A stretch of DNA of 64,000 nt from Ruminiclostridium josui JCM 17888 (GTDB taxonomy: Bacteria > Bacillota > Clostridia > Acetivibrionales > DSM-1351), in assembly GCF_000526495.1 (NCBI RefSeq), contig NZ_JAGE01000001.1, positions 2,290,001 through 2,354,000 of the forward strand. The letters run 5' to 3'. The notes below the pieces were generated by a model. The model was not told the DNA's origin, did no database searches, and saw only the letters and a list, made by a program, of their open reading frames with translations. Position numbers and translations under genes: made by a program. This document shows positions 1 through 64,000 of this stretch, in pieces. Every line of letters starts with the position of its first letter. Within the stretch, counting starts at the first letter, position 1.

Positions 1-2799
<2,799 letters not shown>

Positions 2800-2911
2800 A
2801 AAGAAACAGGTATCAAAAAAGTAGAAGGTCTTAAAACTAGACAATGAGAGAGCTTCACATCTTCTTAGAAGAGTAACATTAATCAGTTCTGAAGGTACAA
2901 AGTACCTAATA

Positions 2912-3035
2912 AATCTTCTGGTGGAAATGACGAGATGGTCACACCCGTTCCCATACCGAACACGGCAGTTAAGCATCTCAGTGCCGATAATACTTGGCTG
3001 GAGACGGCCCGGGAAAGTAGGTCTCTGCCAGATTT
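2912..3035 (+). rRNA. 5S ribosomal RNA
   Basis: The conserved core CACACCCGTTCCCATACCGA sits at about 2941-2960, and the ends AAATCTTCTGG and CTGCCAGATTT pair as the closing helix. It lies 113 bases after the 23S rRNA in the usual 23S-5S order and is followed directly by a terminator. The end positions are set by the terminal helix and may be off by a few bases. Confidence 0.95.
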
Positions 3036-3041
3036 ATATGA

Positions 3042-3073
3042 AAGCCTCAAGTTCATTGCTTGAGGCTTTTTTA
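3042..3073 (+). terminator. rRNA operon terminator
   Basis: A 10-bp perfect stem (AAGCCTCAAG / CTTGAGGCTT) with a 7-base loop is followed by a run of T, immediately after 5S rRNA. Confidence 0.93.
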
Positions 3074-3109
3074 CATTATCTGATAAATGTACAAGTAAAA
3101 TAAAAATAC

Positions 3110-3133
3110 GTTAATTGAAAAGTTAAATTCCAC
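3110..3133 (+). repeat. Left terminal inverted repeat of the IS
   Basis: This 24-bp end matches the reverse complement of 4757-4780 at 20 of 24 positions. It ends with the motif TAAATTCCAC. Confidence 0.8.
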
Positions 3134-3300
3134 TGTAAATTTTAATTCCACAATGAAGAGTAAATTCCACTAAATCAAGTCTTTGAACTATATTCTTTGT
3201 GCCTGAAATATAGTATAATAAGCATACAGAAAATTGCTCTGAAGAAAAAATTGCATGGCAAACAGCCGACTGGAGGATTTTTTGTAAAACTAAATTCCAC
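3124..3300 (+). repeat. Subterminal TAAATTCCAC motif cluster (left end)
   Basis: The 10-mer TAAATTCCAC occurs exactly at 3124-3133, 3161-3170 and 3291-3300, with a one-mismatch copy at 3142-3151. The same motif is present in inverted orientation at the other end (4714-4723 and 4757-4766), plus a one-mismatch direct copy at 4732-4741. Repeated copies within the non-coding ends of an IS are most simply read as transposase binding sites. Confidence 0.75.
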
Positions 3301-3358
3301 TCGGAATAGAGTTGATATTGAGGTTTCTATCCGCAGTTTTAACTCTTGGTTTGTGTTT

Positions 3359-4659
3359 CTATTTCAGCAGTTTTGGTTTTAGGATGATATCGTCGCAGGA
3401 TATCTCTCTTAGTCCGAATGCATTTAATGCATGTTTTTCCAGTAGCAATTGAGCCAGTTCTAATGGGGTTCTACCATTTAGACTGGCTCTTGCTGTACTG
3501 TTAATATGATTTGCAAGTCTTGTTACATCCCATTGCGTTAGTTTATCAAAGGATGAGCCTTTGGGAAGAACAGAACGTATATATTCGTGGTTCTTTTCTA
3601 TACCTGGTTTTTGCCACGAAGCCATAGGATCACAAAAAAATATGGATGTGCGTATGGTATTATCAATCCCACATTCCAGTCCTTCTGGGTTTGAAAATTC
3701 CGTACCTCTGTCTGTTAAAATAACTGGAAATGTGTTGTAGAAGCCGATAGGAGACATTTTTTCTTCCAGATGGTCAAATGTTTTTTAACAGAAGTTGCTG
3801 TCTTATCTGGCAATAGATAAATTAACATCAATTTGCAGCTGCGAAAGAATAATGTAAGTAGTACTTTTTGGCTACCCTCACAACCGACTACTGTATCCAT
3901 TTCAACAACATTCGTCTCTGGATGGGCTTCCATATATTTCATGAAATCATTATAAGTTCGTCCTTCAAAAATCCCTGTATCTTTGGCTTTTGGTCTGTCT
4001 TGTTTGCGAGGCTTATACTTTACTTTTCTGGGGAGATCAATGTTTTTCACAGATAACACACCAGATGCAATATAATTATAAATTGTTTTTTCAGAACATT
4101 TTATTTCGGGATGATTTTTAAGTATTTGGTACGGAGTCTGCCCCTGCAAAATTAAAGGTGTGACAATTGCATCCATCTGATTAAGTGAATCTTCAGATAT
4201 ATTGATTCCATTTCTAGATTCAACAAGGATAGTCTTATATTGACGATTAGCCTGAGTTGCTTTGTAGAAATATTTATCAAGCCTGCATCCAGCTTTTTTA
4301 GAACAACCGTTACAAACAAAAGGAGCCTTTACTACTTTACTGCATATTTCATTTTTAAACTGGTCACAATGGGTATTACAAGCATTACATGTTCTGCATT
4401 GCTTCTTACAAGCAACAGTACGTTTGCAGACATTTGTAAGGCCACATTTACCACGATGAACACAATGATTATGGGATACAAAATTGTTTCTAGAAGTAAG
4501 AGAACGGTGTTTCTTGACTTCCTTTGAAACAGTAGTAGGGTCTTTGCACAAATATTTCGCAATCACTTTAAAAGGTAAATTGTTGTCTAGTGATTTTTCA
4601 ATAAAAATCCTATTATCTAGGGTAAGATGTTTTTGGTTTCCTGGTATTAAATTAGACAT
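3359..4659 (-). pseudogene. IS30-like DDE transposase, split by a -1 frameshift
   Basis: The first part (4659 down to 3715) starts at ATG after AAAGGAGTTAATT. It encodes an N-terminal helix-turn-helix region, a cysteine-rich segment of roughly 90 residues with several CxxC pairs (a likely zinc-binding insert), and the first catalytic Asp (VVEMDTVVG). The second part (3757 down to 3359) supplies the second Asp (ILTDRGTEF) and the catalytic Glu (EKNHEYIR). The frames join at a run of six A on the coding strand (plus-strand positions 3781-3786): one more A would give a continuous SVKKTFDHLEEKM. It is therefore either a one-base deletion that kills the gene or a slippery -1 frameshift site. Most IS30 transposases are single ORFs, so I favour inactivation. 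Confidence 0.8.
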
Positions 4660-4756
4660 AATTAACTCCTTTCACTGCGGATTGGGAAACCAAAATTAAT
4701 TATACATGAAGTAGTGGAATTTACGTAAGACTAAATTCTACTCTAATTTTTTAAAA

Positions 4757-4780
4757 GTGGAATTTACTTTTTCATTCAAC
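4757..4780 (-). repeat. Right terminal inverted repeat of the IS
   Basis: This is the mirror of 3110-3133 (20 of 24 identical). A further GTGGAATTTA copy lies inside the element at 4714-4723. Confidence 0.8.
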
Positions 4781-4808
4781 ATAAAATAAAAATATATTTT
4801 AAAACTAC

Positions 4809-4837
4809 TTGCAAATATAAAAAATATGTAGTAAAAT
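4809..4837 (+). promoter_or_regulatory. Sigma-A promoter of the S10 ribosomal superoperon
   Basis: A TTGCAA -35 box (4809-4814), a 17-base spacer and a TAAAAT -10 box (4832-4837) lie about 275 bases before rpsJ, just downstream of the IS. Transcription would start near 4844. Confidence 0.7.
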
Positions 4838-4843
4838 ATTGAA

Positions 4844-5112
4844 TGTTGTGGCGTGGCATACGATGACGCAGGAGATTGCTATTCTTAGAAATAGGTAACT
4901 TTTGCTGAGAATGTCCGATTCAAGAAACCGGGCGACAAGTCACTGTACATTTTGAAGTGTAATATAATCGCTTTAAATGCCCAGGTTAAGTTTGTCCAAT
5001 TAGGATAAGAACGATCCTGGGTTTTTATATAAAACGTTATGAAACACCCGGCATAGTGTACAGACAAAACTTGTTGTACGTGACAAAATCCAACGTACGA
5101 GGAGGTTTATGT
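4844..5112 (+). promoter_or_regulatory. Structured S10 leader with terminator-like hairpin
   Basis: This stretch (with 4782-4843 upstream) has no gene. It is the presumed untranslated leader of rpsJ. It holds a hairpin with stem CCCAGG (4980-4985) / CCTGGG (5016-5021) followed by TTTTT (5022-5026), which has the form of an intrinsic terminator, with a smaller TCC/GGA hairpin in its loop. A terminator inside the leader of an essential operon suggests attenuation, perhaps by a ribosomal protein as known for the S10 leader of enterobacteria (L4), but the sequences are not alike and the regulator is unknown. Confidence 0.55.
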
Positions 5113-5424
5113 ATGTCAAACAAACAGAAAATACGTATCAGACTAAAGGCGTTCGATCATCAGGTGCTTGATCAGTCAGCTGAGAAGATCGTTGAAACTG
5201 CTAAAAGGACAGGCGCGAAGGTTTCAGGACCTGTACCGCTTCCTACTGAGAAAGAGATTATTACAATCTTGAGAGCTCCACATAAATATAAGGACTCAAG
5301 AGAGCAGTTTGAAATGAGAACTCATAAGAGATTGATAGATGTAGTTTTACCAACGCCAAAGACTGTTGACGCATTAATGAGGTTGGATCTTCCAGCTGGT
5401 GTAGACATTGAGATTAAATTATAA
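5113..5424 (+). CDS. rpsJ: 30S ribosomal protein S10
   Basis: This protein of 103 residues is the first gene of the superoperon. It is a small-subunit head protein and also the NusE transcription antitermination factor. The ATG at 5113 was chosen because it follows GGAGGTTTATGT at normal spacing and gives the usual N-terminus ([17 protein letters not shown]). An upstream in-frame codon at 5056 has no ribosome site. Length and sequence are standard (C-terminal [13 protein letters not shown]), and rplC follows after 109 bases. Confidence 0.97.
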
Positions 5425-5533
5425 TTTTAAATAATTTGAAGAAATTAATGTCAAGCTAGTCTACAGAGTTAAGTGTTAATAGTAGGTCATGTTCATAGAA
5501 AATATGAACCAATAACCATAGGAGGTAATTTTA

Positions 5534-6172
5534 ATGAAAAAAGCAATGTTAGGTAAGAAAATTGGAATGACTCAAATATTTGATGAAAATGGTTTGGTTA
5601 TACCAGTTACAGTTGTAGAAGCAGGCCCATTAACAGTTGTTCAAAAGAAGACTGTTGAAACTGACGGATATGATGCTATAAAGGTTGGATATCAGAAGAT
5701 TGAAGAAAAAAAACTCAGCAAACCTGCTTTAGGTCAGTTCAGTAAGACTAAGCTTGCTCCAATGAAGTATCTAAGAGAATTCAGACTGGAAGATATATCA
5801 AGTTTTGAAGTTGGTCAGGAAATTAAAGTTGAGGATATGTTCCAATCTGGAGATAAAATAGATGTAAGCGGTGTTTCAAAAGGTAAAGGATTTCAAGGTA
5901 CTATTAAGAGATACGGTCAAAAGGGTGGTAGAGAAACTCACGGTTCAATGTATCATAGAAGAGTTGGTTCCATGAGTGCTAACACCAATCCGGCAAGAGT
6001 ATTTAAGGGCAAGAAGTTGCCAGGTCATATGGGTATGGACAACACTACAGTTCAAAATCTTGAAGTTGTTAGAGTTGATGCAGAAAGAAACCTTATTCTT
6101 GTAAAAGGTGCTCTTCCAGGACCTAAAGGTGGATTGCTTGTTATTAAAAGTACGGTTAAATCCGGTAAATAA
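5534..6172 (+). CDS. rplC: 50S ribosomal protein L3
   Basis: This 212-residue protein is an early assembly protein that binds 23S rRNA near its 3' end and reaches towards the peptidyl-transferase centre. The N-terminus [15 protein letters not shown] and the central glycine-rich loop containing [12 protein letters not shown] and the PGHMG segment are characteristic. The ATG follows ATAGGAGGTAATTTT. It is second in the S10 operon, 24 bases before rplD. Confidence 0.98.
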
Positions 6173-6196
6173 TAACGTGAAGGGAGGAAGTAACAC

Positions 6197-6820
6197 ATGC
6201 CAAAGGTTGATTTATATAACATGAAAGGTGAAGTAGTTGGAGATATTCAACTTTGCGATAATGTTTTTGGTGCAGAAGTAAATAAAGAAGTACTTCACGC
6301 AGTAGTAGTAAATCAGTTAGCAAATAAAAGGCAAGGTACTCAGTCAACAAAAACCAAGAGTGAAGTTAGAGGTGGCGGTAAGAAGCCATGGAGACAAAAG
6401 GGAACCGGTCGTGCAAGACAGGGAAGTATCCGTTCAGCACAGTGGATTAAAGGTGGTATAGTATTAGGACCTAAGCCACGTAGCTACAGATACACTATGC
6501 CAAAGAAAGTAAAACGTATTGCAATGAAATCAGCATTAACATCAAAGGTTTCAGGAAATGAAATTTTTGTTTTGGATGCTTTGACATTAGATGCAATTAA
6601 GACTAAGTCAATGGTGGGTGTACTTAACAGTTTGAAGGTTGATTCAAGTGCTTTAATAGTAATTGACTCAAAGAATGAAAACGTTGTTAAGTCTGCTAGA
6701 AACATACCAGGAGTAAAAACAGCATATGTAAATACTCTTAATGTATTTGATATATTGAAATATGATAAGTTCATTATAACAAAGGATGCTGTTGAAAAGG
6801 TTGAGGAGGTGTACGCATAA
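6197..6820 (+). CDS. rplD: 50S ribosomal protein L4
   Basis: This 207-residue protein lines the peptide exit tunnel and in some bacteria represses the S10 operon. The tunnel loop region is seen as [20 protein letters not shown]. The ATG follows AGGGAGGAAGTAACAC. Its stop codon shares one base with the start of rplW, so the two are translationally coupled. Confidence 0.98.
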
Positions 6821-7173
6821 TGAGATTACCACAAGACATAATTTTAAAGCCATATATAACTGAGAAAAGTAATATGGAAATAGCTGCTGGTAAGTACACT
6901 TTTATCGTTGATGTAAAATCAACAAAAACCGAAATTAAAAAGGCAGTTGAAGCATTATTCAGCGTTAAAGTATTACAAGTTAATACAATGAACTTTGACG
7001 GTAAAATTAAGCGCACAGGTGTTCACGAAGGACCTCGTCCAGCTTGGAAAAAGGCAATCGTTAAAATCGATACTGATCCAAAGCCTGTTGAATACTTGAC
7101 AAAGGGCGGCAAGACTGTAACAAATAATAAGAAATATAAAACTAGCATCGAAGAATTTGGCGTTGCTCAGTAA
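6820..7173 (+). CDS. rplW: 50S ribosomal protein L23
   Basis: This 117-residue protein sits at the exit tunnel mouth and is the docking site for trigger factor and SRP. The N-terminus (DIILKPYITEKS) is typical. The start codon overlaps the rplD stop (TAATG) after GGAGGTGTACGCA. At 117 residues it is a little longer than many bacterial L23 proteins because of a C-terminal tail. Confidence 0.97.
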   Translation: MRLPQDIILKPYITEKSNMEIAAGKYTFIVDVKSTKTEIKKAVEALFSVKVLQVNTMNFDGKIKRTGVHEGPRPAWKKAIVKIDTDPKPVEYLTKGGKTVTNNKKYKTSIEEFGVAQ

Positions 7174-7204
7174 TTAAGCCAGGTTATAAAAGGAGTGAGA
7201 AGAG

Positions 7205-8038
7205 ATGGCATTAAAAAAGTATAGTCCTACTTCTCCATCCAGAAGGTTTATGACAGTAATGGATTACTCAGAGTTATCAAAAGTTGAACCTGAAAAGTCA
7301 TTGCTGGAACCTCTGAAGAAAAATGGAGGAAGAAACTCTTATGGTAGGATTACTGTTCGTCATCAAGGCGGCGGTAACAGACAAAAATACAGAGTTATAG
7401 ATTTTAAAAGAGACAAAGATGGAATCAAGGCAAAGGTTGCTACAATCGAGTATGATCCAAACAGGACTGCAAATATTGCGCTTCTTAACTATTTAGATGG
7501 TGAAAAGAGATATATTCTTGCACCAGTTGGATTAAGTGTAGGCGATATTGTTGAATCAGGAGAATCAGCGGATATCAAACCAGGTAACGCACTTCCTCTT
7601 GCAAATATTCCTGTAGGTTCATTGATTCATAATATTGAACTTAAGCCAGGTAAGGGTGGCCAGATGGTTAGAGCTGCAGGAAATGCTGCTCAGTTAATGG
7701 CTAAAGAGGGCGATTATGCTCAGGTAAGACTTCCTTCTGGTGAAGTTCGTATGATTAGAATCAATTGTAAAGCTACAATTGGTCAAGTTGGAAACCTTGA
7801 ACATGAAAATGTGTCTTTAGGTAAGGCAGGAAGAAAAAGATGGATGGGTATCAGACCTACAGTACGTGGTGTTGTTATGAACCCAGTTGATCACCCTCAC
7901 GGTGGTGGAGAAGGTAAATCACCTATCGGTAGACCAAGTCCTGTAACACCTTGGGGTAAACCAACTCTTGGCTTGAAGACTAGAAAGAAGAAAAACAAGT
8001 CAGATAAGTTTATTGTTAAGAGAAGAAATCAAAAGTAA
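7205..8038 (+). CDS. rplB: 50S ribosomal protein L2
   Basis: This 277-residue protein is needed for subunit association and peptidyl transfer. The conserved C-terminal block [20 protein letters not shown], with its essential histidine, is intact, as is the N-terminal [14 protein letters not shown]. The ATG is preceded by AAGGAGTGAGAAG. An inverted-repeat hairpin (8050-8086) lies between it and rpsS. Confidence 0.98.
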
Positions 8039-8049
8039 TATATCGGGAT

Positions 8050-8086
8050 ATTTGGAAGTAAGAGCGGTTTAACCGCTCCGCCAAAT
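8050..8086 (+). promoter_or_regulatory. Nested hairpin between rplB and rpsS
   Basis: GAGCGGTT (8062-8069) pairs perfectly with AACCGCTC (8071-8078), nested inside ATTTGG / CCAAAT (8050-8055 and 8081-8086). No T run follows, so it is not a terminator. It may be an RNA processing or ribosomal-protein binding site inside the operon. Confidence 0.5.
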
Positions 8087-8122
8087 CCTATGAGATGGCG
8101 GCGAAGGGAGGATTTTAGAATA

Positions 8123-8404
8123 ATGAGTAGATCAGTTAAAAAGGGACCTTACGTGCTTGATTCATTACTTAAGAAAATTGAAGAAATGAATAAAGCAAAT
8201 GATAAGAAAGTTATCAAGACCTGGTCAAGGGCTTCAACTATATTCCCTCAGATGGTCGGACACACAATTGCTGTTCATGACGGAAAGAAGCATGTTCCTG
8301 TATATATAACAGAAGAAATGGTTGGTCATAAGCTTGGTGAATTTGCACCAACTAGAACATATAAGGGACATAGTGGTAACGAGAAGTCTACTTCTCTAAG
8401 GTAA
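8123..8404 (+). CDS. rpsS: 30S ribosomal protein S19
   Basis: This 93-residue protein lies in the 30S head next to S13. The N-terminus [19 protein letters not shown] and the C-terminal [15 protein letters not shown] are diagnostic. The ATG at 8123 follows AGGGAGGATTTTAGAATA. The open frame extends upstream to 8090, but those residues are not part of the family. Confidence 0.97.
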
Positions 8405-8467
8405 CAAAAAAATTTTTTGATACTGAGAGTTTAAGTTTAAGATTAGAACTGAAAGGAGGCTATTCAG

Positions 8468-8944
8468 TTGGAGAAAAAAGTATTGTCCAAAGAGGAGCTA
8501 TTAAAGAATAAAGATCAGATTTTGGCTGAACAAAATGCTAAGCATACTAAGTCAAATAAGCCTACACTTCTTACTAAGAAAGAGAGAAAAGTTCTTGGAA
8601 TTGGTAAAGATGAAGGAAGAGCAGTTTTAAAATATGCACGTATATCGTCCAGAAAGGTTAAAATCGTTTTAGATTTGATAAAAAATAAGGGTATTGATGA
8701 GGCTTATGCTATTCTCAAATTTACACCTAAGGCTGCATCAGAAGTTTTGTACAAGCTTCTAAAATCAGCGGAGGCAAATGCTGTTAACAATAATAGCTTG
8801 AATCATGATAACCTTTATATTGCAGAAGCTTTTGCAACTCAAGGGCCAACATTAAAAAGAATTATGCCACGTGCTCAAGGTAGAGCATTTAGAATTCAAA
8901 AAAGAACCAGCCATATAACATTGGTTGTAAAGGAAAGAGAATAA
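8468..8944 (+). CDS. rplV: 50S ribosomal protein L22 with long N-terminal extension
   Basis: The C-terminal 110 residues are ordinary L22, starting at [20 protein letters not shown] and ending with the tunnel-wall hairpin [20 protein letters not shown]. They are preceded by about 48 lysine- and glutamate-rich residues absent from typical L22 proteins (about 110 residues). The TTG start at 8468 follows AAAGGAGGCTATTCAG. There is no in-frame ATG closer to the conserved core, so the extension appears to be translated. It is probably disordered and solvent-exposed, and its role is unknown. Confidence 0.95.
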
Positions 8945-8963
8945 GCGAGAAGGAGGTTGGGTA

Positions 8964-9632
8964 ATGGGCCAGAAAGTAAATCCTCATGGATTAAGAATTG
9001 GAATCATTAAAGATTGGGATACAAAATGGTATGCTAATGATAAATCTTTTAGCAGCTATCTTGTTGAAGATGTGAAAATAAGAAATTTCATAAAAAAGAA
9101 ACTTTATATTTCAGGTATTTCTAGAATTGAGATAGACCGTGCCGCTAATAAGGTGAAAATTAATGTAAATACTGCAAAGCCAGGACTTGTAATAGGCAAG
9201 GGTGGCCAAGGTATTGAAGAGCTTAGAAAAGAAGTAGAAAAAATGACAGGAAAGAGCGTTCTGATTAATATCACAGAGATTAAAGTTCCTGAAATGGATG
9301 CTCAGCTTGTTGCAGAAAATATTGCATCACAGCTCGAAAAACGTATATCTTTCAGAAGAGCAATGAAGCAAGCTATGTCAAGAACAATGAAGCTCGGCGC
9401 AAAGGGTATCAAGACTGCATGTTCAGGAAGACTTGGCGGTGCTGAAATCGCAAGAACTGAACATTACCATGAAGGTACTATTCCTCTGCAAACACTTCGT
9501 GCTGATATAGACTACGGTTTTGCTGAAGCAGACACAACTTATGGTAAGATTGGTGTCAAGGTATGGATATATAAAGGAGAAGTTCTTCCTGCTGTCAAAA
9601 GAGACAGAAAAGCGGAAGGAGGAGATAAGTAA
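8964..9632 (+). CDS. rpsC: 30S ribosomal protein S3
   Basis: This 222-residue protein forms part of the mRNA entry channel and has helicase activity with S4. The N-terminus [19 protein letters not shown] and the KH-domain signature [20 protein letters not shown] are clear. The ATG follows AAGGAGGTTGGGTA. The stop codon overlaps the start of rplP. Confidence 0.98.
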
Positions 9633-10069
9633 TGTTAATGCCCAAAAGAGTAAAACATAGAAGGGTTCACAGAGGTAGAATGACCGGAAGAGCTACTAGA
9701 GGTAACTACGTTAGCAACGGTGATTTCGGAATTCAGGCTTTAGAACCTGCTTGGATAACAAGCAACCAGATTGAGGCTGCCAGAATAGCGATGACTCGTT
9801 TCATCAAACGTGGTGGTAAGGTTTGGATTAAAATATTCCCTGATAAGCCGGTAACAAAGAAACCAGCTGAAACTCGTATGGGTAGTGGTAAAGGTTCACC
9901 GGAGTATTGGGTAGCAGTAGTAAAACCTGGAAGAGTATTATTTGAGATTGCGGGAGTACCTGAAGAGACAGCTAGAGAGGCATTAAGACTCGCTATGCAC
10001 AAACTTCCGGTTAAATGTAAATTTGTAACCCGCGAGAAAGAAATGGGTGGTGAAGCAAATGAAAGCTAG
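9632..10069 (+). CDS. rplP: 50S ribosomal protein L16
   Basis: This 145-residue protein binds near the A-site tRNA elbow and helps shape the peptidyl-transferase centre. The N-terminus [20 protein letters not shown] and the central [19 protein letters not shown] are typical. The ATG at 9632 overlaps the rpsC stop and follows GGAGGAGATAAGTA. The 3' end overlaps rpmC by 11 bases. Confidence 0.98.
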
Positions 10070-10259
10070 TGAAATCAGAGAAAAGGATATTGTTGAATTA
10101 AACAAGGAATTGGGCGAATTAAAGTCTGAACTCTTTAAGCTTAGATTTCAGCTTGCTACAAATCAGCTTGAGAACCCAATGAAACTTAAGGATGTTAAAA
10201 AATCCATTGCCAGAGTTAAAACAATAATAAGGGAAAAAGAGCTTAGCGATAACAAGTAA
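10059..10259 (+). CDS. rpmC: 50S ribosomal protein L29
   Basis: This small two-helix protein of 66 residues lies near the exit tunnel ([20 protein letters not shown]). The ATG at 10059 is preferred over the upstream GTG at 10047 because it gives the family N-terminus and follows GGGTGGTGAAGCAA. It overlaps the end of rplP. Confidence 0.95.
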
Positions 10260-10318
10260 TAGCTGTTTGCTAAAGTAATTGAAAAACCTTAACCATAATG
10301 AATAACGTCAGTTATGTT

Positions 10319-10351
10319 CTTTGTAGTACATCAATTGATAGTATTACAAAG
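10319..10351 (+). promoter_or_regulatory. Hairpin in the rpmC-rpsQ gap
   Basis: CTTTGTAGTA (10319-10328) pairs with TATTACAAAG (10342-10351) apart from one wobble. It lies in an unusually wide 120-base gap inside an otherwise tight operon. No T run follows. An RNA processing or binding site is possible. Confidence 0.4.
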
Positions 10352-10379
10352 ATGAGTATTCGGAAGGAGGTAATTCCAC

Positions 10380-10637
10380 TTGGTTGAAAGAGCTTTAAGA
10401 AAGACTAGGGTTGGCAAAGTTGTCAGCAATAAGATGGATAAAACTATTGTTGTTGCTATAGAAACTAGTGTAAAGCATCCGTTATACGGAAAAATTGTTA
10501 AGAGAACTTACAAACTAAAGGCACATGATGAAGAAAATCAATGCCAGATTGGTGATAAAGTTAAAGTAATGGAAACAAGACCATTAAGTAAGGAAAAGAG
10601 ATGGAGACTTGTTGAAATCGTTGAAAAGGCACAATAA
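10380..10637 (+). CDS. rpsQ: 30S ribosomal protein S17
   Basis: This 85-residue primary 16S rRNA binder has an OB fold, with [19 protein letters not shown] and the C-terminal [17 protein letters not shown]. The TTG start at 10380 stands 8 bases after GAAGGAGGT. It is separated from rpmC by 120 bases but clearly belongs to the same operon order. Confidence 0.96.
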
Positions 10638-10680
10638 TGTATGTGCAGTCTGAGCAGAAATTTTGGAAGGAGGTACCACT

Positions 10681-11049
10681 ATGATTCAAGTTCAGTCTAG
10701 AATGAAAGTAGCTGATAATACCGGAGCTAAAGAACTTATGTGTATAAAAGTTCTTGGCGGTTCTTGGAGAAAGTATGCTAATATAGGGGATGTTGTAGTA
10801 GCTTCAGTTAAAAATGCAACACCCGGCGGTGTTGTAAAAAAAGGTGACGTTGTAAAGTGCGTTATTGTACGCTCTAAGAAAGGCGTTAGAAGACCTGACG
10901 GTTCTTACATCAGATTTGATGAAAACGCTGCAGTTATAATTAAAGAAGATAAGAACCCAAGAGGAACTCGTATATTTGGACCTGTTGCAAGAGAATTAAG
11001 AGATAAGGACTTTATGAAAATTCTTTCTCTTGCACCGGAAGTATTGTAA
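10681..11049 (+). CDS. rplN: 50S ribosomal protein L14
   Basis: This 122-residue protein is at the subunit interface. The sequence [19 protein letters not shown] and the C-terminal [20 protein letters not shown] are diagnostic. The ATG at 10681 follows GAAGGAGGTACCACT. An upstream in-frame codon at 10663 lies inside the gap and is not used. Confidence 0.98.
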
Positions 11050-11067
11050 GGAAGGAGGCGGCTTAAT

Positions 11068-11418
11068 TTGGCAAATAAAGTTCATGTAAAAAAGGATGAC
11101 ACAGTTCTTGTGCTTTCAGGAAAAGATAGAGGCAAGAAGGGCAAGGTATTAAGCGTAAATCCTTCTACTAATCAAGTACTTGTTGAAGGCGTTAACATGT
11201 CAACAAAGCACAAAAAGCCCAGAGGAAAATATCAACAAGGTGGCATAATTCATCAGGAGTCACATATAGACAGTTCAAACGTTATGTTAGTTTGTGATAA
11301 ATGTGGTAAGCCTACCAAAGTTGCAAAGAAAATTCTCGACAATGGGCAGAAGGCTAGAACTTGTAAGAAGTGTGACGAGATTATTGATATAGTATTAGAT
11401 AAAAACAAAGACGGTTAA
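11068..11418 (+). CDS. rplX: 50S ribosomal protein L24
   Basis: This 116-residue assembly-initiator protein has an N-terminal KOW domain ([20 protein letters not shown]). The C-terminal part carries two CxxC pairs ([13 protein letters not shown] and CKKCDEII), a zinc-ribbon form seen in some bacterial L24 proteins. The TTG start at 11068 follows GGAAGGAGGCGGCTTAAT. Confidence 0.96.
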
Positions 11419-11445
11419 TAGCACTGCCGAAAGGAGGTATAGCAA

Positions 11446-11988
11446 ATGGCAAGGTTAAAAGATAAATATCTTAATGAAGCAGTTCCTGCTTTGAAAGATA
11501 AGTTTAAATATAGCAGTATCATGCAGGTTCCAAAGCTTGAAAAAGTAGTTCTTAACATGGGAGTTGGAGAAGTTAAAGACAACCCAAAGGCTATGGATTC
11601 AGCAGTAAATGATTTGACATTGATTACCGGACAAAAGCCGATTGTAACCAAGGCTAAAAAGTCAGTAGCGGCATTTAAATTAAGACAAGGAATGAATATT
11701 GGTTGTAAGGTTACATTAAGAGGCGACAGAATGTATGAATTCGTTGATAAACTCTTTAATGTAGCCATTCCTAGAGTAAGAGACTTCAGAGGTCTTTCTA
11801 ACAACTCATTTGATGGTAGAGGAAATTACTCTATGGGTGTCAAGGACCAGCTAATATTCCCTGAAATTGAGTATGACAAGGTTGATAAGCTAAGAGGAAT
11901 GGATATCGTTTTTGTAACTACGGCTAAGAGTGATGAAGAAGCTAAAGAGCTTTTAAAATTACTTGGTATGCCATTCAGCCAGAGCTAA
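11446..11988 (+). CDS. rplE: 50S ribosomal protein L5
   Basis: This 180-residue protein binds 5S rRNA in the central protuberance. The conserved [14 protein letters not shown] and the C-terminal [20 protein letters not shown] are present. The ATG follows AAAGGAGGTATAGCAA. Confidence 0.98.
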
Positions 11989-12003
11989 GGAGGGATTGAA
12001 GGC

Positions 12004-12189
12004 ATGGCAAAGAAATCTATGATTATAAAGCAACAGCGTACACCTAAGTTTAGTACAAGGGCTTACAATAGATGTAAAATATGTGGAAGACCACACGCAT
12101 ACATTAGAAAATTTGGAATTTGCCGTTTATGCTTTAGACAATTAGCGTACAAAGGTCAAATACCTGGCGTTAAAAAAGCAAGCTGGTAA
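12004..12189 (+). CDS. rpsN: 30S ribosomal protein S14, zinc-binding type
   Basis: This short form of S14 has 61 residues, with the zinc ligands in [20 protein letters not shown]. It is the C+ paralogue used under zinc sufficiency in Firmicutes. The ATG is preceded by AAGGAGGGATTGAAGGC. No zinc-independent copy lies in this window. Confidence 0.97.
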
Positions 12190-12213
12190 TATCATTGGAA
12201 GGAGGTTAAACAT

Positions 12214-12612
12214 ATGCAAATTACTGATGCAATAGCTGATATGTTAACCAGAATAAGAAATGCAGGTTCTGCTAAACATGAATCAGTTGATATACCCGCT
12301 TCCAACCTTAAGAGGTCTATAGCAAACATTTTGCTGGAAGAAGGATATATTAAGAATTTTGAAGAAATTAGTGACGGAAAGCAAGGCGTACTTAGAGTTA
12401 ATTTAAAGTACACTAACAATAAGCAAAACGTTATAACTGGAATAAAGAGAATTAGTAAGCCTGGTTTGAGAGTATATGCGGGAAAAGACGAGTTACCAAA
12501 GGTATTGGGTGGACTCGGTATAGCAATTATCTCAACATCAAAAGGAATAATGACTGACAGGAAAGCCAGAGTAGAAGGTATAGGCGGAGAAGTTCTGGCA
12601 TTTGTTTGGTAA
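12214..12612 (+). CDS. rpsH: 30S ribosomal protein S8
   Basis: This 132-residue protein is a primary 16S rRNA binder and the repressor of the spc operon in enterobacteria. The sequences [19 protein letters not shown] and the C-terminal GGEVLAFVW are typical. The ATG follows GGAAGGAGGTTAAACAT. It is followed by a strong hairpin. Confidence 0.98.
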
Positions 12613-12631
12613 GTTATAAATCCTCAGGTAA

Positions 12632-12669
12632 AGTATTTTCAAATTCTTATTTAAGAATTTGAAAATACT
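12632..12669 (+). promoter_or_regulatory. Perfect 18-bp hairpin between rpsH and rplF
   Basis: Bases 12632-12649 are exactly complementary to 12652-12669 with only two bases between, forming an AT-rich 18-bp stem (in RNA the tip opens to a larger loop). It stands in a 116-base gap. No T run follows, so read-through into rplF is expected. It is a candidate RNase III processing site or protein-binding element. Confidence 0.65.
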
Positions 12670-12728
12670 CTAAGGTCTGAAAAGGGCTAAAAAATGCTCA
12701 TAATTTTAAGAACTGGAGGTATTATGAC

Positions 12729-13280
12729 ATGTCAAGAATAGGAAAGTTGCCAGTAGCTGTTCCAAAGGGAGTAACAGTTAAACTGGACGGCGAAAATTTA
12801 TTGACTGTAAAAGGTACAAAAGGAACTCTTACAAAGCAGTTCCATAAGGATATGATTATTAAGGTAGAAGCTGATCAGATAGTAGTTGAAAGACCATCTG
12901 ATTTAAAAATGCACAAATCACTTCATGGTTTAACTAGAACACTTATTAACAATATGGTGGAAGGTGTTACCAATGGATATCAAAAGGCTCTTGATATCAA
13001 CGGTGTTGGTTATAGAGCACAAAAACAGGGTAAGAAGTTGGTTTTAACACTAGGATATTCACATCCTGTTGAAATGGAAGATCCTGAAGGTATAACAACG
13101 GAAGTACCTGCACCTAACAAGATAATTGTTAAGGGAATTGATAAGCAGGTAGTTGGAGAAGTAGCTGCTAAGATTCGTGAAAAGAGACCTCCTGAGCCTT
13201 ATAAGGGTAAGGGTATCAAATACGAAACTGAAGTTATAAGACGTAAAGAAGGTAAAACTGGTGGCAAGGGTAAAAAGTAG
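12729..13280 (+). CDS. rplF: 50S ribosomal protein L6
   Basis: This 183-residue protein lies near the sarcin-ricin loop and the factor-binding site. [15 protein letters not shown] and the C-terminal [20 protein letters not shown] signature are present. The ATG follows CTGGAGGTATTATGAC. Confidence 0.98.
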
Positions 13281-13297
13281 AAAGGAGATGAGAGTAA

Positions 13298-13666
13298 ATG
13301 ATAAATAAAACAAATAGAAACGAAGTAAGACTCAGAAAGCATCTGAGAGTACGCAAAAAGATTACTGGAACTGTTGAACGTCCAAGAATGAACGTTTTTA
13401 GAAGTTTAAACAACATTTATGTTCAGATAATCGATGATACAACCGGTAATACTCTTGTATCCGCTTCAACCCTTGATGCCGCATTAAAAGGAAAGCTTGC
13501 TAACGGCGGAAATAAGGAAGCAGCTAAAGAGGTTGGAAAATTAATAGCTTCTAAAGCTATTGACAAGGGTATAAAGAAAGTTGTATTTGATAGAGGCGGA
13601 TATATCTATCATGGAAGAGTTAAAGAGCTTGCTGACGCTGCTAGAGAAGCAGGCTTGGATTTTTAA
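13298..13666 (+). CDS. rplR: 50S ribosomal protein L18
   Basis: This 122-residue 5S rRNA-binding protein contains [20 protein letters not shown] and ends with [17 protein letters not shown]. The ATG follows AAAGGAGATGAGAGTAA. Confidence 0.98.
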
Positions 13667-13684
13667 GGAGAAGGAGGGGAATAC

Positions 13685-14185
13685 ATGCAACGAATTGATG
13701 CCAGCACTTTAGAGCTTAAAGAAAAAGTTGTTAATATAGGACGTGTAACAAAGGTTGTTAAAGGTGGTAGAAACTTCCGTTTCAGTGCTTTAGTAGTAGT
13801 AGGAGACGAGAACGGTTATGTTGGAAGTGGAATGGGTAAAGCTGCTGAAATACCTGAAGCTATTCGTAAAGGTATTGAAGATGCAAAGAAGAACCTGATT
13901 AAAGTTCCACTTGTTGATACAACAATTCCACACGAAGCATTGGGAGTATTTGGAGCAGGTAAAGTATTACTTAAGCCTGCTGGACAAGGTACCGGAGTTA
14001 TTGCCGGAGGACCTGTAAGGGCCGTACTTGAACTTGCAGGAATCCGTGATATAAGAACGAAGTCATTGGGCTCAAACAACCCAATTAATATGGTTAATGC
14101 AACTATTGAAGGCCTTGCTCAGTTAAAAACAGCTGAAGAAGTTGCCAGACTTCGCGGAAAAACAGCAGAAGAGATTCTGGGCTAG
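13685..14185 (+). CDS. rpsE: 30S ribosomal protein S5
   Basis: This 166-residue protein acts in decoding fidelity (the spectinomycin site loop). The N-terminal double-stranded RNA-binding fold ([20 protein letters not shown]) and the C-terminal domain ending in [17 protein letters not shown] are present. The ATG follows GAAGGAGGGGAATAC. Confidence 0.98.
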
Positions 14186-14197
14186 GGGGGACATTAA

Positions 14198-14377
14198 ATG
14201 GCTAAGTTAAAGATAACTCTAAAGAAGAGCACAAATAAGGCTATTAAAAGTCAGGCCGCAACTGTAAAAGCTCTTGGTTTAGGTAAAATCGGAACTACAG
14301 TTGAAAAAAATGACAACCCTCAAATTAGAGGAATGATTAGAAAAGTTTCACATCTTGTTTGTGTAGAAGAAATATAA
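14198..14377 (+). CDS. rpmD: 50S ribosomal protein L30
   Basis: This small protein of 59 residues was found by translating the gap between rpsE and rplO. It begins [20 protein letters not shown] and contains [20 protein letters not shown], the L30 signature. The ATG follows AGGGGGGACATTAA, and rplO begins 16 bases after its stop. The position in the spc operon fits. Confidence 0.97.
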
Positions 14378-14392
14378 AGGGAGGTGTAGTCA

Positions 14393-14836
14393 ATGAAATT
14401 ATTTGAATTACAGCCTGCTCCTGGATCAAAAAAGCTACCTAATAGAAAAGGTAGAGGTATAGGCAGTGGTAATGGTAAAACCGCTGGTAAGGGTCATAAA
14501 GGACAAAATGCCCGTGCTGGTGGTGGTGTTAGACCAGGTTTTGAAGGTGGTCAAATGCCTTTGTATATGAGATTACCAAAAAGAGGATTTAATAACTACG
14601 AATTTTCTAAAAAGTATACTGAAGTTAACGTATCTGATTTAAATATTTTTGATGAAGGTACAGTTGTTACTGAGGAACTTCTTAAATCTTCGGGCCTTGC
14701 TAAAAAGATTATAGACGGAGTAGCAATTTTAGGTAACGGAGAGTTAACTAAAAAGTTAACAGTTCAAGCGACTAAATTTACAAAAACAGCTACTGAAAAG
14801 ATAGAAGCTGCGGGAGGAAAGGTCGAGGTGGTATAA
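14393..14836 (+). CDS. rplO: 50S ribosomal protein L15
   Basis: This 147-residue protein has the glycine- and arginine-rich N-terminal extension [20 protein letters not shown] that threads into the 50S core. The ATG follows GGGAGGTGTAGTCA. secY starts two bases after its stop. Confidence 0.98.
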
Positions 14837-14837
14837 C

Positions 14838-16130
14838 GTGAGTGGAATGATGGATACACTTAAGAATTCCTGGAAAATTCCTGATTTAAAGAAAAAAATA
14901 TTAATAACAATTGGCCTTCTTTTAGTTTTTAGATTAGGATCAAAAATCCCTGTTCCTGGACTGGACCCTAATTGGTTTGCACAGCTTATTGCAAAGGGTG
15001 GACAGTTGTTTAACTTTATTGATATCATTGGTGGTGGTTCTTTTAAGAATGCAACCATTTTTGCAATGAGCATAACACCATATATCAATGCATCAATTAT
15101 TATGCAGTTGTTAACGATTGCTATTCCAAAATTGGAACAGTTATCAAAGGAAGGCGAAGAGGGCAGGAAAAAGATAGGTCAATGGATAAGATATGCAACA
15201 GTTATTTTGGCATTCTTACAGGCAACAGCCATTACTATTGGTCTAAGAGGTGCACTTATTTCAGGACTTAACGTTATAACCTTCATTACAGTAACACTTA
15301 CACTTACTGCCGGAACAGCATTTTTGATGTGGCTTGGTGAACAAATCACTGAGTACGGTATTGGAAACGGTATTTCAATGTTGATTTTTGCAGGTATATT
15401 ATCAGCTGGTCCTACAGGGGCTAGTTACATTATAAAGAACTACACTTTGGGTAACTTGGGAAGTGGTGCAATAGGTATTTTATCAATAATAGGAATACTT
15501 GTTGTATTCGTTGCTGTTATTGCTTGTGTTGTTTGGGTCAATCAGGCTGAGCGTCGTATACCTGTGCAATACGCAAAAAGAGTTGTTGGTAGAAAGGTTT
15601 ACGGAGGACAAAGCACTCATTTACCAATAAAGGTAAACTGGGCAGGAGTTATTCCTATAATCTTTGCAATGTCAATTATGATGCTGCCATCAACAATTGT
15701 TGGATTTGCAAGACCAAATGCAACTAGCGGAGTTGCAGCATTTATAAAGGATTGGGGAAATCATTGGTCTTATGCAGTTCTTTATGCTTTACTAATTATC
15801 GGATTTACATTTTTCTACACATACGTACAGTTCAATCCAATTGAGCTTGCTAATAACATGAAGAAGAATGGTGGTTTTATACCTGGTATAAGACCTGGTA
15901 AGCCAACTTCCGATTATATCGCAAAAGTATTGAATAGAATAACATGGTTTGGTGCATTGTTCCTTGCACTTATAACTATATTCCCTTACATTATTGGTTG
16001 GATTACAGGGATACAAGGAGTATGGTTCGCAGGAACAAGCGTTCTGATCTTAGTTGGTGTCGCAATTGATACCGTAAGACAAATCGAGTCACAAATGCTT
16101 ATGAGACACTATAAAGGATTCTTAGAATAA
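14838..16130 (+). CDS. secY: Protein translocase channel subunit SecY
   Basis: This 430-residue polytopic membrane protein is the channel of the Sec translocase, working with SecE, SecG and SecA. About ten hydrophobic segments can be seen, and the signatures KIPVPGLDPNWF, ITPYINASIIMQLL and LGEQITEYGIGNGISM are conserved. The GTG start at 14838 follows GGTCGAGGTGG. An ATG at 14847 is an alternative. It is linked to the spc ribosomal genes as in nearly all bacteria. Confidence 0.98.
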   Translation: MSGMMDTLKNSWKIPDLKKKILITIGLLLVFRLGSKIPVPGLDPNWFAQLIAKGGQLFNFIDIIGGGSFKNATIFAMSITPYINASIIMQLLTIAIPKLEQLSKEGEEGRKKIGQWIRYATVILAFLQATAITIGLRGALISGLNVITFITVTLTLTAGTAFLMWLGEQITEYGIGNGISMLIFAGILSAGPTGASYIIKNYTLGNLGSGAIGILSIIGILVVFVAVIACVVWVNQAERRIPVQYAKRVVGRKVYGGQSTHLPIKVNWAGVIPIIFAMSIMMLPSTIVGFARPNATSGVAAFIKDWGNHWSYAVLYALLIIGFTFFYTYVQFNPIELANNMKKNGGFIPGIRPGKPTSDYIAKVLNRITWFGALFLALITIFPYIIGWITGIQGVWFAGTSVLILVGVAIDTVRQIESQMLMRHYKGFLE

Positions 16131-16166
16131 GGTCCTATCAAATTAGATTAGTTAGCAAATGGTTTG

Positions 16167-16190
16167 GGGTTTATGATACGTCATAAGCCC
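16167..16190 (+). promoter_or_regulatory. Hairpin between secY and adk
   Basis: GGGTTTATGA and TCATAAGCCC pair with one wobble around a TACG tetraloop. It is not followed by a T run, so it probably does not stop transcription. An mRNA-stabilising or processing role is possible. Confidence 0.45.
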
Positions 16191-16230
16191 TAAACTTGAT
16201 GTTATGAGTAATTGTAAAGAGGTGACAATA

Positions 16231-16875
16231 ATGAGGATCATATTATTAGGAGCTCCCGGAGCAGGAAAGGGAACTCAAGCAAAAATTATATCTGAAAAAC
16301 TTAATATTCCACATATTTCAACCGGTGATATTTTTAGAGCAAACATAAAGGGAAATACTCCTCTTGGACAGAAGGCAAAAGAATATATGGATAAGGGAGA
16401 GCTTGTACCGGATGAACTGACTGTGGAAATTGTAAAGGACAGATTGGGAAATTCAGACTGCGAAAATGGATTTATTTTAGATGGTTTCCCAAGAACAATT
16501 CCTCAGGCCGAATATCTTGATAAGGTATTGGTACAAATGAACATAAATCTTGATGTCGCTCTTTTAATAGATGTAAAGGATGAAGATATCATACAAAGAA
16601 TGTCTGGAAGACGTGTTTGTACAAATTGTGGAGCAACATATAATGTTGTATTCAATCCCACAAAAGAAGAAGGAATATGTGATGTGTGCAAATCTCCAGT
16701 TATTCAAAGAGCCGATGATGCTGCAGAAACAGTATTAAACAGACTTGAGACATACCACAAGCAAACACAGCCCCTTATCAGTTATTATGAGAAAGCTGGC
16801 AAGCTGAAAGTAGCAGAAGGTGCCGGAGAAGTTGAAGAAACGTCAAAACGTGTGATGAAAGTTTTAGGTATTTAA
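16231..16875 (+). CDS. adk: Adenylate kinase
   Basis: This 214-residue enzyme interconverts ATP, AMP and ADP. The P-loop [10 protein letters not shown] is at the N-terminus, [13 protein letters not shown] follows, and the LID carries a four-cysteine zinc site (CTNCGATYN and CDVC), typical of Gram-positive enzymes. The ATG at 16231 follows AAGAGGTGACAATA. The open frame upstream to 16204 is non-family sequence. map follows after one base. Confidence 0.97.
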
Positions 16876-16876
16876 A

Positions 16877-17644
16877 ATGTTTACTATTAAATCACAATCT
16901 GAAATTGAAAAGATGAAAAAAGCTGGAGAGATTTTATATGAAACTCTGCAGCTAATAAAGAAAAATACTGTACCTGGTGTTACCACAAAGGAATTAGATA
17001 GAATTGCTGAAGAGTATATTAAAAAGAATCATGCAACTGCTTCTTTTAAAGGATATGATGCTGGTATTCCTGGAATGGTTCCTTTTCCCGGCAGTATATG
17101 TACATCTGTCAATGAGGAAGTGGTTCATGGGATACCAAGTTTAAAGCCTTTAAAAGATGGCGATATTATCAGTATAGATGTAGGTGTGTACTTAAACGGA
17201 TATCATGCGGATGCAGCAAGGACTTTTGCCGTTGGAAATATAACTGCTGAAGCGCAAAGACTTATTGATGAAACGCGTCAGAGTTTTTTTGAAGGATTAA
17301 AACAAATGGTTATAGGCAATCACATAAGAGATATTTCAGAAGCTATTCAAAATCATGTTGAGAGTAAGGGATTCTCGGTTGTAAGAGATTTTGTAGGACA
17401 CGGTATTGGAAGAGAATTGCATGAGATGCCTGATATACCTAATTATGTTACAAAGAGAAGAGGCCCACGGCTTGAAAACGGAATGACAATAGCTGTTGAG
17501 CCAATGATTAATGCAGGTAGCTATAGTGTAAAAGTATTAGAAAATAGATGGACTGTTGTTACAACTGACAAATCGCTTTCTGCACACTATGAGAATACAG
17601 TAGCAATCACTAATAACGGACCGATTATATTGACAAGGTTCTAA
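16877..17644 (+). CDS. map: Methionine aminopeptidase, type I
   Basis: This 255-residue metalloprotease removes the N-terminal methionine from nascent proteins. The metal-ligand motifs are visible: DVGVYLNGYHADAART with two Asp, GHGIGRELHEMP with a His, VEPM with a Glu, and the final Glu in HYENTVAIT. It is translationally close to adk (one-base gap) in the conserved secY-adk-map order. Confidence 0.97.
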   Translation: MFTIKSQSEIEKMKKAGEILYETLQLIKKNTVPGVTTKELDRIAEEYIKKNHATASFKGYDAGIPGMVPFPGSICTSVNEEVVHGIPSLKPLKDGDIISIDVGVYLNGYHADAARTFAVGNITAEAQRLIDETRQSFFEGLKQMVIGNHIRDISEAIQNHVESKGFSVVRDFVGHGIGRELHEMPDIPNYVTKRRGPRLENGMTIAVEPMINAGSYSVKVLENRWTVVTTDKSLSAHYENTVAITNNGPIILTRF

Positions 17645-17675
17645 TAAATATTTTTAGATATTTTTATAAATTGTA

Positions 17676-17704
17676 TTGTTATAATTTTAGTTTTCCTGTA
17701 TAAT
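17676..17704 (+). promoter_or_regulatory. Internal sigma-A promoter before the KOW-infA segment
   Basis: TTGTTA (17676-17681), a 17-base spacer and a perfect TATAAT (17699-17704) lie in the 108-base gap after map. It would provide extra transcription of the KOW protein, infA, rpmJ and alpha-operon genes. Confidence 0.55.
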
Positions 17705-17752
17705 TTATATTTGGTTTGACTGTGTAAATTTTATGCTTAGAGGTGAATTACA

Positions 17753-18034
17753 TTGAACGTGGTCCTGGGACAGGTTGTACATTCTAAAGCAGGGCGGGAC
17801 GCAGGAAAAACATTTGTAGTAACAGGTTTTATTGATGATAATTATGTACTTATCAGTGATGGAAGCTCTAGGAGATTAGAGAATCCTAAAAAAAAGAAGT
17901 TAAAGCACCTGATTATTACAGACAATGTTATCGAAGCTATTGCACAGAAAATTTCTTCAGGAGAAAAATGCACAAATGCCGAGGTAAGAAAGGCACTTGT
18001 TGAATATAATATACCTGTTGACAGTAACGTTTAG
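17753..18034 (+). CDS. KOW-domain RNA-binding protein (L14e-like)
   Basis: This 93-residue protein begins with a KOW-type segment (LGQVVHSKAGRDAGKTFVVT), then KKKKLKHL and a C-terminal helical part. Such proteins, related to archaeal/eukaryotic L14e/L6e, are commonly found between map and infA in clostridia, and a ribosome- or RNA-associated role is assumed from that position. The TTG start at 17753 follows AGAGGTGAATTACA. Confidence 0.85.
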   Translation: MNVVLGQVVHSKAGRDAGKTFVVTGFIDDNYVLISDGSSRRLENPKKKKLKHLIITDNVIEAIAQKISSGEKCTNAEVRKALVEYNIPVDSNV

Positions 18035-18085
18035 TTGAGAGCAATAAATTTATAAATGTATTTATCCTTTGGAGGAGGTGTTAGT

Positions 18086-18304
18086 TTGGCAAAAGATGAT
18101 GTTATAGAGGTTGAAGGTACTGTTATTGAAGCATTACCGAATGCTATGTTTCAGGTAGAGCTTGAGAATGGACATAAGGTATTGGCTCATATATCAGGTA
18201 AGCTCAGAATGAATTTCATAAGGATTCTTCCGGGAGATAAGGTAACCCTTGAATTGTCACCATACGACCTTACCAGAGGAAGGATAACTTGGAGAGCAAA
18301 ATAA
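18086..18304 (+). CDS. infA: Translation initiation factor IF-1
   Basis: This 72-residue single OB-fold protein blocks the A site during initiation. The sequences [20 protein letters not shown] and [14 protein letters not shown] are diagnostic. The TTG at 18086 follows GGAGGAGGTGTTAGT and gives the standard length. The frame extends upstream to 18056 without family similarity. Confidence 0.97.
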
Positions 18305-18402
18305 TATATACCTAAAGGTATTATTTATTAATATAAAAATTAAAGTATTACCCGATTAACTAATTAAGCAGATTTTTTTCTTATTATAAGGAGGATATAG
18401 CG

Positions 18403-18516
18403 ATGAAAGTAAAACCATCAGTTAAGACTATATGCGAAAAGTGCAAAATTATTAGAAGAAAAGGCAGAGTAATGGTTATCTGCGAAAACCCAAAGCATAA
18501 GCAAAAACAGGGTTAA
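18403..18516 (+). CDS. rpmJ: 50S ribosomal protein L36
   Basis: This 37-residue zinc-ribbon protein was found by translation of the gap after inf[21 protein letters not shown], then a Cys in [13 protein letters not shown]. The ligands are three Cys and one His, the zinc-binding form. The ATG follows AAGGAGGATATAGCG. Confidence 0.97.
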
Positions 18517-18749
18517 TATTGAACCCACATCTATGTTTTATTAAATTTCGTAAAATCTCGGCAAGAAGCGGCTGAACAAAAGAATTTCCCGATTCATTGT
18601 TTTCTTGTTGATATTTTAAATATTTGACGATATCGTTTGAACATGAGCCTATGGGAATGGCATTATATTACATCATGGTTCATTCGGTGGAGAATTAGTT
18701 TGAGTGCCCGAATATGGTGGCACGAATTTTAATGGAGGTGTAAGTAAAG
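18517..18749 (+). promoter_or_regulatory. Structured 233-base gap before rpsM
   Basis: I see no gene here. Self-complementary pieces are present: GAACATGA near 18639 opposite TCATGGTTC near 18673, enclosing GCC/GGC, and a GTGCC/GGCAC hairpin (18704-18723) just before the rpsM ribosome site. It looks like a ribosomal-protein-regulated leader of the alpha operon (S4 in enterobacteria and Bacillus), but no match to a known leader was established. Confidence 0.4.
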
Positions 18750-19118
18750 ATGGCACGTATTGCCGGAGTAGATTTGCCCAGAGAAAAAAGGGTAGAAATT
18801 GGTCTCACTTATATTTACGGTATTGGAAGACCTAAGTCTAATGAAATTCTTTCTAAGACTGGCGTTAATCCTGATACTCGTGTTAGAGATCTAACTGATG
18901 ATGAAATAAACAAAATCAGAGAAGTAATCGACAAAGAATACAAGGTTGAAGGTGACCTTAGAAGAGAAGTAGCATTAAATATTAAGCGTCTTATTGAAAT
19001 CGGATGCTACAGAGGAAGAAGACACAGAATGGGTCTTCCAGTAAGAGGTCAGCGTACAAAGACTAATGCAAGGACTAGAAAAGGCCCTTCAAAGCCCGTT
19101 AGCGGCAAAAAGAAATAG
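18750..19118 (+). CDS. rpsM: 30S ribosomal protein S13
   Basis: This 122-residue protein of the 30S head contacts 50S and the P-site t[23 protein letters not shown] and the C-terminal [17 protein letters not shown] are typical. The ATG follows ATGGAGGTGTAAGTAAAG. Confidence 0.98.
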
Positions 19119-19139
19119 TTAAAGGAGGTTTGCGAACAA

Positions 19140-19541
19140 ATGGCAACTAAGACTGGTGCTAAAAGAACTACCAGAAAAAGAAGAGAACGTAAGAACATTG
19201 AACGTGGAGCTGCTCATATCCGTTCATCTTTTAATAATACAATTGTTACCTTAACAGATACTGCCAGAAATGCACTTTCATGGGCAAGTGCAGGTGGACT
19301 TGGTTTCAGAGGTTCAAGAAAGAGCACACCATTTGCTGCACAAATGGCTGCTGAAACAGCTGCAAAGGCTGCAATGGAACATGGACTTAAAACTGTTGAA
19401 GTATACGTAAAGGGACCTGGAGCAGGTAGAGAAGCAGCAATTAGAGCTTTGCAAGCTGCTGGACTTGAAGTAAGTCTTATAAAGGACGTTACACCAATTC
19501 CGCACAACGGCTGCAGACCACCTAAGCGCAGAAGAGTATAA
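19140..19541 (+). CDS. rpsK: 30S ribosomal protein S11
   Basis: This 133-residue platform protein contains [20 protein letters not shown] and the C-terminal [18 protein letters not shown]. The ATG follows AAAGGAGGTTTGCGAACAA. Confidence 0.98.
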
Positions 19542-19571
19542 TTGATAATTATTATGGAGGTGTAAACTTAG

Positions 19572-20198
19572 ATGGCAAGATATACTGATGCATCTTGCAG
19601 ACTCTGCAGAAGAGAAGGCGAAAAACTTTTTCTAAAGGGTGAGAGATGCTATACTGATAAATGTTCTGTAGCAAGAAGACCTTATGCACCTGGACAACAT
19701 GGACAGGCTAAGAAGAAGATGTCAGAATACGGCATACAGCTTCGTGAAAAGGCTAAGGTAAGAAGATTTTATGGCGTTTTGGAAGGTCAGTTCAGTGAAT
19801 ACTTTGAAATGGCTTCAAGACGTAAGGGTATAACAGGTGAAAACCTGCTTCAAATCCTTGAAACAAGACTTGACAATGTAGTATACAGACTTGGACTTGG
19901 TACATCAAGACCTGAGTCAAGACAGTTAGTTACACATGGTCATTTCACAGTAAATGGTAAGCGTGTTAACATACCTTCATACCTGATAAAGGTTGGAGAT
20001 GTTATAGCAGTAGCTGATAAGAGCAAGAATTCACCAAAAGTTAAATCGATTAGAGAAATTGCCGGTGGAAAAGTAGTTCCAAAGTGGTTGGAATTTAATG
20101 AAGAAAACTTAGTAGGAAAAGTTGTTGCTCTTCCTGCAAGAGAAGACATTGATTTACCAATCAAGGAACACTTAATCGTAGAGTTGTACTCCAAGTAA
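19572..20198 (+). CDS. rpsD: 30S ribosomal protein S4
   Basis: This 208-residue primary 16S rRNA binder also often represses its own operon. The N-terminal zinc-type cysteine cluster ([11 protein letters not shown] ... CYTDKC) and the S4 RNA-binding domain ([20 protein letters not shown]) are present. The ATG follows ATGGAGGTGTAAACTTAG. Confidence 0.98.
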
Positions 20199-20227
20199 TA
20201 TATACTAGATGGATTAATAACTTGGAA

Positions 20228-20283
20228 GCAACTGAAAGAATTATTTATAATTCTCTATGAAAAGTGCGTTTAGAATCAGTTGC
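20228..20283 (+). promoter_or_regulatory. Hairpin in the rpsD-rpoA gap
   Basis: GCAACTGA (20228-20235) and TCAGTTGC (20276-20283) close a structured segment that also contains the inner repeat AGAATTATTTATAATTCT. There is no T run directly after it. It could tune rpoA expression relative to rpsD. Confidence 0.45.
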
Positions 20284-20320
20284 CCTCAAAAAATAAAAAG
20301 TTGTTAAGGGAGGGTTCTTG

Positions 20321-21268
20321 GTGATAGAAATAGAAAAGCCTAGAATTGAATGTGTATCTAATAGCGATGATAACACTTATGGCAAGTTTATAGTTGAGCC
20401 TTTGGAAAGAGGCTATGGTATTACCCTCGGTAATTCTTTAAGAAGAATATTACTTTCTTCATTACCCGGTGCTGCTGTCAATTCAATAAAGATTGATGGA
20501 GTATTGCATGAATTCTCCACAGTTCCAGGAGTAGTAGAAGACGTAACAGAGATAATACTTAACATCAAATCTCTTTCATTATTAATTCATGGCGAAGGAT
20601 CAAAGGTTATTTATATTGATGCAAATGGAGAAGGGCCAATAACAGCTGGTGATATTATCACTGACCAGGATGTAGAAATACTTAATCCTGACCTTCATAT
20701 TGCAACACTGAATGGCGATCATAGATTCTACATGGAGATGGTAATCAGTAAAGGCAGAGGATATGTGTCTGCCGATAAGAATAAACAGGCTGGTCAACCA
20801 ATAGGTGTCATTCCTGTTGATTCAATATATACTCCCGTCAAGAAAGTAAATTACACGGTTGAAAATACACGTGTTGGTCAGATTACTGATTATGATAAGC
20901 TGACACTTGAAGTATGGACTGACGGAAGTATTAATCCTGATGAAGCTATAAGTCTTGGGGCAAAAATACTTAGCGAGCATTTAAATCTATTTGTAGATTT
21001 GTCTGATCAAGCTAAGCATACTGAGATTATGGTTGAAAAGGAAGAAACCAAAAAAGAGAAAGTTCTCGAAATGACTATTGAAGAGCTTGATTTGTCAGTT
21101 AGATCTTATAACTGTTTAAAGAGAGCAGGAATCAATACAGTTGAGGATCTTACCAACAGAACCGAAGAGGATATGATGAAGGTAAGAAATTTGGGAAGAA
21201 AGTCTCTTGAAGAGGTTCTTCAAAAACTTCAGGCACTTGGATTGTACTTAGCACCAAGTGAAGAATAG
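20321..21268 (+). CDS. rpoA: DNA-directed RNA polymerase alpha subunit
   Basis: This 315-residue scaffold subunit nucleates RNA polymerase assembly and contacts promoter UP elements. The N-terminal domain starts [16 protein letters not shown] and holds [20 protein letters not shown]. The C-terminal domain contains [20 protein letters not shown] and [11 protein letters not shown]. The GTG at 20321, six bases after AGGGAGG, gives the usual N-terminus. A TTG three bases earlier is less likely. Confidence 0.98.
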
Positions 21269-21335
21269 TTTGTTACAAAAATTAGATGCTAATATTATAT
21301 AGTAGTGTAAAATACGAGGCAAGGAGGGATAGGTA

Positions 21336-21860
21336 ATGCCAGGTCAAAGAAAGTTGGGGCGTGCAACAGACCAGAGAAAGGCAATTTTAAAGAATCTTAC
21401 AACAGCTTTATTTGTAAGTGGTAGAATTGAAACTACTGAGGCAAGAGCCAAAGAAGTTAAAAATATAGCAGAAAAACTTATCACTTTAGCAATCAAGGAA
21501 GCAGATAACTTTACTTCAAAGCAAGTAAAAGTTAGTGCTGCAAAAGTTGATAGCAAAGGAAAGAAGCTTACCGATTCTAAGACATCAAAGAACGGTAAGA
21601 AGTATTTTGTAGTAGACAGAGAAGTTAAGACAGATATGGTTTCTGTTGATAATCCTTCAAGACTACATGCAAGAAGACTTATAATGAACTGGGTATATAG
21701 ACCAACAACTGCTGATGGAAAGAACATAAACATCACAGACAAGCTTTTTGATGAAATAGCTCCTAAATATAAGGACAAAAAGGGCGGTTATACCAGAATC
21801 TATAAGCTCGGACCTAGAAGAGGCGACGCTGCAGAGATGGTAATACTTGAATTGGTTTAA
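21336..21860 (+). CDS. rplQ: 50S ribosomal protein L17, long form
   Basis: This 174-residue L17 begins with [20 protein letters not shown] and ends with [20 protein letters not shown], the conserved core. Many bacterial L17 proteins have about 115-130 residues. Here a lysine-rich insertion of about 50 residues (around [19 protein letters not shown]) separates the halves. It is the last gene of the superoperon, and a hairpin follows. Confidence 0.96.
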
Positions 21861-21907
21861 TATACTTAAATATCTGTATCAACATATATCTAAGTGATTA
21901 TTATGTG

Positions 21908-21936
21908 GGGATTAAACAGTAAAAATGTTTAATCCC
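21908..21936 (+). terminator. Probable terminator of the ribosomal superoperon
   Basis: The 10-bp perfect stem GGGATTAAAC / GTTTAATCCC with a 9-base loop is followed by TATATTTATAT, a weak T-rich tail. It lies 48 bases after rplQ. Confidence 0.65.
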
Positions 21937-22011
21937 TATATTTATATACTTTGATAGAAAACAAAATAACTGTAAAATATATAATAGGGTTGTTATTTGG
22001 GAGGCTTTTCA

Positions 22012-22857
22012 ATGAGTAATAATATCTTCGAAATTGATAATGTCAGTTTTTCATATAAATCATACGGAGAAGTAAATATTGATATTCCTGCATTGGAACA
22101 TGTAAATACTACTATAGAAAAAGGTGATTTTGTAGTAATTTTAGGCAGAAACGGTTCAGGAAAGTCAACATTTGCTAGGCTTCTTAATGCTCTTTTGAAG
22201 CCAGTTGAAGGCAAGGTCATTGTTTTAGGTAAAAATACCGCTGATGAAAACAATTTATGGGATATTAGAAGCACTGCAGGAATGGTGTTCCAAAACCCCG
22301 ACAACCAGATAATTGCAACAACTGTTGAAGAAGATGTAGCATTCGGACCGGAAAATCTGGGAGTAGAACCTTCTGAAATAAGAAAAAGGGTTGATGAAGC
22401 ACTACAGACAGTAGGCATTGCAGATTATAAGAAAAGTGCGCCCCATATGCTGTCAGGAGGACAGAAGCAAAGAGTTGCTATTGCAGGTATCCTTGCCATG
22501 AAGCCGCAATGTATTATTCTTGATGAAGCTACCTCTATGCTTGATCCTATAGGGAGAAAAGAAGTTATAAATGTATTAAAAAAACTAAACAAAGAAGAGG
22601 GTATTACTATAATACATATAACCCATCATATGGACGAAGCAGCCATTGCAAATAGGCTTATAATTATAGATAATGGGAGTGTTGTTCTGGATGGGACTCC
22701 TAAAGAGGTATTTAGTAATGTTGATACAGTAAAAAATCTTGGACTTGATGTTCCTCAGGTTACTGAACTGATTTATCGTCTGAAAAATTACGGTATAAAG
22801 ATTGATAAACTACCGTTGACAGTGGAAGAAGCTTTTGAACTTTTAAAGAAAATATAA
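22012..22857 (+). CDS. ecfA1: Energy-coupling factor transporter ATPase EcfA1
   Basis: This 281-residue ABC ATPase is one of the pair that powers shared ECF vitamin/metal uptake complexes with EcfT and interchangeable S components. Walker A is GRNGSGKST, the signature is LSGGQKQR and Walker B is [13 protein letters not shown]. The ATG at 22012 follows GGGAGGCTTTTCA. The reverse-strand methyltransferase gene ends at the very next base, separating ecfA1 from ecfA2. Confidence 0.95.
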
Positions 22858-23454
22858 TTATTTTTTTATAGATTTATATACTCTTACCCCGCCACTTTTG
22901 TCTACATCAGTTACATTGCCGAAAACTGTTTCCATAATCTTCTTTAAAGTGGAACCACCTTTATTATGAAATGCTACAAGCCATAGTGCACCATTTTTTG
23001 AAAGGTGTTTGTAGGATTCGGTTATTAATCTGGTGTTTAATTCTTTACCAGCGGCTAATGGAGGATTTGACACTATATCGTCAAATGTTCTTTCTTCAAG
23101 AGAACAAAAAAGATTGCTGTTTAATGCTTCTATGGAAAGGTTGTTAATTGCGGCATTTTTTTTGGTATAGTCCAATGCTCTATTATTAACATCTATCATT
23201 GTAATTTTTTGCTGAGGAAATATGCTTTTAATAAAAAGTCCTATAGCCCCGTATCCGCAACCGATATCAAGTATTGACAAGCCACTTGGAGTAAAATTTT
23301 TAATTAGATTTTCTGAGGCCCTGTCTATTTTTGTATCAAATGAAAAAACACCGCTTACGGAGGTAAAAGTAAGGGTAGAACCGCATATACTCTCTGTAAA
23401 GTTCTTTTCTTTTATTTCAGATTCAGGATTTTCAGTAAAATAATGCTGACTCAT
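22858..23454 (-). CDS. Class I SAM-dependent methyltransferase (RsmC/small-domain type)
   Basis: This 198-residue protein has motif I as LDIGCGYGAIGLF and the catalytic motif IVSNPPLAAGKE (an NPP motif used by N-methyltransferases acting on bases or glutamine). The family includes 16S rRNA guanine methyltransferases, but the substrate is not determinable here. The start at 23454 (MSQHYFTENPE) follows GGAGG 12 bases upstream; the open frame extends to 23526. It lies on the opposite strand inside the ecfA1-ecfA2-ecfT module and ends one base after ecfA1 stops. Confidence 0.85.
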   Translation of the reverse strand: MSQHYFTENPESEIKEKNFTESICGSTLTFTSVSGVFSFDTKIDRASENLIKNFTPSGLSILDIGCGYGAIGLFIKSIFPQQKITMIDVNNRALDYTKKNAAINNLSIEALNSNLFCSLEERTFDDIVSNPPLAAGKELNTRLITESYKHLSKNGALWLVAFHNKGGSTLKKIMETVFGNVTDVDKSGGVRVYKSIKK

Positions 23455-23650
23455 AGAGTTTAACAGCCTCCGTAACTTATAATAATAAATATTATAATAT
23501 ATAATTTGAAATATTTCATTCATCAATATGAATATTAAATATATAGTTTAAGGTATAAAGCATTAAAATGCGTAACCCTTCACTAATATAACTAATTTAT
23601 GGTATTATAATTTGTAATGTTATAAGATAATTTAACCAGAGGAGTAGGAC

Positions 23651-24493
23651 ATGCCAATAAAAGTTGAGGATTTATATTATACGTATATGGAAGGAGGACC
23701 TTTTGAAAAAAATGCCCTCCATGACGTAAATATTGAAATAAGTGATGGCTCCTTTATAGGAATTATAGGACACACAGGTTCAGGAAAGTCTACATTAATA
23801 CAGCATTTGAACGGTATTTTAAAGCCCACGAAGGGACGGGTAATAATTAATGGAATTGATACAAAGCAAAAGAACCTGAAGGAATTAAGACAACAGGTGG
23901 GCATTGTATTTCAGTACCCGGAACATCAGCTTTTTGAAGAAACAGTAAAAAAAGATATATCCTTTGGATTATTGAAACAAGGGCTTTCACAGAATGAAAT
24001 TGATGAGAGAGTAATGGCTGCGATAAAATCGGTGGGTCTTGATGAATCAGTTCTTGAAAAATCACCTTTTGAGCTTTCTGGAGGACAGAAAAGAAGGGTT
24101 GCAATTGCAGGGGTTGTAGCAATGACTCCTCAGATTTTGGTATTGGATGAGCCTACGGCGGGGCTTGACCCAAAGGGAAGAGATGAAATATTTGGTTATA
24201 TAACAAGATTGCACAAAGATTCAAACATGACTATTATTCTTGTTTCACATAGCATGGAAGATATTGCAAGACTAACGGAGAGGGTAATTGTCATGAATGA
24301 GGGTACCGTATATATGGACAAACCTTCAAATAAGATATATTCACAGCCTGAAGAATTAGAGAAAATAGGGCTTTCAGCTCCCCAGGTAACATACCTAATG
24401 AAGAAGCTTAAAGCAGTTTATCCCGGAATAAATGAGAATATATTTACAGTAGAAGATGCAGCAAAAGAATTGGTAAAATATTTAAACCATTAG
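23651..24493 (+). CDS. ecfA2: Energy-coupling factor transporter ATPase EcfA2
   Basis: This 280-residue partner ATPase of EcfA1 has Walker A GHTGSGKST, signature LSGGQKRR and Walker B ILVLDEPTAGLDP. The ATG follows AGAGGAGTAGGAC. Because a convergent gene separates it from ecfA1, it probably has its own promoter. A TATAAT at 23606-23611 is the best -10 candidate, but the -35 is poor. Confidence 0.95.
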   Translation: MPIKVEDLYYTYMEGGPFEKNALHDVNIEISDGSFIGIIGHTGSGKSTLIQHLNGILKPTKGRVIINGIDTKQKNLKELRQQVGIVFQYPEHQLFEETVKKDISFGLLKQGLSQNEIDERVMAAIKSVGLDESVLEKSPFELSGGQKRRVAIAGVVAMTPQILVLDEPTAGLDPKGRDEIFGYITRLHKDSNMTIILVSHSMEDIARLTERVIVMNEGTVYMDKPSNKIYSQPEELEKIGLSAPQVTYLMKKLKAVYPGINENIFTVEDAAKELVKYLNH

Positions 24494-24518
24494 AAGTGTA
24501 CTGGAAGGAGATAGGCAA

Positions 24519-25322
24519 TTGATAAAAGATATAACCATAGGGCAGTATGTGCCGGGAGATTCACTTCTGCATAAGGCTGACCCTCGAACAAAAATAATTT
24601 TGACTTTTATAATGATGATATTCATTTTTTTAATAAATACTTACTGGGGATATTTGTTACTGACATTATTTACTGCTATTACGGTAATATCCTCAAACAT
24701 ACCTGTTAAATTTGTAATTAAAGGCCTGAAACCGGTATTATTTATTGTTATTTTTGCTGGGATTATAAACATTTTTACAATAAAAGGAAATGAAATTTGG
24801 AGTTGGGGCTTTTTAAGCATAACATATGAGGGTATTAATGTAGCTATTAAGATGGCTATAAGGCTATTTCTGCTTATAATTACAGCAAGTCTGTTAACCT
24901 ATACTACTACACCCATTGCTCTTACGGATGCAATTGAAAAGCTATTAGGACCGCTAAAGCGCATAAAAGTACCTGTTCATGAAATAGCAATGATGATGAC
25001 TATAGCTTTAAGGTTTATTCCCACACTGCTGGATGAGACAGATAAGATTATAAAAGCACAGTCATCCAGAGGAGCAGATTTTGATTCTGGAAATATGATT
25101 GAGCGTGCAAAAAGTTTTATACCTGTTCTCATTCCGTTATTTATTAGTGCATTCAGAAGAGCTGATGAATTGGCTACGGCAATGGAGGGTAGATGTTACA
25201 GAGGCAGTGAGGGACGGACAAGGATGAAGCAACTTCATTTTTCAGTAAGTGACGTTGTTGTAACAGGTATAACGGTTGCTTTTATGACGTGGGTATTATT
25301 AATGGAATATGTGTTATTTTAG
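24519..25322 (+). CDS. ecfT: Energy-coupling factor transporter transmembrane protein EcfT
   Basis: This 267-residue integral membrane component couples the ATPases to substrate-binding S subunits. It has several hydrophobic segments (for example KIILTFIMMIFIFLINTYWG) and the cytoplasmic coupling motifs with SSRGADF and RRADELATAMEGRCYRG. The TTG start at 24519 follows AAGGAGATAGGCAA. Confidence 0.94.
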   Translation: MIKDITIGQYVPGDSLLHKADPRTKIILTFIMMIFIFLINTYWGYLLLTLFTAITVISSNIPVKFVIKGLKPVLFIVIFAGIINIFTIKGNEIWSWGFLSITYEGINVAIKMAIRLFLLIITASLLTYTTTPIALTDAIEKLLGPLKRIKVPVHEIAMMMTIALRFIPTLLDETDKIIKAQSSRGADFDSGNMIERAKSFIPVLIPLFISAFRRADELATAMEGRCYRGSEGRTRMKQLHFSVSDVVVTGITVAFMTWVLLMEYVLF

Positions 25323-25345
25323 AAAAGGAATAATCAGATAAATTT

Positions 25346-26083
25346 ATGAGGAAAATTAAGCTTACTATTGAATATGACGGTACAAATTATCATGGTTGGC
25401 AGGTTCAGAAAAATGCTAAAACAGTACAGGAAGTAATTCAAAATGCGATTTCTAAGCTATTGGGTGAAGAAATTGGAGTTACGGGCTGCAGTAGAACGGA
25501 TGTTGGAGTACATGCATACGGACAGGTTGCACATTTTCTTACAGATTCAAAAATACCTGGAGATAAATTCTCTTATGCTATAAACAATTTGCTTCCTGAT
25601 GATATAGTTATTAAGTATTCAGAAGAGGTTTCAGATGAATTTCATGCAAGATATTCTGCAAAAGGCAAAAAATACAGGTACATGATATATAATGCTCCAC
25701 ATCCTTCAGCTATTATGAGAAACAGGTCTTGTCATGTAAGACCTGAACTTAACATTGAGCAAATGCAAAAAGCCGCCAGATATTTCATAGGGGAACATGA
25801 TTTTGCAGCATTTCAGGCCACTGGAGGACAGGTTAGAAGTACTGTAAGAGAGATTTATAGTATGGAGGTATCTAGGAAAGAAGATAATATAATTTACATA
25901 GAGGTTTCCGGAAACGGATTTCTATATAATATGGTAAGAATAATAGCAGGAACTCTAATATATGTTGGAATGGGAAAGCTGCATGAGTCTCAAATTCCTG
26001 GGATTATTGCAGGACTTGAAAGGACAAAGGCTGGTAAGACCGCCCCTGCACAGGGATTATATCTAATGGAGATATACTATTAA
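25346..26083 (+). CDS. truA: tRNA pseudouridine(38-40) synthase TruA
   Basis: This 245-residue enzyme modifies the anticodon stem-loop of tRNA. The catalytic Asp52 is in GCSRTDVGVHAYGQVAHF, and GNGFLYNMVRIIAGTL is also typical. The ATG is 23 bases after ecfT, and the ecfA-ecfT-truA-rplM-rpsI order is the usual Firmicutes one. Only a weak ribosome site is visible (GGAATAATCAG). Confidence 0.96.
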   Translation: MRKIKLTIEYDGTNYHGWQVQKNAKTVQEVIQNAISKLLGEEIGVTGCSRTDVGVHAYGQVAHFLTDSKIPGDKFSYAINNLLPDDIVIKYSEEVSDEFHARYSAKGKKYRYMIYNAPHPSAIMRNRSCHVRPELNIEQMQKAARYFIGEHDFAAFQATGGQVRSTVREIYSMEVSRKEDNIIYIEVSGNGFLYNMVRIIAGTLIYVGMGKLHESQIPGIIAGLERTKAGKTAPAQGLYLMEIYY

Positions 26084-26191
26084 AAACTAAAAAAAAAGTG
26101 AAATGAAGAACGATTATATAAGAGATATGGAGATATATTTAGAAAAATAGAGAGATAATGAGAGGTAAATTAAATTTATCGCATTTTCTAC

Positions 26192-26220
26192 TTGACAGAC
26201 AAATTTCTGTATATTAAAAT
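26192..26220 (+). promoter_or_regulatory. Sigma-A promoter for rplM-rpsI
   Basis: A perfect TTGACA (26192-26197), a 17-base spacer and TAAAAT (26215-26220) precede rplM by about 95 bases. The leader between may hold an L13-type autoregulatory element, but no structure was established. Confidence 0.8.
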
Positions 26221-26314
26221 GTTGTAGTGTCCTAAACGGTTACTTTTGGTGAATATTCTGAAACTAACTGCTAACATAAATAGGTTATAGATTTTAAGGA
26301 GGTTGTATTAAGAA

Positions 26315-26749
26315 ATGAAAACTTTCATGGCAAAGCCACAAGAAGTTGAAAGAAAATGGTACATTATTGATGCAGAAGGTAAGCCCCTTGGAAGATTGGC
26401 AAGTGAAATCGCCAGCATTTTAAGAGGAAAAAATAAGCCAATTTTCACTCCACACGTTGATACTGGAGATCATGTAATAGTACTTAATGCTGAAAAAGTG
26501 CTTTTAACTGGTAAGAAATTGGATCAGAAGCTTTACAGATACCATACTCTTCATCCAGGCGGATTAAAGGAAATCAAGTACAAACACTTGCTGGAAAGAC
26601 ACCCAGAGAAAGCTATTGAAGTAGCTGTAAAGGGAATGCTTCCAAAGAACAGTCTTGGAAGACAAATGTACAGAAAACTCAAGGTTTACAGAGGATCTGA
26701 ACATAACCATCAAGCACAAAAACCAGAAGTACTTGATTTGGACATTTAA
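26315..26749 (+). CDS. rplM: 50S ribosomal protein L13
   Basis: This 144-residue early 50S assembly protein contains [20 protein letters not shown] and [19 protein letters not shown]. The ATG follows AAGGAGGTTGTATTAAGAA. Confidence 0.98.
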
Positions 26750-26767
26750 TGGAGGGAGGAAAAAATA

Positions 26768-27160
26768 ATGGCTAAGGTATATTACTACGGTACAGGACGT
26801 AGAAAAAAATCAATTGCAAGAGTAAGACTTGTTCCTGGAGAAGGAAAAATTGTTATAAACGATAGAACATTGGATGATTACTTTGGATTAGAAACTTTGA
26901 AGGTTATAGTTAAACAACCATTAACCCTCACTGACACTCTTACAAAGTTTGATGTTATATGCAAAGTTATCGGCGGAGGATTTACAGGTCAAGCCGGTGC
27001 TATCAGACACGGTATTTCAAGAGCTCTCTTAAAGGCTGATGAAGAATTAAGACCAGCATTGAAGAAAGCTGGATTCTTGACAAGAGACCCAAGAATGAAG
27101 GAAAGAAAGAAATACGGTCTCAAAAAAGCAAGAAGAGCACCACAGTTCTCAAAGAGATAA
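26768..27160 (+). CDS. rpsI: 30S ribosomal protein S9
   Basis: This 130-residue protein has a C-terminal tail (RRAPQFSKR) that reaches the P-site t[23 protein letters not shown] is diagnostic. The ATG follows GGAGGGAGGAAAAAATA. It is co-transcribed with rplM and ended by a strong terminator. Confidence 0.98.
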
Positions 27161-27181
27161 TATTGCGTGCAAGCGCATACA

Positions 27182-27222
27182 AAAGAACCATGGAGAATAC
27201 ATTCACCAATGGTTCTTTTTTT
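27182..27222 (+). terminator. rplM-rpsI terminator
   Basis: AAAGAACCAT (27182-27191) pairs with ATGGTTCTTT (27209-27218) and runs straight into a T tract. Confidence 0.92.
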
Positions 27223-27544
27223 GTGCTTATAGGCAATATTGATGATGACAGAGATGTAGCCTGATTGTCTCTGTGTGAGACTAACGGAATTGGGTTGGAA
27301 TTAGCATTGGCACGCAAGGTGAAATATATAAATAATTCTTGTATCATAAAGTAAATTTGATATAATGGAGCTACATTCTATTTTATTACATTAAAATTGG
27401 GATTAATTATTTCAATTATTAATATAGTAAAGATGAGAAGAAAATGATTAATCATATCTTAAGATTTACCAATTGATTCTTTGAGTAATTTTTATAAGAA
27501 AAAAGAAATTCGAAATATAAAATAGATATGAAGAGGTAATTAAT
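27223..27544 (+). promoter_or_regulatory. Gene-free gap with a promoter for the 72-aa ORF
   Basis: No gene is visible in this 322-base stretch. TTGTAT (27339-27344), a 16-base spacer and a perfect TATAAT (27361-27366) form a likely sigma-A promoter, leaving a leader of about 170 bases before the ORF at 27545. The rest is AT-rich without obvious structure. Confidence 0.5.
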
Positions 27545-27763
27545 ATGCTTAGTTTCTCAGGAAAAATGTTTGGAATAGATGCACATGGTCAAATTAGAAC
27601 AGATGATGCACAACTATATGATGTTCAACCAAAAACATTTGCTATGTTTCAAAAACTCCATGGAAAAGAAGCTGTTGAAGCATTGGAATCATTTGCTGTA
27701 AATGTTCTTATAAATCAAAATATTACTAATGATGGTTATTTTGTAAAAATTGTTAAAAAGTAG
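27545..27763 (+). CDS. Small protein of unknown function
   Basis: This 72-residue ORF begins MLSFSGKMFGIDAHGQIRTD and ends in IVKK. I do not recognise a family. It has no signal peptide or membrane segment. It is supported as a gene by the ribosome site AGAGGTAATTAAT, a good upstream promoter and the absence of a competing frame. Its neighbours give no functional hint. Confidence 0.6.
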   Translation: MLSFSGKMFGIDAHGQIRTDDAQLYDVQPKTFAMFQKLHGKEAVEALESFAVNVLINQNITNDGYFVKIVKK

Positions 27764-27919
27764 ATACAAAGAATAAAACTATAAGTTTTATGAAATTATC
27801 TTCAGATATTTAATGACTTTCAAAATGGTTTTCTATCAGAGAAAAACATTCAACGTATTTTCTGGAATATGAAAAGAATACCATCTTATTTGAGCTAAAT
27901 GCTTACGAAAAAAGCTGTA

Positions 27920-28774
27920 CTATTTATAGAATAATAACCTTTTTGAGTTGGCATTTCGGTATTGTGTAGGCGTTAGTCCTACAGTTTTCTTGAATACCTT
28001 CATGAAAATATGGTTATCATTAAAACCAAGACTGTAAGCTATGTCGCTGATATTGTCATTAGTCTCGCACAGCAAATATTTGGCCAAATCGATTTTTTCC
28101 TTAATTATATACTGCTTAAGAGAATATCCGGAATATGATTTAAAAAACTCCGATAGATACCGCTTGTTATATCCAAAATACTCTGCTATTTCAGATACTT
28201 TAATATCAGTATTTCGATACCATTTAATATAATCCTGTATATCATTAAACAGTTGCCTTTTCTTCATACTTGAATTCTGAGGAGAATTTCTTTCCTTGAA
28301 CTGGCAGAATAATTCGCATAGAACGGCTGTACACAGATAATTGTTCTGAATGCTGTTGTGATAGCTTCTGACACTATCCTGAAGGTGCTTCATCAGAACT
28401 ATAATCTTCTCAAGATTTGTTGTTTTACCGTATCTGGGAATATATATTTTTTCAATAGGAAATTCCAATGGAATTTCATCTGAAGATAATATTTGAAATG
28501 AATTCTCATATGTAAAGTGTAACCAATAAAAAGCACAGCTGCTGCTTTTATATCCTGATTGTTTAGATAGCGGTGGAAAGAGCATAAATTCACCCCTACA
28601 TACATTAAAGAACTGCTCATCTATTTGTAAGTAAGCCGTACCTTCCGTAACCACAATAAGCTCAAAATTCTGCATGTACCTTGTAAAATGCATCCACTCA
28701 GGAGAAGGAGCCTGGAATTTGCCTGTTAAATCGTATTTCAATGGGGTTTCGAGTGAAATTTCATAATATGTCAT
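27920..28774 (-). CDS. AraC-family transcriptional regulator
   Basis: This 284-residue protein has an N-terminal cupin-like sensor domain (about residues 10-150) and a C-terminal pair of helix-turn-helix motifs (about 185-284), with NKRYLSEFFKSYSGYSLKQY and the family signature DIAYSLGFNDNHIFMKVFKK. The ATG at 28774 is preferred over a TTG at 28792. It is divergent from the dockerin-bearing arabinofuranosidase gene across a 589-base gap, so control of that gene in response to a sugar is a reasonable inference. Confidence 0.92.
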   Translation of the reverse strand: MTYYEISLETPLKYDLTGKFQAPSPEWMHFTRYMQNFELIVVTEGTAYLQIDEQFFNVCRGEFMLFPPLSKQSGYKSSSCAFYWLHFTYENSFQILSSDEIPLEFPIEKIYIPRYGKTTNLEKIIVLMKHLQDSVRSYHNSIQNNYLCTAVLCELFCQFKERNSPQNSSMKKRQLFNDIQDYIKWYRNTDIKVSEIAEYFGYNKRYLSEFFKSYSGYSLKQYIIKEKIDLAKYLLCETNDNISDIAYSLGFNDNHIFMKVFKKTVGLTPTQYRNANSKRLLFYK

Positions 28775-29363
28775 ATGACTTTTTACCACCAATTCTGTAG
28801 AAAATACATTTAATTTATATTCGCAAATTGGTACACTTAAATAGAAATACCAGTTAATTCATAAATATGCATCTACTGGGATGGAATTCATATCATCCAT
28901 ATAAGCTAAATGCATCCTAAAAAATTTGGTATTTCCAAAGCCTTTGACTGCAACAACTTATTTTCTGCTTTATAGAAAGAGGCCTAACACCTAAAGCAGA
29001 AAACTACCCGGGTGATAGGAAGTTGATAGCAAAGACTGTATAATGAGTAGCAGTTTAGTGTATTTGGTATAAAATAACTCATTTATTAAATTATATCAAA
29101 AGTTTATATTCTAAATCAAATATTTGATAAGTAGCTTTCTTACATTGGAATTTGGAGAGGCACTTAATAAGTATATGAGAGTTTTTTACGTCAGTGAAAC
29201 GAAAACTGGTGGTATAAGGCACTGCTATGTAATGTACAAATTAATTTGCTGAACTATACAGTATATATTCCCAATTAGTATGGCCAAGTTAAAAATATAA
29301 TAATGGATGCATGGCATTGACTAAAAAACTCCAACATTATTAAAAAAGAAGGAGAGATTTAAC
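28775..29363. promoter_or_regulatory. Intergenic control region between araC-type gene and GH127 gene
   Basis: This 589-base gap has no gene. It contains a perfect 12-bp inverted repeat, TTTTCTGCTTTA (28961-28972) and TAAAGCAGAAAA (28992-29003), and an isolated TATAAT at about 29038 without a good -35. The repeat is a candidate binding site for the divergent AraC regulator or a hairpin in one of the leaders. Which one is not decidable by reading. Confidence 0.45.
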
Positions 29364-31928
29364 ATGTCTAAAATTCCTAAAGAGTTCATTTGTTCATCAA
29401 TATTTTATATGCTTGTACTACTGTTATTGGCTTTTCTGACACCTTCAATTGTGTATGCGGAAAGTGTTGATAAACTTCAGCCATTTGATATGGAACAGGT
29501 TAATGTAACCGATCCATATTTGGTAAATGCATTTAACAAAGAGATTTCGTATCTGCAATCTATTGATCCTAACCGTCTACTGGTTGGATATAAGCAAACC
29601 GCAGGCTTATCCACAAGTTATAGTAAGTATGGGGGGTGGGAGAGTACACCTCTTGAAGGACATACATTGGGTCATTACATGTCAGCATTGGCACAGGCCT
29701 ACAAAAACACTAAATCCAATTCTACAGTAAATGCAGATATTAAAAAGAGGATTGATTTAATTATTTCTGAATTACAAGCTTGTCAGAACAAAAGGGGTGA
29801 CGGATATATATATGCCGAGTCACCGGCACAGTTTAATGTTGTGGAAGGAAAAGCAACAGGTACACTCTGGGCACCTTGGTACACTATGCATAAAATAATG
29901 GCAGGGCTTATTTCAATTTACCAATTAGAAGGTAATCCAACAGCGTTAACAGTGGCAAGCAAATTGGGAGACTGGATTTACAACCGTGTAAATGCGTGGG
30001 ACTCTGCAACACAGGCTAAGGTATTGAGCGTAGAGTACGGGGGAATGAATGATTGTCTCCTTGAATTATACAAGCTCACCGGTAAAAGTAATCATTTAGC
30101 AGCTGCCAAGAAATTTGAAGAACCTTCTTTACTAAATACCATTGCTTCGGGAAATAATGTGTTGCCGGGTAAACATGCCAATACTATAATACCGAAATTT
30201 ATTGGTGCAATTAATCGTTATCGTACCTTGGGAACATCTGAAACTTCTTACCTTACAGCAGCACAACAATTTTGGAATTTTGTAGTAAGAGATCATACAT
30301 ATGTTACAGGTGGTAACAGTCAATGGGAAGCCTTCAGAGCAGCAGGAAAACTTGATCAATATCGTGACGAAGTAAATAATGAGACCTGCAATTCCTACAA
30401 TATGCTAAAGTTAACCCGTGAGCTATTTCAAGTGACAGGGGATGTCAAATATGCAGATTTCTATGAAAGAGCATTTATAAATGAAATTTTAGCATCTCAA
30501 AATCCTGAAACAGGAATGACAACATATTTTAAACCAATGGGAACAGGATATTTTAAAGTATTCAGTAAGCCATTTGATAACTTCTGGTGTTGTACAGGAA
30601 CTGGCATGGAGAATTTTACAAAGCTAAATGACAGCATATATTTTAATAACGGTACAGACTTATATATAAATATGTATATCAGTTCTACCTTGAACTGGAG
30701 TGAAAAAGGCCTTTCATTGACACAGAAGGCAGATGTACCATTATCGGACACTGTAACCTTTACAATTGACAGTGCTCCTTCTTCCGAAGTAAGATTAAAA
30801 TTTAGATCACCTTATTGGGTTGCTACTGGTAAAAAGGTAACTGTTAAGGTTAATGGTTCATCAGTTAATGTTTCAGCAGTTAACGGATATCTGGATGTAA
30901 GCAGGGTATGGAAAGTCGAGGATAAAATAGAGTTAACCATTCCTGCCGAGGTACAGACTTCAAGATGTACTGACAACCAGAGTGTAGCAGCCTTCACCTA
31001 TGGCCCTGTAGTTTTATGCGCAGGACTGGGAAGTGAAAGTATGACTACATCTTCTGTTGGATGGAATGTAACAACAGCTACCAAAACTGTTAATGTGAGG
31101 GATACAATAAACATAAATTCCTCTACCTCTGCAAGTTTAGATGACTGGCTAGGTAATATTAATAAATATTTGGTTCAGACACCTGGAAAATTGGAATTTA
31201 CTTTTAAAGAAACAGATTGTGATAATAGTCTGGTATTCACGCCTTATTACAAACATTATACTGGACGATATGGTATCTACTTTACATTAAAAGGTTCGTT
31301 TACAGGCCCAAGGAATCCCTTTACTAAGATTGAAGCAGAAAGCTATAATGCTCAGTCAGGTATCCAAGATGTAACATGTGATGAGGGAACAAGTGCAATA
31401 GGGTATATAGAAAACGGTGATTATGCAGTTTACAAAAATATGGATTTTGATTCTAGGGCAATAGAGTTTGTGGCAAGAACATCTAGCGCTCAAAATGATG
31501 GGAAAATCGAGATTAGACTTGACAGCATTACCGGTCCTTTGGTAGGTACGTGTAAAGTTACCAGTACAGGAGGATGGCAAATTTTCACTGATTCAAAATG
31601 CAGTGTTAGTGACGTAACAGGTAAACATGATATTTATCTTAAATTTGTTGGAGATAGTGGATACTTATTTAATATTAACTGGTTTAAATTTATAAAAGAA
31701 GATGTCTCTACAGTACTTGCAGGAGATCTCAACGGAGATAATACTATTGATGCAACTGACTTTGCTATGATGAAAATGTATCTTCTTGGACTAATTAACG
31801 ATTTACCTGCACAAAACGATATTGAGGCAGGAGACTTAAATAAGGATGGTGTAATAAACGCACTTGATTTTGCTGTGTTCAAGAAATACTTACTAGGTAG
31901 TATAGAAAATTTGCCTTATACCAATTAA
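29364..31928 (+). CDS. Cellulosomal GH127-type beta-L-arabinofuranosidase (GH127-CBM6-dockerin)
   Basis: This is an 854-residue secreted enzyme. Domain order: signal peptide with hydrophobic core and AEA-like exit (about 1-32), GH127/GH146-like (DUF1680) catalytic domain (about 45-600), CBM6-like carbohydrate-binding module (about 653-775, starting TKIEAESYNAQSG), and type I dockerin with two calcium-binding repeats (GDLNGDNTIDATDFAMMKMY and GDLNKDGVINALDFAVFKKY, from 786). Catalytic zinc/nucleophile residues match the family: Glu340 and Cys342 in NETCNSYN, and Cys409-Cys410 in FWCCTGTGMENF (compare Glu338, Cys340, Cys417, Cys418 in HypBA1). It should cut beta-L-arabinofuranosyl linkages while anchored to a cellulosome scaffoldin. 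The ATG follows AAGGAGAGATTTAAC. A terminator follows the gene. Confidence 0.92.
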   Translation: MSKIPKEFICSSIFYMLVLLLLAFLTPSIVYAESVDKLQPFDMEQVNVTDPYLVNAFNKEISYLQSIDPNRLLVGYKQTAGLSTSYSKYGGWESTPLEGHTLGHYMSALAQAYKNTKSNSTVNADIKKRIDLIISELQACQNKRGDGYIYAESPAQFNVVEGKATGTLWAPWYTMHKIMAGLISIYQLEGNPTALTVASKLGDWIYNRVNAWDSATQAKVLSVEYGGMNDCLLELYKLTGKSNHLAAAKKFEEPSLLNTIASGNNVLPGKHANTIIPKFIGAINRYRTLGTSETSYLTAAQQFWNFVVRDHTYVTGGNSQWEAFRAAGKLDQYRDEVNNETCNSYNMLKLTRELFQVTGDVKYADFYERAFINEILASQNPETGMTTYFKPMGTGYFKVFSKPFDNFWCCTGTGMENFTKLNDSIYFNNGTDLYINMYISSTLNWSEKGLSLTQKADVPLSDTVTFTIDSAPSSEVRLKFRSPYWVATGKKVTVKVNGSSVNVSAVNGYLDVSRVWKVEDKIELTIPAEVQTSRCTDNQSVAAFTYGPVVLCAGLGSESMTTSSVGWNVTTATKTVNVRDTININSSTSASLDDWLGNINKYLVQTPGKLEFTFKETDCDNSLVFTPYYKHYTGRYGIYFTLKGSFTGPRNPFTKIEAESYNAQSGIQDVTCDEGTSAIGYIENGDYAVYKNMDFDSRAIEFVARTSSAQNDGKIEIRLDSITGPLVGTCKVTSTGGWQIFTDSKCSVSDVTGKHDIYLKFVGDSGYLFNINWFKFIKEDVSTVLAGDLNGDNTIDATDFAMMKMYLLGLINDLPAQNDIEAGDLNKDGVINALDFAVFKKYLLGSIENLPYTN

Positions 31929-31967
31929 GTTGGGATAAATAAAAATAAAATATAGAGAGTTCAATTT

Positions 31968-32008
31968 AAAACTGGGGTATTTGTGTACAACTTAGACCCC
32001 AGTTTTAT
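31968..32008 (+). terminator. Terminator after the GH127 gene
   Basis: AAACTGGGGT and ACCCCAGTTT pair around an 18-base loop, followed by TATTATG. The stem is strong and the T tail short. Confidence 0.8.
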
Positions 32009-32168
32009 TATGTGTTTCCTATATAATGTAAAAAAATATACATTTCACTCCAAAAAAACCATGTTTCATGCCGCAGACAGTTTTCCTGGTAATATTCTTG
32101 ATAAACTTAACATGGAATAGAGGACTTCCTACCATTAACCAACAAATATTAGATAGGAGGAATAATAT

Positions 32169-34955
32169 ATGATGAAACGACTTATGAGTATTTTACTCAT
32201 GCTGTGTGTGATTCTTACTTTGTTGCCTGCGACGACACTGGCAGACACGAATAATGATGCAAACTACTATGACGAAGATGTTACATGGCTTGGTACTACC
32301 ACTGAGTATCAAAAAACACTCAAGGGTTTCTTTGATGCAGGATTGCGAAAGGTATCTGTCGGCAAGAAGTACGGGCTTGTGGAGCAATCTGGAGCCTTCG
32401 TCGTACAGCCAATCTATGATAATATAGAGGCATATTACTTACATAAAGAACGCAGCGAAACAAAATCAACCAACCAAAATAAAAAAACAGAAAGCATATT
32501 TGTTGGAGGATATACTCAAGCAACACGGAATGGAAAAATGGGATTGCTTGATATGAAGGGAAAAGAAGTCATTCCATGTAATTATGATGCGGTAGGACTG
32601 CCATCTGAAGGCATATGCCGTATTGTAAAAAAAACAAACGGAAAGACTTACCTTGGCTTTTGGAGCTTAACTAAAGGCAAAGAGATTGTAGCGCCAAATA
32701 AGTATGTTCTTCCTAGCGGGTATGAAAATTTAGGAGATCCCGAAGGAGGTACTATATATGGATTCTATATGCCTGATATTGGTGAAAACAGGATTGCTGT
32801 GGCATTTGATTTTTATGACGGATATGCTTTAGTGCCAACAGGAAAAGTGGTTAATGTTACTGAAGAGTGTACAAATAATAGAGACTCTCGTAAAAGAACA
32901 CTAGTCTATGCTCAAATTATTGATAAAAGCGGCAAGGAAGTGCTAAAAGGCGGACCGTACCCTTTTAATATAAATCCAGCTACTACTAGAGATTACCCAC
33001 AAGCAGGAGCCTATATGGTATATGACCAGTTCTCCACAAAAAAGATTCGCATGAAAATGGACACAGGGGGAGAGGTAATCTATAAATCACACCTTGAGTC
33101 CGGTATCGTGGGTCCGAAGAGCATTCTTGTAACTGCCCAATATCATGGAGGTATTTGGGGTAACTCCGCTGTAGGATGGTATCCCCCCGGTGCCCAAATG
33201 AAGTTAATCCCTGAACTATCATTGGCTTTAACATATAAATGTGGTTACGAAGGTATCAAAGAATCTGCTGCTCAATGGGGTGTTATTAATTTCAGCAACA
33301 AGGTAATTATTCCATTTGGAAGTTCTCAATCTTTAAACTATGATTCTGAGAATAAGGTGATTCTTGCAGATTTATTAAAACCTATTTATAAGCCCAATGG
33401 GAGCAAGATTGCTGGAACAGCAGACAGGGCAACCTATGATATTGTGAATGGGTATATTATATTTGGCAAGACCAGTAAAGAAGCTGGTACTTTAGTAGAC
33501 ACCAATGGTTATATATTATCACCGAAGAAGATTATGGCAATAAAGACCGGTAAAACCTATTCTATTGAAAGTATAAAAGGTTCTGCTTGTACTACGGTCA
33601 GTGTTAAGGACACCCTTTGGATAAGGAAGAACAACAAGTGGGGGCTTGTTAATGTGAGTGGTAAAACAATTCTTCCATTCGAGTATGAGGATATAAATGT
33701 TTCATCTTGGGAAGAAAAAACAAAACCCTATGCACTTGTAAAGAAAAATGGGAAATGGGGTATGGTTGATGCAACAGGAAAAGTGCTTTTAGCATGTAAC
33801 TATAAATCTATTTCATGGGGCGAGGATGGTTATTACAATATTCAGGATTATACCACAGGGAAGTATGGCATATTCAACTTCAATACCTCCAAAATTACAA
33901 CTCCCTGCAGTTTACCAGGAGCCATTAACACCAAGGAATTTTTAGAAGAGGGTTGGGGAAATATTGGTGGTACAGTTCCTATTAATGTAGGAAATAGTTT
34001 GAATGCTCTATTTGACATGGATATTGGGCAACAAGTCACTTCAACTTATTTGGTTATGAAACCATCAAGCCGAGGATTGTTTTATAACACCTATAATGAT
34101 TACTTTGGAGCAGATGGACGAATTGTATTTAACAGAGCAGAAGATGATACAAACTATACACTTGTGGTGAAAGACGGAAAGGTTGGCTCTATTAATATTT
34201 CAAGACTAAAAATAAATGGCAAGCTGCCTACTACAACCTATGTTAAACCTAAGCCAGAGCCTATAAATGCTAAATTCTACATTGTTGCGTATCCGGAAAA
34301 TCGGATGTATTTAATAGGCGACGGATTTGATGTTAAGGGCCTTATCGTACATTATCAAGATGAAAATGGAGTTCGCAGCATTATTGATAATTCAAAGCTT
34401 AAGTTTTACACATCCGGTACAGTGGAACTGACCCAAGGCAGAGCATTTACAACCAGCGGAGTTAAAACGGTGGAGGTACGGTATAAAGACAAAAAGGTTG
34501 ATACTTTTGACGTTAGGGTGTTAAAAGAAACGAAAAGTAGTATCGTGACAAATGGCGAGTATTATATGAAAATACTTGGTAAATATATTTATCCTGTAAT
34601 GGCAAATGGTACCTACTGGCTGGAACTTTCGGACAAAAAACCTGAAAAGCCCTTTGCTATAAAGCTGGTGAACTACATTGAAGACCGAGGGCCGGCGTAC
34701 ACCATTCACTATAACGGAAGAGCTATAGGGCAACCATCATCAAAGAACGGAGCTCAGTTGCAATCAGCTGCTCTTACTCATACGTGGAGAATCAATAAAT
34801 ATACTTCCTTCTGTACAATCAGAGATTATGGAAACCAAAAGCTGCTTGTCAATGCAAGCGGTGAGAAGAGTGCTAATGGTACAAAAGTTATTGTTTGGTC
34901 CCATACCGGCTCAGCACCAGAACACGGAAAGGTAGTCTTTATTCCGGCAAAGTAA
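32169..34955 (+). CDS. Secreted WG-repeat protein with Ig-like and lectin-like C-terminus
   Basis: This 928-residue protein starts with a signal peptide (about residues 1-25, ending LADT). At least five WG-type repeats follow in the first 600 residues: KKYGLVEQSGAFVVQPIYD, NGKMGLLDMKGKEVIPCNYD, QWGVINFSNKVIIPF, NKWGLVNVSGKTILPFEYE and GKWGMVDATGKVLLACNY. Residues about 695-785 resemble a bacterial Ig-like domain, and the last 130 look like a ricin-type beta-trefoil (QLQSAALTHTWRI, with Gly/Asn-rich turns). An extracellular binding role is likely. No catalytic residues are recognisable. It has its own ribosome site (TAGGAGGAATAATAT) and is bounded by terminators. Confidence 0.8.
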   Translation: MMKRLMSILLMLCVILTLLPATTLADTNNDANYYDEDVTWLGTTTEYQKTLKGFFDAGLRKVSVGKKYGLVEQSGAFVVQPIYDNIEAYYLHKERSETKSTNQNKKTESIFVGGYTQATRNGKMGLLDMKGKEVIPCNYDAVGLPSEGICRIVKKTNGKTYLGFWSLTKGKEIVAPNKYVLPSGYENLGDPEGGTIYGFYMPDIGENRIAVAFDFYDGYALVPTGKVVNVTEECTNNRDSRKRTLVYAQIIDKSGKEVLKGGPYPFNINPATTRDYPQAGAYMVYDQFSTKKIRMKMDTGGEVIYKSHLESGIVGPKSILVTAQYHGGIWGNSAVGWYPPGAQMKLIPELSLALTYKCGYEGIKESAAQWGVINFSNKVIIPFGSSQSLNYDSENKVILADLLKPIYKPNGSKIAGTADRATYDIVNGYIIFGKTSKEAGTLVDTNGYILSPKKIMAIKTGKTYSIESIKGSACTTVSVKDTLWIRKNNKWGLVNVSGKTILPFEYEDINVSSWEEKTKPYALVKKNGKWGMVDATGKVLLACNYKSISWGEDGYYNIQDYTTGKYGIFNFNTSKITTPCSLPGAINTKEFLEEGWGNIGGTVPINVGNSLNALFDMDIGQQVTSTYLVMKPSSRGLFYNTYNDYFGADGRIVFNRAEDDTNYTLVVKDGKVGSINISRLKINGKLPTTTYVKPKPEPINAKFYIVAYPENRMYLIGDGFDVKGLIVHYQDENGVRSIIDNSKLKFYTSGTVELTQGRAFTTSGVKTVEVRYKDKKVDTFDVRVLKETKSSIVTNGEYYMKILGKYIYPVMANGTYWLELSDKKPEKPFAIKLVNYIEDRGPAYTIHYNGRAIGQPSSKNGAQLQSAALTHTWRINKYTSFCTIRDYGNQKLLVNASGEKSANGTKVIVWSHTGSAPEHGKVVFIPAK

Positions 34956-34995
34956 GAGAAAATATATTGGGATTTCTTACAGTATATACAATACT

Positions 34996-35022
34996 TGCGG
35001 GTCATGCAGGACCCGCATTTTT
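34996..35022 (+). terminator. Terminator after the WG-repeat gene
   Basis: TGCGGGTC and GACCCGCA form an 8-bp GC-rich stem with a 6-base loop, followed by TTTTT. Confidence 0.92.
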
Positions 35023-35154
35023 CTATTTTAGGAATAAAAAGGTGATGCTATCCAATGAAAAACCTATTCATAGTGTAACAACTCTTTTGCTATTATAGAT
35101 ATTCTGAATAACTCAATAGGAATTAAATGTAAATAATAGTTTAAAAACATTTTA

Positions 35155-35179
35155 ATTGGGTAACATCATATGATATAAT
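35155..35179 (+). promoter_or_regulatory. Promoter for the HD-protein unit
   Basis: A perfect TATAAT at 35174-35179 is preceded about 16 bases upstream by TTAATT, a weak -35. It lies 46 bases before the first gene. Confidence 0.45.
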
Positions 35180-35224
35180 ATAATAACCACAATAATAAAT
35201 TATAAGACTAAAGGTAGTGATTAT

Positions 35225-35605
35225 ATGTGCAGGTATATTCAAACTGAACAATTTTTGGGGGTTACTTTTGTTAATTTATTGCAAAATAATTTGCAGCAAA
35301 TTGAATTATCATTGTTTAGCGAGATAGAAAAAAAGGTAGATTGCTCTATACGTAAAAAAAACAATGCAATCCTTTGTGTTTCAAGTAAGGAACTTTATTC
35401 TGCAATAGATGAATATCAGGATTTTTTTCAAGTAAGGGAAAATTGCATTGAGATATGCGATAGAATGAAACAAAAAATTCAGTCACCAGAAGATAAAGAA
35501 TATTTTGTTGAAACTTTAAAAACATATTTTTCAGCCGGAATACCTGAGGATATTAATGATACCGTTAATGTGGTTTTAGAAAGTGCATTAAAAAAGTGCT
35601 ATTGA
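35225..35605 (+). CDS. Hypothetical protein, partner of the HD phosphohydrolase
   Basis: This 126-residue acidic, mostly helical protein (begins MCRYIQTEQFLGVTFVNLLQ) has no domain I recognise and no signal or membrane segment. It ends 10 bases before the HD-domain gene and so is almost certainly co-transcribed with it. A regulatory or structural subunit of the HD enzyme is possible but is only an inference. Confidence 0.6.
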   Translation: MCRYIQTEQFLGVTFVNLLQNNLQQIELSLFSEIEKKVDCSIRKKNNAILCVSSKELYSAIDEYQDFFQVRENCIEICDRMKQKIQSPEDKEYFVETLKTYFSAGIPEDINDTVNVVLESALKKCY

Positions 35606-35615
35606 GGTAAAACTA

Positions 35616-37280
35616 ATGTCACATAAAATTATCAGAGATTCTGTACATGGATATATAACCCTTGATGATATGTTTACAGGAATAGTTAACAGTGCAGAAT
35701 TTCAAAGATTAAAATCTGTAGAACAGGGAAGTTTTCGTGTACTATATCCTGCCGCCCGTCATGACAGATTTATTCACTCTTTAGGCACATACTATCTGGC
35801 CAGAAAATTTTCCGAGCATTTCGTTATAAATATAAAGGAAGACTTGGGCATAAGTATATCTCAAATTGAACTAGATAAGATTCAAAATACTTTTTATTAT
35901 GCTTCATTATTACATGATATCGGACATGCCCCATTTTCACATACTACCGAGAAATTCTTTAAGCGGAAAGAATTGTTGGACAGGGAATATGAATTTAATA
36001 AAGTTGCGATTTATGAAGACTTGATTAAGGCTGTCAAGAGAGTCGTAGGTAAAGATAGCTTAGAGAATTTTATTAAGGAATTTTCAGGATGCTCACCATC
36101 ACCACACGAAATAATGAGTGCAACAATTCTTATAAATAAAGCAGATGAATTTTTGGGTGCTAATAAAGACAGGGTATATTTGGAGCTAGCGGCAAGAATG
36201 GTTATAGGATGTACATATGATTATAACTCCTACTTACTTGAAAATGGTGATGACAAAAATATTTTGGGAATAAAAAATTGTTTTATCAGATTACTAAATT
36301 CTTCAACTGTAGATGTAGATAAAATGGATTATATTACTAGAGATACTCGTATGTCAGGTTTTGATAATGTACCTATTGATATTGAAAGGCTTGTCAAATC
36401 AGTTACTGCAATAAAAGAAAAAGATGGGTGGATTTATCCGGCTTTTCGTAAAAACGCATTAAGTGTGATTGACAATGTATTCCGGGCTAAAATAGAACAA
36501 AGCTTATGGATGGTTTCTCACCCCGTTGTACTTTATGATTCGGAATTGCTGTCATTTTGTATAAATTCTTTAAACAAATGTATTGGCGAAGAGTATATTG
36601 AAAAAGTTTTCTCACTAGAAGCTTTAGGCAGTAAGGGAATAGAATATGAAAATAAGACTTACAGACTTTTAAGTGATATAGATATTAATTCTGACTTAAA
36701 GAAATGCTGCTTAGGTAATGAATTAATGAGTGAGCTATATGAAAGAGGTCTGCGTCGACATCCAATCTGGAAATCGTACTATGAATATAAGTATCTTTTT
36801 AATGATGGAAAATCTGGCGAGGAAAACATATTCTTATATTTTAAAGGTTTAATAGATTATATGAAGACTAATGACAGTTTTGTTTTGGATAAAAAGCTAT
36901 ATACTAATTTGAAAAAAAAGGCCCCGCCAGCAGTTAAAGAAGCTGCTAAATTTTTATGGAAATTTTGCAATGAAAACGAAATAGAGTTTAATTTTGTAAT
37001 ATTATCATCTTCAAATTCCTTTGCTCCAAGCTTTGACCCGGAGCGGGTTTTTATAAGATTTGGAAGTCTGCCCTGCAGAGATAAAAATAATTATGTTACA
37101 TATAAATTTCTGAAAGGTGATATTAGAGATTCAGACAGTAAGAGATTCTTTTATATTTATTCAAAGGAAAAGTTTTCGGTTGAACAGATAGAAAAGCTTA
37201 AAGATGGCCTTATTAAAAAAATCAAAGAAAATAAGAAGAAAGAAGTTAAGAATAAGGAAAAGATTAAGGAAAGAGTATAA
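35616..37280 (+). CDS. HD-domain phosphohydrolase, dNTPase-like (COG1078 type)
   Basis: This 554-residue protein has an N-terminal HD domain of the SAMHD1/dGTPase-like type: His54 in HDRFIHSLG, His100-Asp101 in LLHDIGHAPFSH, and a further metal-binding Asp near 233 in VDKMDYITRDTRMSG. The remaining C-terminal 200 residues are less familiar and end in a lysine-rich tail. Such enzymes hydrolyse dNTPs or related phosphoesters. The substrate is unknown. The ATG follows TGAGGTAAAACTA. It forms a two-gene unit with the 126-aa protein. Confidence 0.85.
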   Translation: MSHKIIRDSVHGYITLDDMFTGIVNSAEFQRLKSVEQGSFRVLYPAARHDRFIHSLGTYYLARKFSEHFVINIKEDLGISISQIELDKIQNTFYYASLLHDIGHAPFSHTTEKFFKRKELLDREYEFNKVAIYEDLIKAVKRVVGKDSLENFIKEFSGCSPSPHEIMSATILINKADEFLGANKDRVYLELAARMVIGCTYDYNSYLLENGDDKNILGIKNCFIRLLNSSTVDVDKMDYITRDTRMSGFDNVPIDIERLVKSVTAIKEKDGWIYPAFRKNALSVIDNVFRAKIEQSLWMVSHPVVLYDSELLSFCINSLNKCIGEEYIEKVFSLEALGSKGIEYENKTYRLLSDIDINSDLKKCCLGNELMSELYERGLRRHPIWKSYYEYKYLFNDGKSGEENIFLYFKGLIDYMKTNDSFVLDKKLYTNLKKKAPPAVKEAAKFLWKFCNENEIEFNFVILSSSNSFAPSFDPERVFIRFGSLPCRDKNNYVTYKFLKGDIRDSDSKRFFYIYSKEKFSVEQIEKLKDGLIKKIKENKKKEVKNKEKIKERV

Positions 37281-37321
37281 TTTAATAGTTTTGCTTATAA
37301 TTTGAATTGGTATTTGTGCAA

Positions 37322-37357
37322 AACCTCCCATCTTACATACAATCAAGATGGGAGGTT
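37322..37357. terminator. Shared hairpin between convergent HD and Nramp genes
   Basis: A 13-bp perfect stem, AACCTCCCATCTT (37322-37334) / AAGATGGGAGGTT (37345-37357), lies between the two convergent stop codons. T runs are short on both sides (TTTT on the minus strand), so it is probably a bidirectional terminator of moderate strength. Confidence 0.65.
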
Positions 37358-37361
37358 CACC

Positions 37362-38531
37362 TTACACTCCACCTGTAAATGTCAGAATCAAAAGTACTGC
37401 ATTTGCTGCCAGGATTACAGAAGTTATAATCCAGCCTACCACATTTGTTACAGGTTTATTTACCAAGGAACCCATAAGGTCTTTCCTCTTAGTAATTAAC
37501 AGCATAGGAATGATTGCAACAGGGAGAATAAAGCTGAGAACTACCTGACTTATCACAAGAGCCTGCATTGGATTAATTCCCAAGATTATTATCAGCATTG
37601 CTGGAAGCATTGTAACAAGCCTTGTGACGTTATCGTTTATCTTAAGGCCTACAAAACCTTGCATGATGGTAGTACCTGCCATAGTGCCCACAACAGCGGA
37701 TGAGAGTCCCGAAGCAATAAGTGCAAGACCGAAAGCACCGCTTGAGGCAGCTCCTAAAAGTGGTGATAGTGATTGGTGTGCCTGCTCAATAGTTTCAACA
37801 ACCAAACCGTTTCTGTAGAAAACAGCGGCTGAAACAATGACCATTGATGCATTTATAATAAAGGCAATATTCATTGCAATAGTAATATCCAGCCTTTCAA
37901 GCTTGAAATGCTTTTTCTTTTGCTCATCTGTCAAGCCCTTGTTTCTCGGCTGTACCAATTGAGAATGCAGGAATATAACATGAGGCATAACGGTTGCCCC
38001 TAACATACCAACAGCAATCATGACTGCCTCACCATTAGGAAGTGATGGAATTAAAACGTGTAGACCTGCCGAGGTCCAATCAGGCTTTGCAAGAAATACT
38101 TCTAAGGTATATGAAATGCATATGACTGCAACTAAAACGGAAATAATGCCTTCCAAAACTCTCTGTCCGTATTTGCCCATATATACAATAAAAAAAGTAA
38201 GTACAGCAGTAATCAATCCTGCAACTTCCATAGGTATTCGAAACAGCAGATACAAACCAAGAGTACATCCAAGAAATTCTGCCAGATTTGTAGCAATAGC
38301 GGCAAGTTCAGCTACAACCCAGAAGCACCAGTTTACTTTTCTGGTAAAAACCTTGCCACACATCTGAGGAAGATTGTATCCTGTAGCAATACCAAGTTTT
38401 GCAGACAAGGACTGCAAAAATATTGCCATTATGTTGCTCCAAAGAATAACCCACACCAAATTATAATTAAACTTGGAGCCTCCACTGATATTTGTTGCAA
38501 AATTACCTGGTGCTATGTACGCATTGGCACA
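37362..38531 (-). pseudogene. Nramp-family divalent metal transporter, 5' end missing
   Basis: The open frame reads continuously from 38531 to 37362. It contains the Nramp signatures APGNFATNISGGSKFNYN (canonically DPGN) and GATVMPHVIFLHSQL (the MPH metal-site motif), and ten or so membrane segments. Family members run to about 410-430 residues and start some 40 residues before the PGN motif. Here the sequence is cut at CANAYIAPGN by the TAG that is also the stop of the neighbouring serine recombinase. The first usable start (TTG at 38459) would skip transmembrane segment 1 and has no ribosome site. It is therefore the 3' part of a manganese/iron transporter gene disrupted by integration; the 5' part should lie at the other end of the element. 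Confidence 0.8.
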
Positions 38532-38535
38532 CTAA
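38510..38535. other. Probable attachment-site junction (recombinase / Nramp gene)
   Basis: The stop codon of the recombinase (38532-38534 on the minus strand) abuts the broken Nramp reading frame. Large serine recombinases commonly sit right beside the attachment site they use. The crossover core cannot be defined without the other end, but it should lie within the bases coding for the start of the conserved AYI-PGN segment. Confidence 0.6.
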
Positions 38536-40121
38536 AAAGGGTTTTCAAAGTTATAGTGAATTTTTATAGTCATATCTTCAAAGATTTCTATTTTATTGAT
38601 TAATTTAGCAACGGTATGTCTTTCAATATATTTAAAACTTGCAAAGTCATCAACATATTTTTTAATTGAGTCACTTGACTGATTAATTTTTTCTTTAGAC
38701 TCAAATTTATTTTTGAGATTATTGAGCCTTGTGTTCAAATAATGTTTTTCTTCAGATAACATGCTATTGATGTCTTTGAATTCGTCTACAGTAATCACAC
38801 CGTTATTTTTGTCCTGATACAATTTGAAAAAGTGCTTTTTAATTTCTGTTAGTCTTTTTTCAATATCTCGGATTTCCTTCTTGCTGGTAGACAATTTACT
38901 GCGATTTTTAGCATTTATTTGTGAATTAATGTACTTTTCTGCCATAGAAGTTAAGGTTTTAATATCCAAGATTTGTTCAGCTATTGTGCCTAATTCTTTT
39001 TTTATAATATTGCAGAGAATTTCCTCTGAAAAAGTATGCCTTGTACATGTTCTATATCTTTTATAGTTGGAGCATATTGTGTAGAAATATCTGCCTGTCT
39101 TAGAAAATGTTATAGTTCCCCCACAATCTCCACAAAAAATTAGACCTGACAGTAAGTGGTGGTGCACTATATTGTTTCTGTGGTAGTTTCTCTTACTCAT
39201 AAGGCATTGAACTGCTTCGAAATCTTCTTTTGATATAATGGGTTCATGAGTATTTTCAACGACAATCCAATTTTCTTTAGGTATATTTTTGAATTTTTTT
39301 GACTTATAGCTTACTTTTTGAAGCTTGCCTTGGGAAAGTGAACCTGCATAAGTGGGGTTTGAAAGTATAATCTTTATTGTTTCGGGATTCCAAAGATAGT
39401 TTTTTGATCTTCCACATCTGTATAAAGTGGTATTTTCTTTATATTTTGCTGGTGACATAATGTGCTCTTGATTTAGTATTTTTGCAATTCCATTAAAACT
39501 CATACCTTGAATATACATTTGATATATTCTTTTAACCACCTCACAGGTTTCGGGATTTACCACAAGTAAATTCTTATTATGTTTATCCTTAAGATAACCA
39601 TATGGGGCAAATGCCCCTATAAAACTGCCTTCTTCTTTTTTAGATTTAAGAATACTTGTTATTTTGGAGGAGGTATCGGATGAGTAAATCTCATTCAAAA
39701 AGCTTCTTAAAACCGGCATGATGTCTGTCTGAAAATTTCGGCAATATGAATCGGTACTGTCATTAACGGCAATTAATCTGACATTATTCGTTGAGCAATA
39801 CTCAAAAAACTTTAATGATTCCAAGAGGTTTCTGCCTAAACGTGACAGGTCCTTTACAATTATTAAGTTGACACTATTGTTTTCAACATCATGAATCAGT
39901 CTATTATAGCCAGGTCTGTCAAAAGTCGTGCCAGACACACCGTCATCATAATAAATACCTACCAATTTCCAGTTAGGCTTACTTAAGACTATAGGTTTTA
40001 AAAACTGTATCTGATTTTCAATGCTCTCAGAATTTTTGTCTTCTCGTGATAAACGGGCATATATTCCGACTTTGAAAAAGTCATTACTATTTTCGACATA
40101 ATTCTCAGATAATGAAAACAA
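38532..40121 (-). CDS. Large serine recombinase (site-specific integrase)
   Basis: This 529-residue protein has an N-terminal resolvase domain (about 15-165) with the catalytic serine in GIYARLSREDKNSESIENQ and the arginine-rich SRLGRNLLESLKFF. A recombinase domain (about 180-290) and a zinc-ribbon segment follow (LIFCGDCGGTITF ... TICSNYKRYRTC). A coiled-coil-rich C-terminus completes it. This is the type carried by phages, Tn4451-like elements and ICEs of clostridia. The TTG start at 40121 lies after AAAGGAGGAATGGATT. Its 3' end touches a broken Nramp gene. Confidence 0.93.
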   Translation of the reverse strand: MFSLSENYVENSNDFFKVGIYARLSREDKNSESIENQIQFLKPIVLSKPNWKLVGIYYDDGVSGTTFDRPGYNRLIHDVENNSVNLIIVKDLSRLGRNLLESLKFFEYCSTNNVRLIAVNDSTDSYCRNFQTDIMPVLRSFLNEIYSSDTSSKITSILKSKKEEGSFIGAFAPYGYLKDKHNKNLLVVNPETCEVVKRIYQMYIQGMSFNGIAKILNQEHIMSPAKYKENTTLYRCGRSKNYLWNPETIKIILSNPTYAGSLSQGKLQKVSYKSKKFKNIPKENWIVVENTHEPIISKEDFEAVQCLMSKRNYHRNNIVHHHLLSGLIFCGDCGGTITFSKTGRYFYTICSNYKRYRTCTRHTFSEEILCNIIKKELGTIAEQILDIKTLTSMAEKYINSQINAKNRSKLSTSKKEIRDIEKRLTEIKKHFFKLYQDKNNGVITVDEFKDINSMLSEEKHYLNTRLNNLKNKFESKEKINQSSDSIKKYVDDFASFKYIERHTVAKLINKIEIFEDMTIKIHYNFENPF

Positions 40122-40136
40122 AATCCATTCCTCCTT

Positions 40137-40280
40137 TTAAACTCTTAGATCGGGATTATTAGGTAATGTATTTAGCAAATAAAATATTAAACTTTCCAAA
40201 ACGAGCTTCTCAAAGGGTTTGCCTGACGATTTATACTCAGATATTACGTTGCATTGAAATGACTTACTTTTTTTACCCAT
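40137..40280 (-). CDS. 47-residue protein upstream of the recombinase
   Basis: This short ORF (MGKKSKSFQCNVISEYKSSG then KPFEKLVLESLIFYLLNTLP) ends 15 bases before the recombinase start. Its ATG is preceded by GAGGGTGATAGTT, a usable ribosome site. I do not recognise a family. A small protein encoded just before a serine integrase could be a directionality or accessory factor, but this is only inference from position. Confidence 0.6.
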   Translation of the reverse strand: MGKKSKSFQCNVISEYKSSGKPFEKLVLESLIFYLLNTLPNNPDLRV

Positions 40281-40867
40281 AACTATCACCCTCTACAATG
40301 TATATGACTTAAAATGCTTGTCTTAGTAGCCAGAATGCGAAGATAAGTAAATTAATAGACTTAGAAAGCTTATTTTACATAAAAGGAATGATGAAGTAAT
40401 TTTACTATTTTACTTTATATTATAAAATATAATACAAAACAACAAAGTAGAAACAATTATAACATAAATTGACAAAATATAATTTAAGTGATAAATTATT
40501 AATAACAAATTATTATAACAGACAACAGCATAAAGTATTCTCTCAACAGAAAAGATTAAATAGATATTGGACTCTAAGTTTCAGCTATAATATTCGCGTT
40601 ATACATTGGTATTTTTATGCCATCAAGTAATTAATAATAGGATATTACGAGGTTAAAATATATAATTAAATTTTTATATTCAAACATAATAAGTTTACTG
40701 AAATTAACAGAAATCTTTTGTGTTAACAGATTAGTATTTTTTCACCTTAAGTGAAAATGTAAAAATAAATCTGAATTAACTGCTTCAAACTTAATATTAA
40801 TGAAACATTTACTTATTAAGTTATGTAAATGGAGTATTGTAAGTTGAAGCAAAAGAAAGGATAGGAT
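40281..40867. promoter_or_regulatory. Gap between recombinase unit and PKS operon
   Basis: No gene is visible in these 587 very AT-rich bases. On the plus strand TTGACA (40469-40474), a 17-base spacer and TAAATT (40492-40497) form a plausible promoter for the PKS operon. A perfect palindrome TTTTCAC-CTTAA-GTGAAAA lies at 40739-40757, about 110 bases before the first PKS-cluster gene, and may be an operator. Confidence 0.45.
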
Positions 40868-42100
40868 ATGTTAAGAAAAGTATTTTTATTTCCGGGACAA
40901 GGGTCACAATACGTAGGTATGGGAGAAAAGCTATGCAAACGTTCTGAAATTGCATCAAAAACATTTGATGAAGCAAGTGAAATACTGAATTTCGATTTGA
41001 AAAAATTATGTTTCAATGGGGAGCTTACCGAACTTACAAAAACTGAAAATCTTCAGCCCGCAATATTGACTATGAGTGTTGCTTCATTCAGAGCCTTTAC
41101 TGAGCAATTTGGAGCAAGGGCAGATTATATGGCAGGACACAGCTTGGGAGAAATATCAGCCTTGACGTGTGCTGGAGCAATAGCTTTTGAAGATGCAGTA
41201 AAAATAGCCCGTCTAAGAGGAAAGTTCATGCAGGAGGCCGTTGCCGAAAATGTTGGTGCAATGGCTGCAATTCGTAATATAGACAAAGAGTCAATTGAGT
41301 TAACGTGCAAACAGGTTGCAGGAGATAAAGATTCAGTCTCTGTTTCCAACTATAATTCCAGAAATCAAATTGTAGTATCCGGCTATAAGGAAGATGTGCT
41401 GAAGGTAACTGAAATCCTGACTAATATGGGCGCCGAAGCCAAAATGCTTCAAGTAAGTGCACCATTTCATTGTCCACTAATGCAGCCGGCTGCAGATAAG
41501 TTTAAGACTGAACTGGAGAAATACACATTTAAAGATGTGAGATATAAAGTCATTTCTAATGTTACTGCTCGACCTTATGAAGGAAAGGAATCAATTATAG
41601 AAAATCTTGTAAAGCAGATTGTAAGCCCTGTTCAATGGATTGAGTCCATGTTATACCTACGTAGAAAAACAGTTGAATTAGGGATTGAATTAGGGGCAGG
41701 AAGTGTACTTAAAAATCTGATGCTATACAATACACCTTCTATTCGTGTATTTACATATGACAATGATAATGATATTAAGACTTTGGGAGAGATAGATTTA
41801 ACTAGTAAATACCCATTTTTCTCTAGAGCTATGGGTATAGCTGTGGCAACTCCTAATAAAAATTGGGATAATGAAGAATACCAAAAAGGCGTGGTTGAGC
41901 CATACAGAGTAATACAAAAACTCAATGAAAAAGCCGAAAATGAAAATTCAGAGATATCAATTGAAGATATGAAGAAAGCTGTTGATATGTTATTGATGAT
42001 TCTTAAGACCAAAGGTACATCTGAGGATGAAATCAAAGCAAGAATGGAGCAATTTTTCTGGGATACGGACACAATGGATATGTTCTGTAAGGCTGAGTAA
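40868..42100 (+). CDS. Discrete malonyl-type acyltransferase (trans-AT)
   Basis: This 410-residue protein should load malonyl units from CoA onto the ACPs of the AT-less PKSs next door. It has FPGQGSQYVGMG at the N-terminus, the catalytic Ser92 in GHSLGE, and the catalytic His201 in SAPFHCPLM. After the AT domain (to about 295) comes an extension including MGIAVATPNKNWDNEEYQKG (from 322) and a helical tail. The same extension appears in the degenerate AT at 51798. The ATG follows AAAGGATAGGAT. It is the first gene of the biosynthetic operon. Confidence 0.92.
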   Translation: MLRKVFLFPGQGSQYVGMGEKLCKRSEIASKTFDEASEILNFDLKKLCFNGELTELTKTENLQPAILTMSVASFRAFTEQFGARADYMAGHSLGEISALTCAGAIAFEDAVKIARLRGKFMQEAVAENVGAMAAIRNIDKESIELTCKQVAGDKDSVSVSNYNSRNQIVVSGYKEDVLKVTEILTNMGAEAKMLQVSAPFHCPLMQPAADKFKTELEKYTFKDVRYKVISNVTARPYEGKESIIENLVKQIVSPVQWIESMLYLRRKTVELGIELGAGSVLKNLMLYNTPSIRVFTYDNDNDIKTLGEIDLTSKYPFFSRAMGIAVATPNKNWDNEEYQKGVVEPYRVIQKLNEKAENENSEISIEDMKKAVDMLLMILKTKGTSEDEIKARMEQFFWDTDTMDMFCKAE

Positions 42101-42193
42101 ACGTTATAGTAAAATCTCAAAGATTTAAATTTAGATATAAAAAAATCAGCGTAATGTGAGTATGGTTATCGCTAGGGAGAGGAAAAAATATCT

Positions 42194-45100
42194 ATGAATT
42201 TAAATGTGGATATGGAAGATTTTATATCAGCTATTAATAGTCAAAATAAATTGGTCCAACAAAAACCCATTTCAACAAATGATATAGCAATAATAGGAAT
42301 TAGTGCAAAAATTGGTAGTGCTGAAGATGTTAATGAATTCTGGGATTGTATATGTAATGGATACGACTTAATAGATACCTTTCCGCCAGACAGGCAGAGA
42401 GATATTGATAGGTATCTTAAGACATGTTTTGGAAAAGAAAGTAGCAGTTTCATTGAGATGGCGTATTTGAAAAATGTGGATTTGTTTGATGCTGGACTGT
42501 TTAATATGACTCCTGTGGAGGCAGAATTAATGGATCCGGTACAAAGGATATTTCTTGAGTGTATGCTGGTAGCTGCCGAAGATGCGGGTTATGGCGGCAA
42601 TAGATTATTCGGATCAAAGACTGGAGTCTATGTTGGCTGCAACAGTAATACAAATGATAATTACTTTTCTATGATATCAGCGCTTTCGCCTTCAAAAATG
42701 GGCTTGGCATTAGCGGGGAATTTAAATTCAGTAGTAGCAAGCAGATTCAGCTATTTATTCAATTTAAGAGGCCCCGCAGAAGTGATAGATACTGCGTGCT
42801 CATCTTCATTAGTGGCAGTACATACCGCTTGTCAAGCTCTCAGAAGTGGTGAAGTTGATATGGCTTTTGCCGGAGGAATAAAAATCGGTTTGATTCCGAG
42901 GACTGTAAGCAATGAAAATGACATAGGAATCACATCTTCTACGGGAAGAACAAAGACCTTTGATGATGAGGCTGATGGAACCGGAGCCGGAGAAGGAGCA
43001 GGAGTAGTTCTTTTAAAGCCATTGTACAAGGCGATAGAAGATGGTGATAATATACATGCAGTAATAAAAGGGACTGCAACAAATCAGGACGGAGCCTCTG
43101 TAGGCATTACCGCTCCTAATTCACAGGCTCAGACAGATGTGTTGCTGGCAGCATGGGAGGATGCAAAAATAAATCCTCTAACCCTTCAATATATAGAAGC
43201 ACATGGAACAGCTACTAATCTGGGAGATCCAATAGAGATTGAATCAATTACCAGGGCCTTTCAAAGATATACAGATAGAACCCAATTTTGTGCTATTGGA
43301 TCAGTAAAAACAAATGTAGGGCATCTTGATTGTGCAGCAGGTATTGCAGGCCTCATTAATGGGGTTATGATGCTTAAAAATAGGAAAATACCGCCTAATA
43401 TTCATTTTAAGAGCGGAAATCGTAAGATAGACTTTATCAATTCACCTGTTTACATAAATGATAAACTTGATAACTGGGAAAGATGCCAGACACCTAGAAG
43501 ATGCGGCGTGAGTTCTTTTGGTATAAGCGGCACAAATTGTCACATGGTGCTGGAAGAAGCTCCTGCTGTAATAGAAAGTGAGAAAGAAAGTAATTACCAT
43601 ATTTTAACAATATCTGCAAAGAATAGAAATACAGTTGATAAAATATTAAATAAATATTGCCAATGGGTGAATAGAAATAAGGAAATCTCTTTAAGAGATT
43701 TATGCTATACGACAAACGTAGGAAGAGGACACTATAATTGCCGTATGGCCCTTGTAATCAACAATGTGGGCGACTTAAAACCAGAAAGAGCATTTACATA
43801 TTACGGGGAATTTCAAATTAGTACCAATGGTGAACCACATAATCACGAAGGAAGTATAACTATTCAGCAAAAGGCTGAGTATACTAAAAAGGCTAAAGAA
43901 ATTGTTAATAACTTAATTTCTGAAAAATCTCAGCAAAAGAAGAAAATATTATTACAGGATTTGGCCTTGCTTTATGTATCGGGTGCAGATGTTGAATGGG
44001 ATATATTATACAAAGAGCAATGCTGTAAAATATTAAGCATTCCCACCTATCCCTTTGATCATAAGCGATATTGGATAAGTGCTGAAAAGCGTGCTGCAGT
44101 GGTTAGTTCCACATCAAAAAAAGAGTATGAAAAAAGAATTCACCCTCTTTTGGATCAATGTCTCGTTGATTCAATGGATATTGTAGTTTTTTCAAAAAAT
44201 GTACATGTAGATAATTGCTGGGAACTTAAGGAACATGTCATTGGAAGAAACCATGTCTTGCCTGGTACCGCATTTGTGGAAATGATACATAAGGCGGGAA
44301 GCAAGTATTTTAAGACAAATAGTATTGAAATAGATGATTTGATGTTCTTAATGCCTTTTTCATGTAATGAAGGAGAGCAAAGAAAAATACAGGTTATAGG
44401 AAAGAATGCAAATGATTGTATCGAGATAGGAATTGTCAGTGCTGACGTAAATGAAATTGAAAAAACATGGATTAGCCATGTAACGGCGAAAGTGAGAAAA
44501 ATTTCTCCTAATGTTGTCCGCAAGTTTGACATAGCTGAAATTATCAAAAGATGTCCGGAGACTTTAGATGTATATTCAAAAGGACATTCGCAAAATGGAC
44601 ATGTTGCTGTTACAGACAGATGGAAAACTAACAGGATGGTTCATTTTAATGAGACCGAATTGATTGCAAAATTTGAACTGTCAAAAGAGTACCATGAAGA
44701 ATTAAATGACTATTATTTATATCCTCCCTTATTAGATGGCGCAGTTAATATTGGTAATATATTTACAAAAAGTGGGTTTTGCCTCCCTCTGTCATATGGT
44801 AACGCAAAGTTTTACAAGCCGCTGCCAGGGGAATTTTACAGCTATCTAAAAGTAAAAAATTTAAAAAACAGCGATGAAATTACAATATTTGATATTTGCA
44901 TAATATCAAATGAAGGTGAGATTATTGCTGAGATTTTTGATTATATTTTAAAAGAGGTAGATGAGAGGGAGATGAGCAGAGTTAAAGGAGAAATGCTTTA
45001 CTCAGTAAAGTGGATTGAAAGTCAAAGAATAGAAACTGCTGATAGTAGTTTGTTTGCCGATAAATCCATATTAATGATTAGAAGAGAAAACCAGCAGGAT

Positions 45101-46900
45101 AACAGGATTTATAAGCAAATAAAAACCTTGAATGCAAAAGCTATAATTGATGTAGCTATCTCGGATGAGTACAAGAAGCTCAGTACTGACAGTTATAAAA
45201 TAAGGTGCTGCGAAGAGGATTTTGGAGAAGTATTTGATTCTTTTTCGGATAGACACATTGACTATGTATTCCACATTGCATCATTGGAAGAAAATAATGA
45301 AGATACACTTGAGAATCTCCAACACAGTATTGATATGGGGATGAAAAGTACTTTTGTTTTCTTGCAGAGTATTGCTAAGCATCAGGTCAAAGTAAAAAAT
45401 ATTATGGCGTGTATAGATAATTCAATTACCATAAGTGGTAATGAAGAAGAAATAAAGCCTATGAATAGAGCATTATCAGGAATGCTTAAGTCAGCTTCCA
45501 GAGAATTTGATAATATCCAATTCAAAATTATTGATATTGATAAACAAACGGATAGCAGTGTGGTATTGGATGAAGTACTACACGGTGAAGATATGGTTTT
45601 GTCAGCATACAGGAGAAATTCCAGGTTTATTGAAGCCTTTTCTGAGCTTGTTCAAAGTGAACGAAGGGAAATTTCAATCAAAAATGATGGAGTATACATA
45701 ATTACCGGAGGCCTTGGCGGTGTTGGTCTTGTTATTGCAAAGCAGTTGGCTGAAATGAATAGAAACGTAAAGATAGCACTTCTAAACAGAAGCAAGGCTC
45801 CACAAGAAGTACTTTCAGAAAAAGATGGCAGGACTATTGGCTCTCTTGAGGAGATTTATGAAATTACAGGAGATAAAAATTTACTGGAAATCATATCCGT
45901 GGATATTGCCGACATTGAAAGTCTGAACCGTGAAATATCCTTACTAAGAGAAAAGTATGGAAAAATTAATGGTGTAATTCATTGTGCAGGTGTTGCCGGA
46001 AAAGGATTTTTGTTGAGAAAAACATGGGATGAGTTTGAAAATGTTTTAAGACCAAAGATATATGGTACATGGATGGTAGACAAGGTTACTGAAAGTGATG
46101 AGCTTGACTTCTTTATCATGTGCTCATCCATTTCATCTATTTTCACATCAAGCGGCCAGAGCGATTATTCAGCAGCCAATTCTTATATAGACAGCTTTGC
46201 AGAACTAAGAAGTAAAAGGAATAAGAACACTCTGGCAATAAATTGGACAGGCTGGAAAGAAACCGGTATGGCAGTAGATTACAAGGTTGATCAGGGGGAA
46301 AGCTTATTCAAATTTATTGATAATGCAAGGGGACAGGAAGCTTTTGAATTTGCTCTGGGCTCCACACAACAGAGAATTATTATTGGTGAGCCCAACTACG
46401 AAATGATTCAAAATAGCAGAAACTTTCTAGATGATTTAATTATTTTTTCAGATAGCATTGAGAACAAGCTAAGGCAATATCAAAATTTGAGTAATGAAGA
46501 AGATGATCAAGGGGAAATAAAAATAAGCGTTACAGGTAAAAGCAGCGGTGATATAACACCTACCGAATATCAGGTTGCAAAGGCGGTAGCTAAAACACTC
46601 AAATTTGAAGAAGTTAATATATATGATAAATTCTTTGAAATGGGTGGGGATTCTTTACTGGCAGCTTCCTTTAAAAAGGAGCTAGACAAATTATTTCCTA
46701 ATGTAGTTGATATTACAGATGTGTTTACGTATGTATCCGTTTACGAAATGTCCAAATATATTGACAGTAAAATAAATAAACCAGGACCAGAGGTAACGGA
46801 AAATAATAAAGTTCAGACGGATGATGAGTTAAGAGATTTATTAATGAAACTCAACTCCGGCTCCATTGATATTGAAGAAGCGGAGAAAAGGCTGCTATAA
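42194..46900 (+). CDS. Trans-AT polyketide synthase, KS-DH-KR-ACP
   Basis: This 1568-residue module has no AT domain. KS (about 27-460): Cys202 in DTACSSSL, His337 in EAHGTAT, His377 in TNVGHLD, all intact. A KS-to-DH linker with the post-KS motif IPTYPFDHKRYW follows. DH (about 655-940): His681 in HVIGRNHVLPG and Asp848 in PPLLDGAVN. KR (about 1165-1400): TGGLGGVGLVIA and Tyr1325 in SGQSDYSAANSY. ACP: Ser1487 in MGGDSLLA. The C-terminus KLNSGSIDIEEAEKRLL looks like a docking segment. One round would add a C2 unit and leave a double bond. The ATG follows GGGAGAGGAAAAAATATCT. Confidence 0.92.
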   Translation: MNLNVDMEDFISAINSQNKLVQQKPISTNDIAIIGISAKIGSAEDVNEFWDCICNGYDLIDTFPPDRQRDIDRYLKTCFGKESSSFIEMAYLKNVDLFDAGLFNMTPVEAELMDPVQRIFLECMLVAAEDAGYGGNRLFGSKTGVYVGCNSNTNDNYFSMISALSPSKMGLALAGNLNSVVASRFSYLFNLRGPAEVIDTACSSSLVAVHTACQALRSGEVDMAFAGGIKIGLIPRTVSNENDIGITSSTGRTKTFDDEADGTGAGEGAGVVLLKPLYKAIEDGDNIHAVIKGTATNQDGASVGITAPNSQAQTDVLLAAWEDAKINPLTLQYIEAHGTATNLGDPIEIESITRAFQRYTDRTQFCAIGSVKTNVGHLDCAAGIAGLINGVMMLKNRKIPPNIHFKSGNRKIDFINSPVYINDKLDNWERCQTPRRCGVSSFGISGTNCHMVLEEAPAVIESEKESNYHILTISAKNRNTVDKILNKYCQWVNRNKEISLRDLCYTTNVGRGHYNCRMALVINNVGDLKPERAFTYYGEFQISTNGEPHNHEGSITIQQKAEYTKKAKEIVNNLISEKSQQKKKILLQDLALLYVSGADVEWDILYKEQCCKILSIPTYPFDHKRYWISAEKRAAVVSSTSKKEYEKRIHPLLDQCLVDSMDIVVFSKNVHVDNCWELKEHVIGRNHVLPGTAFVEMIHKAGSKYFKTNSIEIDDLMFLMPFSCNEGEQRKIQVIGKNANDCIEIGIVSADVNEIEKTWISHVTAKVRKISPNVVRKFDIAEIIKRCPETLDVYSKGHSQNGHVAVTDRWKTNRMVHFNETELIAKFELSKEYHEELNDYYLYPPLLDGAVNIGNIFTKSGFCLPLSYGNAKFYKPLPGEFYSYLKVKNLKNSDEITIFDICIISNEGEIIAEIFDYILKEVDEREMSRVKGEMLYSVKWIESQRIETADSSLFADKSILMIRRENQQDNRIYKQIKTLNAKAIIDVAISDEYKKLSTDSYKIRCCEEDFGEVFDSFSDRHIDYVFHIASLEENNEDTLENLQHSIDMGMKSTFVFLQSIAKHQVKVKNIMACIDNSITISGNEEEIKPMNRALSGMLKSASREFDNIQFKIIDIDKQTDSSVVLDEVLHGEDMVLSAYRRNSRFIEAFSELVQSERREISIKNDGVYIITGGLGGVGLVIAKQLAEMNRNVKIALLNRSKAPQEVLSEKDGRTIGSLEEIYEITGDKNLLEIISVDIADIESLNREISLLREKYGKINGVIHCAGVAGKGFLLRKTWDEFENVLRPKIYGTWMVDKVTESDELDFFIMCSSISSIFTSSGQSDYSAANSYIDSFAELRSKRNKNTLAINWTGWKETGMAVDYKVDQGESLFKFIDNARGQEAFEFALGSTQQRIIIGEPNYEMIQNSRNFLDDLIIFSDSIENKLRQYQNLSNEEDDQGEIKISVTGKSSGDITPTEYQVAKAVAKTLKFEEVNIYDKFFEMGGDSLLAASFKKELDKLFPNVVDITDVFTYVSVYEMSKYIDSKINKPGPEVTENNKVQTDDELRDLLMKLNSGSIDIEEAEKRLL

Positions 46901-46918
46901 ATCGGGAGGAGAAAAAAT

Positions 46919-49900
46919 ATGAGTAATTTAAAAAAGTACATTTTAGAGCAGGTCGGAAGTAAAAAATTGTCCCAAGATGATGCTTTTAAAATGTTAAAAG
47001 AACTCCAGGAGAGCAATTATGCAAAGGATGAAATAGCTATAATTGGTATGGCTTGCAAGCTTCCAGAGGCAGAAAGTCCACAGGAATTCTGGAATAACCT
47101 TATAAGTGAGTATAGGTGTTTTATTCCAATGCCTTCTGAAAGGCACGATTTTTATGACCCATTTAGAAATCCTCATTACGCTGAATTTTTAGGAATGAAA
47201 GCCATACCAAGACGAACAGAAACAGAGGATACCAGTCTTGTTTCTGTAATTACTGATATTGATAAGTTTGATGCTGCTTTTTTTGGAATTCCTCCCAGAG
47301 AGGCAAAATATATTCACCCGGGACAAAGAATATTTCTGCAAACTGCATGGTCTGCCATTGAAGATGCCGGTTATGGAGTAGATACCATACAGGGCAGTAA
47401 CACAGGTGTGTTTGTGGGTGAAGACCATAATAATACACTTTTATACAAATATATAACAGAACCTGACCAGATGCATTTGACTGGGTCATGGGAAGGAATA
47501 ATGGCAAGCCGAATAAATTACATATTTAACTTAAGGGGACCTGCTATGGTTTTGGATACAGCATGTTCTTCAGGTTTGGTTGCTATTCATGAGGCAAGTA
47601 ATGCATTAAAGAACCATGATTGTGAAATGGCTATTGCCGGTGGTATTTCGTTGGGTGGCGGAACAACAGGAACCGGACCTGACGATGAAGATGCCACAGA
47701 AGATGCATTAACTGCAGTTGCATCTGATGACGTTGTAAGAGCTTTTGACAAAAAGTGCTCAGGAACTGTTTTCGGAGAAGGATGTATAGCAATTGTATTA
47801 AAGCTCTTAAAAAATGCTATAAAAGACGGGGATAATATATATGGTGTAATAAAAGGAAGCGCTCTGAATAATGATGGGGCTTCTAACGGTATTACAGCAC
47901 CAAATCCTGTTGCCCAAGAAGATGTAATAAAAGAGGCATGGAGTCAGGCGAACATTAATCCCGAGACAATTCAATATGTGGAGGCTCATGGAACAGGTAC
48001 TCTATTGGGAGATCCTATTGAGGTAAAAGGTCTTACTAATGCTTTTCAAAAATTTACCAATAAAAAGCAATTCTGCGGTCTGGGTTCATTAAAGACTAAT
48101 ATGGGGCATATGGTTGGAGCATCAGGATGTGCGGGTGTAATGAAAGTAGTATTAAGCCTACAAAACAATGTTATTCCTGCAAGCATGTATTTTGAGGAAC
48201 CAAATCCACACATTAATTTTGTTGAATCACCTATGTTTGTTGTAGACAAACCTATGCCATGGAAGAAAGGGGACTTGCCAAGAAGGGCTGGAGTCAGCTC
48301 CTTTGGGTTCAGTGGAACAAATGCACATGCAATCATTGAAGAAGCTCCTGCATTGGAAAAAAGAGATGATATAAAAGACGGAAAGCTTAATGTTATTACC
48401 CTTTCAGCAAAAAGCGATACAGCTATAAACAATCTTGTTAAACGGTATCAGAAATTTTTGAGTGACAAGACAGAACTTGATATTAAAGATGCCTGCTATA
48501 CAGCCAATACAGGTAGAGGGCATTATGAATACAGGATTATAATGCTGATTGATGATTTAAATTCATTAAAAGAAAAAATTGATATTTTAGCAGAACGGGG
48601 AATAGCTACTTATGCTGAAGAAAACATCTTTTTTGGTCAGCATAAAATTGTATCGGATAAAAGACAATCCTTGCAGGATAATGAAATCAAAGAAGGAAGT
48701 CTACGGGCATTAAATACTGAAGTTGAGCAAATGATGTCAGAGTTATTGAAGGCTGATAAAGATTCCTATAACAGTATGCTTCAAAAAATGTGTACATATT
48801 ATGTACAGGGTGCCAACATAGACTGGAAAAAGTTGCACTCAGGCAGAAAGAACCGCAGAGTAAGTCTGCCTACATATCCTTTCGACAAAACACATTATTG
48901 GGCTGACGTAAAGAAAACGAAAATTACAGGCAGTGTTCAAACAGAAAACAATGAAAAACTGCATTACCTTATCGACGAACTTGTTATCTCCTCAATGAAC
49001 GAGGATATATACCGTGTTAAGTTGTCTCCTGAAACTCACTGGGTATTGAAAGAACATGTTATCCTTGGAAACAGCACTGTTCCTGGAACAGCATACATAG
49101 AGATTGCCAGGGCTATCGGAGAAATTTATTTTAATACTGATGAACTGGAAATCAATAATTTTATTTTTCTGACTCCGCTGGTAGTACCAAATGGTACACA
49201 AGTGGAACCCCAGATTATAGTTTCCAAAAAGGATGAGCAAATTCAGATTACAGTAGCTAGCAAGGTTAAGGATGAGAAAAGCGGTGTTGAAAGATGGGTT
49301 ACACATGCAAAAGGTGAAATAACACAGCACAAAAAGAGCACAGCGGAAATCCTTGACTTTACAGGTGTTATAAGTTCCAAAGAAGCTCAGGAATCACCTA
49401 CTAATCTTCCTGCTCTTAATGCACAAGGGTTGATGGGACTTGGAGATAGATGGGACAATGTACTCAAAACATACAGACACAAGAATGTGGCAGTGAGTGA
49501 AATAAAATTGTCTGACAAATATGCAGAGGATTTAAAGGGATTCAAATACCATACAAGTGTGCTGGATATGGCGGTTAACAGACCGGTTCAGGAATTTACT
49601 ACCGGAATGTATTTGCCTTATTATTACAAGAAGTTCACTATGTATGCACCTCTGCCTGCACATGTATTTAGTAAGGCTACCCTTTTGGATAAGAACACCC
49701 ATAATGACGAAACAAAAACATATGATGTTGTTATATCTGATACAAACGGAAAAATTGTAGCCGAAATAGAAGGTTATGTTGTTAAAAAGGTAAATGCACT
49801 TAATGATTACGTAGCAAATTCATTCTATGGAATAGATTGGGTGGAAACTGACAGTGACATTAATTTGAGAGATACCGGAAAACAAGTTCTATTATTCAAA

Positions 49901-51760
49901 GGAAACAGTGATTTATCCCAAAAGGTTGAAGCTAAACTTAGAGAGAGTGCACAAAACCTTGTTACTGTTGAGTTTGGCAATGAGTTCAAGAAAGTAAATG
50001 CAAACCAATACATAGTTGGAGAGCAGGAAGAAGATTACGATATGCTTATGAAGGAGTTATCTTCTGATGGTATTACTGACATAATTCATATGGGAACTGT
50101 AGATTTTGACATTTCGGACAGTAAAATTGAGGACTACCAAATGGCTCAGAACAACAGTATCTATAGTCTGCTGTTTACTTCGAGAACTATGCTTAAAAAC
50201 AAAATAAGTGGAGAGATAAATTTTGTTTTAGTTACTGATAATGCTCAAGAGGTTAACGGTAGTGAAAAGACTATTAAACCGCTGAATGCTGCATTTATAT
50301 CACTGGCCAAAACAATTGTTATGGAATACCCGAATATCAAGATTAGAAGTATAGATATAGATGAAAGCACTGATATTGAATTGGTCTACAAAGAAATCCA
50401 CAATGCTGAATATCGCCTGAGAACTGCTTACAGAAATAACATAAGATATAGAGAATGCCTTGTAAAGAGGGACGTTAACAGCTCGGAAGAATCAGTAACT
50501 GGAATCAAAATCAAGAATCAGGGAGCATATTTAATTACTGGAGGCACAGGCGGTCTTGGCTTGGAAGTTGCCAGATATCTGGCTATGAAAAATAAAACAA
50601 ATATTTGTCTTGTATCAAGAAAGGAGCTTCCTTCTAGAGATACCTGGAGTAATATATTGCAAGAAGCTTCGGATAAAAAACTATGCAAGATAATAAGCAA
50701 AATCCAAGAGATAGAAGAACAAGGATCTGTTGTTTCAACATATAGCTCCGATACAAGTGATAAATCTAAAATGGAGGAAATCTCCAAAGACATAATAAAG
50801 AAATTTGGGAAAATAAACGGTATTTTCCATTGTGCAGGTATTGCAGGAGATGGCTTCTTGTTCAATAAAAAAGTGGAAGTATTCTCTAATGTATTAAATC
50901 CTAAAATAGCTGGAACAAAGGTTCTAGAGCATATAACCGAAGGTCAGGATCTGGATTTCCTAATCTTGTTCTCCTCTATGACTACGTTTTTCAGCGCCCC
51001 CGGCCAAGGTGACTACACGGTAGCAAATGCATATCTTGATGCATATGCCCAATACAGAAACAAAATGGGCAAGAGGACCTTTGCTATTAATTGGTCTGGT
51101 TGGAGTGAAACTGGTATGGCAGTTGATTACAACATAGCAAATGCAGTTACGTTGTTTAAATCAATTCCTACCAATAGAGCACTTTCTGCATTGGATACAA
51201 TAATCAACACTGGTATTTCAAATGTAATTCCAGGAGAAATTGATTACGATATTCTGGCATCGTTGGTAGATGCTATGCCAATGCTGTTATCCGAAGAATT
51301 TACCAAGGCATTATCTAGAAGAAAGAAAAACAGTGAGGTTAAGACTGGCAAGGCGACTTCTTATGAATCCCTGCAATCAAGAGAAATAGTTATACTTGGA
51401 AAGCCCACTGACGAGCTCACTGAGTCTGAAATCAAACTGGCACAAATATACTCAGCTGTATTGGAACTTAACGAGATTGATATTTATGACAGCTTCAATG
51501 CAATGGGCGGTGATTCTATTATTGCAACAGAAGTATTCAAAATATTAAATCACTATTATCCAGGGTTATTAGAGGTTTCAGATATGTTTGTTTATCCAAC
51601 AGTTGCTGAGATGGCGGAATACGTGGATAGCAAACTGCTTAGTAGCGGACCTTCAGTATTGGAGCAGAATGAAAATGTGGATGACATGCTGGAGAAATTT
51701 GAAGAGGGAGAAATCGAAGTAGAAGATATGATTCAATTCTTTGAATCAGAGGATGAGTAA
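46919..51760 (+). CDS. Trans-AT polyketide synthase, KS-DH-KR-ACP
   Basis: This 1613-residue module is built like the preceding one. It opens with a short helical docking segment (LKKYILEQVGSKKLSQDDA). KS: Cys216 in DTACSSGL, His357 in EAHGTGT, His397 in NMGHMVG. The linker ends in LPTYPFDKTHYW. DH: His713 in HVILGNSTVPG and Asp883 in SVLDMAVN. KR: TGGTGGLGLEVA (about 1200) and Tyr1366 in GQGDYTVANAY. ACP: Ser1533 in MGGDSIIA. The acidic C-terminus (LEKFEEGEIEVEDMIQFF) could dock onto the next protein. The ATG is 18 bases after the previous stop, behind CGGGAGGAG. Confidence 0.92.
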   Translation: MSNLKKYILEQVGSKKLSQDDAFKMLKELQESNYAKDEIAIIGMACKLPEAESPQEFWNNLISEYRCFIPMPSERHDFYDPFRNPHYAEFLGMKAIPRRTETEDTSLVSVITDIDKFDAAFFGIPPREAKYIHPGQRIFLQTAWSAIEDAGYGVDTIQGSNTGVFVGEDHNNTLLYKYITEPDQMHLTGSWEGIMASRINYIFNLRGPAMVLDTACSSGLVAIHEASNALKNHDCEMAIAGGISLGGGTTGTGPDDEDATEDALTAVASDDVVRAFDKKCSGTVFGEGCIAIVLKLLKNAIKDGDNIYGVIKGSALNNDGASNGITAPNPVAQEDVIKEAWSQANINPETIQYVEAHGTGTLLGDPIEVKGLTNAFQKFTNKKQFCGLGSLKTNMGHMVGASGCAGVMKVVLSLQNNVIPASMYFEEPNPHINFVESPMFVVDKPMPWKKGDLPRRAGVSSFGFSGTNAHAIIEEAPALEKRDDIKDGKLNVITLSAKSDTAINNLVKRYQKFLSDKTELDIKDACYTANTGRGHYEYRIIMLIDDLNSLKEKIDILAERGIATYAEENIFFGQHKIVSDKRQSLQDNEIKEGSLRALNTEVEQMMSELLKADKDSYNSMLQKMCTYYVQGANIDWKKLHSGRKNRRVSLPTYPFDKTHYWADVKKTKITGSVQTENNEKLHYLIDELVISSMNEDIYRVKLSPETHWVLKEHVILGNSTVPGTAYIEIARAIGEIYFNTDELEINNFIFLTPLVVPNGTQVEPQIIVSKKDEQIQITVASKVKDEKSGVERWVTHAKGEITQHKKSTAEILDFTGVISSKEAQESPTNLPALNAQGLMGLGDRWDNVLKTYRHKNVAVSEIKLSDKYAEDLKGFKYHTSVLDMAVNRPVQEFTTGMYLPYYYKKFTMYAPLPAHVFSKATLLDKNTHNDETKTYDVVISDTNGKIVAEIEGYVVKKVNALNDYVANSFYGIDWVETDSDINLRDTGKQVLLFKGNSDLSQKVEAKLRESAQNLVTVEFGNEFKKVNANQYIVGEQEEDYDMLMKELSSDGITDIIHMGTVDFDISDSKIEDYQMAQNNSIYSLLFTSRTMLKNKISGEINFVLVTDNAQEVNGSEKTIKPLNAAFISLAKTIVMEYPNIKIRSIDIDESTDIELVYKEIHNAEYRLRTAYRNNIRYRECLVKRDVNSSEESVTGIKIKNQGAYLITGGTGGLGLEVARYLAMKNKTNICLVSRKELPSRDTWSNILQEASDKKLCKIISKIQEIEEQGSVVSTYSSDTSDKSKMEEISKDIIKKFGKINGIFHCAGIAGDGFLFNKKVEVFSNVLNPKIAGTKVLEHITEGQDLDFLILFSSMTTFFSAPGQGDYTVANAYLDAYAQYRNKMGKRTFAINWSGWSETGMAVDYNIANAVTLFKSIPTNRALSALDTIINTGISNVIPGEIDYDILASLVDAMPMLLSEEFTKALSRRKKNSEVKTGKATSYESLQSREIVILGKPTDELTESEIKLAQIYSAVLELNEIDIYDSFNAMGGDSIIATEVFKILNHYYPGLLEVSDMFVYPTVAEMAEYVDSKLLSSGPSVLEQNENVDDMLEKFEEGEIEVEDMIQFFESEDE

Positions 51761-51797
51761 TAATCATACCCGATAATAAGAACAGGAAGGAAAACCT

Positions 51798-52760
51798 ATG
51801 GAAAAACTAGGAGTTATTTTTCCGGGAACGGCATCGTTTTACGCCGGAATGGGAAAAGAATTGTATATAAATTACCCCATTGCAATGGAAACATACAGGG
51901 AAATAGAATCGCTTACCGGGTGCAATTTAACCGACAGGCTCTTTGACAGTTACTGCTGTGAAGGGTTTACATTAAAGGAAAAGAGACTATCTCTGTTAGC
52001 TGCTGAGATCATAGGTTTCAAGTTATGGCAGGAGAAATATAGAATTTGCCCTGAATGTTTTGTTGCAGAGGGTTTGGGGATTGTTCCGGCACTGGTATGT
52101 GCCGGAGCAATCACTATAAATGATGCTGTATGCATTATTCAGAATACATGTAATGTGGAAAAATTTATATTCAAAAACCCAGAATATCCAATACTTTGTA
52201 AAGCTAATGGATACAAAGAGTTTAAAAAGGAAGATATTCCATGCATCGTAAAAAAGAGTTTAGATTTCGAAAGTTTGAATATAAAAGAGTGTACGACTGT
52301 ATTAGTAAATCGACAAATAGATTGTTTATTGGAAATAGGACCTGATAACCGTTTATTTAAAGAATTCAGTGTTATGCCCCAAAAAATTATTTATGGTTAC
52401 TTTGATACAATGAAGGACCGTAACTATACACTTGAGAATATGGGCTTCAGAAAATTCTTCAATATGAAGTATGTTATTATGAGGCTGCTTGGTATAGCTG
52501 CATCAACACAGAACTTCAATACAGACTATTCAAGTTATGAGGCGGAAGTAGTAATAAATTACGGAAAACTCAAGGATTTATGCGGCAGGCTTGAAAATAC
52601 CGGAGTTGAAGTATCGAAGGAAGATGTTTGTGAAGCTGTAAAGTTGTTAAATAGTATTCTAGTGTATAAGCAGGTACCAGCGGAAGAAATAGAGGAACGT
52701 TATAGAATGCTTACTGAAGAAACGCTAATTTGTATCAATGATTATATTGATATGAATTAA
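51798..52760 (+). CDS. Degenerate acyltransferase homologue (pseudo-AT)
   Basis: This 320-residue protein aligns with the active AT of the same cluster over its first 100 and last 90 residues. It begins with FPGTASFYAGMGKELY where the active enzyme has FPGQGSQYVGMGEKLC. At the active site GHSLGE is replaced by AEGLGI, so Ser92 is Gly92 and the neighbouring His is Glu. About 90 residues are missing, including the region of the catalytic His. The shared extension is kept (LGIAASTQNFNTDYSSYEAE, from 231). The frame is intact with a good ribosome site (AGGAAGGAAAACCT). It cannot be a normal transacylase. A structural, gatekeeping or partner role is likely. Confidence 0.8.
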   Translation: MEKLGVIFPGTASFYAGMGKELYINYPIAMETYREIESLTGCNLTDRLFDSYCCEGFTLKEKRLSLLAAEIIGFKLWQEKYRICPECFVAEGLGIVPALVCAGAITINDAVCIIQNTCNVEKFIFKNPEYPILCKANGYKEFKKEDIPCIVKKSLDFESLNIKECTTVLVNRQIDCLLEIGPDNRLFKEFSVMPQKIIYGYFDTMKDRNYTLENMGFRKFFNMKYVIMRLLGIAASTQNFNTDYSSYEAEVVINYGKLKDLCGRLENTGVEVSKEDVCEAVKLLNSILVYKQVPAEEIEERYRMLTEETLICINDYIDMN

Positions 52761-52777
52761 TAACTCAGGAGAATATT

Positions 52778-54688
52778 ATGATTGACGAGAAGAAATTAAG
52801 TAAGTACATATTAAATGAATTGAAAAACGGAAATATAACAAAGGGAACAGCTATAGAACTGGTAAAGCAGATAAACTATACAGATCCTCAGGACAGTGAA
52901 GTAGCTGTGGTAGGGATTGGCTGCAGATTTAGAGAGGCTGATGATTATGAATCTTTTTGGAATTTAATTGTAAATAAGAGAACTGCAGTGGATAGATGTG
53001 CTAAAAAAAGGGTTCATTCAATGGAAAAAATCCTGCCAGAAGGGATTATGGATGATGTTACAACCCATAGTAAAGGCTCCTATATCAATAACCTATTTGA
53101 TTTTGATTATCAGCTATTTGATCTTACCTTTGAAAATGCAATGATAATGGCTCCCAGTCAAAGGATTATGCTAGAGGTTGCATATAGAACTCTTGAAGAT
53201 GCAGGCTATCTGGGTGAAAGATTAGAAGAAAATATGACAGGAGTTTATATAGGCAATAATTTTACCTCGGAATTATTGATTTCACACGCTTCCATAGTTG
53301 CACAAGCTGGAGTCGGGGGATTTGAGTCCATTATGTACAATTGGTCCAGCGGTTTGGCCACAAGGATATCAAAGCAATTTGACCTGAAAGGACCATCTTA
53401 TGTCATTGATTTAAGTTGTGCTTCTTCTTCACTTGCCATATTTAATGCGTATAAGGCAATATTGGACAAGCAATGTGACTCGGCAATTGCAGGTGGGATA
53501 AATATAATTCTGAAACCCAATATCCGTATACCGGGAACCGATGATAAGATTTTCGAACACGGAAATGATGTTATTCAAAGAGATTATGATGATAATCCGG
53601 GTGGCGTTTACCACGGTGAGGCGGCAGCAGCACTTTTCTTGAAACCGTTAAAAAAGGCTATTGCAGATGGAGACAGGATTCATGCTGTACTTAAAGGTGG
53701 GAGCATTAACAATAATGGAAAAGAGTGTGATTTTAACGGCAGTAGCGTCGCTGCAATTAAAAATGTTTTACTCAGTGCGGTTAAAAAAACAGGAATCAAT
53801 ATTGAAGATGTTGGTTGCTTTGATGGGGAAGGCTCTTCTGACAGACATGAGGAAATGATACAGACCACCGGACTGAGTGAGGGAATTAAGATGCTTACTA
53901 ATAAGAGGCAATATTGTGCAATAGGAAGTGTACCACCCAATATAGGGTATATACAGGCTGCAATGGGAGCTTTCTGCGCTATTAAGGGTATTTTGTCTAT
54001 GAAGCATAATATAATCCCACCTGTATACCACTTTATTAAACCAACTTCTTTGCTTAATTTTGCTAGTACTCCCTTTTATGTGAATGATTTTCCTGTTAAA
54101 TGGGAAAAACGTCCTGATACTAAACGATATTCAGGCATATATTCATTTGGATACGGTGGAAATAATATAGTTACATTTTTCCAGGAAGCACCGGAATCTG
54201 AAATATTAGAAGAATCCCATGAAGATGAATTATTTATTTTGACAGCTAAATCAGACTATTCCTTCAATAAAAATATTGATTCTTATATTGAGTTTTTAAA
54301 AGCAGAAACAAATAACCGCATAGTTGATATTTGCTATACTGCAAGTGTGGGTAGAGCTATTTACCTAAACTACAGGCTAGCAATAGTTGCAAACAGTTGT
54401 GAGGATTTGTATTTAAAACTAAAGGCTTTTAAAGAAGGAAAGATTCTTGATAAAGTTTATTACCAGTGTAATGAACAAGCTAATACAAGGTCAGCAAGAC
54501 CAGATATGAGATTTGAATCTTTACTTAAAGATAGAGATTTAGATATTTTGGCCAAGGAATTTTGTAAGGGAAGTAATATGAGTTTCAGTAAATTATACGA
54601 AACAAAAAAAGTTAGGATATGTACCTTGCCCAATTATGCTTTTGATAGAAAAAGATGCTGCATACTTGACCAATATAAGAAAAAATAA
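52778..54688 (+). CDS. Stand-alone degenerate ketosynthase (KS without both His)
   Basis: This 636-residue protein has an N-terminal docking-like segment (KKLSKYILNELKNGNITKG), a complete KS fold and the post-KS linker ending LPNYAFDRKRCC, with no other domain. The acyl-binding Cys214 is kept in LSCASSSLA, but the two histidines needed for decarboxylative condensation are gone: HGTGT is GEGSS (Glu351) and KTNIGH is PPNIGY (Tyr391, with the Lys also lost). It should still be able to hold an acyl chain but not condense it. Non-elongating KS domains are known in trans-AT systems. Here the protein is free-standing and next to a pseudo-AT. The ATG follows CTCAGGAGAATATT. Confidence 0.85.
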   Translation: MIDEKKLSKYILNELKNGNITKGTAIELVKQINYTDPQDSEVAVVGIGCRFREADDYESFWNLIVNKRTAVDRCAKKRVHSMEKILPEGIMDDVTTHSKGSYINNLFDFDYQLFDLTFENAMIMAPSQRIMLEVAYRTLEDAGYLGERLEENMTGVYIGNNFTSELLISHASIVAQAGVGGFESIMYNWSSGLATRISKQFDLKGPSYVIDLSCASSSLAIFNAYKAILDKQCDSAIAGGINIILKPNIRIPGTDDKIFEHGNDVIQRDYDDNPGGVYHGEAAAALFLKPLKKAIADGDRIHAVLKGGSINNNGKECDFNGSSVAAIKNVLLSAVKKTGINIEDVGCFDGEGSSDRHEEMIQTTGLSEGIKMLTNKRQYCAIGSVPPNIGYIQAAMGAFCAIKGILSMKHNIIPPVYHFIKPTSLLNFASTPFYVNDFPVKWEKRPDTKRYSGIYSFGYGGNNIVTFFQEAPESEILEESHEDELFILTAKSDYSFNKNIDSYIEFLKAETNNRIVDICYTASVGRAIYLNYRLAIVANSCEDLYLKLKAFKEGKILDKVYYQCNEQANTRSARPDMRFESLLKDRDLDILAKEFCKGSNMSFSKLYETKKVRICTLPNYAFDRKRCCILDQYKKK

Positions 54689-54744
54689 ATCCAATAAGTG
54701 TATTACGAGTATTAATTTGAGCACATACCCTTTTAATAGTTTAG

Positions 54745-54773
54745 TTGACATATATTTCATATAATAATATAAT
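54745..54773 (+). promoter_or_regulatory. Strong sigma-A promoter of the padR operon
   Basis: A perfect TTGACA (54745-54750), a 17-base spacer and a perfect TATAAT (54768-54773) lie 112 bases before the PadR gene. A palindromic operator begins five bases after the -10. Confidence 0.88.
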
Positions 54774-54778
54774 ATGTT

Positions 54779-54809
54779 ATATACTACTGTGTCATACACA
54801 ATAGTATAT
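54779..54809. promoter_or_regulatory. Palindromic operator at the padR promoter start site
   Basis: Arms ATATACTACTGTGT (54779-54792) and ACACAATAGTATAT (54796-54809) are inverted copies with a single mismatch around CAT. The site covers the expected transcription start, so a bound dimer would block transcription. The PadR protein encoded downstream is the obvious candidate. Confidence 0.8.
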
Positions 54810-54884
54810 AGTACAAAACATTTTGTAATATGAAATACTTTAAGGCACCTAGAGGGTGTTGATTAAAGGGAAAGAGGGGGTAAT

Positions 54885-55217
54885 TTGGACGCGAAACTTA
54901 TTAGTGAAATGAACAGGGGCTATGTGCAGTTGATAGTTTTGGAATGCCTTTGTGAACCAATTCATGGCTATGGGCTCATCAAAAAGTTAAAAGATATTGG
55001 GTATGATTCGATAGAAGCAAATACTCTATATCCATTATTGTGCCGATTTGAGAAAAACGGCTGGGCAAGTGGCGAATGGACAATTAACGATGGTCAGCCA
55101 CAGAAAAAGTACACTATTACAGCTGAAGGGATAAGTGTACGAAAGCAGTTAAATGAAATATGGAAAAAGCAATGTAATATCATGATGAAAGTAAAGGGGA
55201 GAATGTATGACGAATAA
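54885..55217 (+). CDS. PadR-family transcriptional regulator
   Basis: This 110-residue winged-helix repressor of the short PadR-s2 type contains QLIVLECLCEPIHGYGLIKK and the wing region SIEANTLYPLLCRFEKNGW with QPQKKYTITAEG. The TTG start at 54885 follows AGAGGGGGTAAT. It heads the export/tailoring part of the cluster, overlaps the next gene by 11 bases and has a palindrome over its own promoter. It therefore probably represses itself and the exporter until relieved by a ligand, perhaps the product. Confidence 0.92.
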   Translation: MDAKLISEMNRGYVQLIVLECLCEPIHGYGLIKKLKDIGYDSIEANTLYPLLCRFEKNGWASGEWTINDGQPQKKYTITAEGISVRKQLNEIWKKQCNIMMKVKGRMYDE

Positions 55218-56175
55218 TTTAAAAACCTATTTGAATGAAATCAGTCAATATCTTTACACAAATAATTCAAAGGACAAAGAAGATATTTTGAAAGAGATTG
55301 AGGCGTATATTCTTGAAGAAACCAAAAATACCTATCAGAAAGTAACGGAAGATGGAATCCTTAAAGTAACAAAAGATTTCGGCTCTCCAAGAGAGGTAGC
55401 AAAAAGGTATATGCATGAACTCCAAGAGAATACAATCCCCAGGAAAAGATTTTTTATGATGCTTCTGAGTATAGTATTTGCAATTCACTCAAGCATTTAT
55501 ATGTTTCTAATGATTTATAATATTGATACTTTGGCTTTTGACAATTCATATACTGCTAATGTACAGCTTCTTTTACAAATATTAAGTATATTTGTTGTCT
55601 TGCTAATGGACACTCTTTTGTTACTGCCTATTACAGCTTATATATTTAAAAAGAAGTCTAACATTAAGTTCTTCAAATTTGCAAATGACAGTGACGAGAG
55701 TTCTAGTTTATCGGATATTAGTTTTTTCCGTCCCAAGCAAAAAAAAGATAATATCATTATGACGGTGGTCAGCATAGTTGTATTTGCTGTAGAGTTAGTA
55801 GTTTATGCAAAATATAATACGCTGTTTGTTATATCTTCATTAAAGGATTCCAATGTAATTCTTGCCGACAGTGTAATATGCAAGGCTGTTTCTATAGCAA
55901 TTATAGTAGTAACGGGAATTCATTTTATCAACTACCTCTTTAAAGCATTATCAGGAAAAATCTCAGGAGAGATTTTATTGACAACCATTAGATTCATATT
56001 ATTATGGGCTGCTATAAACGTCATAACATTTTACCGGAATGAGGTTCCGGAATTTAAGGATGCTTTGGAAGGTATGAATTATCTTAATATAGTTATGGTC
56101 ATAGTGGTTGTTTTGTTTTTGTACAGCTGTATTAGGAACTGTGTAATATCAAATATAAAATATAAGTTAAAATAA
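55207..56175 (+). CDS. HAAS/DUF1700-type membrane protein, PadR partner
   Basis: In this 322-residue protein the first 80 residues form a helical domain of the HAAS type (YLNEISQYLYTNNSKDKEDI and KVTKDFGSPREVAKRYMHEL), a domain that often follows PadR genes. About six membrane segments come after it. The ATG overlaps padR by 11 bases, behind GGGGAGAATGT. The role is probably sensing or controlling the exporter. No enzyme motif is visible. Confidence 0.75.
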   Translation: MTNNLKTYLNEISQYLYTNNSKDKEDILKEIEAYILEETKNTYQKVTEDGILKVTKDFGSPREVAKRYMHELQENTIPRKRFFMMLLSIVFAIHSSIYMFLMIYNIDTLAFDNSYTANVQLLLQILSIFVVLLMDTLLLLPITAYIFKKKSNIKFFKFANDSDESSSLSDISFFRPKQKKDNIIMTVVSIVVFAVELVVYAKYNTLFVISSLKDSNVILADSVICKAVSIAIIVVTGIHFINYLFKALSGKISGEILLTTIRFILLWAAINVITFYRNEVPEFKDALEGMNYLNIVMVIVVVLFLYSCIRNCVISNIKYKLK

Positions 56176-56195
56176 AAAGTTTGGAGGGGTATACA

Positions 56196-57125
56196 GTGGT
56201 TTTAAAAGTTGAAAACATGGTTAAGAGTTACAATAAATTAGTTGCAGTAAACGGTATAAGCTTGCAGGTTAATGAAGGGGACATCTTAGGATTGCTTGGA
56301 CCCAATGGTGCAGGTAAGTCAACATTTATCAATGCGATTTTGGGACTTACAAAAGTTGATGAAGGAACCATAGAGATTTTCGGTAATAAAATTTCAAGGG
56401 CTGCTAAAAAGAAAATTGGTTTTGTGCCTCAGGAGATTGCTATATGTTATGAGCTTAATGCATATGACAATGTTGTATTCTTTGGAAAATTATATGGCCT
56501 AAGAGGAGCGAAGTTGAAGGAAGCAGTAAAAAAATCATTGGAGTTCACCGGACTTTGGGACAGAAGAAAGGAAAATCCAAAAAAATTCTCAGGGGGAATG
56601 CAAAGACGTTTAAATATTGCATGTGCTATTGTACATGAACCTGAACTTTTGATAATGGATGAACCGACAGTAGGTGTTGACCCGCAATCAAGAAATAATA
56701 TCCTGGAAACAATTAAAATACTCAATGAAAATGGGACAACAGTCATTTATACTTCCCACTACATGGAAGAAATAGAAGAAATATGTACAAAAGTAGCGAT
56801 TATTGACTTAGGAAAGCTTATTGCAGAAGGAACAAGCGAGAGTATTAAAAATAGTATTCTAACTGAGAGATTAACAAAATTTGAAGTTGAGGACGACAAC
56901 AGCAAATGTGAGAATATCATAAAAGACATAGAAGGTGTAATCAGTTGCAAAGTTAATGAAAGTGGCAATGCTCTTCTGGTAAAGTCAAAGAAAGACATCG
57001 ATAATCTTCCTATTATGATAGAAAAGCTTGTAAAAGGTGGAGTTAAAATCATATCTGTGAATATTGAGCAACCAACATTGGAAGCTGCATTTCTGTCATT
57101 AACAGGTAAAACACTAAGAGATTAA
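56196..57125 (+). CDS. ABC transporter ATP-binding protein (drug/product exporter)
   Basis: This 309-residue ATPase has Walker A GPNGAGKST, signature FSGGMQRR, Walker B LLIMDEPTVGVDP and a C-terminal regulatory segment of about 90 residues typical of multidrug/antibiotic-resistance (DrrA-like) exporters. The GTG at 56196, after TTGGAGGGGTATACA, is preferred over the TTG at 56181, which lies within the ribosome site. The two permease genes follow immediately. Confidence 0.93.
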   Translation: MVLKVENMVKSYNKLVAVNGISLQVNEGDILGLLGPNGAGKSTFINAILGLTKVDEGTIEIFGNKISRAAKKKIGFVPQEIAICYELNAYDNVVFFGKLYGLRGAKLKEAVKKSLEFTGLWDRRKENPKKFSGGMQRRLNIACAIVHEPELLIMDEPTVGVDPQSRNNILETIKILNENGTTVIYTSHYMEEIEEICTKVAIIDLGKLIAEGTSESIKNSILTERLTKFEVEDDNSKCENIIKDIEGVISCKVNESGNALLVKSKKDIDNLPIMIEKLVKGGVKIISVNIEQPTLEAAFLSLTGKTLRD

Positions 57126-57142
57126 GTGATTGGAGGAGAGCA

Positions 57143-58270
57143 ATGAATACATTACATATTGCTTATTATACGATAAAAAGAATCATGCTTGATAAAAGAA
57201 CCAATATTATGAAAATATTAATTCCGATTGTTGCTATAGTAATATTGGGTGTGGCATTAAAAAGCTCTTTTGAGCTATCAAGCATGGACATTATAAAGGT
57301 TGGGTATCTAAATCTTGATAATGGAAAACAGGGAGAGAACCTTGTAAAAATCTTAAAAGAGGATAAATCTATTAAAGAACTTATCAGTCTTGTTCCGGTT
57401 GATTCGGTTGACAAAGCCGAGCAAATGATTTCTGACGACAAAATTTCATCCTTCATATTTATTGATAAAGATTATACGAAGCAAATAGAAAGTGGTGAGA
57501 AATCAAGTGTTACAATATACTCCAGCAAATATTCCGACTATAAACTGACAGTGGTACAGAACATTATGGATTCTTATGTCAATATTGTTAACACAAATAT
57601 AGCGGTTGCTATGGTAACGGGTAAACCTGCAGAATACGATTCTTCTTCCAGTATTAATGAAATACCAATTTCCATAGACGGTAACAGACCAAAGGCTATT
57701 GACTATTATGCAGTCACGATACTTGTTCTGTCCCTGTTGTCAGGTGCAGCATTTGGATGTGAGCTGGTGGGAGAAGATTACATAGGAGTAATGGGAAAGA
57801 GAATAAAAAGTACTCCAGTTAGTCCTGTTCAACAATATGCAGGAAAGATGATTGGAGCATGTCTTTCAAACTTTGCGCAGGGACTTGTAATGGTCTTGTT
57901 TACTAAATTTGTTTTAAAGGCTAATTGGGGAAGCAATATATTCTTAATATTGGCTTTCACATTACTAGTGGCAGTATTTGCTACAGCGATAGGTGCTATG
58001 CTATGCATAATTTTCAATGATGTAAACCGGGCTGGGGCTTTATCAAGTCTGCTTGTTCCCATATTTACATTTATTGCAGGAGGGTATATAAAAATTGATT
58101 TTGGACCTATTAAATACCTTTCACCAAACCAATGGGCACATACTGCGTTTTTCAATACCATTTACAATGGGGATCAGCATCTGGTAGTAACCAATGTTCT
58201 TGCACTGCTTATAGCTACCGTTGTTATTTCGACTGTTTCTATTATATTGGCAAGGAGGAGAACAAATTGA
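57143..58270 (+). CDS. ABC-2 type exporter permease, first subunit
   Basis: This 375-residue protein has one N-terminal membrane segment (LIPIVAIVILGVALK), an extracytoplasmic domain of about 140 residues, and five C-terminal membrane segments, the usual ABC-2 (DrrB/YhaP-like) layout. The ATG follows TTGGAGGAGAGCA. Its stop codon overlaps the TTG start of the second permease, so the two are coupled and probably form a heterodimer. Confidence 0.9.
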   Translation: MNTLHIAYYTIKRIMLDKRTNIMKILIPIVAIVILGVALKSSFELSSMDIIKVGYLNLDNGKQGENLVKILKEDKSIKELISLVPVDSVDKAEQMISDDKISSFIFIDKDYTKQIESGEKSSVTIYSSKYSDYKLTVVQNIMDSYVNIVNTNIAVAMVTGKPAEYDSSSSINEIPISIDGNRPKAIDYYAVTILVLSLLSGAAFGCELVGEDYIGVMGKRIKSTPVSPVQQYAGKMIGACLSNFAQGLVMVLFTKFVLKANWGSNIFLILAFTLLVAVFATAIGAMLCIIFNDVNRAGALSSLLVPIFTFIAGGYIKIDFGPIKYLSPNQWAHTAFFNTIYNGDQHLVVTNVLALLIATVVISTVSIILARRRTN

Positions 58271-59385
58271 CAGTATTATTAAGTAATATAAGACGTATTT
58301 TCAAAAAGAAATTGAATTTTCTTTTTATGTTGGTTATACCGGTTCTTTTAACTGTTATAGTTGTGGTTGGTTCAACAGGTAATGCGGTATATAAAGTGAC
58401 TTTGGTGGATAATGACAATACAAAACTGACTCAGTTGTTTTTAGATTTTTTGAAGGATAAAAGTGATAATATTAAGCTGGTAGACTTCAAAGAAGACGAA
58501 ATAAAAAATGCAGTGATAAATTCCAAAATTGATTGTGGAATTGTAATAAATAAAGACTTCACTAACAATGTCATAAGTGGAAAAGATGATAATGTAGATT
58601 TTTACATGCTGGAAGGAACTAACGCAAATGAACCTATAAAGCTGTCAATAAGCAGTTTCTTCAGTGCGGCCAAGACAATAAGCAAATCTGTAAATCAAGA
58701 TGAAAATCTATTCTATCAATCTATGGATAAATATATCAATGGGTCATTGAAACTAGACAACAAGAAATTTGACGGGGAAGCAGAAAACAGTGAGAGAAAG
58801 TCATTATCAATAGGATTTTTTGCAATGGGTCTGATGCTACTTATGATGTCAGCTACAACATTGATAATGAAGGATAAGGAATATAAGACCTTTACAAGAA
58901 TTATGACAACTCCTGTTTCAGCTAGGAGTTATTTCCTCCAGAATATCATTAGCTTTGCACTTGTGGCCTTTATCCAAATTGTAGTGGTACTGTACATATT
59001 ATGGAAAGGGTATAACATGGATTTTGGAGAGGTGTTCCCACAATTAATTTTATTATCCATGTTGTTTGCGCTTACCTGCGTTTCTATAGGAATAATAATC
59101 TCAAGATATGCAAAAAAGTCATCCCATGTAAATGCAACAGTTACTTTATTGACTATGCCAATGCTTATGTTGGGGGGCTGTCTGTGGCCATTTGATTTCA
59201 TGCCAGAATCACTACAGAGGATAGGGCAATTGTTACCTACCAGATGGTATATGTTGGCTACAACAAAAATATTTGAGGGAAAGAGTATAGCTGATTGTGC
59301 TCTACAGATAGGATTAATGCTTGTCTTTACCCTTGTAATGTTCATATTGACTTTCTTCCGAAAGGTTGATTTGGCAAAGTCCTGA
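58267..59385 (+). CDS. ABC-2 type exporter permease, second subunit
   Basis: This 372-residue protein has the same layout as the preceding subunit: membrane segment FLFMLVIPVLLTVIVVVGST, an outer domain, then membrane segments such as SIGFFAMGLMLLMMSATTLI. The TTG start at 58267 overlaps the upstream stop codon and follows AAGGAGGAGAACAAA. The open frame that extends back to 58132 is the shadow of the first permease. Confidence 0.9.
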   Translation: MTVLLSNIRRIFKKKLNFLFMLVIPVLLTVIVVVGSTGNAVYKVTLVDNDNTKLTQLFLDFLKDKSDNIKLVDFKEDEIKNAVINSKIDCGIVINKDFTNNVISGKDDNVDFYMLEGTNANEPIKLSISSFFSAAKTISKSVNQDENLFYQSMDKYINGSLKLDNKKFDGEAENSERKSLSIGFFAMGLMLLMMSATTLIMKDKEYKTFTRIMTTPVSARSYFLQNIISFALVAFIQIVVVLYILWKGYNMDFGEVFPQLILLSMLFALTCVSIGIIISRYAKKSSHVNATVTLLTMPMLMLGGCLWPFDFMPESLQRIGQLLPTRWYMLATTKIFEGKSIADCALQIGLMLVFTLVMFILTFFRKVDLAKS

Positions 59386-59440
59386 TTCACTGACTAATTA
59401 TATAGTGCCCGTAAGTATTGTATTAATAGAGGAGCGTTAT

Positions 59441-62017
59441 ATGAAAAAGGTAATGTTTATAAATCTATATGATTTTTCAAGCTTAAAACGTATACAGACC
59501 CCATTGGGATTATTGTCTTTATACTTTATTTTAAAGAAGAAAACTGATTACGATGTGGAGATATGTGATTTTAATGATGTTTACTATGATGGTATTCTAC
59601 AGGATGATGGTTTCCAGAAGAATATTGATTGCATGGTTGATTATATTATTGGAAAGAATCCTGATTTAATAAGTGTTTACACAATGTGTAACAATTATCA
59701 CATAGCTCTGTTTCTGTGTGAGGCTATCAGAAAAAAGAATCCCAATATTATAACATTGCTTGCGGGCCCTCATGCAACTATGGTCGCAGAAGAAACACTA
59801 AGCGGATTTAATTCCATTGATTACATTGGTTTGGGTGAAGGTGAGGAAACAATTGTCCCAATACTAAATGGAATTTTTAATAATAATGTTGAGGGAATCG
59901 CTGGTTTGGCGTATAGAGACAGTGAAGGAAAAATTATAGTCAACTGGAACAGGACAGATATCGCAGATATTGAAAATCTGGAAGTGATTGACTTTACTAA
60001 GGTAGGAGTTGAAGCTGATAAAATCAGGGCACTTGGTTCTGTTGACATTGAAGGCGGAAGAGGATGTCCTTTTAGATGTGCATTTTGCTCAACCCAAAAA
60101 TTTTGGGGAAACCATTTTAGAGTCAAAAGTATTCCAAAAATTATTTCTGAAGTAGAGTTTTATATGGAAAAACTTCAGATTAAGGACTTCAATTTCCAAC
60201 ATGATTTATTTACTTTTAATAAGAAATACATACTTGAATTTTGTGATGAAATAATTAAAAGGAAAATGAATATAACTTGGAAGTGCAGTGCAAGAATTGA
60301 CACAGTAGACAGTGAAATGCTTCTTAAAATGTCTGAGTCCGGGTGCACAGGAATATTTTTTGGTGTTGAGACCGGGTCAAAAACAGTTCAAAGAACTGTA
60401 AATAAAAACTTAAAGCTTGAAAAGGTGGATCAGGTTTTAAAAGGGTTGATAGAAAGTAATATAACCGCGGTTTTTTCCTTTATTTATGGATTTCCAACTG
60501 AGTTGGATGAAGATCTGAATGATACTCTTACTATGATACACCGAATTAAAAAAAGTACGATTACAAGAAACTTTAAAGGAACTTTTCTAATCGAATTATG
60601 GCCACTGGCATTCCTTCCGGGTACAATTATGGGACAAAACTATTATGATGATCTAAAGTTCAATGAATTTCGGGGAATGGATTTTAATAATAGTGATTAT
60701 ACCCGATGTCCCGAAGTTAGCAATCTTGTAAAAGAAAACAAACAAATATTTCTAAATTTTTACAGTATTGAAAAAAACAGTACGGAAGAGTTTAAATTTT
60801 TAAATGTTTTAATAATGTACTTGTTTAATTTCTGCTATTCATTTATTTATGAAGCAATAGATTTGATTATAGAATATTATAATAACAATATTCTGGAAAT
60901 GTATTTGGATTTCTTTAAATTCAGCAGGGATGAAGTAGTAAGCTTCTTCCAAAATAAAACTATTGGGGGAATACTACCCAAATATGAAGAGTTGGGTGAT
61001 TTCTTAAGTATACTGGATAGTTTCGTACAGAAGAGCCCGGTATGTAAAAAAGCCCTTGAAGAAAATCCAGACATCATGAAAACAATTAAATCGTATGCTT
61101 CAATGTTTAAAGGCAAATCTAATAAAAATAATCAGAGCCAAGGCGGACAATCTTCCTTGTATAAAGCATTGGAGAGAAGATATCCTAAATTACTGTTGCC
61201 GGTTGAAAAGGGTATGTCCTCAACTGAATTATACCGAGATGTTGTGAACAGGGGGAAAGTATATAGAAATAGTGATAATTTGTTTATTACTTCGGATAAA
61301 GATTTTATGATTCATTTGGATACAAGGTCTGAACCAATAGAACTTATTTATATACATAACCGTACTGACTATGAAAGATTTATTCAAGTAATGGCATATC
61401 GCTGTGAACCCGTACATATTCCTGACAAATCAAACGTTTTTGTTCTTAATGGAGTTACAAACTGGGAGAAGATTAGAGAGCACAAAAATGAATATGTCCG
61501 ACAGGGAGGAAATGAGTGGGAAAAAGAATTGAGTGTTTTCCTTAGTAACAGAAAAAATTATACGGAAACAGTTATTGTATGTAGTCAAAAGTTGGGTGAG
61601 ACTCATAGTTATCCTGAACTCAGTACGGATTCAATAGAAAATATCCAGTTAAATGCAAAAATCAGACTATTTCAGCAACTTTCATCTTACCTATCTTCAA
61701 AAAACAGCTTGAAAAGTAGAGATAAATTAATAAATAGACTTGTAAATGATTGTGTTGCGCTGATATTAAGTACAGGTCACTATGATAAGGATATAGCTTT
61801 GGCAATGGTAAATATAAATAATGGTGAGTGCTTTGATACAACTAAGCTCCAGAAATATATAACCGAGGGTGAAACTTTAGATAGGTTAGTTAAGAAAAAT
61901 GTCAAACTTGCTTCCCAGTTGGAAGAAATTTTCGGAAGTTACAACGGAGATTTGAGTGCTCCAGAAAGTTTATTAGAACACATTTATTTGAATGTGAATG
62001 TGCTAATTACATTATAG
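59441..62017 (+). CDS. B12-binding radical SAM protein with unknown C-terminal domain
   Basis: This 858-residue protein has a cobalamin-binding-like domain at residues 1-160 (LLAGPHATMVAEETL and YIGLGEGEET). A radical SAM core (about 195-440) carries the iron-sulfur cysteines 209, 213 and 216 in GCPFRCAFC. The last 400 residues are unfamiliar and start after a low-complexity linker (KGKSNKNNQSQGGQSS). Class B radical SAM enzymes methylate unactivated carbons or rearrange rings, so tailoring of the PKS/NRPS product is likely. The substrate is unknown. The ATG at 59441 follows AGAGGAGCGTTAT. Confidence 0.88.
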   Translation: MKKVMFINLYDFSSLKRIQTPLGLLSLYFILKKKTDYDVEICDFNDVYYDGILQDDGFQKNIDCMVDYIIGKNPDLISVYTMCNNYHIALFLCEAIRKKNPNIITLLAGPHATMVAEETLSGFNSIDYIGLGEGEETIVPILNGIFNNNVEGIAGLAYRDSEGKIIVNWNRTDIADIENLEVIDFTKVGVEADKIRALGSVDIEGGRGCPFRCAFCSTQKFWGNHFRVKSIPKIISEVEFYMEKLQIKDFNFQHDLFTFNKKYILEFCDEIIKRKMNITWKCSARIDTVDSEMLLKMSESGCTGIFFGVETGSKTVQRTVNKNLKLEKVDQVLKGLIESNITAVFSFIYGFPTELDEDLNDTLTMIHRIKKSTITRNFKGTFLIELWPLAFLPGTIMGQNYYDDLKFNEFRGMDFNNSDYTRCPEVSNLVKENKQIFLNFYSIEKNSTEEFKFLNVLIMYLFNFCYSFIYEAIDLIIEYYNNNILEMYLDFFKFSRDEVVSFFQNKTIGGILPKYEELGDFLSILDSFVQKSPVCKKALEENPDIMKTIKSYASMFKGKSNKNNQSQGGQSSLYKALERRYPKLLLPVEKGMSSTELYRDVVNRGKVYRNSDNLFITSDKDFMIHLDTRSEPIELIYIHNRTDYERFIQVMAYRCEPVHIPDKSNVFVLNGVTNWEKIREHKNEYVRQGGNEWEKELSVFLSNRKNYTETVIVCSQKLGETHSYPELSTDSIENIQLNAKIRLFQQLSSYLSSKNSLKSRDKLINRLVNDCVALILSTGHYDKDIALAMVNINNGECFDTTKLQKYITEGETLDRLVKKNVKLASQLEEIFGSYNGDLSAPESLLEHIYLNVNVLITL

Positions 62018-62147
62018 TGGAACTAAATTTGCCAGTTTAGAAATCAAAGATTAGGAGTACTTGAAAATGTTTTTATTTTATAGACAGTAGCAAATGAAGG
62101 AGATTTGTAAAATAGATTAATTGTACAAAAGGAGTTTGGAAGAAATA

Positions 62148-64000
62148 ATGGAAGAAAACAAACGTTATGAAGACAAGATTCCTATGGTCAATTATCGCGG
62201 TAAAGATAAATTTACATTAAATAATTTATCTTGTGATGATATCATGATTCCCGAATGTGAAGATAAGAAATTTTACGCTATTTTGCCGGCTCAGCAAAGA
62301 CTATATATGGTTGCTCAGATAGATGAGACAGGCATTGCATATAATTTGCCTTGTGTGTATGAAATCAAAGGTATTCTTGAAAGAGAGAGATTTGAAAAAG
62401 CAGTAAAGAAGCTTGTGGAACGTCATGAAATTCTCAGGACAAGCTTTTCAATGGTAAATGGAGAACCAGTACAGAATATTTCGGAAGATGCCCATGTAGA
62501 TTTGGAGTTTGTAGATGCTCAAAAAGAAGATATTGATGAAATACTTAAAGATTTTGTAAGGCCTTTTGATTTAAGTAGGGCTCCACTTATGAGAGTTATG
62601 GTAATAAATACGGGTGATGGTTTAAGTCTCCTTTTACTAGACATCCATCATATTATTACAGATGGAATAAGCATGAATGTACTGCTTAGTGAGCTGTCAT
62701 GCCTGTATGGCAACGGTACCCTTCCAGAACTGAGAGTGCAGTTCAAGGATTACTGTGAATGGTTAAAAACAGGGGATACTACAGCCCAGGGAGAATATTG
62801 GAAAGGAATGTTTTCAGATGAAGTTCCTGTTCTAAATATGCCCTTGGATTATAGGAGACCATCGGTACAGAGCTTCAGAGGCGGGGCTGTGGCAGCTAGC
62901 ATACAAGGAGAGTTAGCTGCGGATATTGAGAAAATCCAACGTAAGACAGAGACAACAGATTACATGATATTTATGAGTGCACTAATGATCCTACTGTCAA
63001 AATATTCAGGACAGGAGGATATAGTCATAGGCAGCCCTATGTCTGGAAGAACTCACAAAGACACTCAAAATATTCCTGGTATGTTTGTAAATACATTGGC
63101 ATTCCGAGGAAAGCCAGAAAAAGCAAAAAGATATTCCGAGTTCTTGAAAGAGATAAAGGAAATATGCCTGAATGGATATGAAAATCAGGACTACCCATTT
63201 GAAAAGCTAGTAGAAGCAGTGAATGTAAACAGGGAATCATCCAGGAATCCCTTGTTTGACATAATGTTTGTTTTGCAAAATTATGACTATGGTGTCGGAA
63301 GCTTTGACACAATGGAAATGCAGGAACTTGACAAGTGTGAATGGCACAGGTCGGCAAGGTTTGATTTATCAGTAATTATTACCAAACAACGTGACGGATA
63401 CAAGATTGTTTTGGAGTATTGTAAAGACTTATACACAGAAGAAACAGCAGAACTTCTGAAAAATCACTATATCAACCTTGTGAAGGAAATAGCTTCAGAT
63501 TGTGAACAGCTCATAGGCAAAATTGAAGTTCTGGATGAGAATGAAAAGAAGAGAATCCTATATGACTTCAATAAAACAGAAATGGATTTTCCAAAGGACA
63601 AGGTCATGGCAGAGTTGTTTGAGGAGATGGTGGAAAGCTCCCCAGACAATTTGGCGGTAGTATTCGGAGAAGAAAAGGTTATATATAGAGAATTAAACAG
63701 AAGGGCAAATTGCCTTGCAAACAGGCTCCGTAATATGGGAATAGGGAAAAATGATTTTGTGGCGATTATGACGGAGCGCAGTGTGGAGATGGTTGCGGGT
63801 ATTCTGGGCATAATAAAATCAGGAGCGGCCTATGTGCCTGTTGACCCAGGCTATCCAAGAGACAGAATAGAGTACATGATATCTGATAGCAGTCCCAAGG
63901 CAATACTTGTGTACAACACAGAAATTGAAACAGAGCTTCCTGTAATAGACTTACAGGATAAAACTATCTGGGAAGGCGATGGACAAAACCCGAAAATTGT
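62148..64000 (+). CDS. Non-ribosomal peptide synthetase, C-A... (continues beyond window)
   Basis: The frame is open from the ATG at 62148 (after AAAGGAGTTTGGAAGAAATA) to the window end, at least 617 residues. A condensation domain (about 45-470) begins at ILPAQQRLYMVAQID and has the active-site motif HHIITDG (His167, His168, Asp172), plus SPMSGRTHKDTQNIPGMFVN. An adenylation domain starts near 484 (VIYRELNRRANCLANRL, then GAAYVPVDPGYPRDRI), but its substrate-pocket residues and any carrier domain lie outside. Starting with C fits capture of an acyl chain from an upstream ACP. Confidence 0.95.
   Translation, partial: MEENKRYEDKIPMVNYRGKDKFTLNNLSCDDIMIPECEDKKFYAILPAQQRLYMVAQIDETGIAYNLPCVYEIKGILERERFEKAVKKLVERHEILRTSFSMVNGEPVQNISEDAHVDLEFVDAQKEDIDEILKDFVRPFDLSRAPLMRVMVINTGDGLSLLLLDIHHIITDGISMNVLLSELSCLYGNGTLPELRVQFKDYCEWLKTGDTTAQGEYWKGMFSDEVPVLNMPLDYRRPSVQSFRGGAVAASIQGELAADIEKIQRKTETTDYMIFMSALMILLSKYSGQEDIVIGSPMSGRTHKDTQNIPGMFVNTLAFRGKPEKAKRYSEFLKEIKEICLNGYENQDYPFEKLVEAVNVNRESSRNPLFDIMFVLQNYDYGVGSFDTMEMQELDKCEWHRSARFDLSVIITKQRDGYKIVLEYCKDLYTEETAELLKNHYINLVKEIASDCEQLIGKIEVLDENEKKRILYDFNKTEMDFPKDKVMAELFEEMVESSPDNLAVVFGEEKVIYRELNRRANCLANRLRNMGIGKNDFVAIMTERSVEMVAGILGIIKSGAAYVPVDPGYPRDRIEYMISDSSPKAILVYNTEIETELPVIDLQDKTIWEGDGQNPKI

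Follow-up and report, generated by a model that had tools for sequence, protein, structure and literature searches.

Two catalytically degenerate proteins, one acyltransferase-like and one ketosynthase-like, encoded side by side after the trans-AT polyketide synthase genes of Ruminiclostridium josui

What use could a polyketide cluster make of an acyltransferase (AT) without its nucleophile and a ketosynthase (KS) without its condensation histidines? The question is raised by two adjacent genes of Ruminiclostridium josui JCM 17888, called psAT and psKS here, which lie between the polyketide synthase (PKS) genes and the nonribosomal peptide synthetase (NRPS) genes of a trans-AT cluster. The whole stretch of DNA analysed, referred to as the window, comprises 64,000 nucleotides of a 4.47 Mb genome. 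An earlier note on this DNA had described the pair as lying directly downstream of the PKS genes, and both open frames are indeed found there (Table 1). The pair probably helps to hand the growing chain to the NRPS part. The literature searched, as titles and abstract openings with few subscription papers among them, contains no report of a psAT-psKS pair.

The gene pair and its cluster

The genes are arranged in the order AT1, PKS1, PKS2, psAT and psKS, followed by the gene of a putative PadR-like regulator, ABC transporter genes, a B12-radical-SAM gene and NRPS1. The stop of psAT and the start of psKS are separated by 17 bases, and the two would be the final genes of the PKS operon. A promoter-like site past psKS (54745-54773) matched at 12 of 12 positions, in a scan that returned 12 promoter-like sites overall, fewer than its shuffles (mean 17.8), and no terminator-like site. 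Between 34 and 64 kb of the window, the only carriers found were those of PKS1 and PKS2. NRPS1 is followed by a second NRPS, in which C, A and carrier domains account for seven matched stretches each (four and three in the two pieces scanned). As acceptor of the chain we propose the C domain that comes first in NRPS1.

Table 1. Features of the cluster around psAT and psKS (positions in the window)
Feature	Position	Strand	Remarks
AT1	40868..42100	+	trans-acting AT, motifs intact, with C-terminal extension
PKS1, KS-DH-KR-ACP	42194..46900	+	KS motifs intact
PKS2, docking-KS-DH-KR-ACP	46919..51760	+	intact KS motifs; Ser1533 in the ACP; psKS is proposed to dock on the C-terminal tail
psAT, 320 aa, catalytically dead AT-like protein	51798..52760	+	Ser92 replaced by Gly; deletion of about 100 residues; C-terminal extension kept
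psAT C-terminal part, residues 203-320	52404..52757	+	homologue of the extension found in PKS-linked trans-ATs (model without psAT, E 8.4e-17)
psKS, 636 aa, condensation-dead KS-like protein	52778..54688	+	Cys214, Glu351, Tyr391
psKS N-terminal docking helix pair, residues 1-39	52778..52894	+	match to docking model; longest identical stretch in three species
NRPS1 start	62121..64000	+	open frame from TTG 62121, continuing past the window end into L009

Several other features of the cluster were recorded. The B12-binding radical SAM protein (59366-62017) carries a DUF7005 domain. For the second ABC permease (58132-59385), the start was probably predicted too far upstream; the copy in a related genome, G006, has a stop in that part. 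NRPS1 (62121-64000 and L009:1-6744) contains two near-identical C domains (98.6% over 417 aa), as if a module had recently been duplicated or converted. A 144-aa open frame (L009:7040-7474), 84.7% identical in another related genome, G007, looks like the C-terminal part of a truncated type II thioesterase. For C. papyrosolvens DSM 2782, PMC3250452 gives trans-AT PKS/NRPS clusters by KS count; its sections 5 and 6 do not discuss inactive KSs, and the present cluster could be matched to none of the names used there. The same source reports silent PKS genes in clostridia, and this cluster may be silent as well.

Residues lost and kept in psAT and psKS

The active site of psAT is gone. The comparison set consisted of AT1 and 13 other loci (15 further AT loci were tried, of which L004 and L020 had no usable frame) and includes L017, a short FabD-like protein of 316 aa without the extension. 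In this alignment with 14 other ATs, the motif GHSLGE reads (A/T/V)EGLGI in psAT, so that Ser92 is Gly, as the earlier note had recognised in calling the AT devoid of its nucleophile, and His91 is Glu; Gln11 is Thr. About 100 residues are missing, corresponding to the stretch of AT1 that bears Arg117, Asn163-Ser164 and His201. We take Ser92 to be the nucleophile and His91, Gln11, Arg117 and His201 to be the other catalytic residues. psAT retains 15 of the 51 columns invariant in the comparison ATs and lacks the Ser-His dyad and Arg by which a trans-acting malonyl-ACP acyltransferase is recognised. It is a homologue of the FabD/AT family by sequence, the NCBIfam model fabD TIGR00128 matching residues 3-116 only (E 1.9e-14, far under the curated cut-off), and Pfam gave no match at E 0.01. 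The AlphaFold2 model of psAT (pLDDT 52.4, alignment of three rows) was too poor to use.

The C-terminal extension tells of its ancestry. A profile of 11 extension sequences, psAT excluded, finds psAT in all three genomes that carry it (E 8.4e-17, 3.6e-16 and 3.9e-16), which places psAT in the lineage of extension-bearing trans-ATs. The extension of AT1 (41762-42097) is a conserved domain of PKS-linked trans-ATs in these Clostridia; the profile gave 30 matches in 13 of 391 genomes drawn from the class, Pfam gave no match for the extension in AT1, and a PDB search gave no significant one (best E 0.11). In the genome G005 a free-standing 111-aa extension gene without an AT core (L055:7194-7529) has a start codon that follows immediately on the stop codon upstream and sits just upstream of a KS-DH-KR-ACP gene, the place of an AT in the other clusters read; the extension can therefore exist without an AT. 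Three AT homologues elsewhere (L086, L087 and L089) have FPGVGS instead of FPGQGS, and the nucleophile pattern gave no AGHSLGE-like match in them. We considered the extension as the conserved working part of psAT. This is countered by its being the fastest-changing part of the protein, with 75% identity for residues 203-320 and 89-90% for the core (residues 1-115) when the window is compared with either of the other two genomes.

psKS has lost less. Pfam recognises ketoacyl-synt (E 1.3e-45), the C-terminal half (4e-14), the KS-to-AT linker and the post-AT linker, and no ACP. In an alignment with 12 other KSs, one of which (L051) is itself a non-elongating KS (KS0) by motif (first His to Asn), the motif region is gapless and Cys214 is in register, DTACSS reading DLSCASS. 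Both catalytic histidines are replaced, the first by Glu351 (EAHGTGT to DGEGSSD) and the second by Tyr391 (KTNxGH to PPNxGY). Cys214, Glu351 and Tyr391 are identical in three of three orthologs, and 50 of the 78 columns invariant in the comparison KSs are kept. The earlier note's KS without condensation residues thus stands for the two histidines and falls for the cysteine, and a psKS with no catalytic residue left is ruled out by Cys214. Between the window and the other two genomes, identity is complete in the N-terminal docking part of 37 residues, 90-92% in the KS part and 83-84% in the linker region. The AlphaFold2 model of psKS (pLDDT 37.6, alignment of four rows) was too poor to use. To judge from sequence, psKS is built like the KSs of trans-AT systems and bears a docking helix pair. 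The earlier comparison with a KS-AT didomain stripped of both activities does not hold for either protein: the AT is of trans-AT lineage with its own C-terminal domain, the order is AT then KS, and psKS has trans-AT KS architecture together with a docking domain.

The N-terminus of psKS fits the four-helix docking class, and docking is predicted for it. This class of trans-AT PKSs, formed by two double-helix pairs, has an N-terminal helix-turn-helix of about 25 residues (PMC9113145). The first 40 residues of psKS scored 22.0 bits, reached by none of 5000 shuffles, with a model of seven N-termini of one sub-class that includes the KS0 of genome G249 described below and was picked after a first model, of the other sub-class, had missed psKS. 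With a model of all 14 N-termini psKS scored 15.6 bits, again reached by none of 5000 shuffles. PKS1, psAT and AT1 gave shuffle-like scores with both N-terminal models, and the N-terminus of NRPS1 showed no docking domain of this class (score shuffle-like or unreported). Residues 1-39 of psKS are also the longest unchanged run across the three species (chance 0.0044 if the 80 variable sites were random). The C-terminal tail of PKS2 scored 11.1 bits with the C-terminal docking model, third behind PKS1 and one of 2000 shuffles, which lends weak support to PKS2 as the putative docking partner.

Conservation and ancestry of the pair

Both genes are kept in a narrow range of hosts. Full-length psAT was found in three of 11 genomes of the family, all of one genus (100, 82 and 82% identity), and psKS in the same three among 58 genomes of the order (100, 90 and 89%); the two genes are adjacent in both genomes besides that of the window. 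A psKS scan of a collection of 84,980 species genomes, at a level that reports close relatives only, gave one locus, in Ruminiclostridium papyrosolvens C7 (L031). In the 391-genome class draw, psKS was matched at E 1e-97 or better in the same three genomes and in G249 (36%) and G003 (35%), and psAT in the same three genomes only, together with the ordinary AT of one of them; with the best three (psKS) or five (psAT) candidates per genome scored in the class and phylum draws, the class draw held no further orthologs of either gene. At E 1e-98 or better, the draw of 398 genomes from the phylum gave no match beyond the genome of the window itself, G006 and G007 presumably not being among those drawn, and 11 records of the plasmid collection included none at 60% identity or more. 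Both genes occur in all three searched genomes that have either. The earlier note had named independent occurrence as a result against its idea, and none was seen, although co-occurrence in three close relatives is weak as a check. Other cluster genes tested are conserved too, NRPS1 with 88% in G007; the G006 contig ends short of NRPS1. The dGTPase-like gene that precedes the cluster upstream had no counterpart in the G006 and G007 stretches compared.

Selection has acted on both genes. Neither has a stop or frameshift in the three species. NG86 dN/dS in three species pairs was 0.095-0.129 for psKS, 0.169-0.286 for psAT and 0.019-0.134 for the other nine genes. Among 1000 random-mutation simulations per comparison, psAT stayed free of stops in 17 and 11 and psKS in three and none, and the observed amino-acid identities (psAT 0.816 and 0.819, psKS 0.898 and 0.893) were above every simulated one. 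Both genes are kept by purifying selection and are not in simple decay. The case is weaker for psAT, which is under the least constraint among the eleven genes computed. We rejected AT1 and the PKS2 KS as recently duplicated sources of the pair, the stems being 3.04 and 2.76 changes per site long.

The nearest parallel comes from G249, a genome of another family of the class, where an AT with extension, KS-DH-KR-ACP, docking-KS-DH-KR-ACP and docking-KS-ACP-C follow in order. Its last KS (L052:133-3921, minus strand) reads DTACSS and EANATGS, so that the Cys is kept and the first His is Asn. No second AT was found beside this KS0-ACP-C gene in L052 and L054, the contig ending 132 bases past the gene. 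In a tree of 30 KSs, PKS1 of the window and the first PKS of G249 fall in one nine-row group (83/97) and PKS2 pairs with the second PKS of G249 (94/70), because of which the two clusters plausibly share a plan. The G249 KS0 is the top non-ortholog of psKS in the class draw among the candidates scored (36%, 333.5 bits), and a PKS2-type KS of G027 with its histidines present, the nearest non-ortholog by score, ranks slightly above it (336.2 versus 333.5 bits; 334 versus 322). psKS itself is on a long branch and unplaced: p-AU was 0.325 with the G249 KS0, the sole KS0 in the set, 0.239 with PKS2-type KSs, neither grouping being rejected or shown, and 0.052, just short of rejection, with the PKS1 KS alone, and grouping with the PKS2 KS alone was rejected (0.008). 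We infer a KS0 origin of psKS from its position and motifs and not from the trees. The first C domain of NRPS1 is 98.6% and 42-50% identical to C domains of its own genome versus 37% to that of G249; because it is nearer to the former, no claim is made that psKS and NRPS1 arose by the splitting of a subunit like that of G249.

Possible functions and likeness to known systems

A reduced KS0 at the PKS-to-NRPS junction is the most likely identity of psKS, because of its position, motif and docking domain. psKS has the retained Cys and the lost elongation His of a KS0 and lacks two other features, the second His and an acceptor ACP in the same subunit. The second His is usually retained in KS0s and supports transacylation, and acylation of psKS may be impaired by its loss. 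An ordinary KS0 is disfavoured because the ACP and the second His are missing, which leaves gating or scaffolding as the function. In the explanation that we tentatively prefer, the helix pair at the N-terminus of psKS would dock on the tail at the C-terminus of PKS2, and psKS would receive or shield the finished acyl chain of the PKS2 ACP, whether on Cys214 or just at its own entrance; the chain would be left unextended and then offered to NRPS1 at its first C domain. As a dead relative of trans-ATs, psAT would be the non-catalytic partner of psKS, and it may sit where ATs dock on psKS or on PKS2 and so keep the active AT1 from reloading the last ACP. A role in the hand-over, which the earlier note had suggested, gains support by analogy from the KS0-ACP-C gene at the same place in G249; the function itself is a proposal.

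The closest competitor, possible and less probable than the reduced KS0, is a structural adaptor: the pair would carry no acyl chain and would cap the end of PKS2 or hold PKS and NRPS together. The loss of both histidines and the want of an acceptor ACP between 34 and 64 kb fit it well, as does the docking stretch being the most conserved part of psKS, and the free-standing extension of G005 is a parallel for non-catalytic AT parts; Cys214 and its neighbours, kept in three species, would however be needless for a pure scaffold. Slightly more doubtful still is a two-part junction device in which dead AT and dead KS dock on the last PKS, block reloading and elongation, and gate the chain without a carrier. 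If this were true, the AT extensions would be an independent adaptor module, also free-standing in G005.

That the genes are remnants on their way to loss is unlikely. The low constraint on psAT (dN/dS 0.17-0.29), its loss of a whole stretch of the fold and the putative truncated thioesterase further down the cluster would suit decay, yet the intact frames in three species, identities above all neutral simulations, a psKS dN/dS like that of its neighbours and stems that point to long persistence argue against it. No better placed is new chemistry, by which psKS, as a stand-alone enzyme of KS fold, would use a Cys-Glu-Tyr site to cyclise, release or transfer the chain. The kept Cys and the replacements fixed in three orthologs agree with this, and SalC of salinosporamide, a stand-alone KS acting as an aldolase/beta-lactone synthase according to the NaPDoS2 paper (PMC9582728), is among the PDB matches of psKS (7s2x, E 1.8e-47); 23 chains outrank it, however, modular PKS KSs among them, and a homologue with the same site was seen in none but the three genomes. 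The least probable is a chain-length-factor (CLF)-like partner of the PKS1 or PKS2 KS: a dead KS beside a live one is the logic of KS-CLF pairs, in which the CLF heterodimerises with the active KS, and the 50 KS-invariant residues kept make a KS-like dimer surface possible, but in CLFs the active-site Cys is replaced whereas psKS retains it, and its own docking domain suggests end-to-end docking.

For engineering, it is an open problem how a chain passes from PKS to NRPS and what non-elongating KSs do there. A small natural KS that is condensation-dead and carrier-free, has a docking domain and is conserved beside a dead AT would test whether the KS fold is able to gate or shield a chain when it performs no condensation, and the undescribed C-terminal domain of ATs, once found AT-free, is a second testable part.

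Among known systems, the KS0s of trans-AT PKSs, such as MmpE, are among the closest to the reduced KS0 proposed here. MmpE of mupirocin is presented in PMC7619045 as a docked KS0 with an essential Cys; psKS shares with this type the kept Cys, the lost condensation His, the N-terminal docking domain and the place after elongating modules, and differs in lacking also the second His and an ACP in the subunit. Hybrid KS0s typically follow an NRPS module, as a passage of PMC9582728 has it, whereas here the NRPS comes after psKS. The G249 KS0-ACP-C subunit has the same place after AT, PKS and PKS, the same docking sub-class and a Cys without the first His, but it keeps the second His, the ACP and the C domain, which psKS does not. 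psAT has the lineage and the extension of AT1 and its relatives, without the site Ser, His, Gln and Arg and about 100 residues. The acyl hydrolase PksD, as outlined in PMC11775670, is like psAT a stand-alone AT homologue with a C-terminal extension (residues 287-324); PksD is however an active hydrolase, whereas psAT lacks a nucleophile and its extension is longer. Compared with a cis-AT KS-AT didomain, both kinds of part are present, but here as separate genes, with the AT first and of trans-AT lineage.
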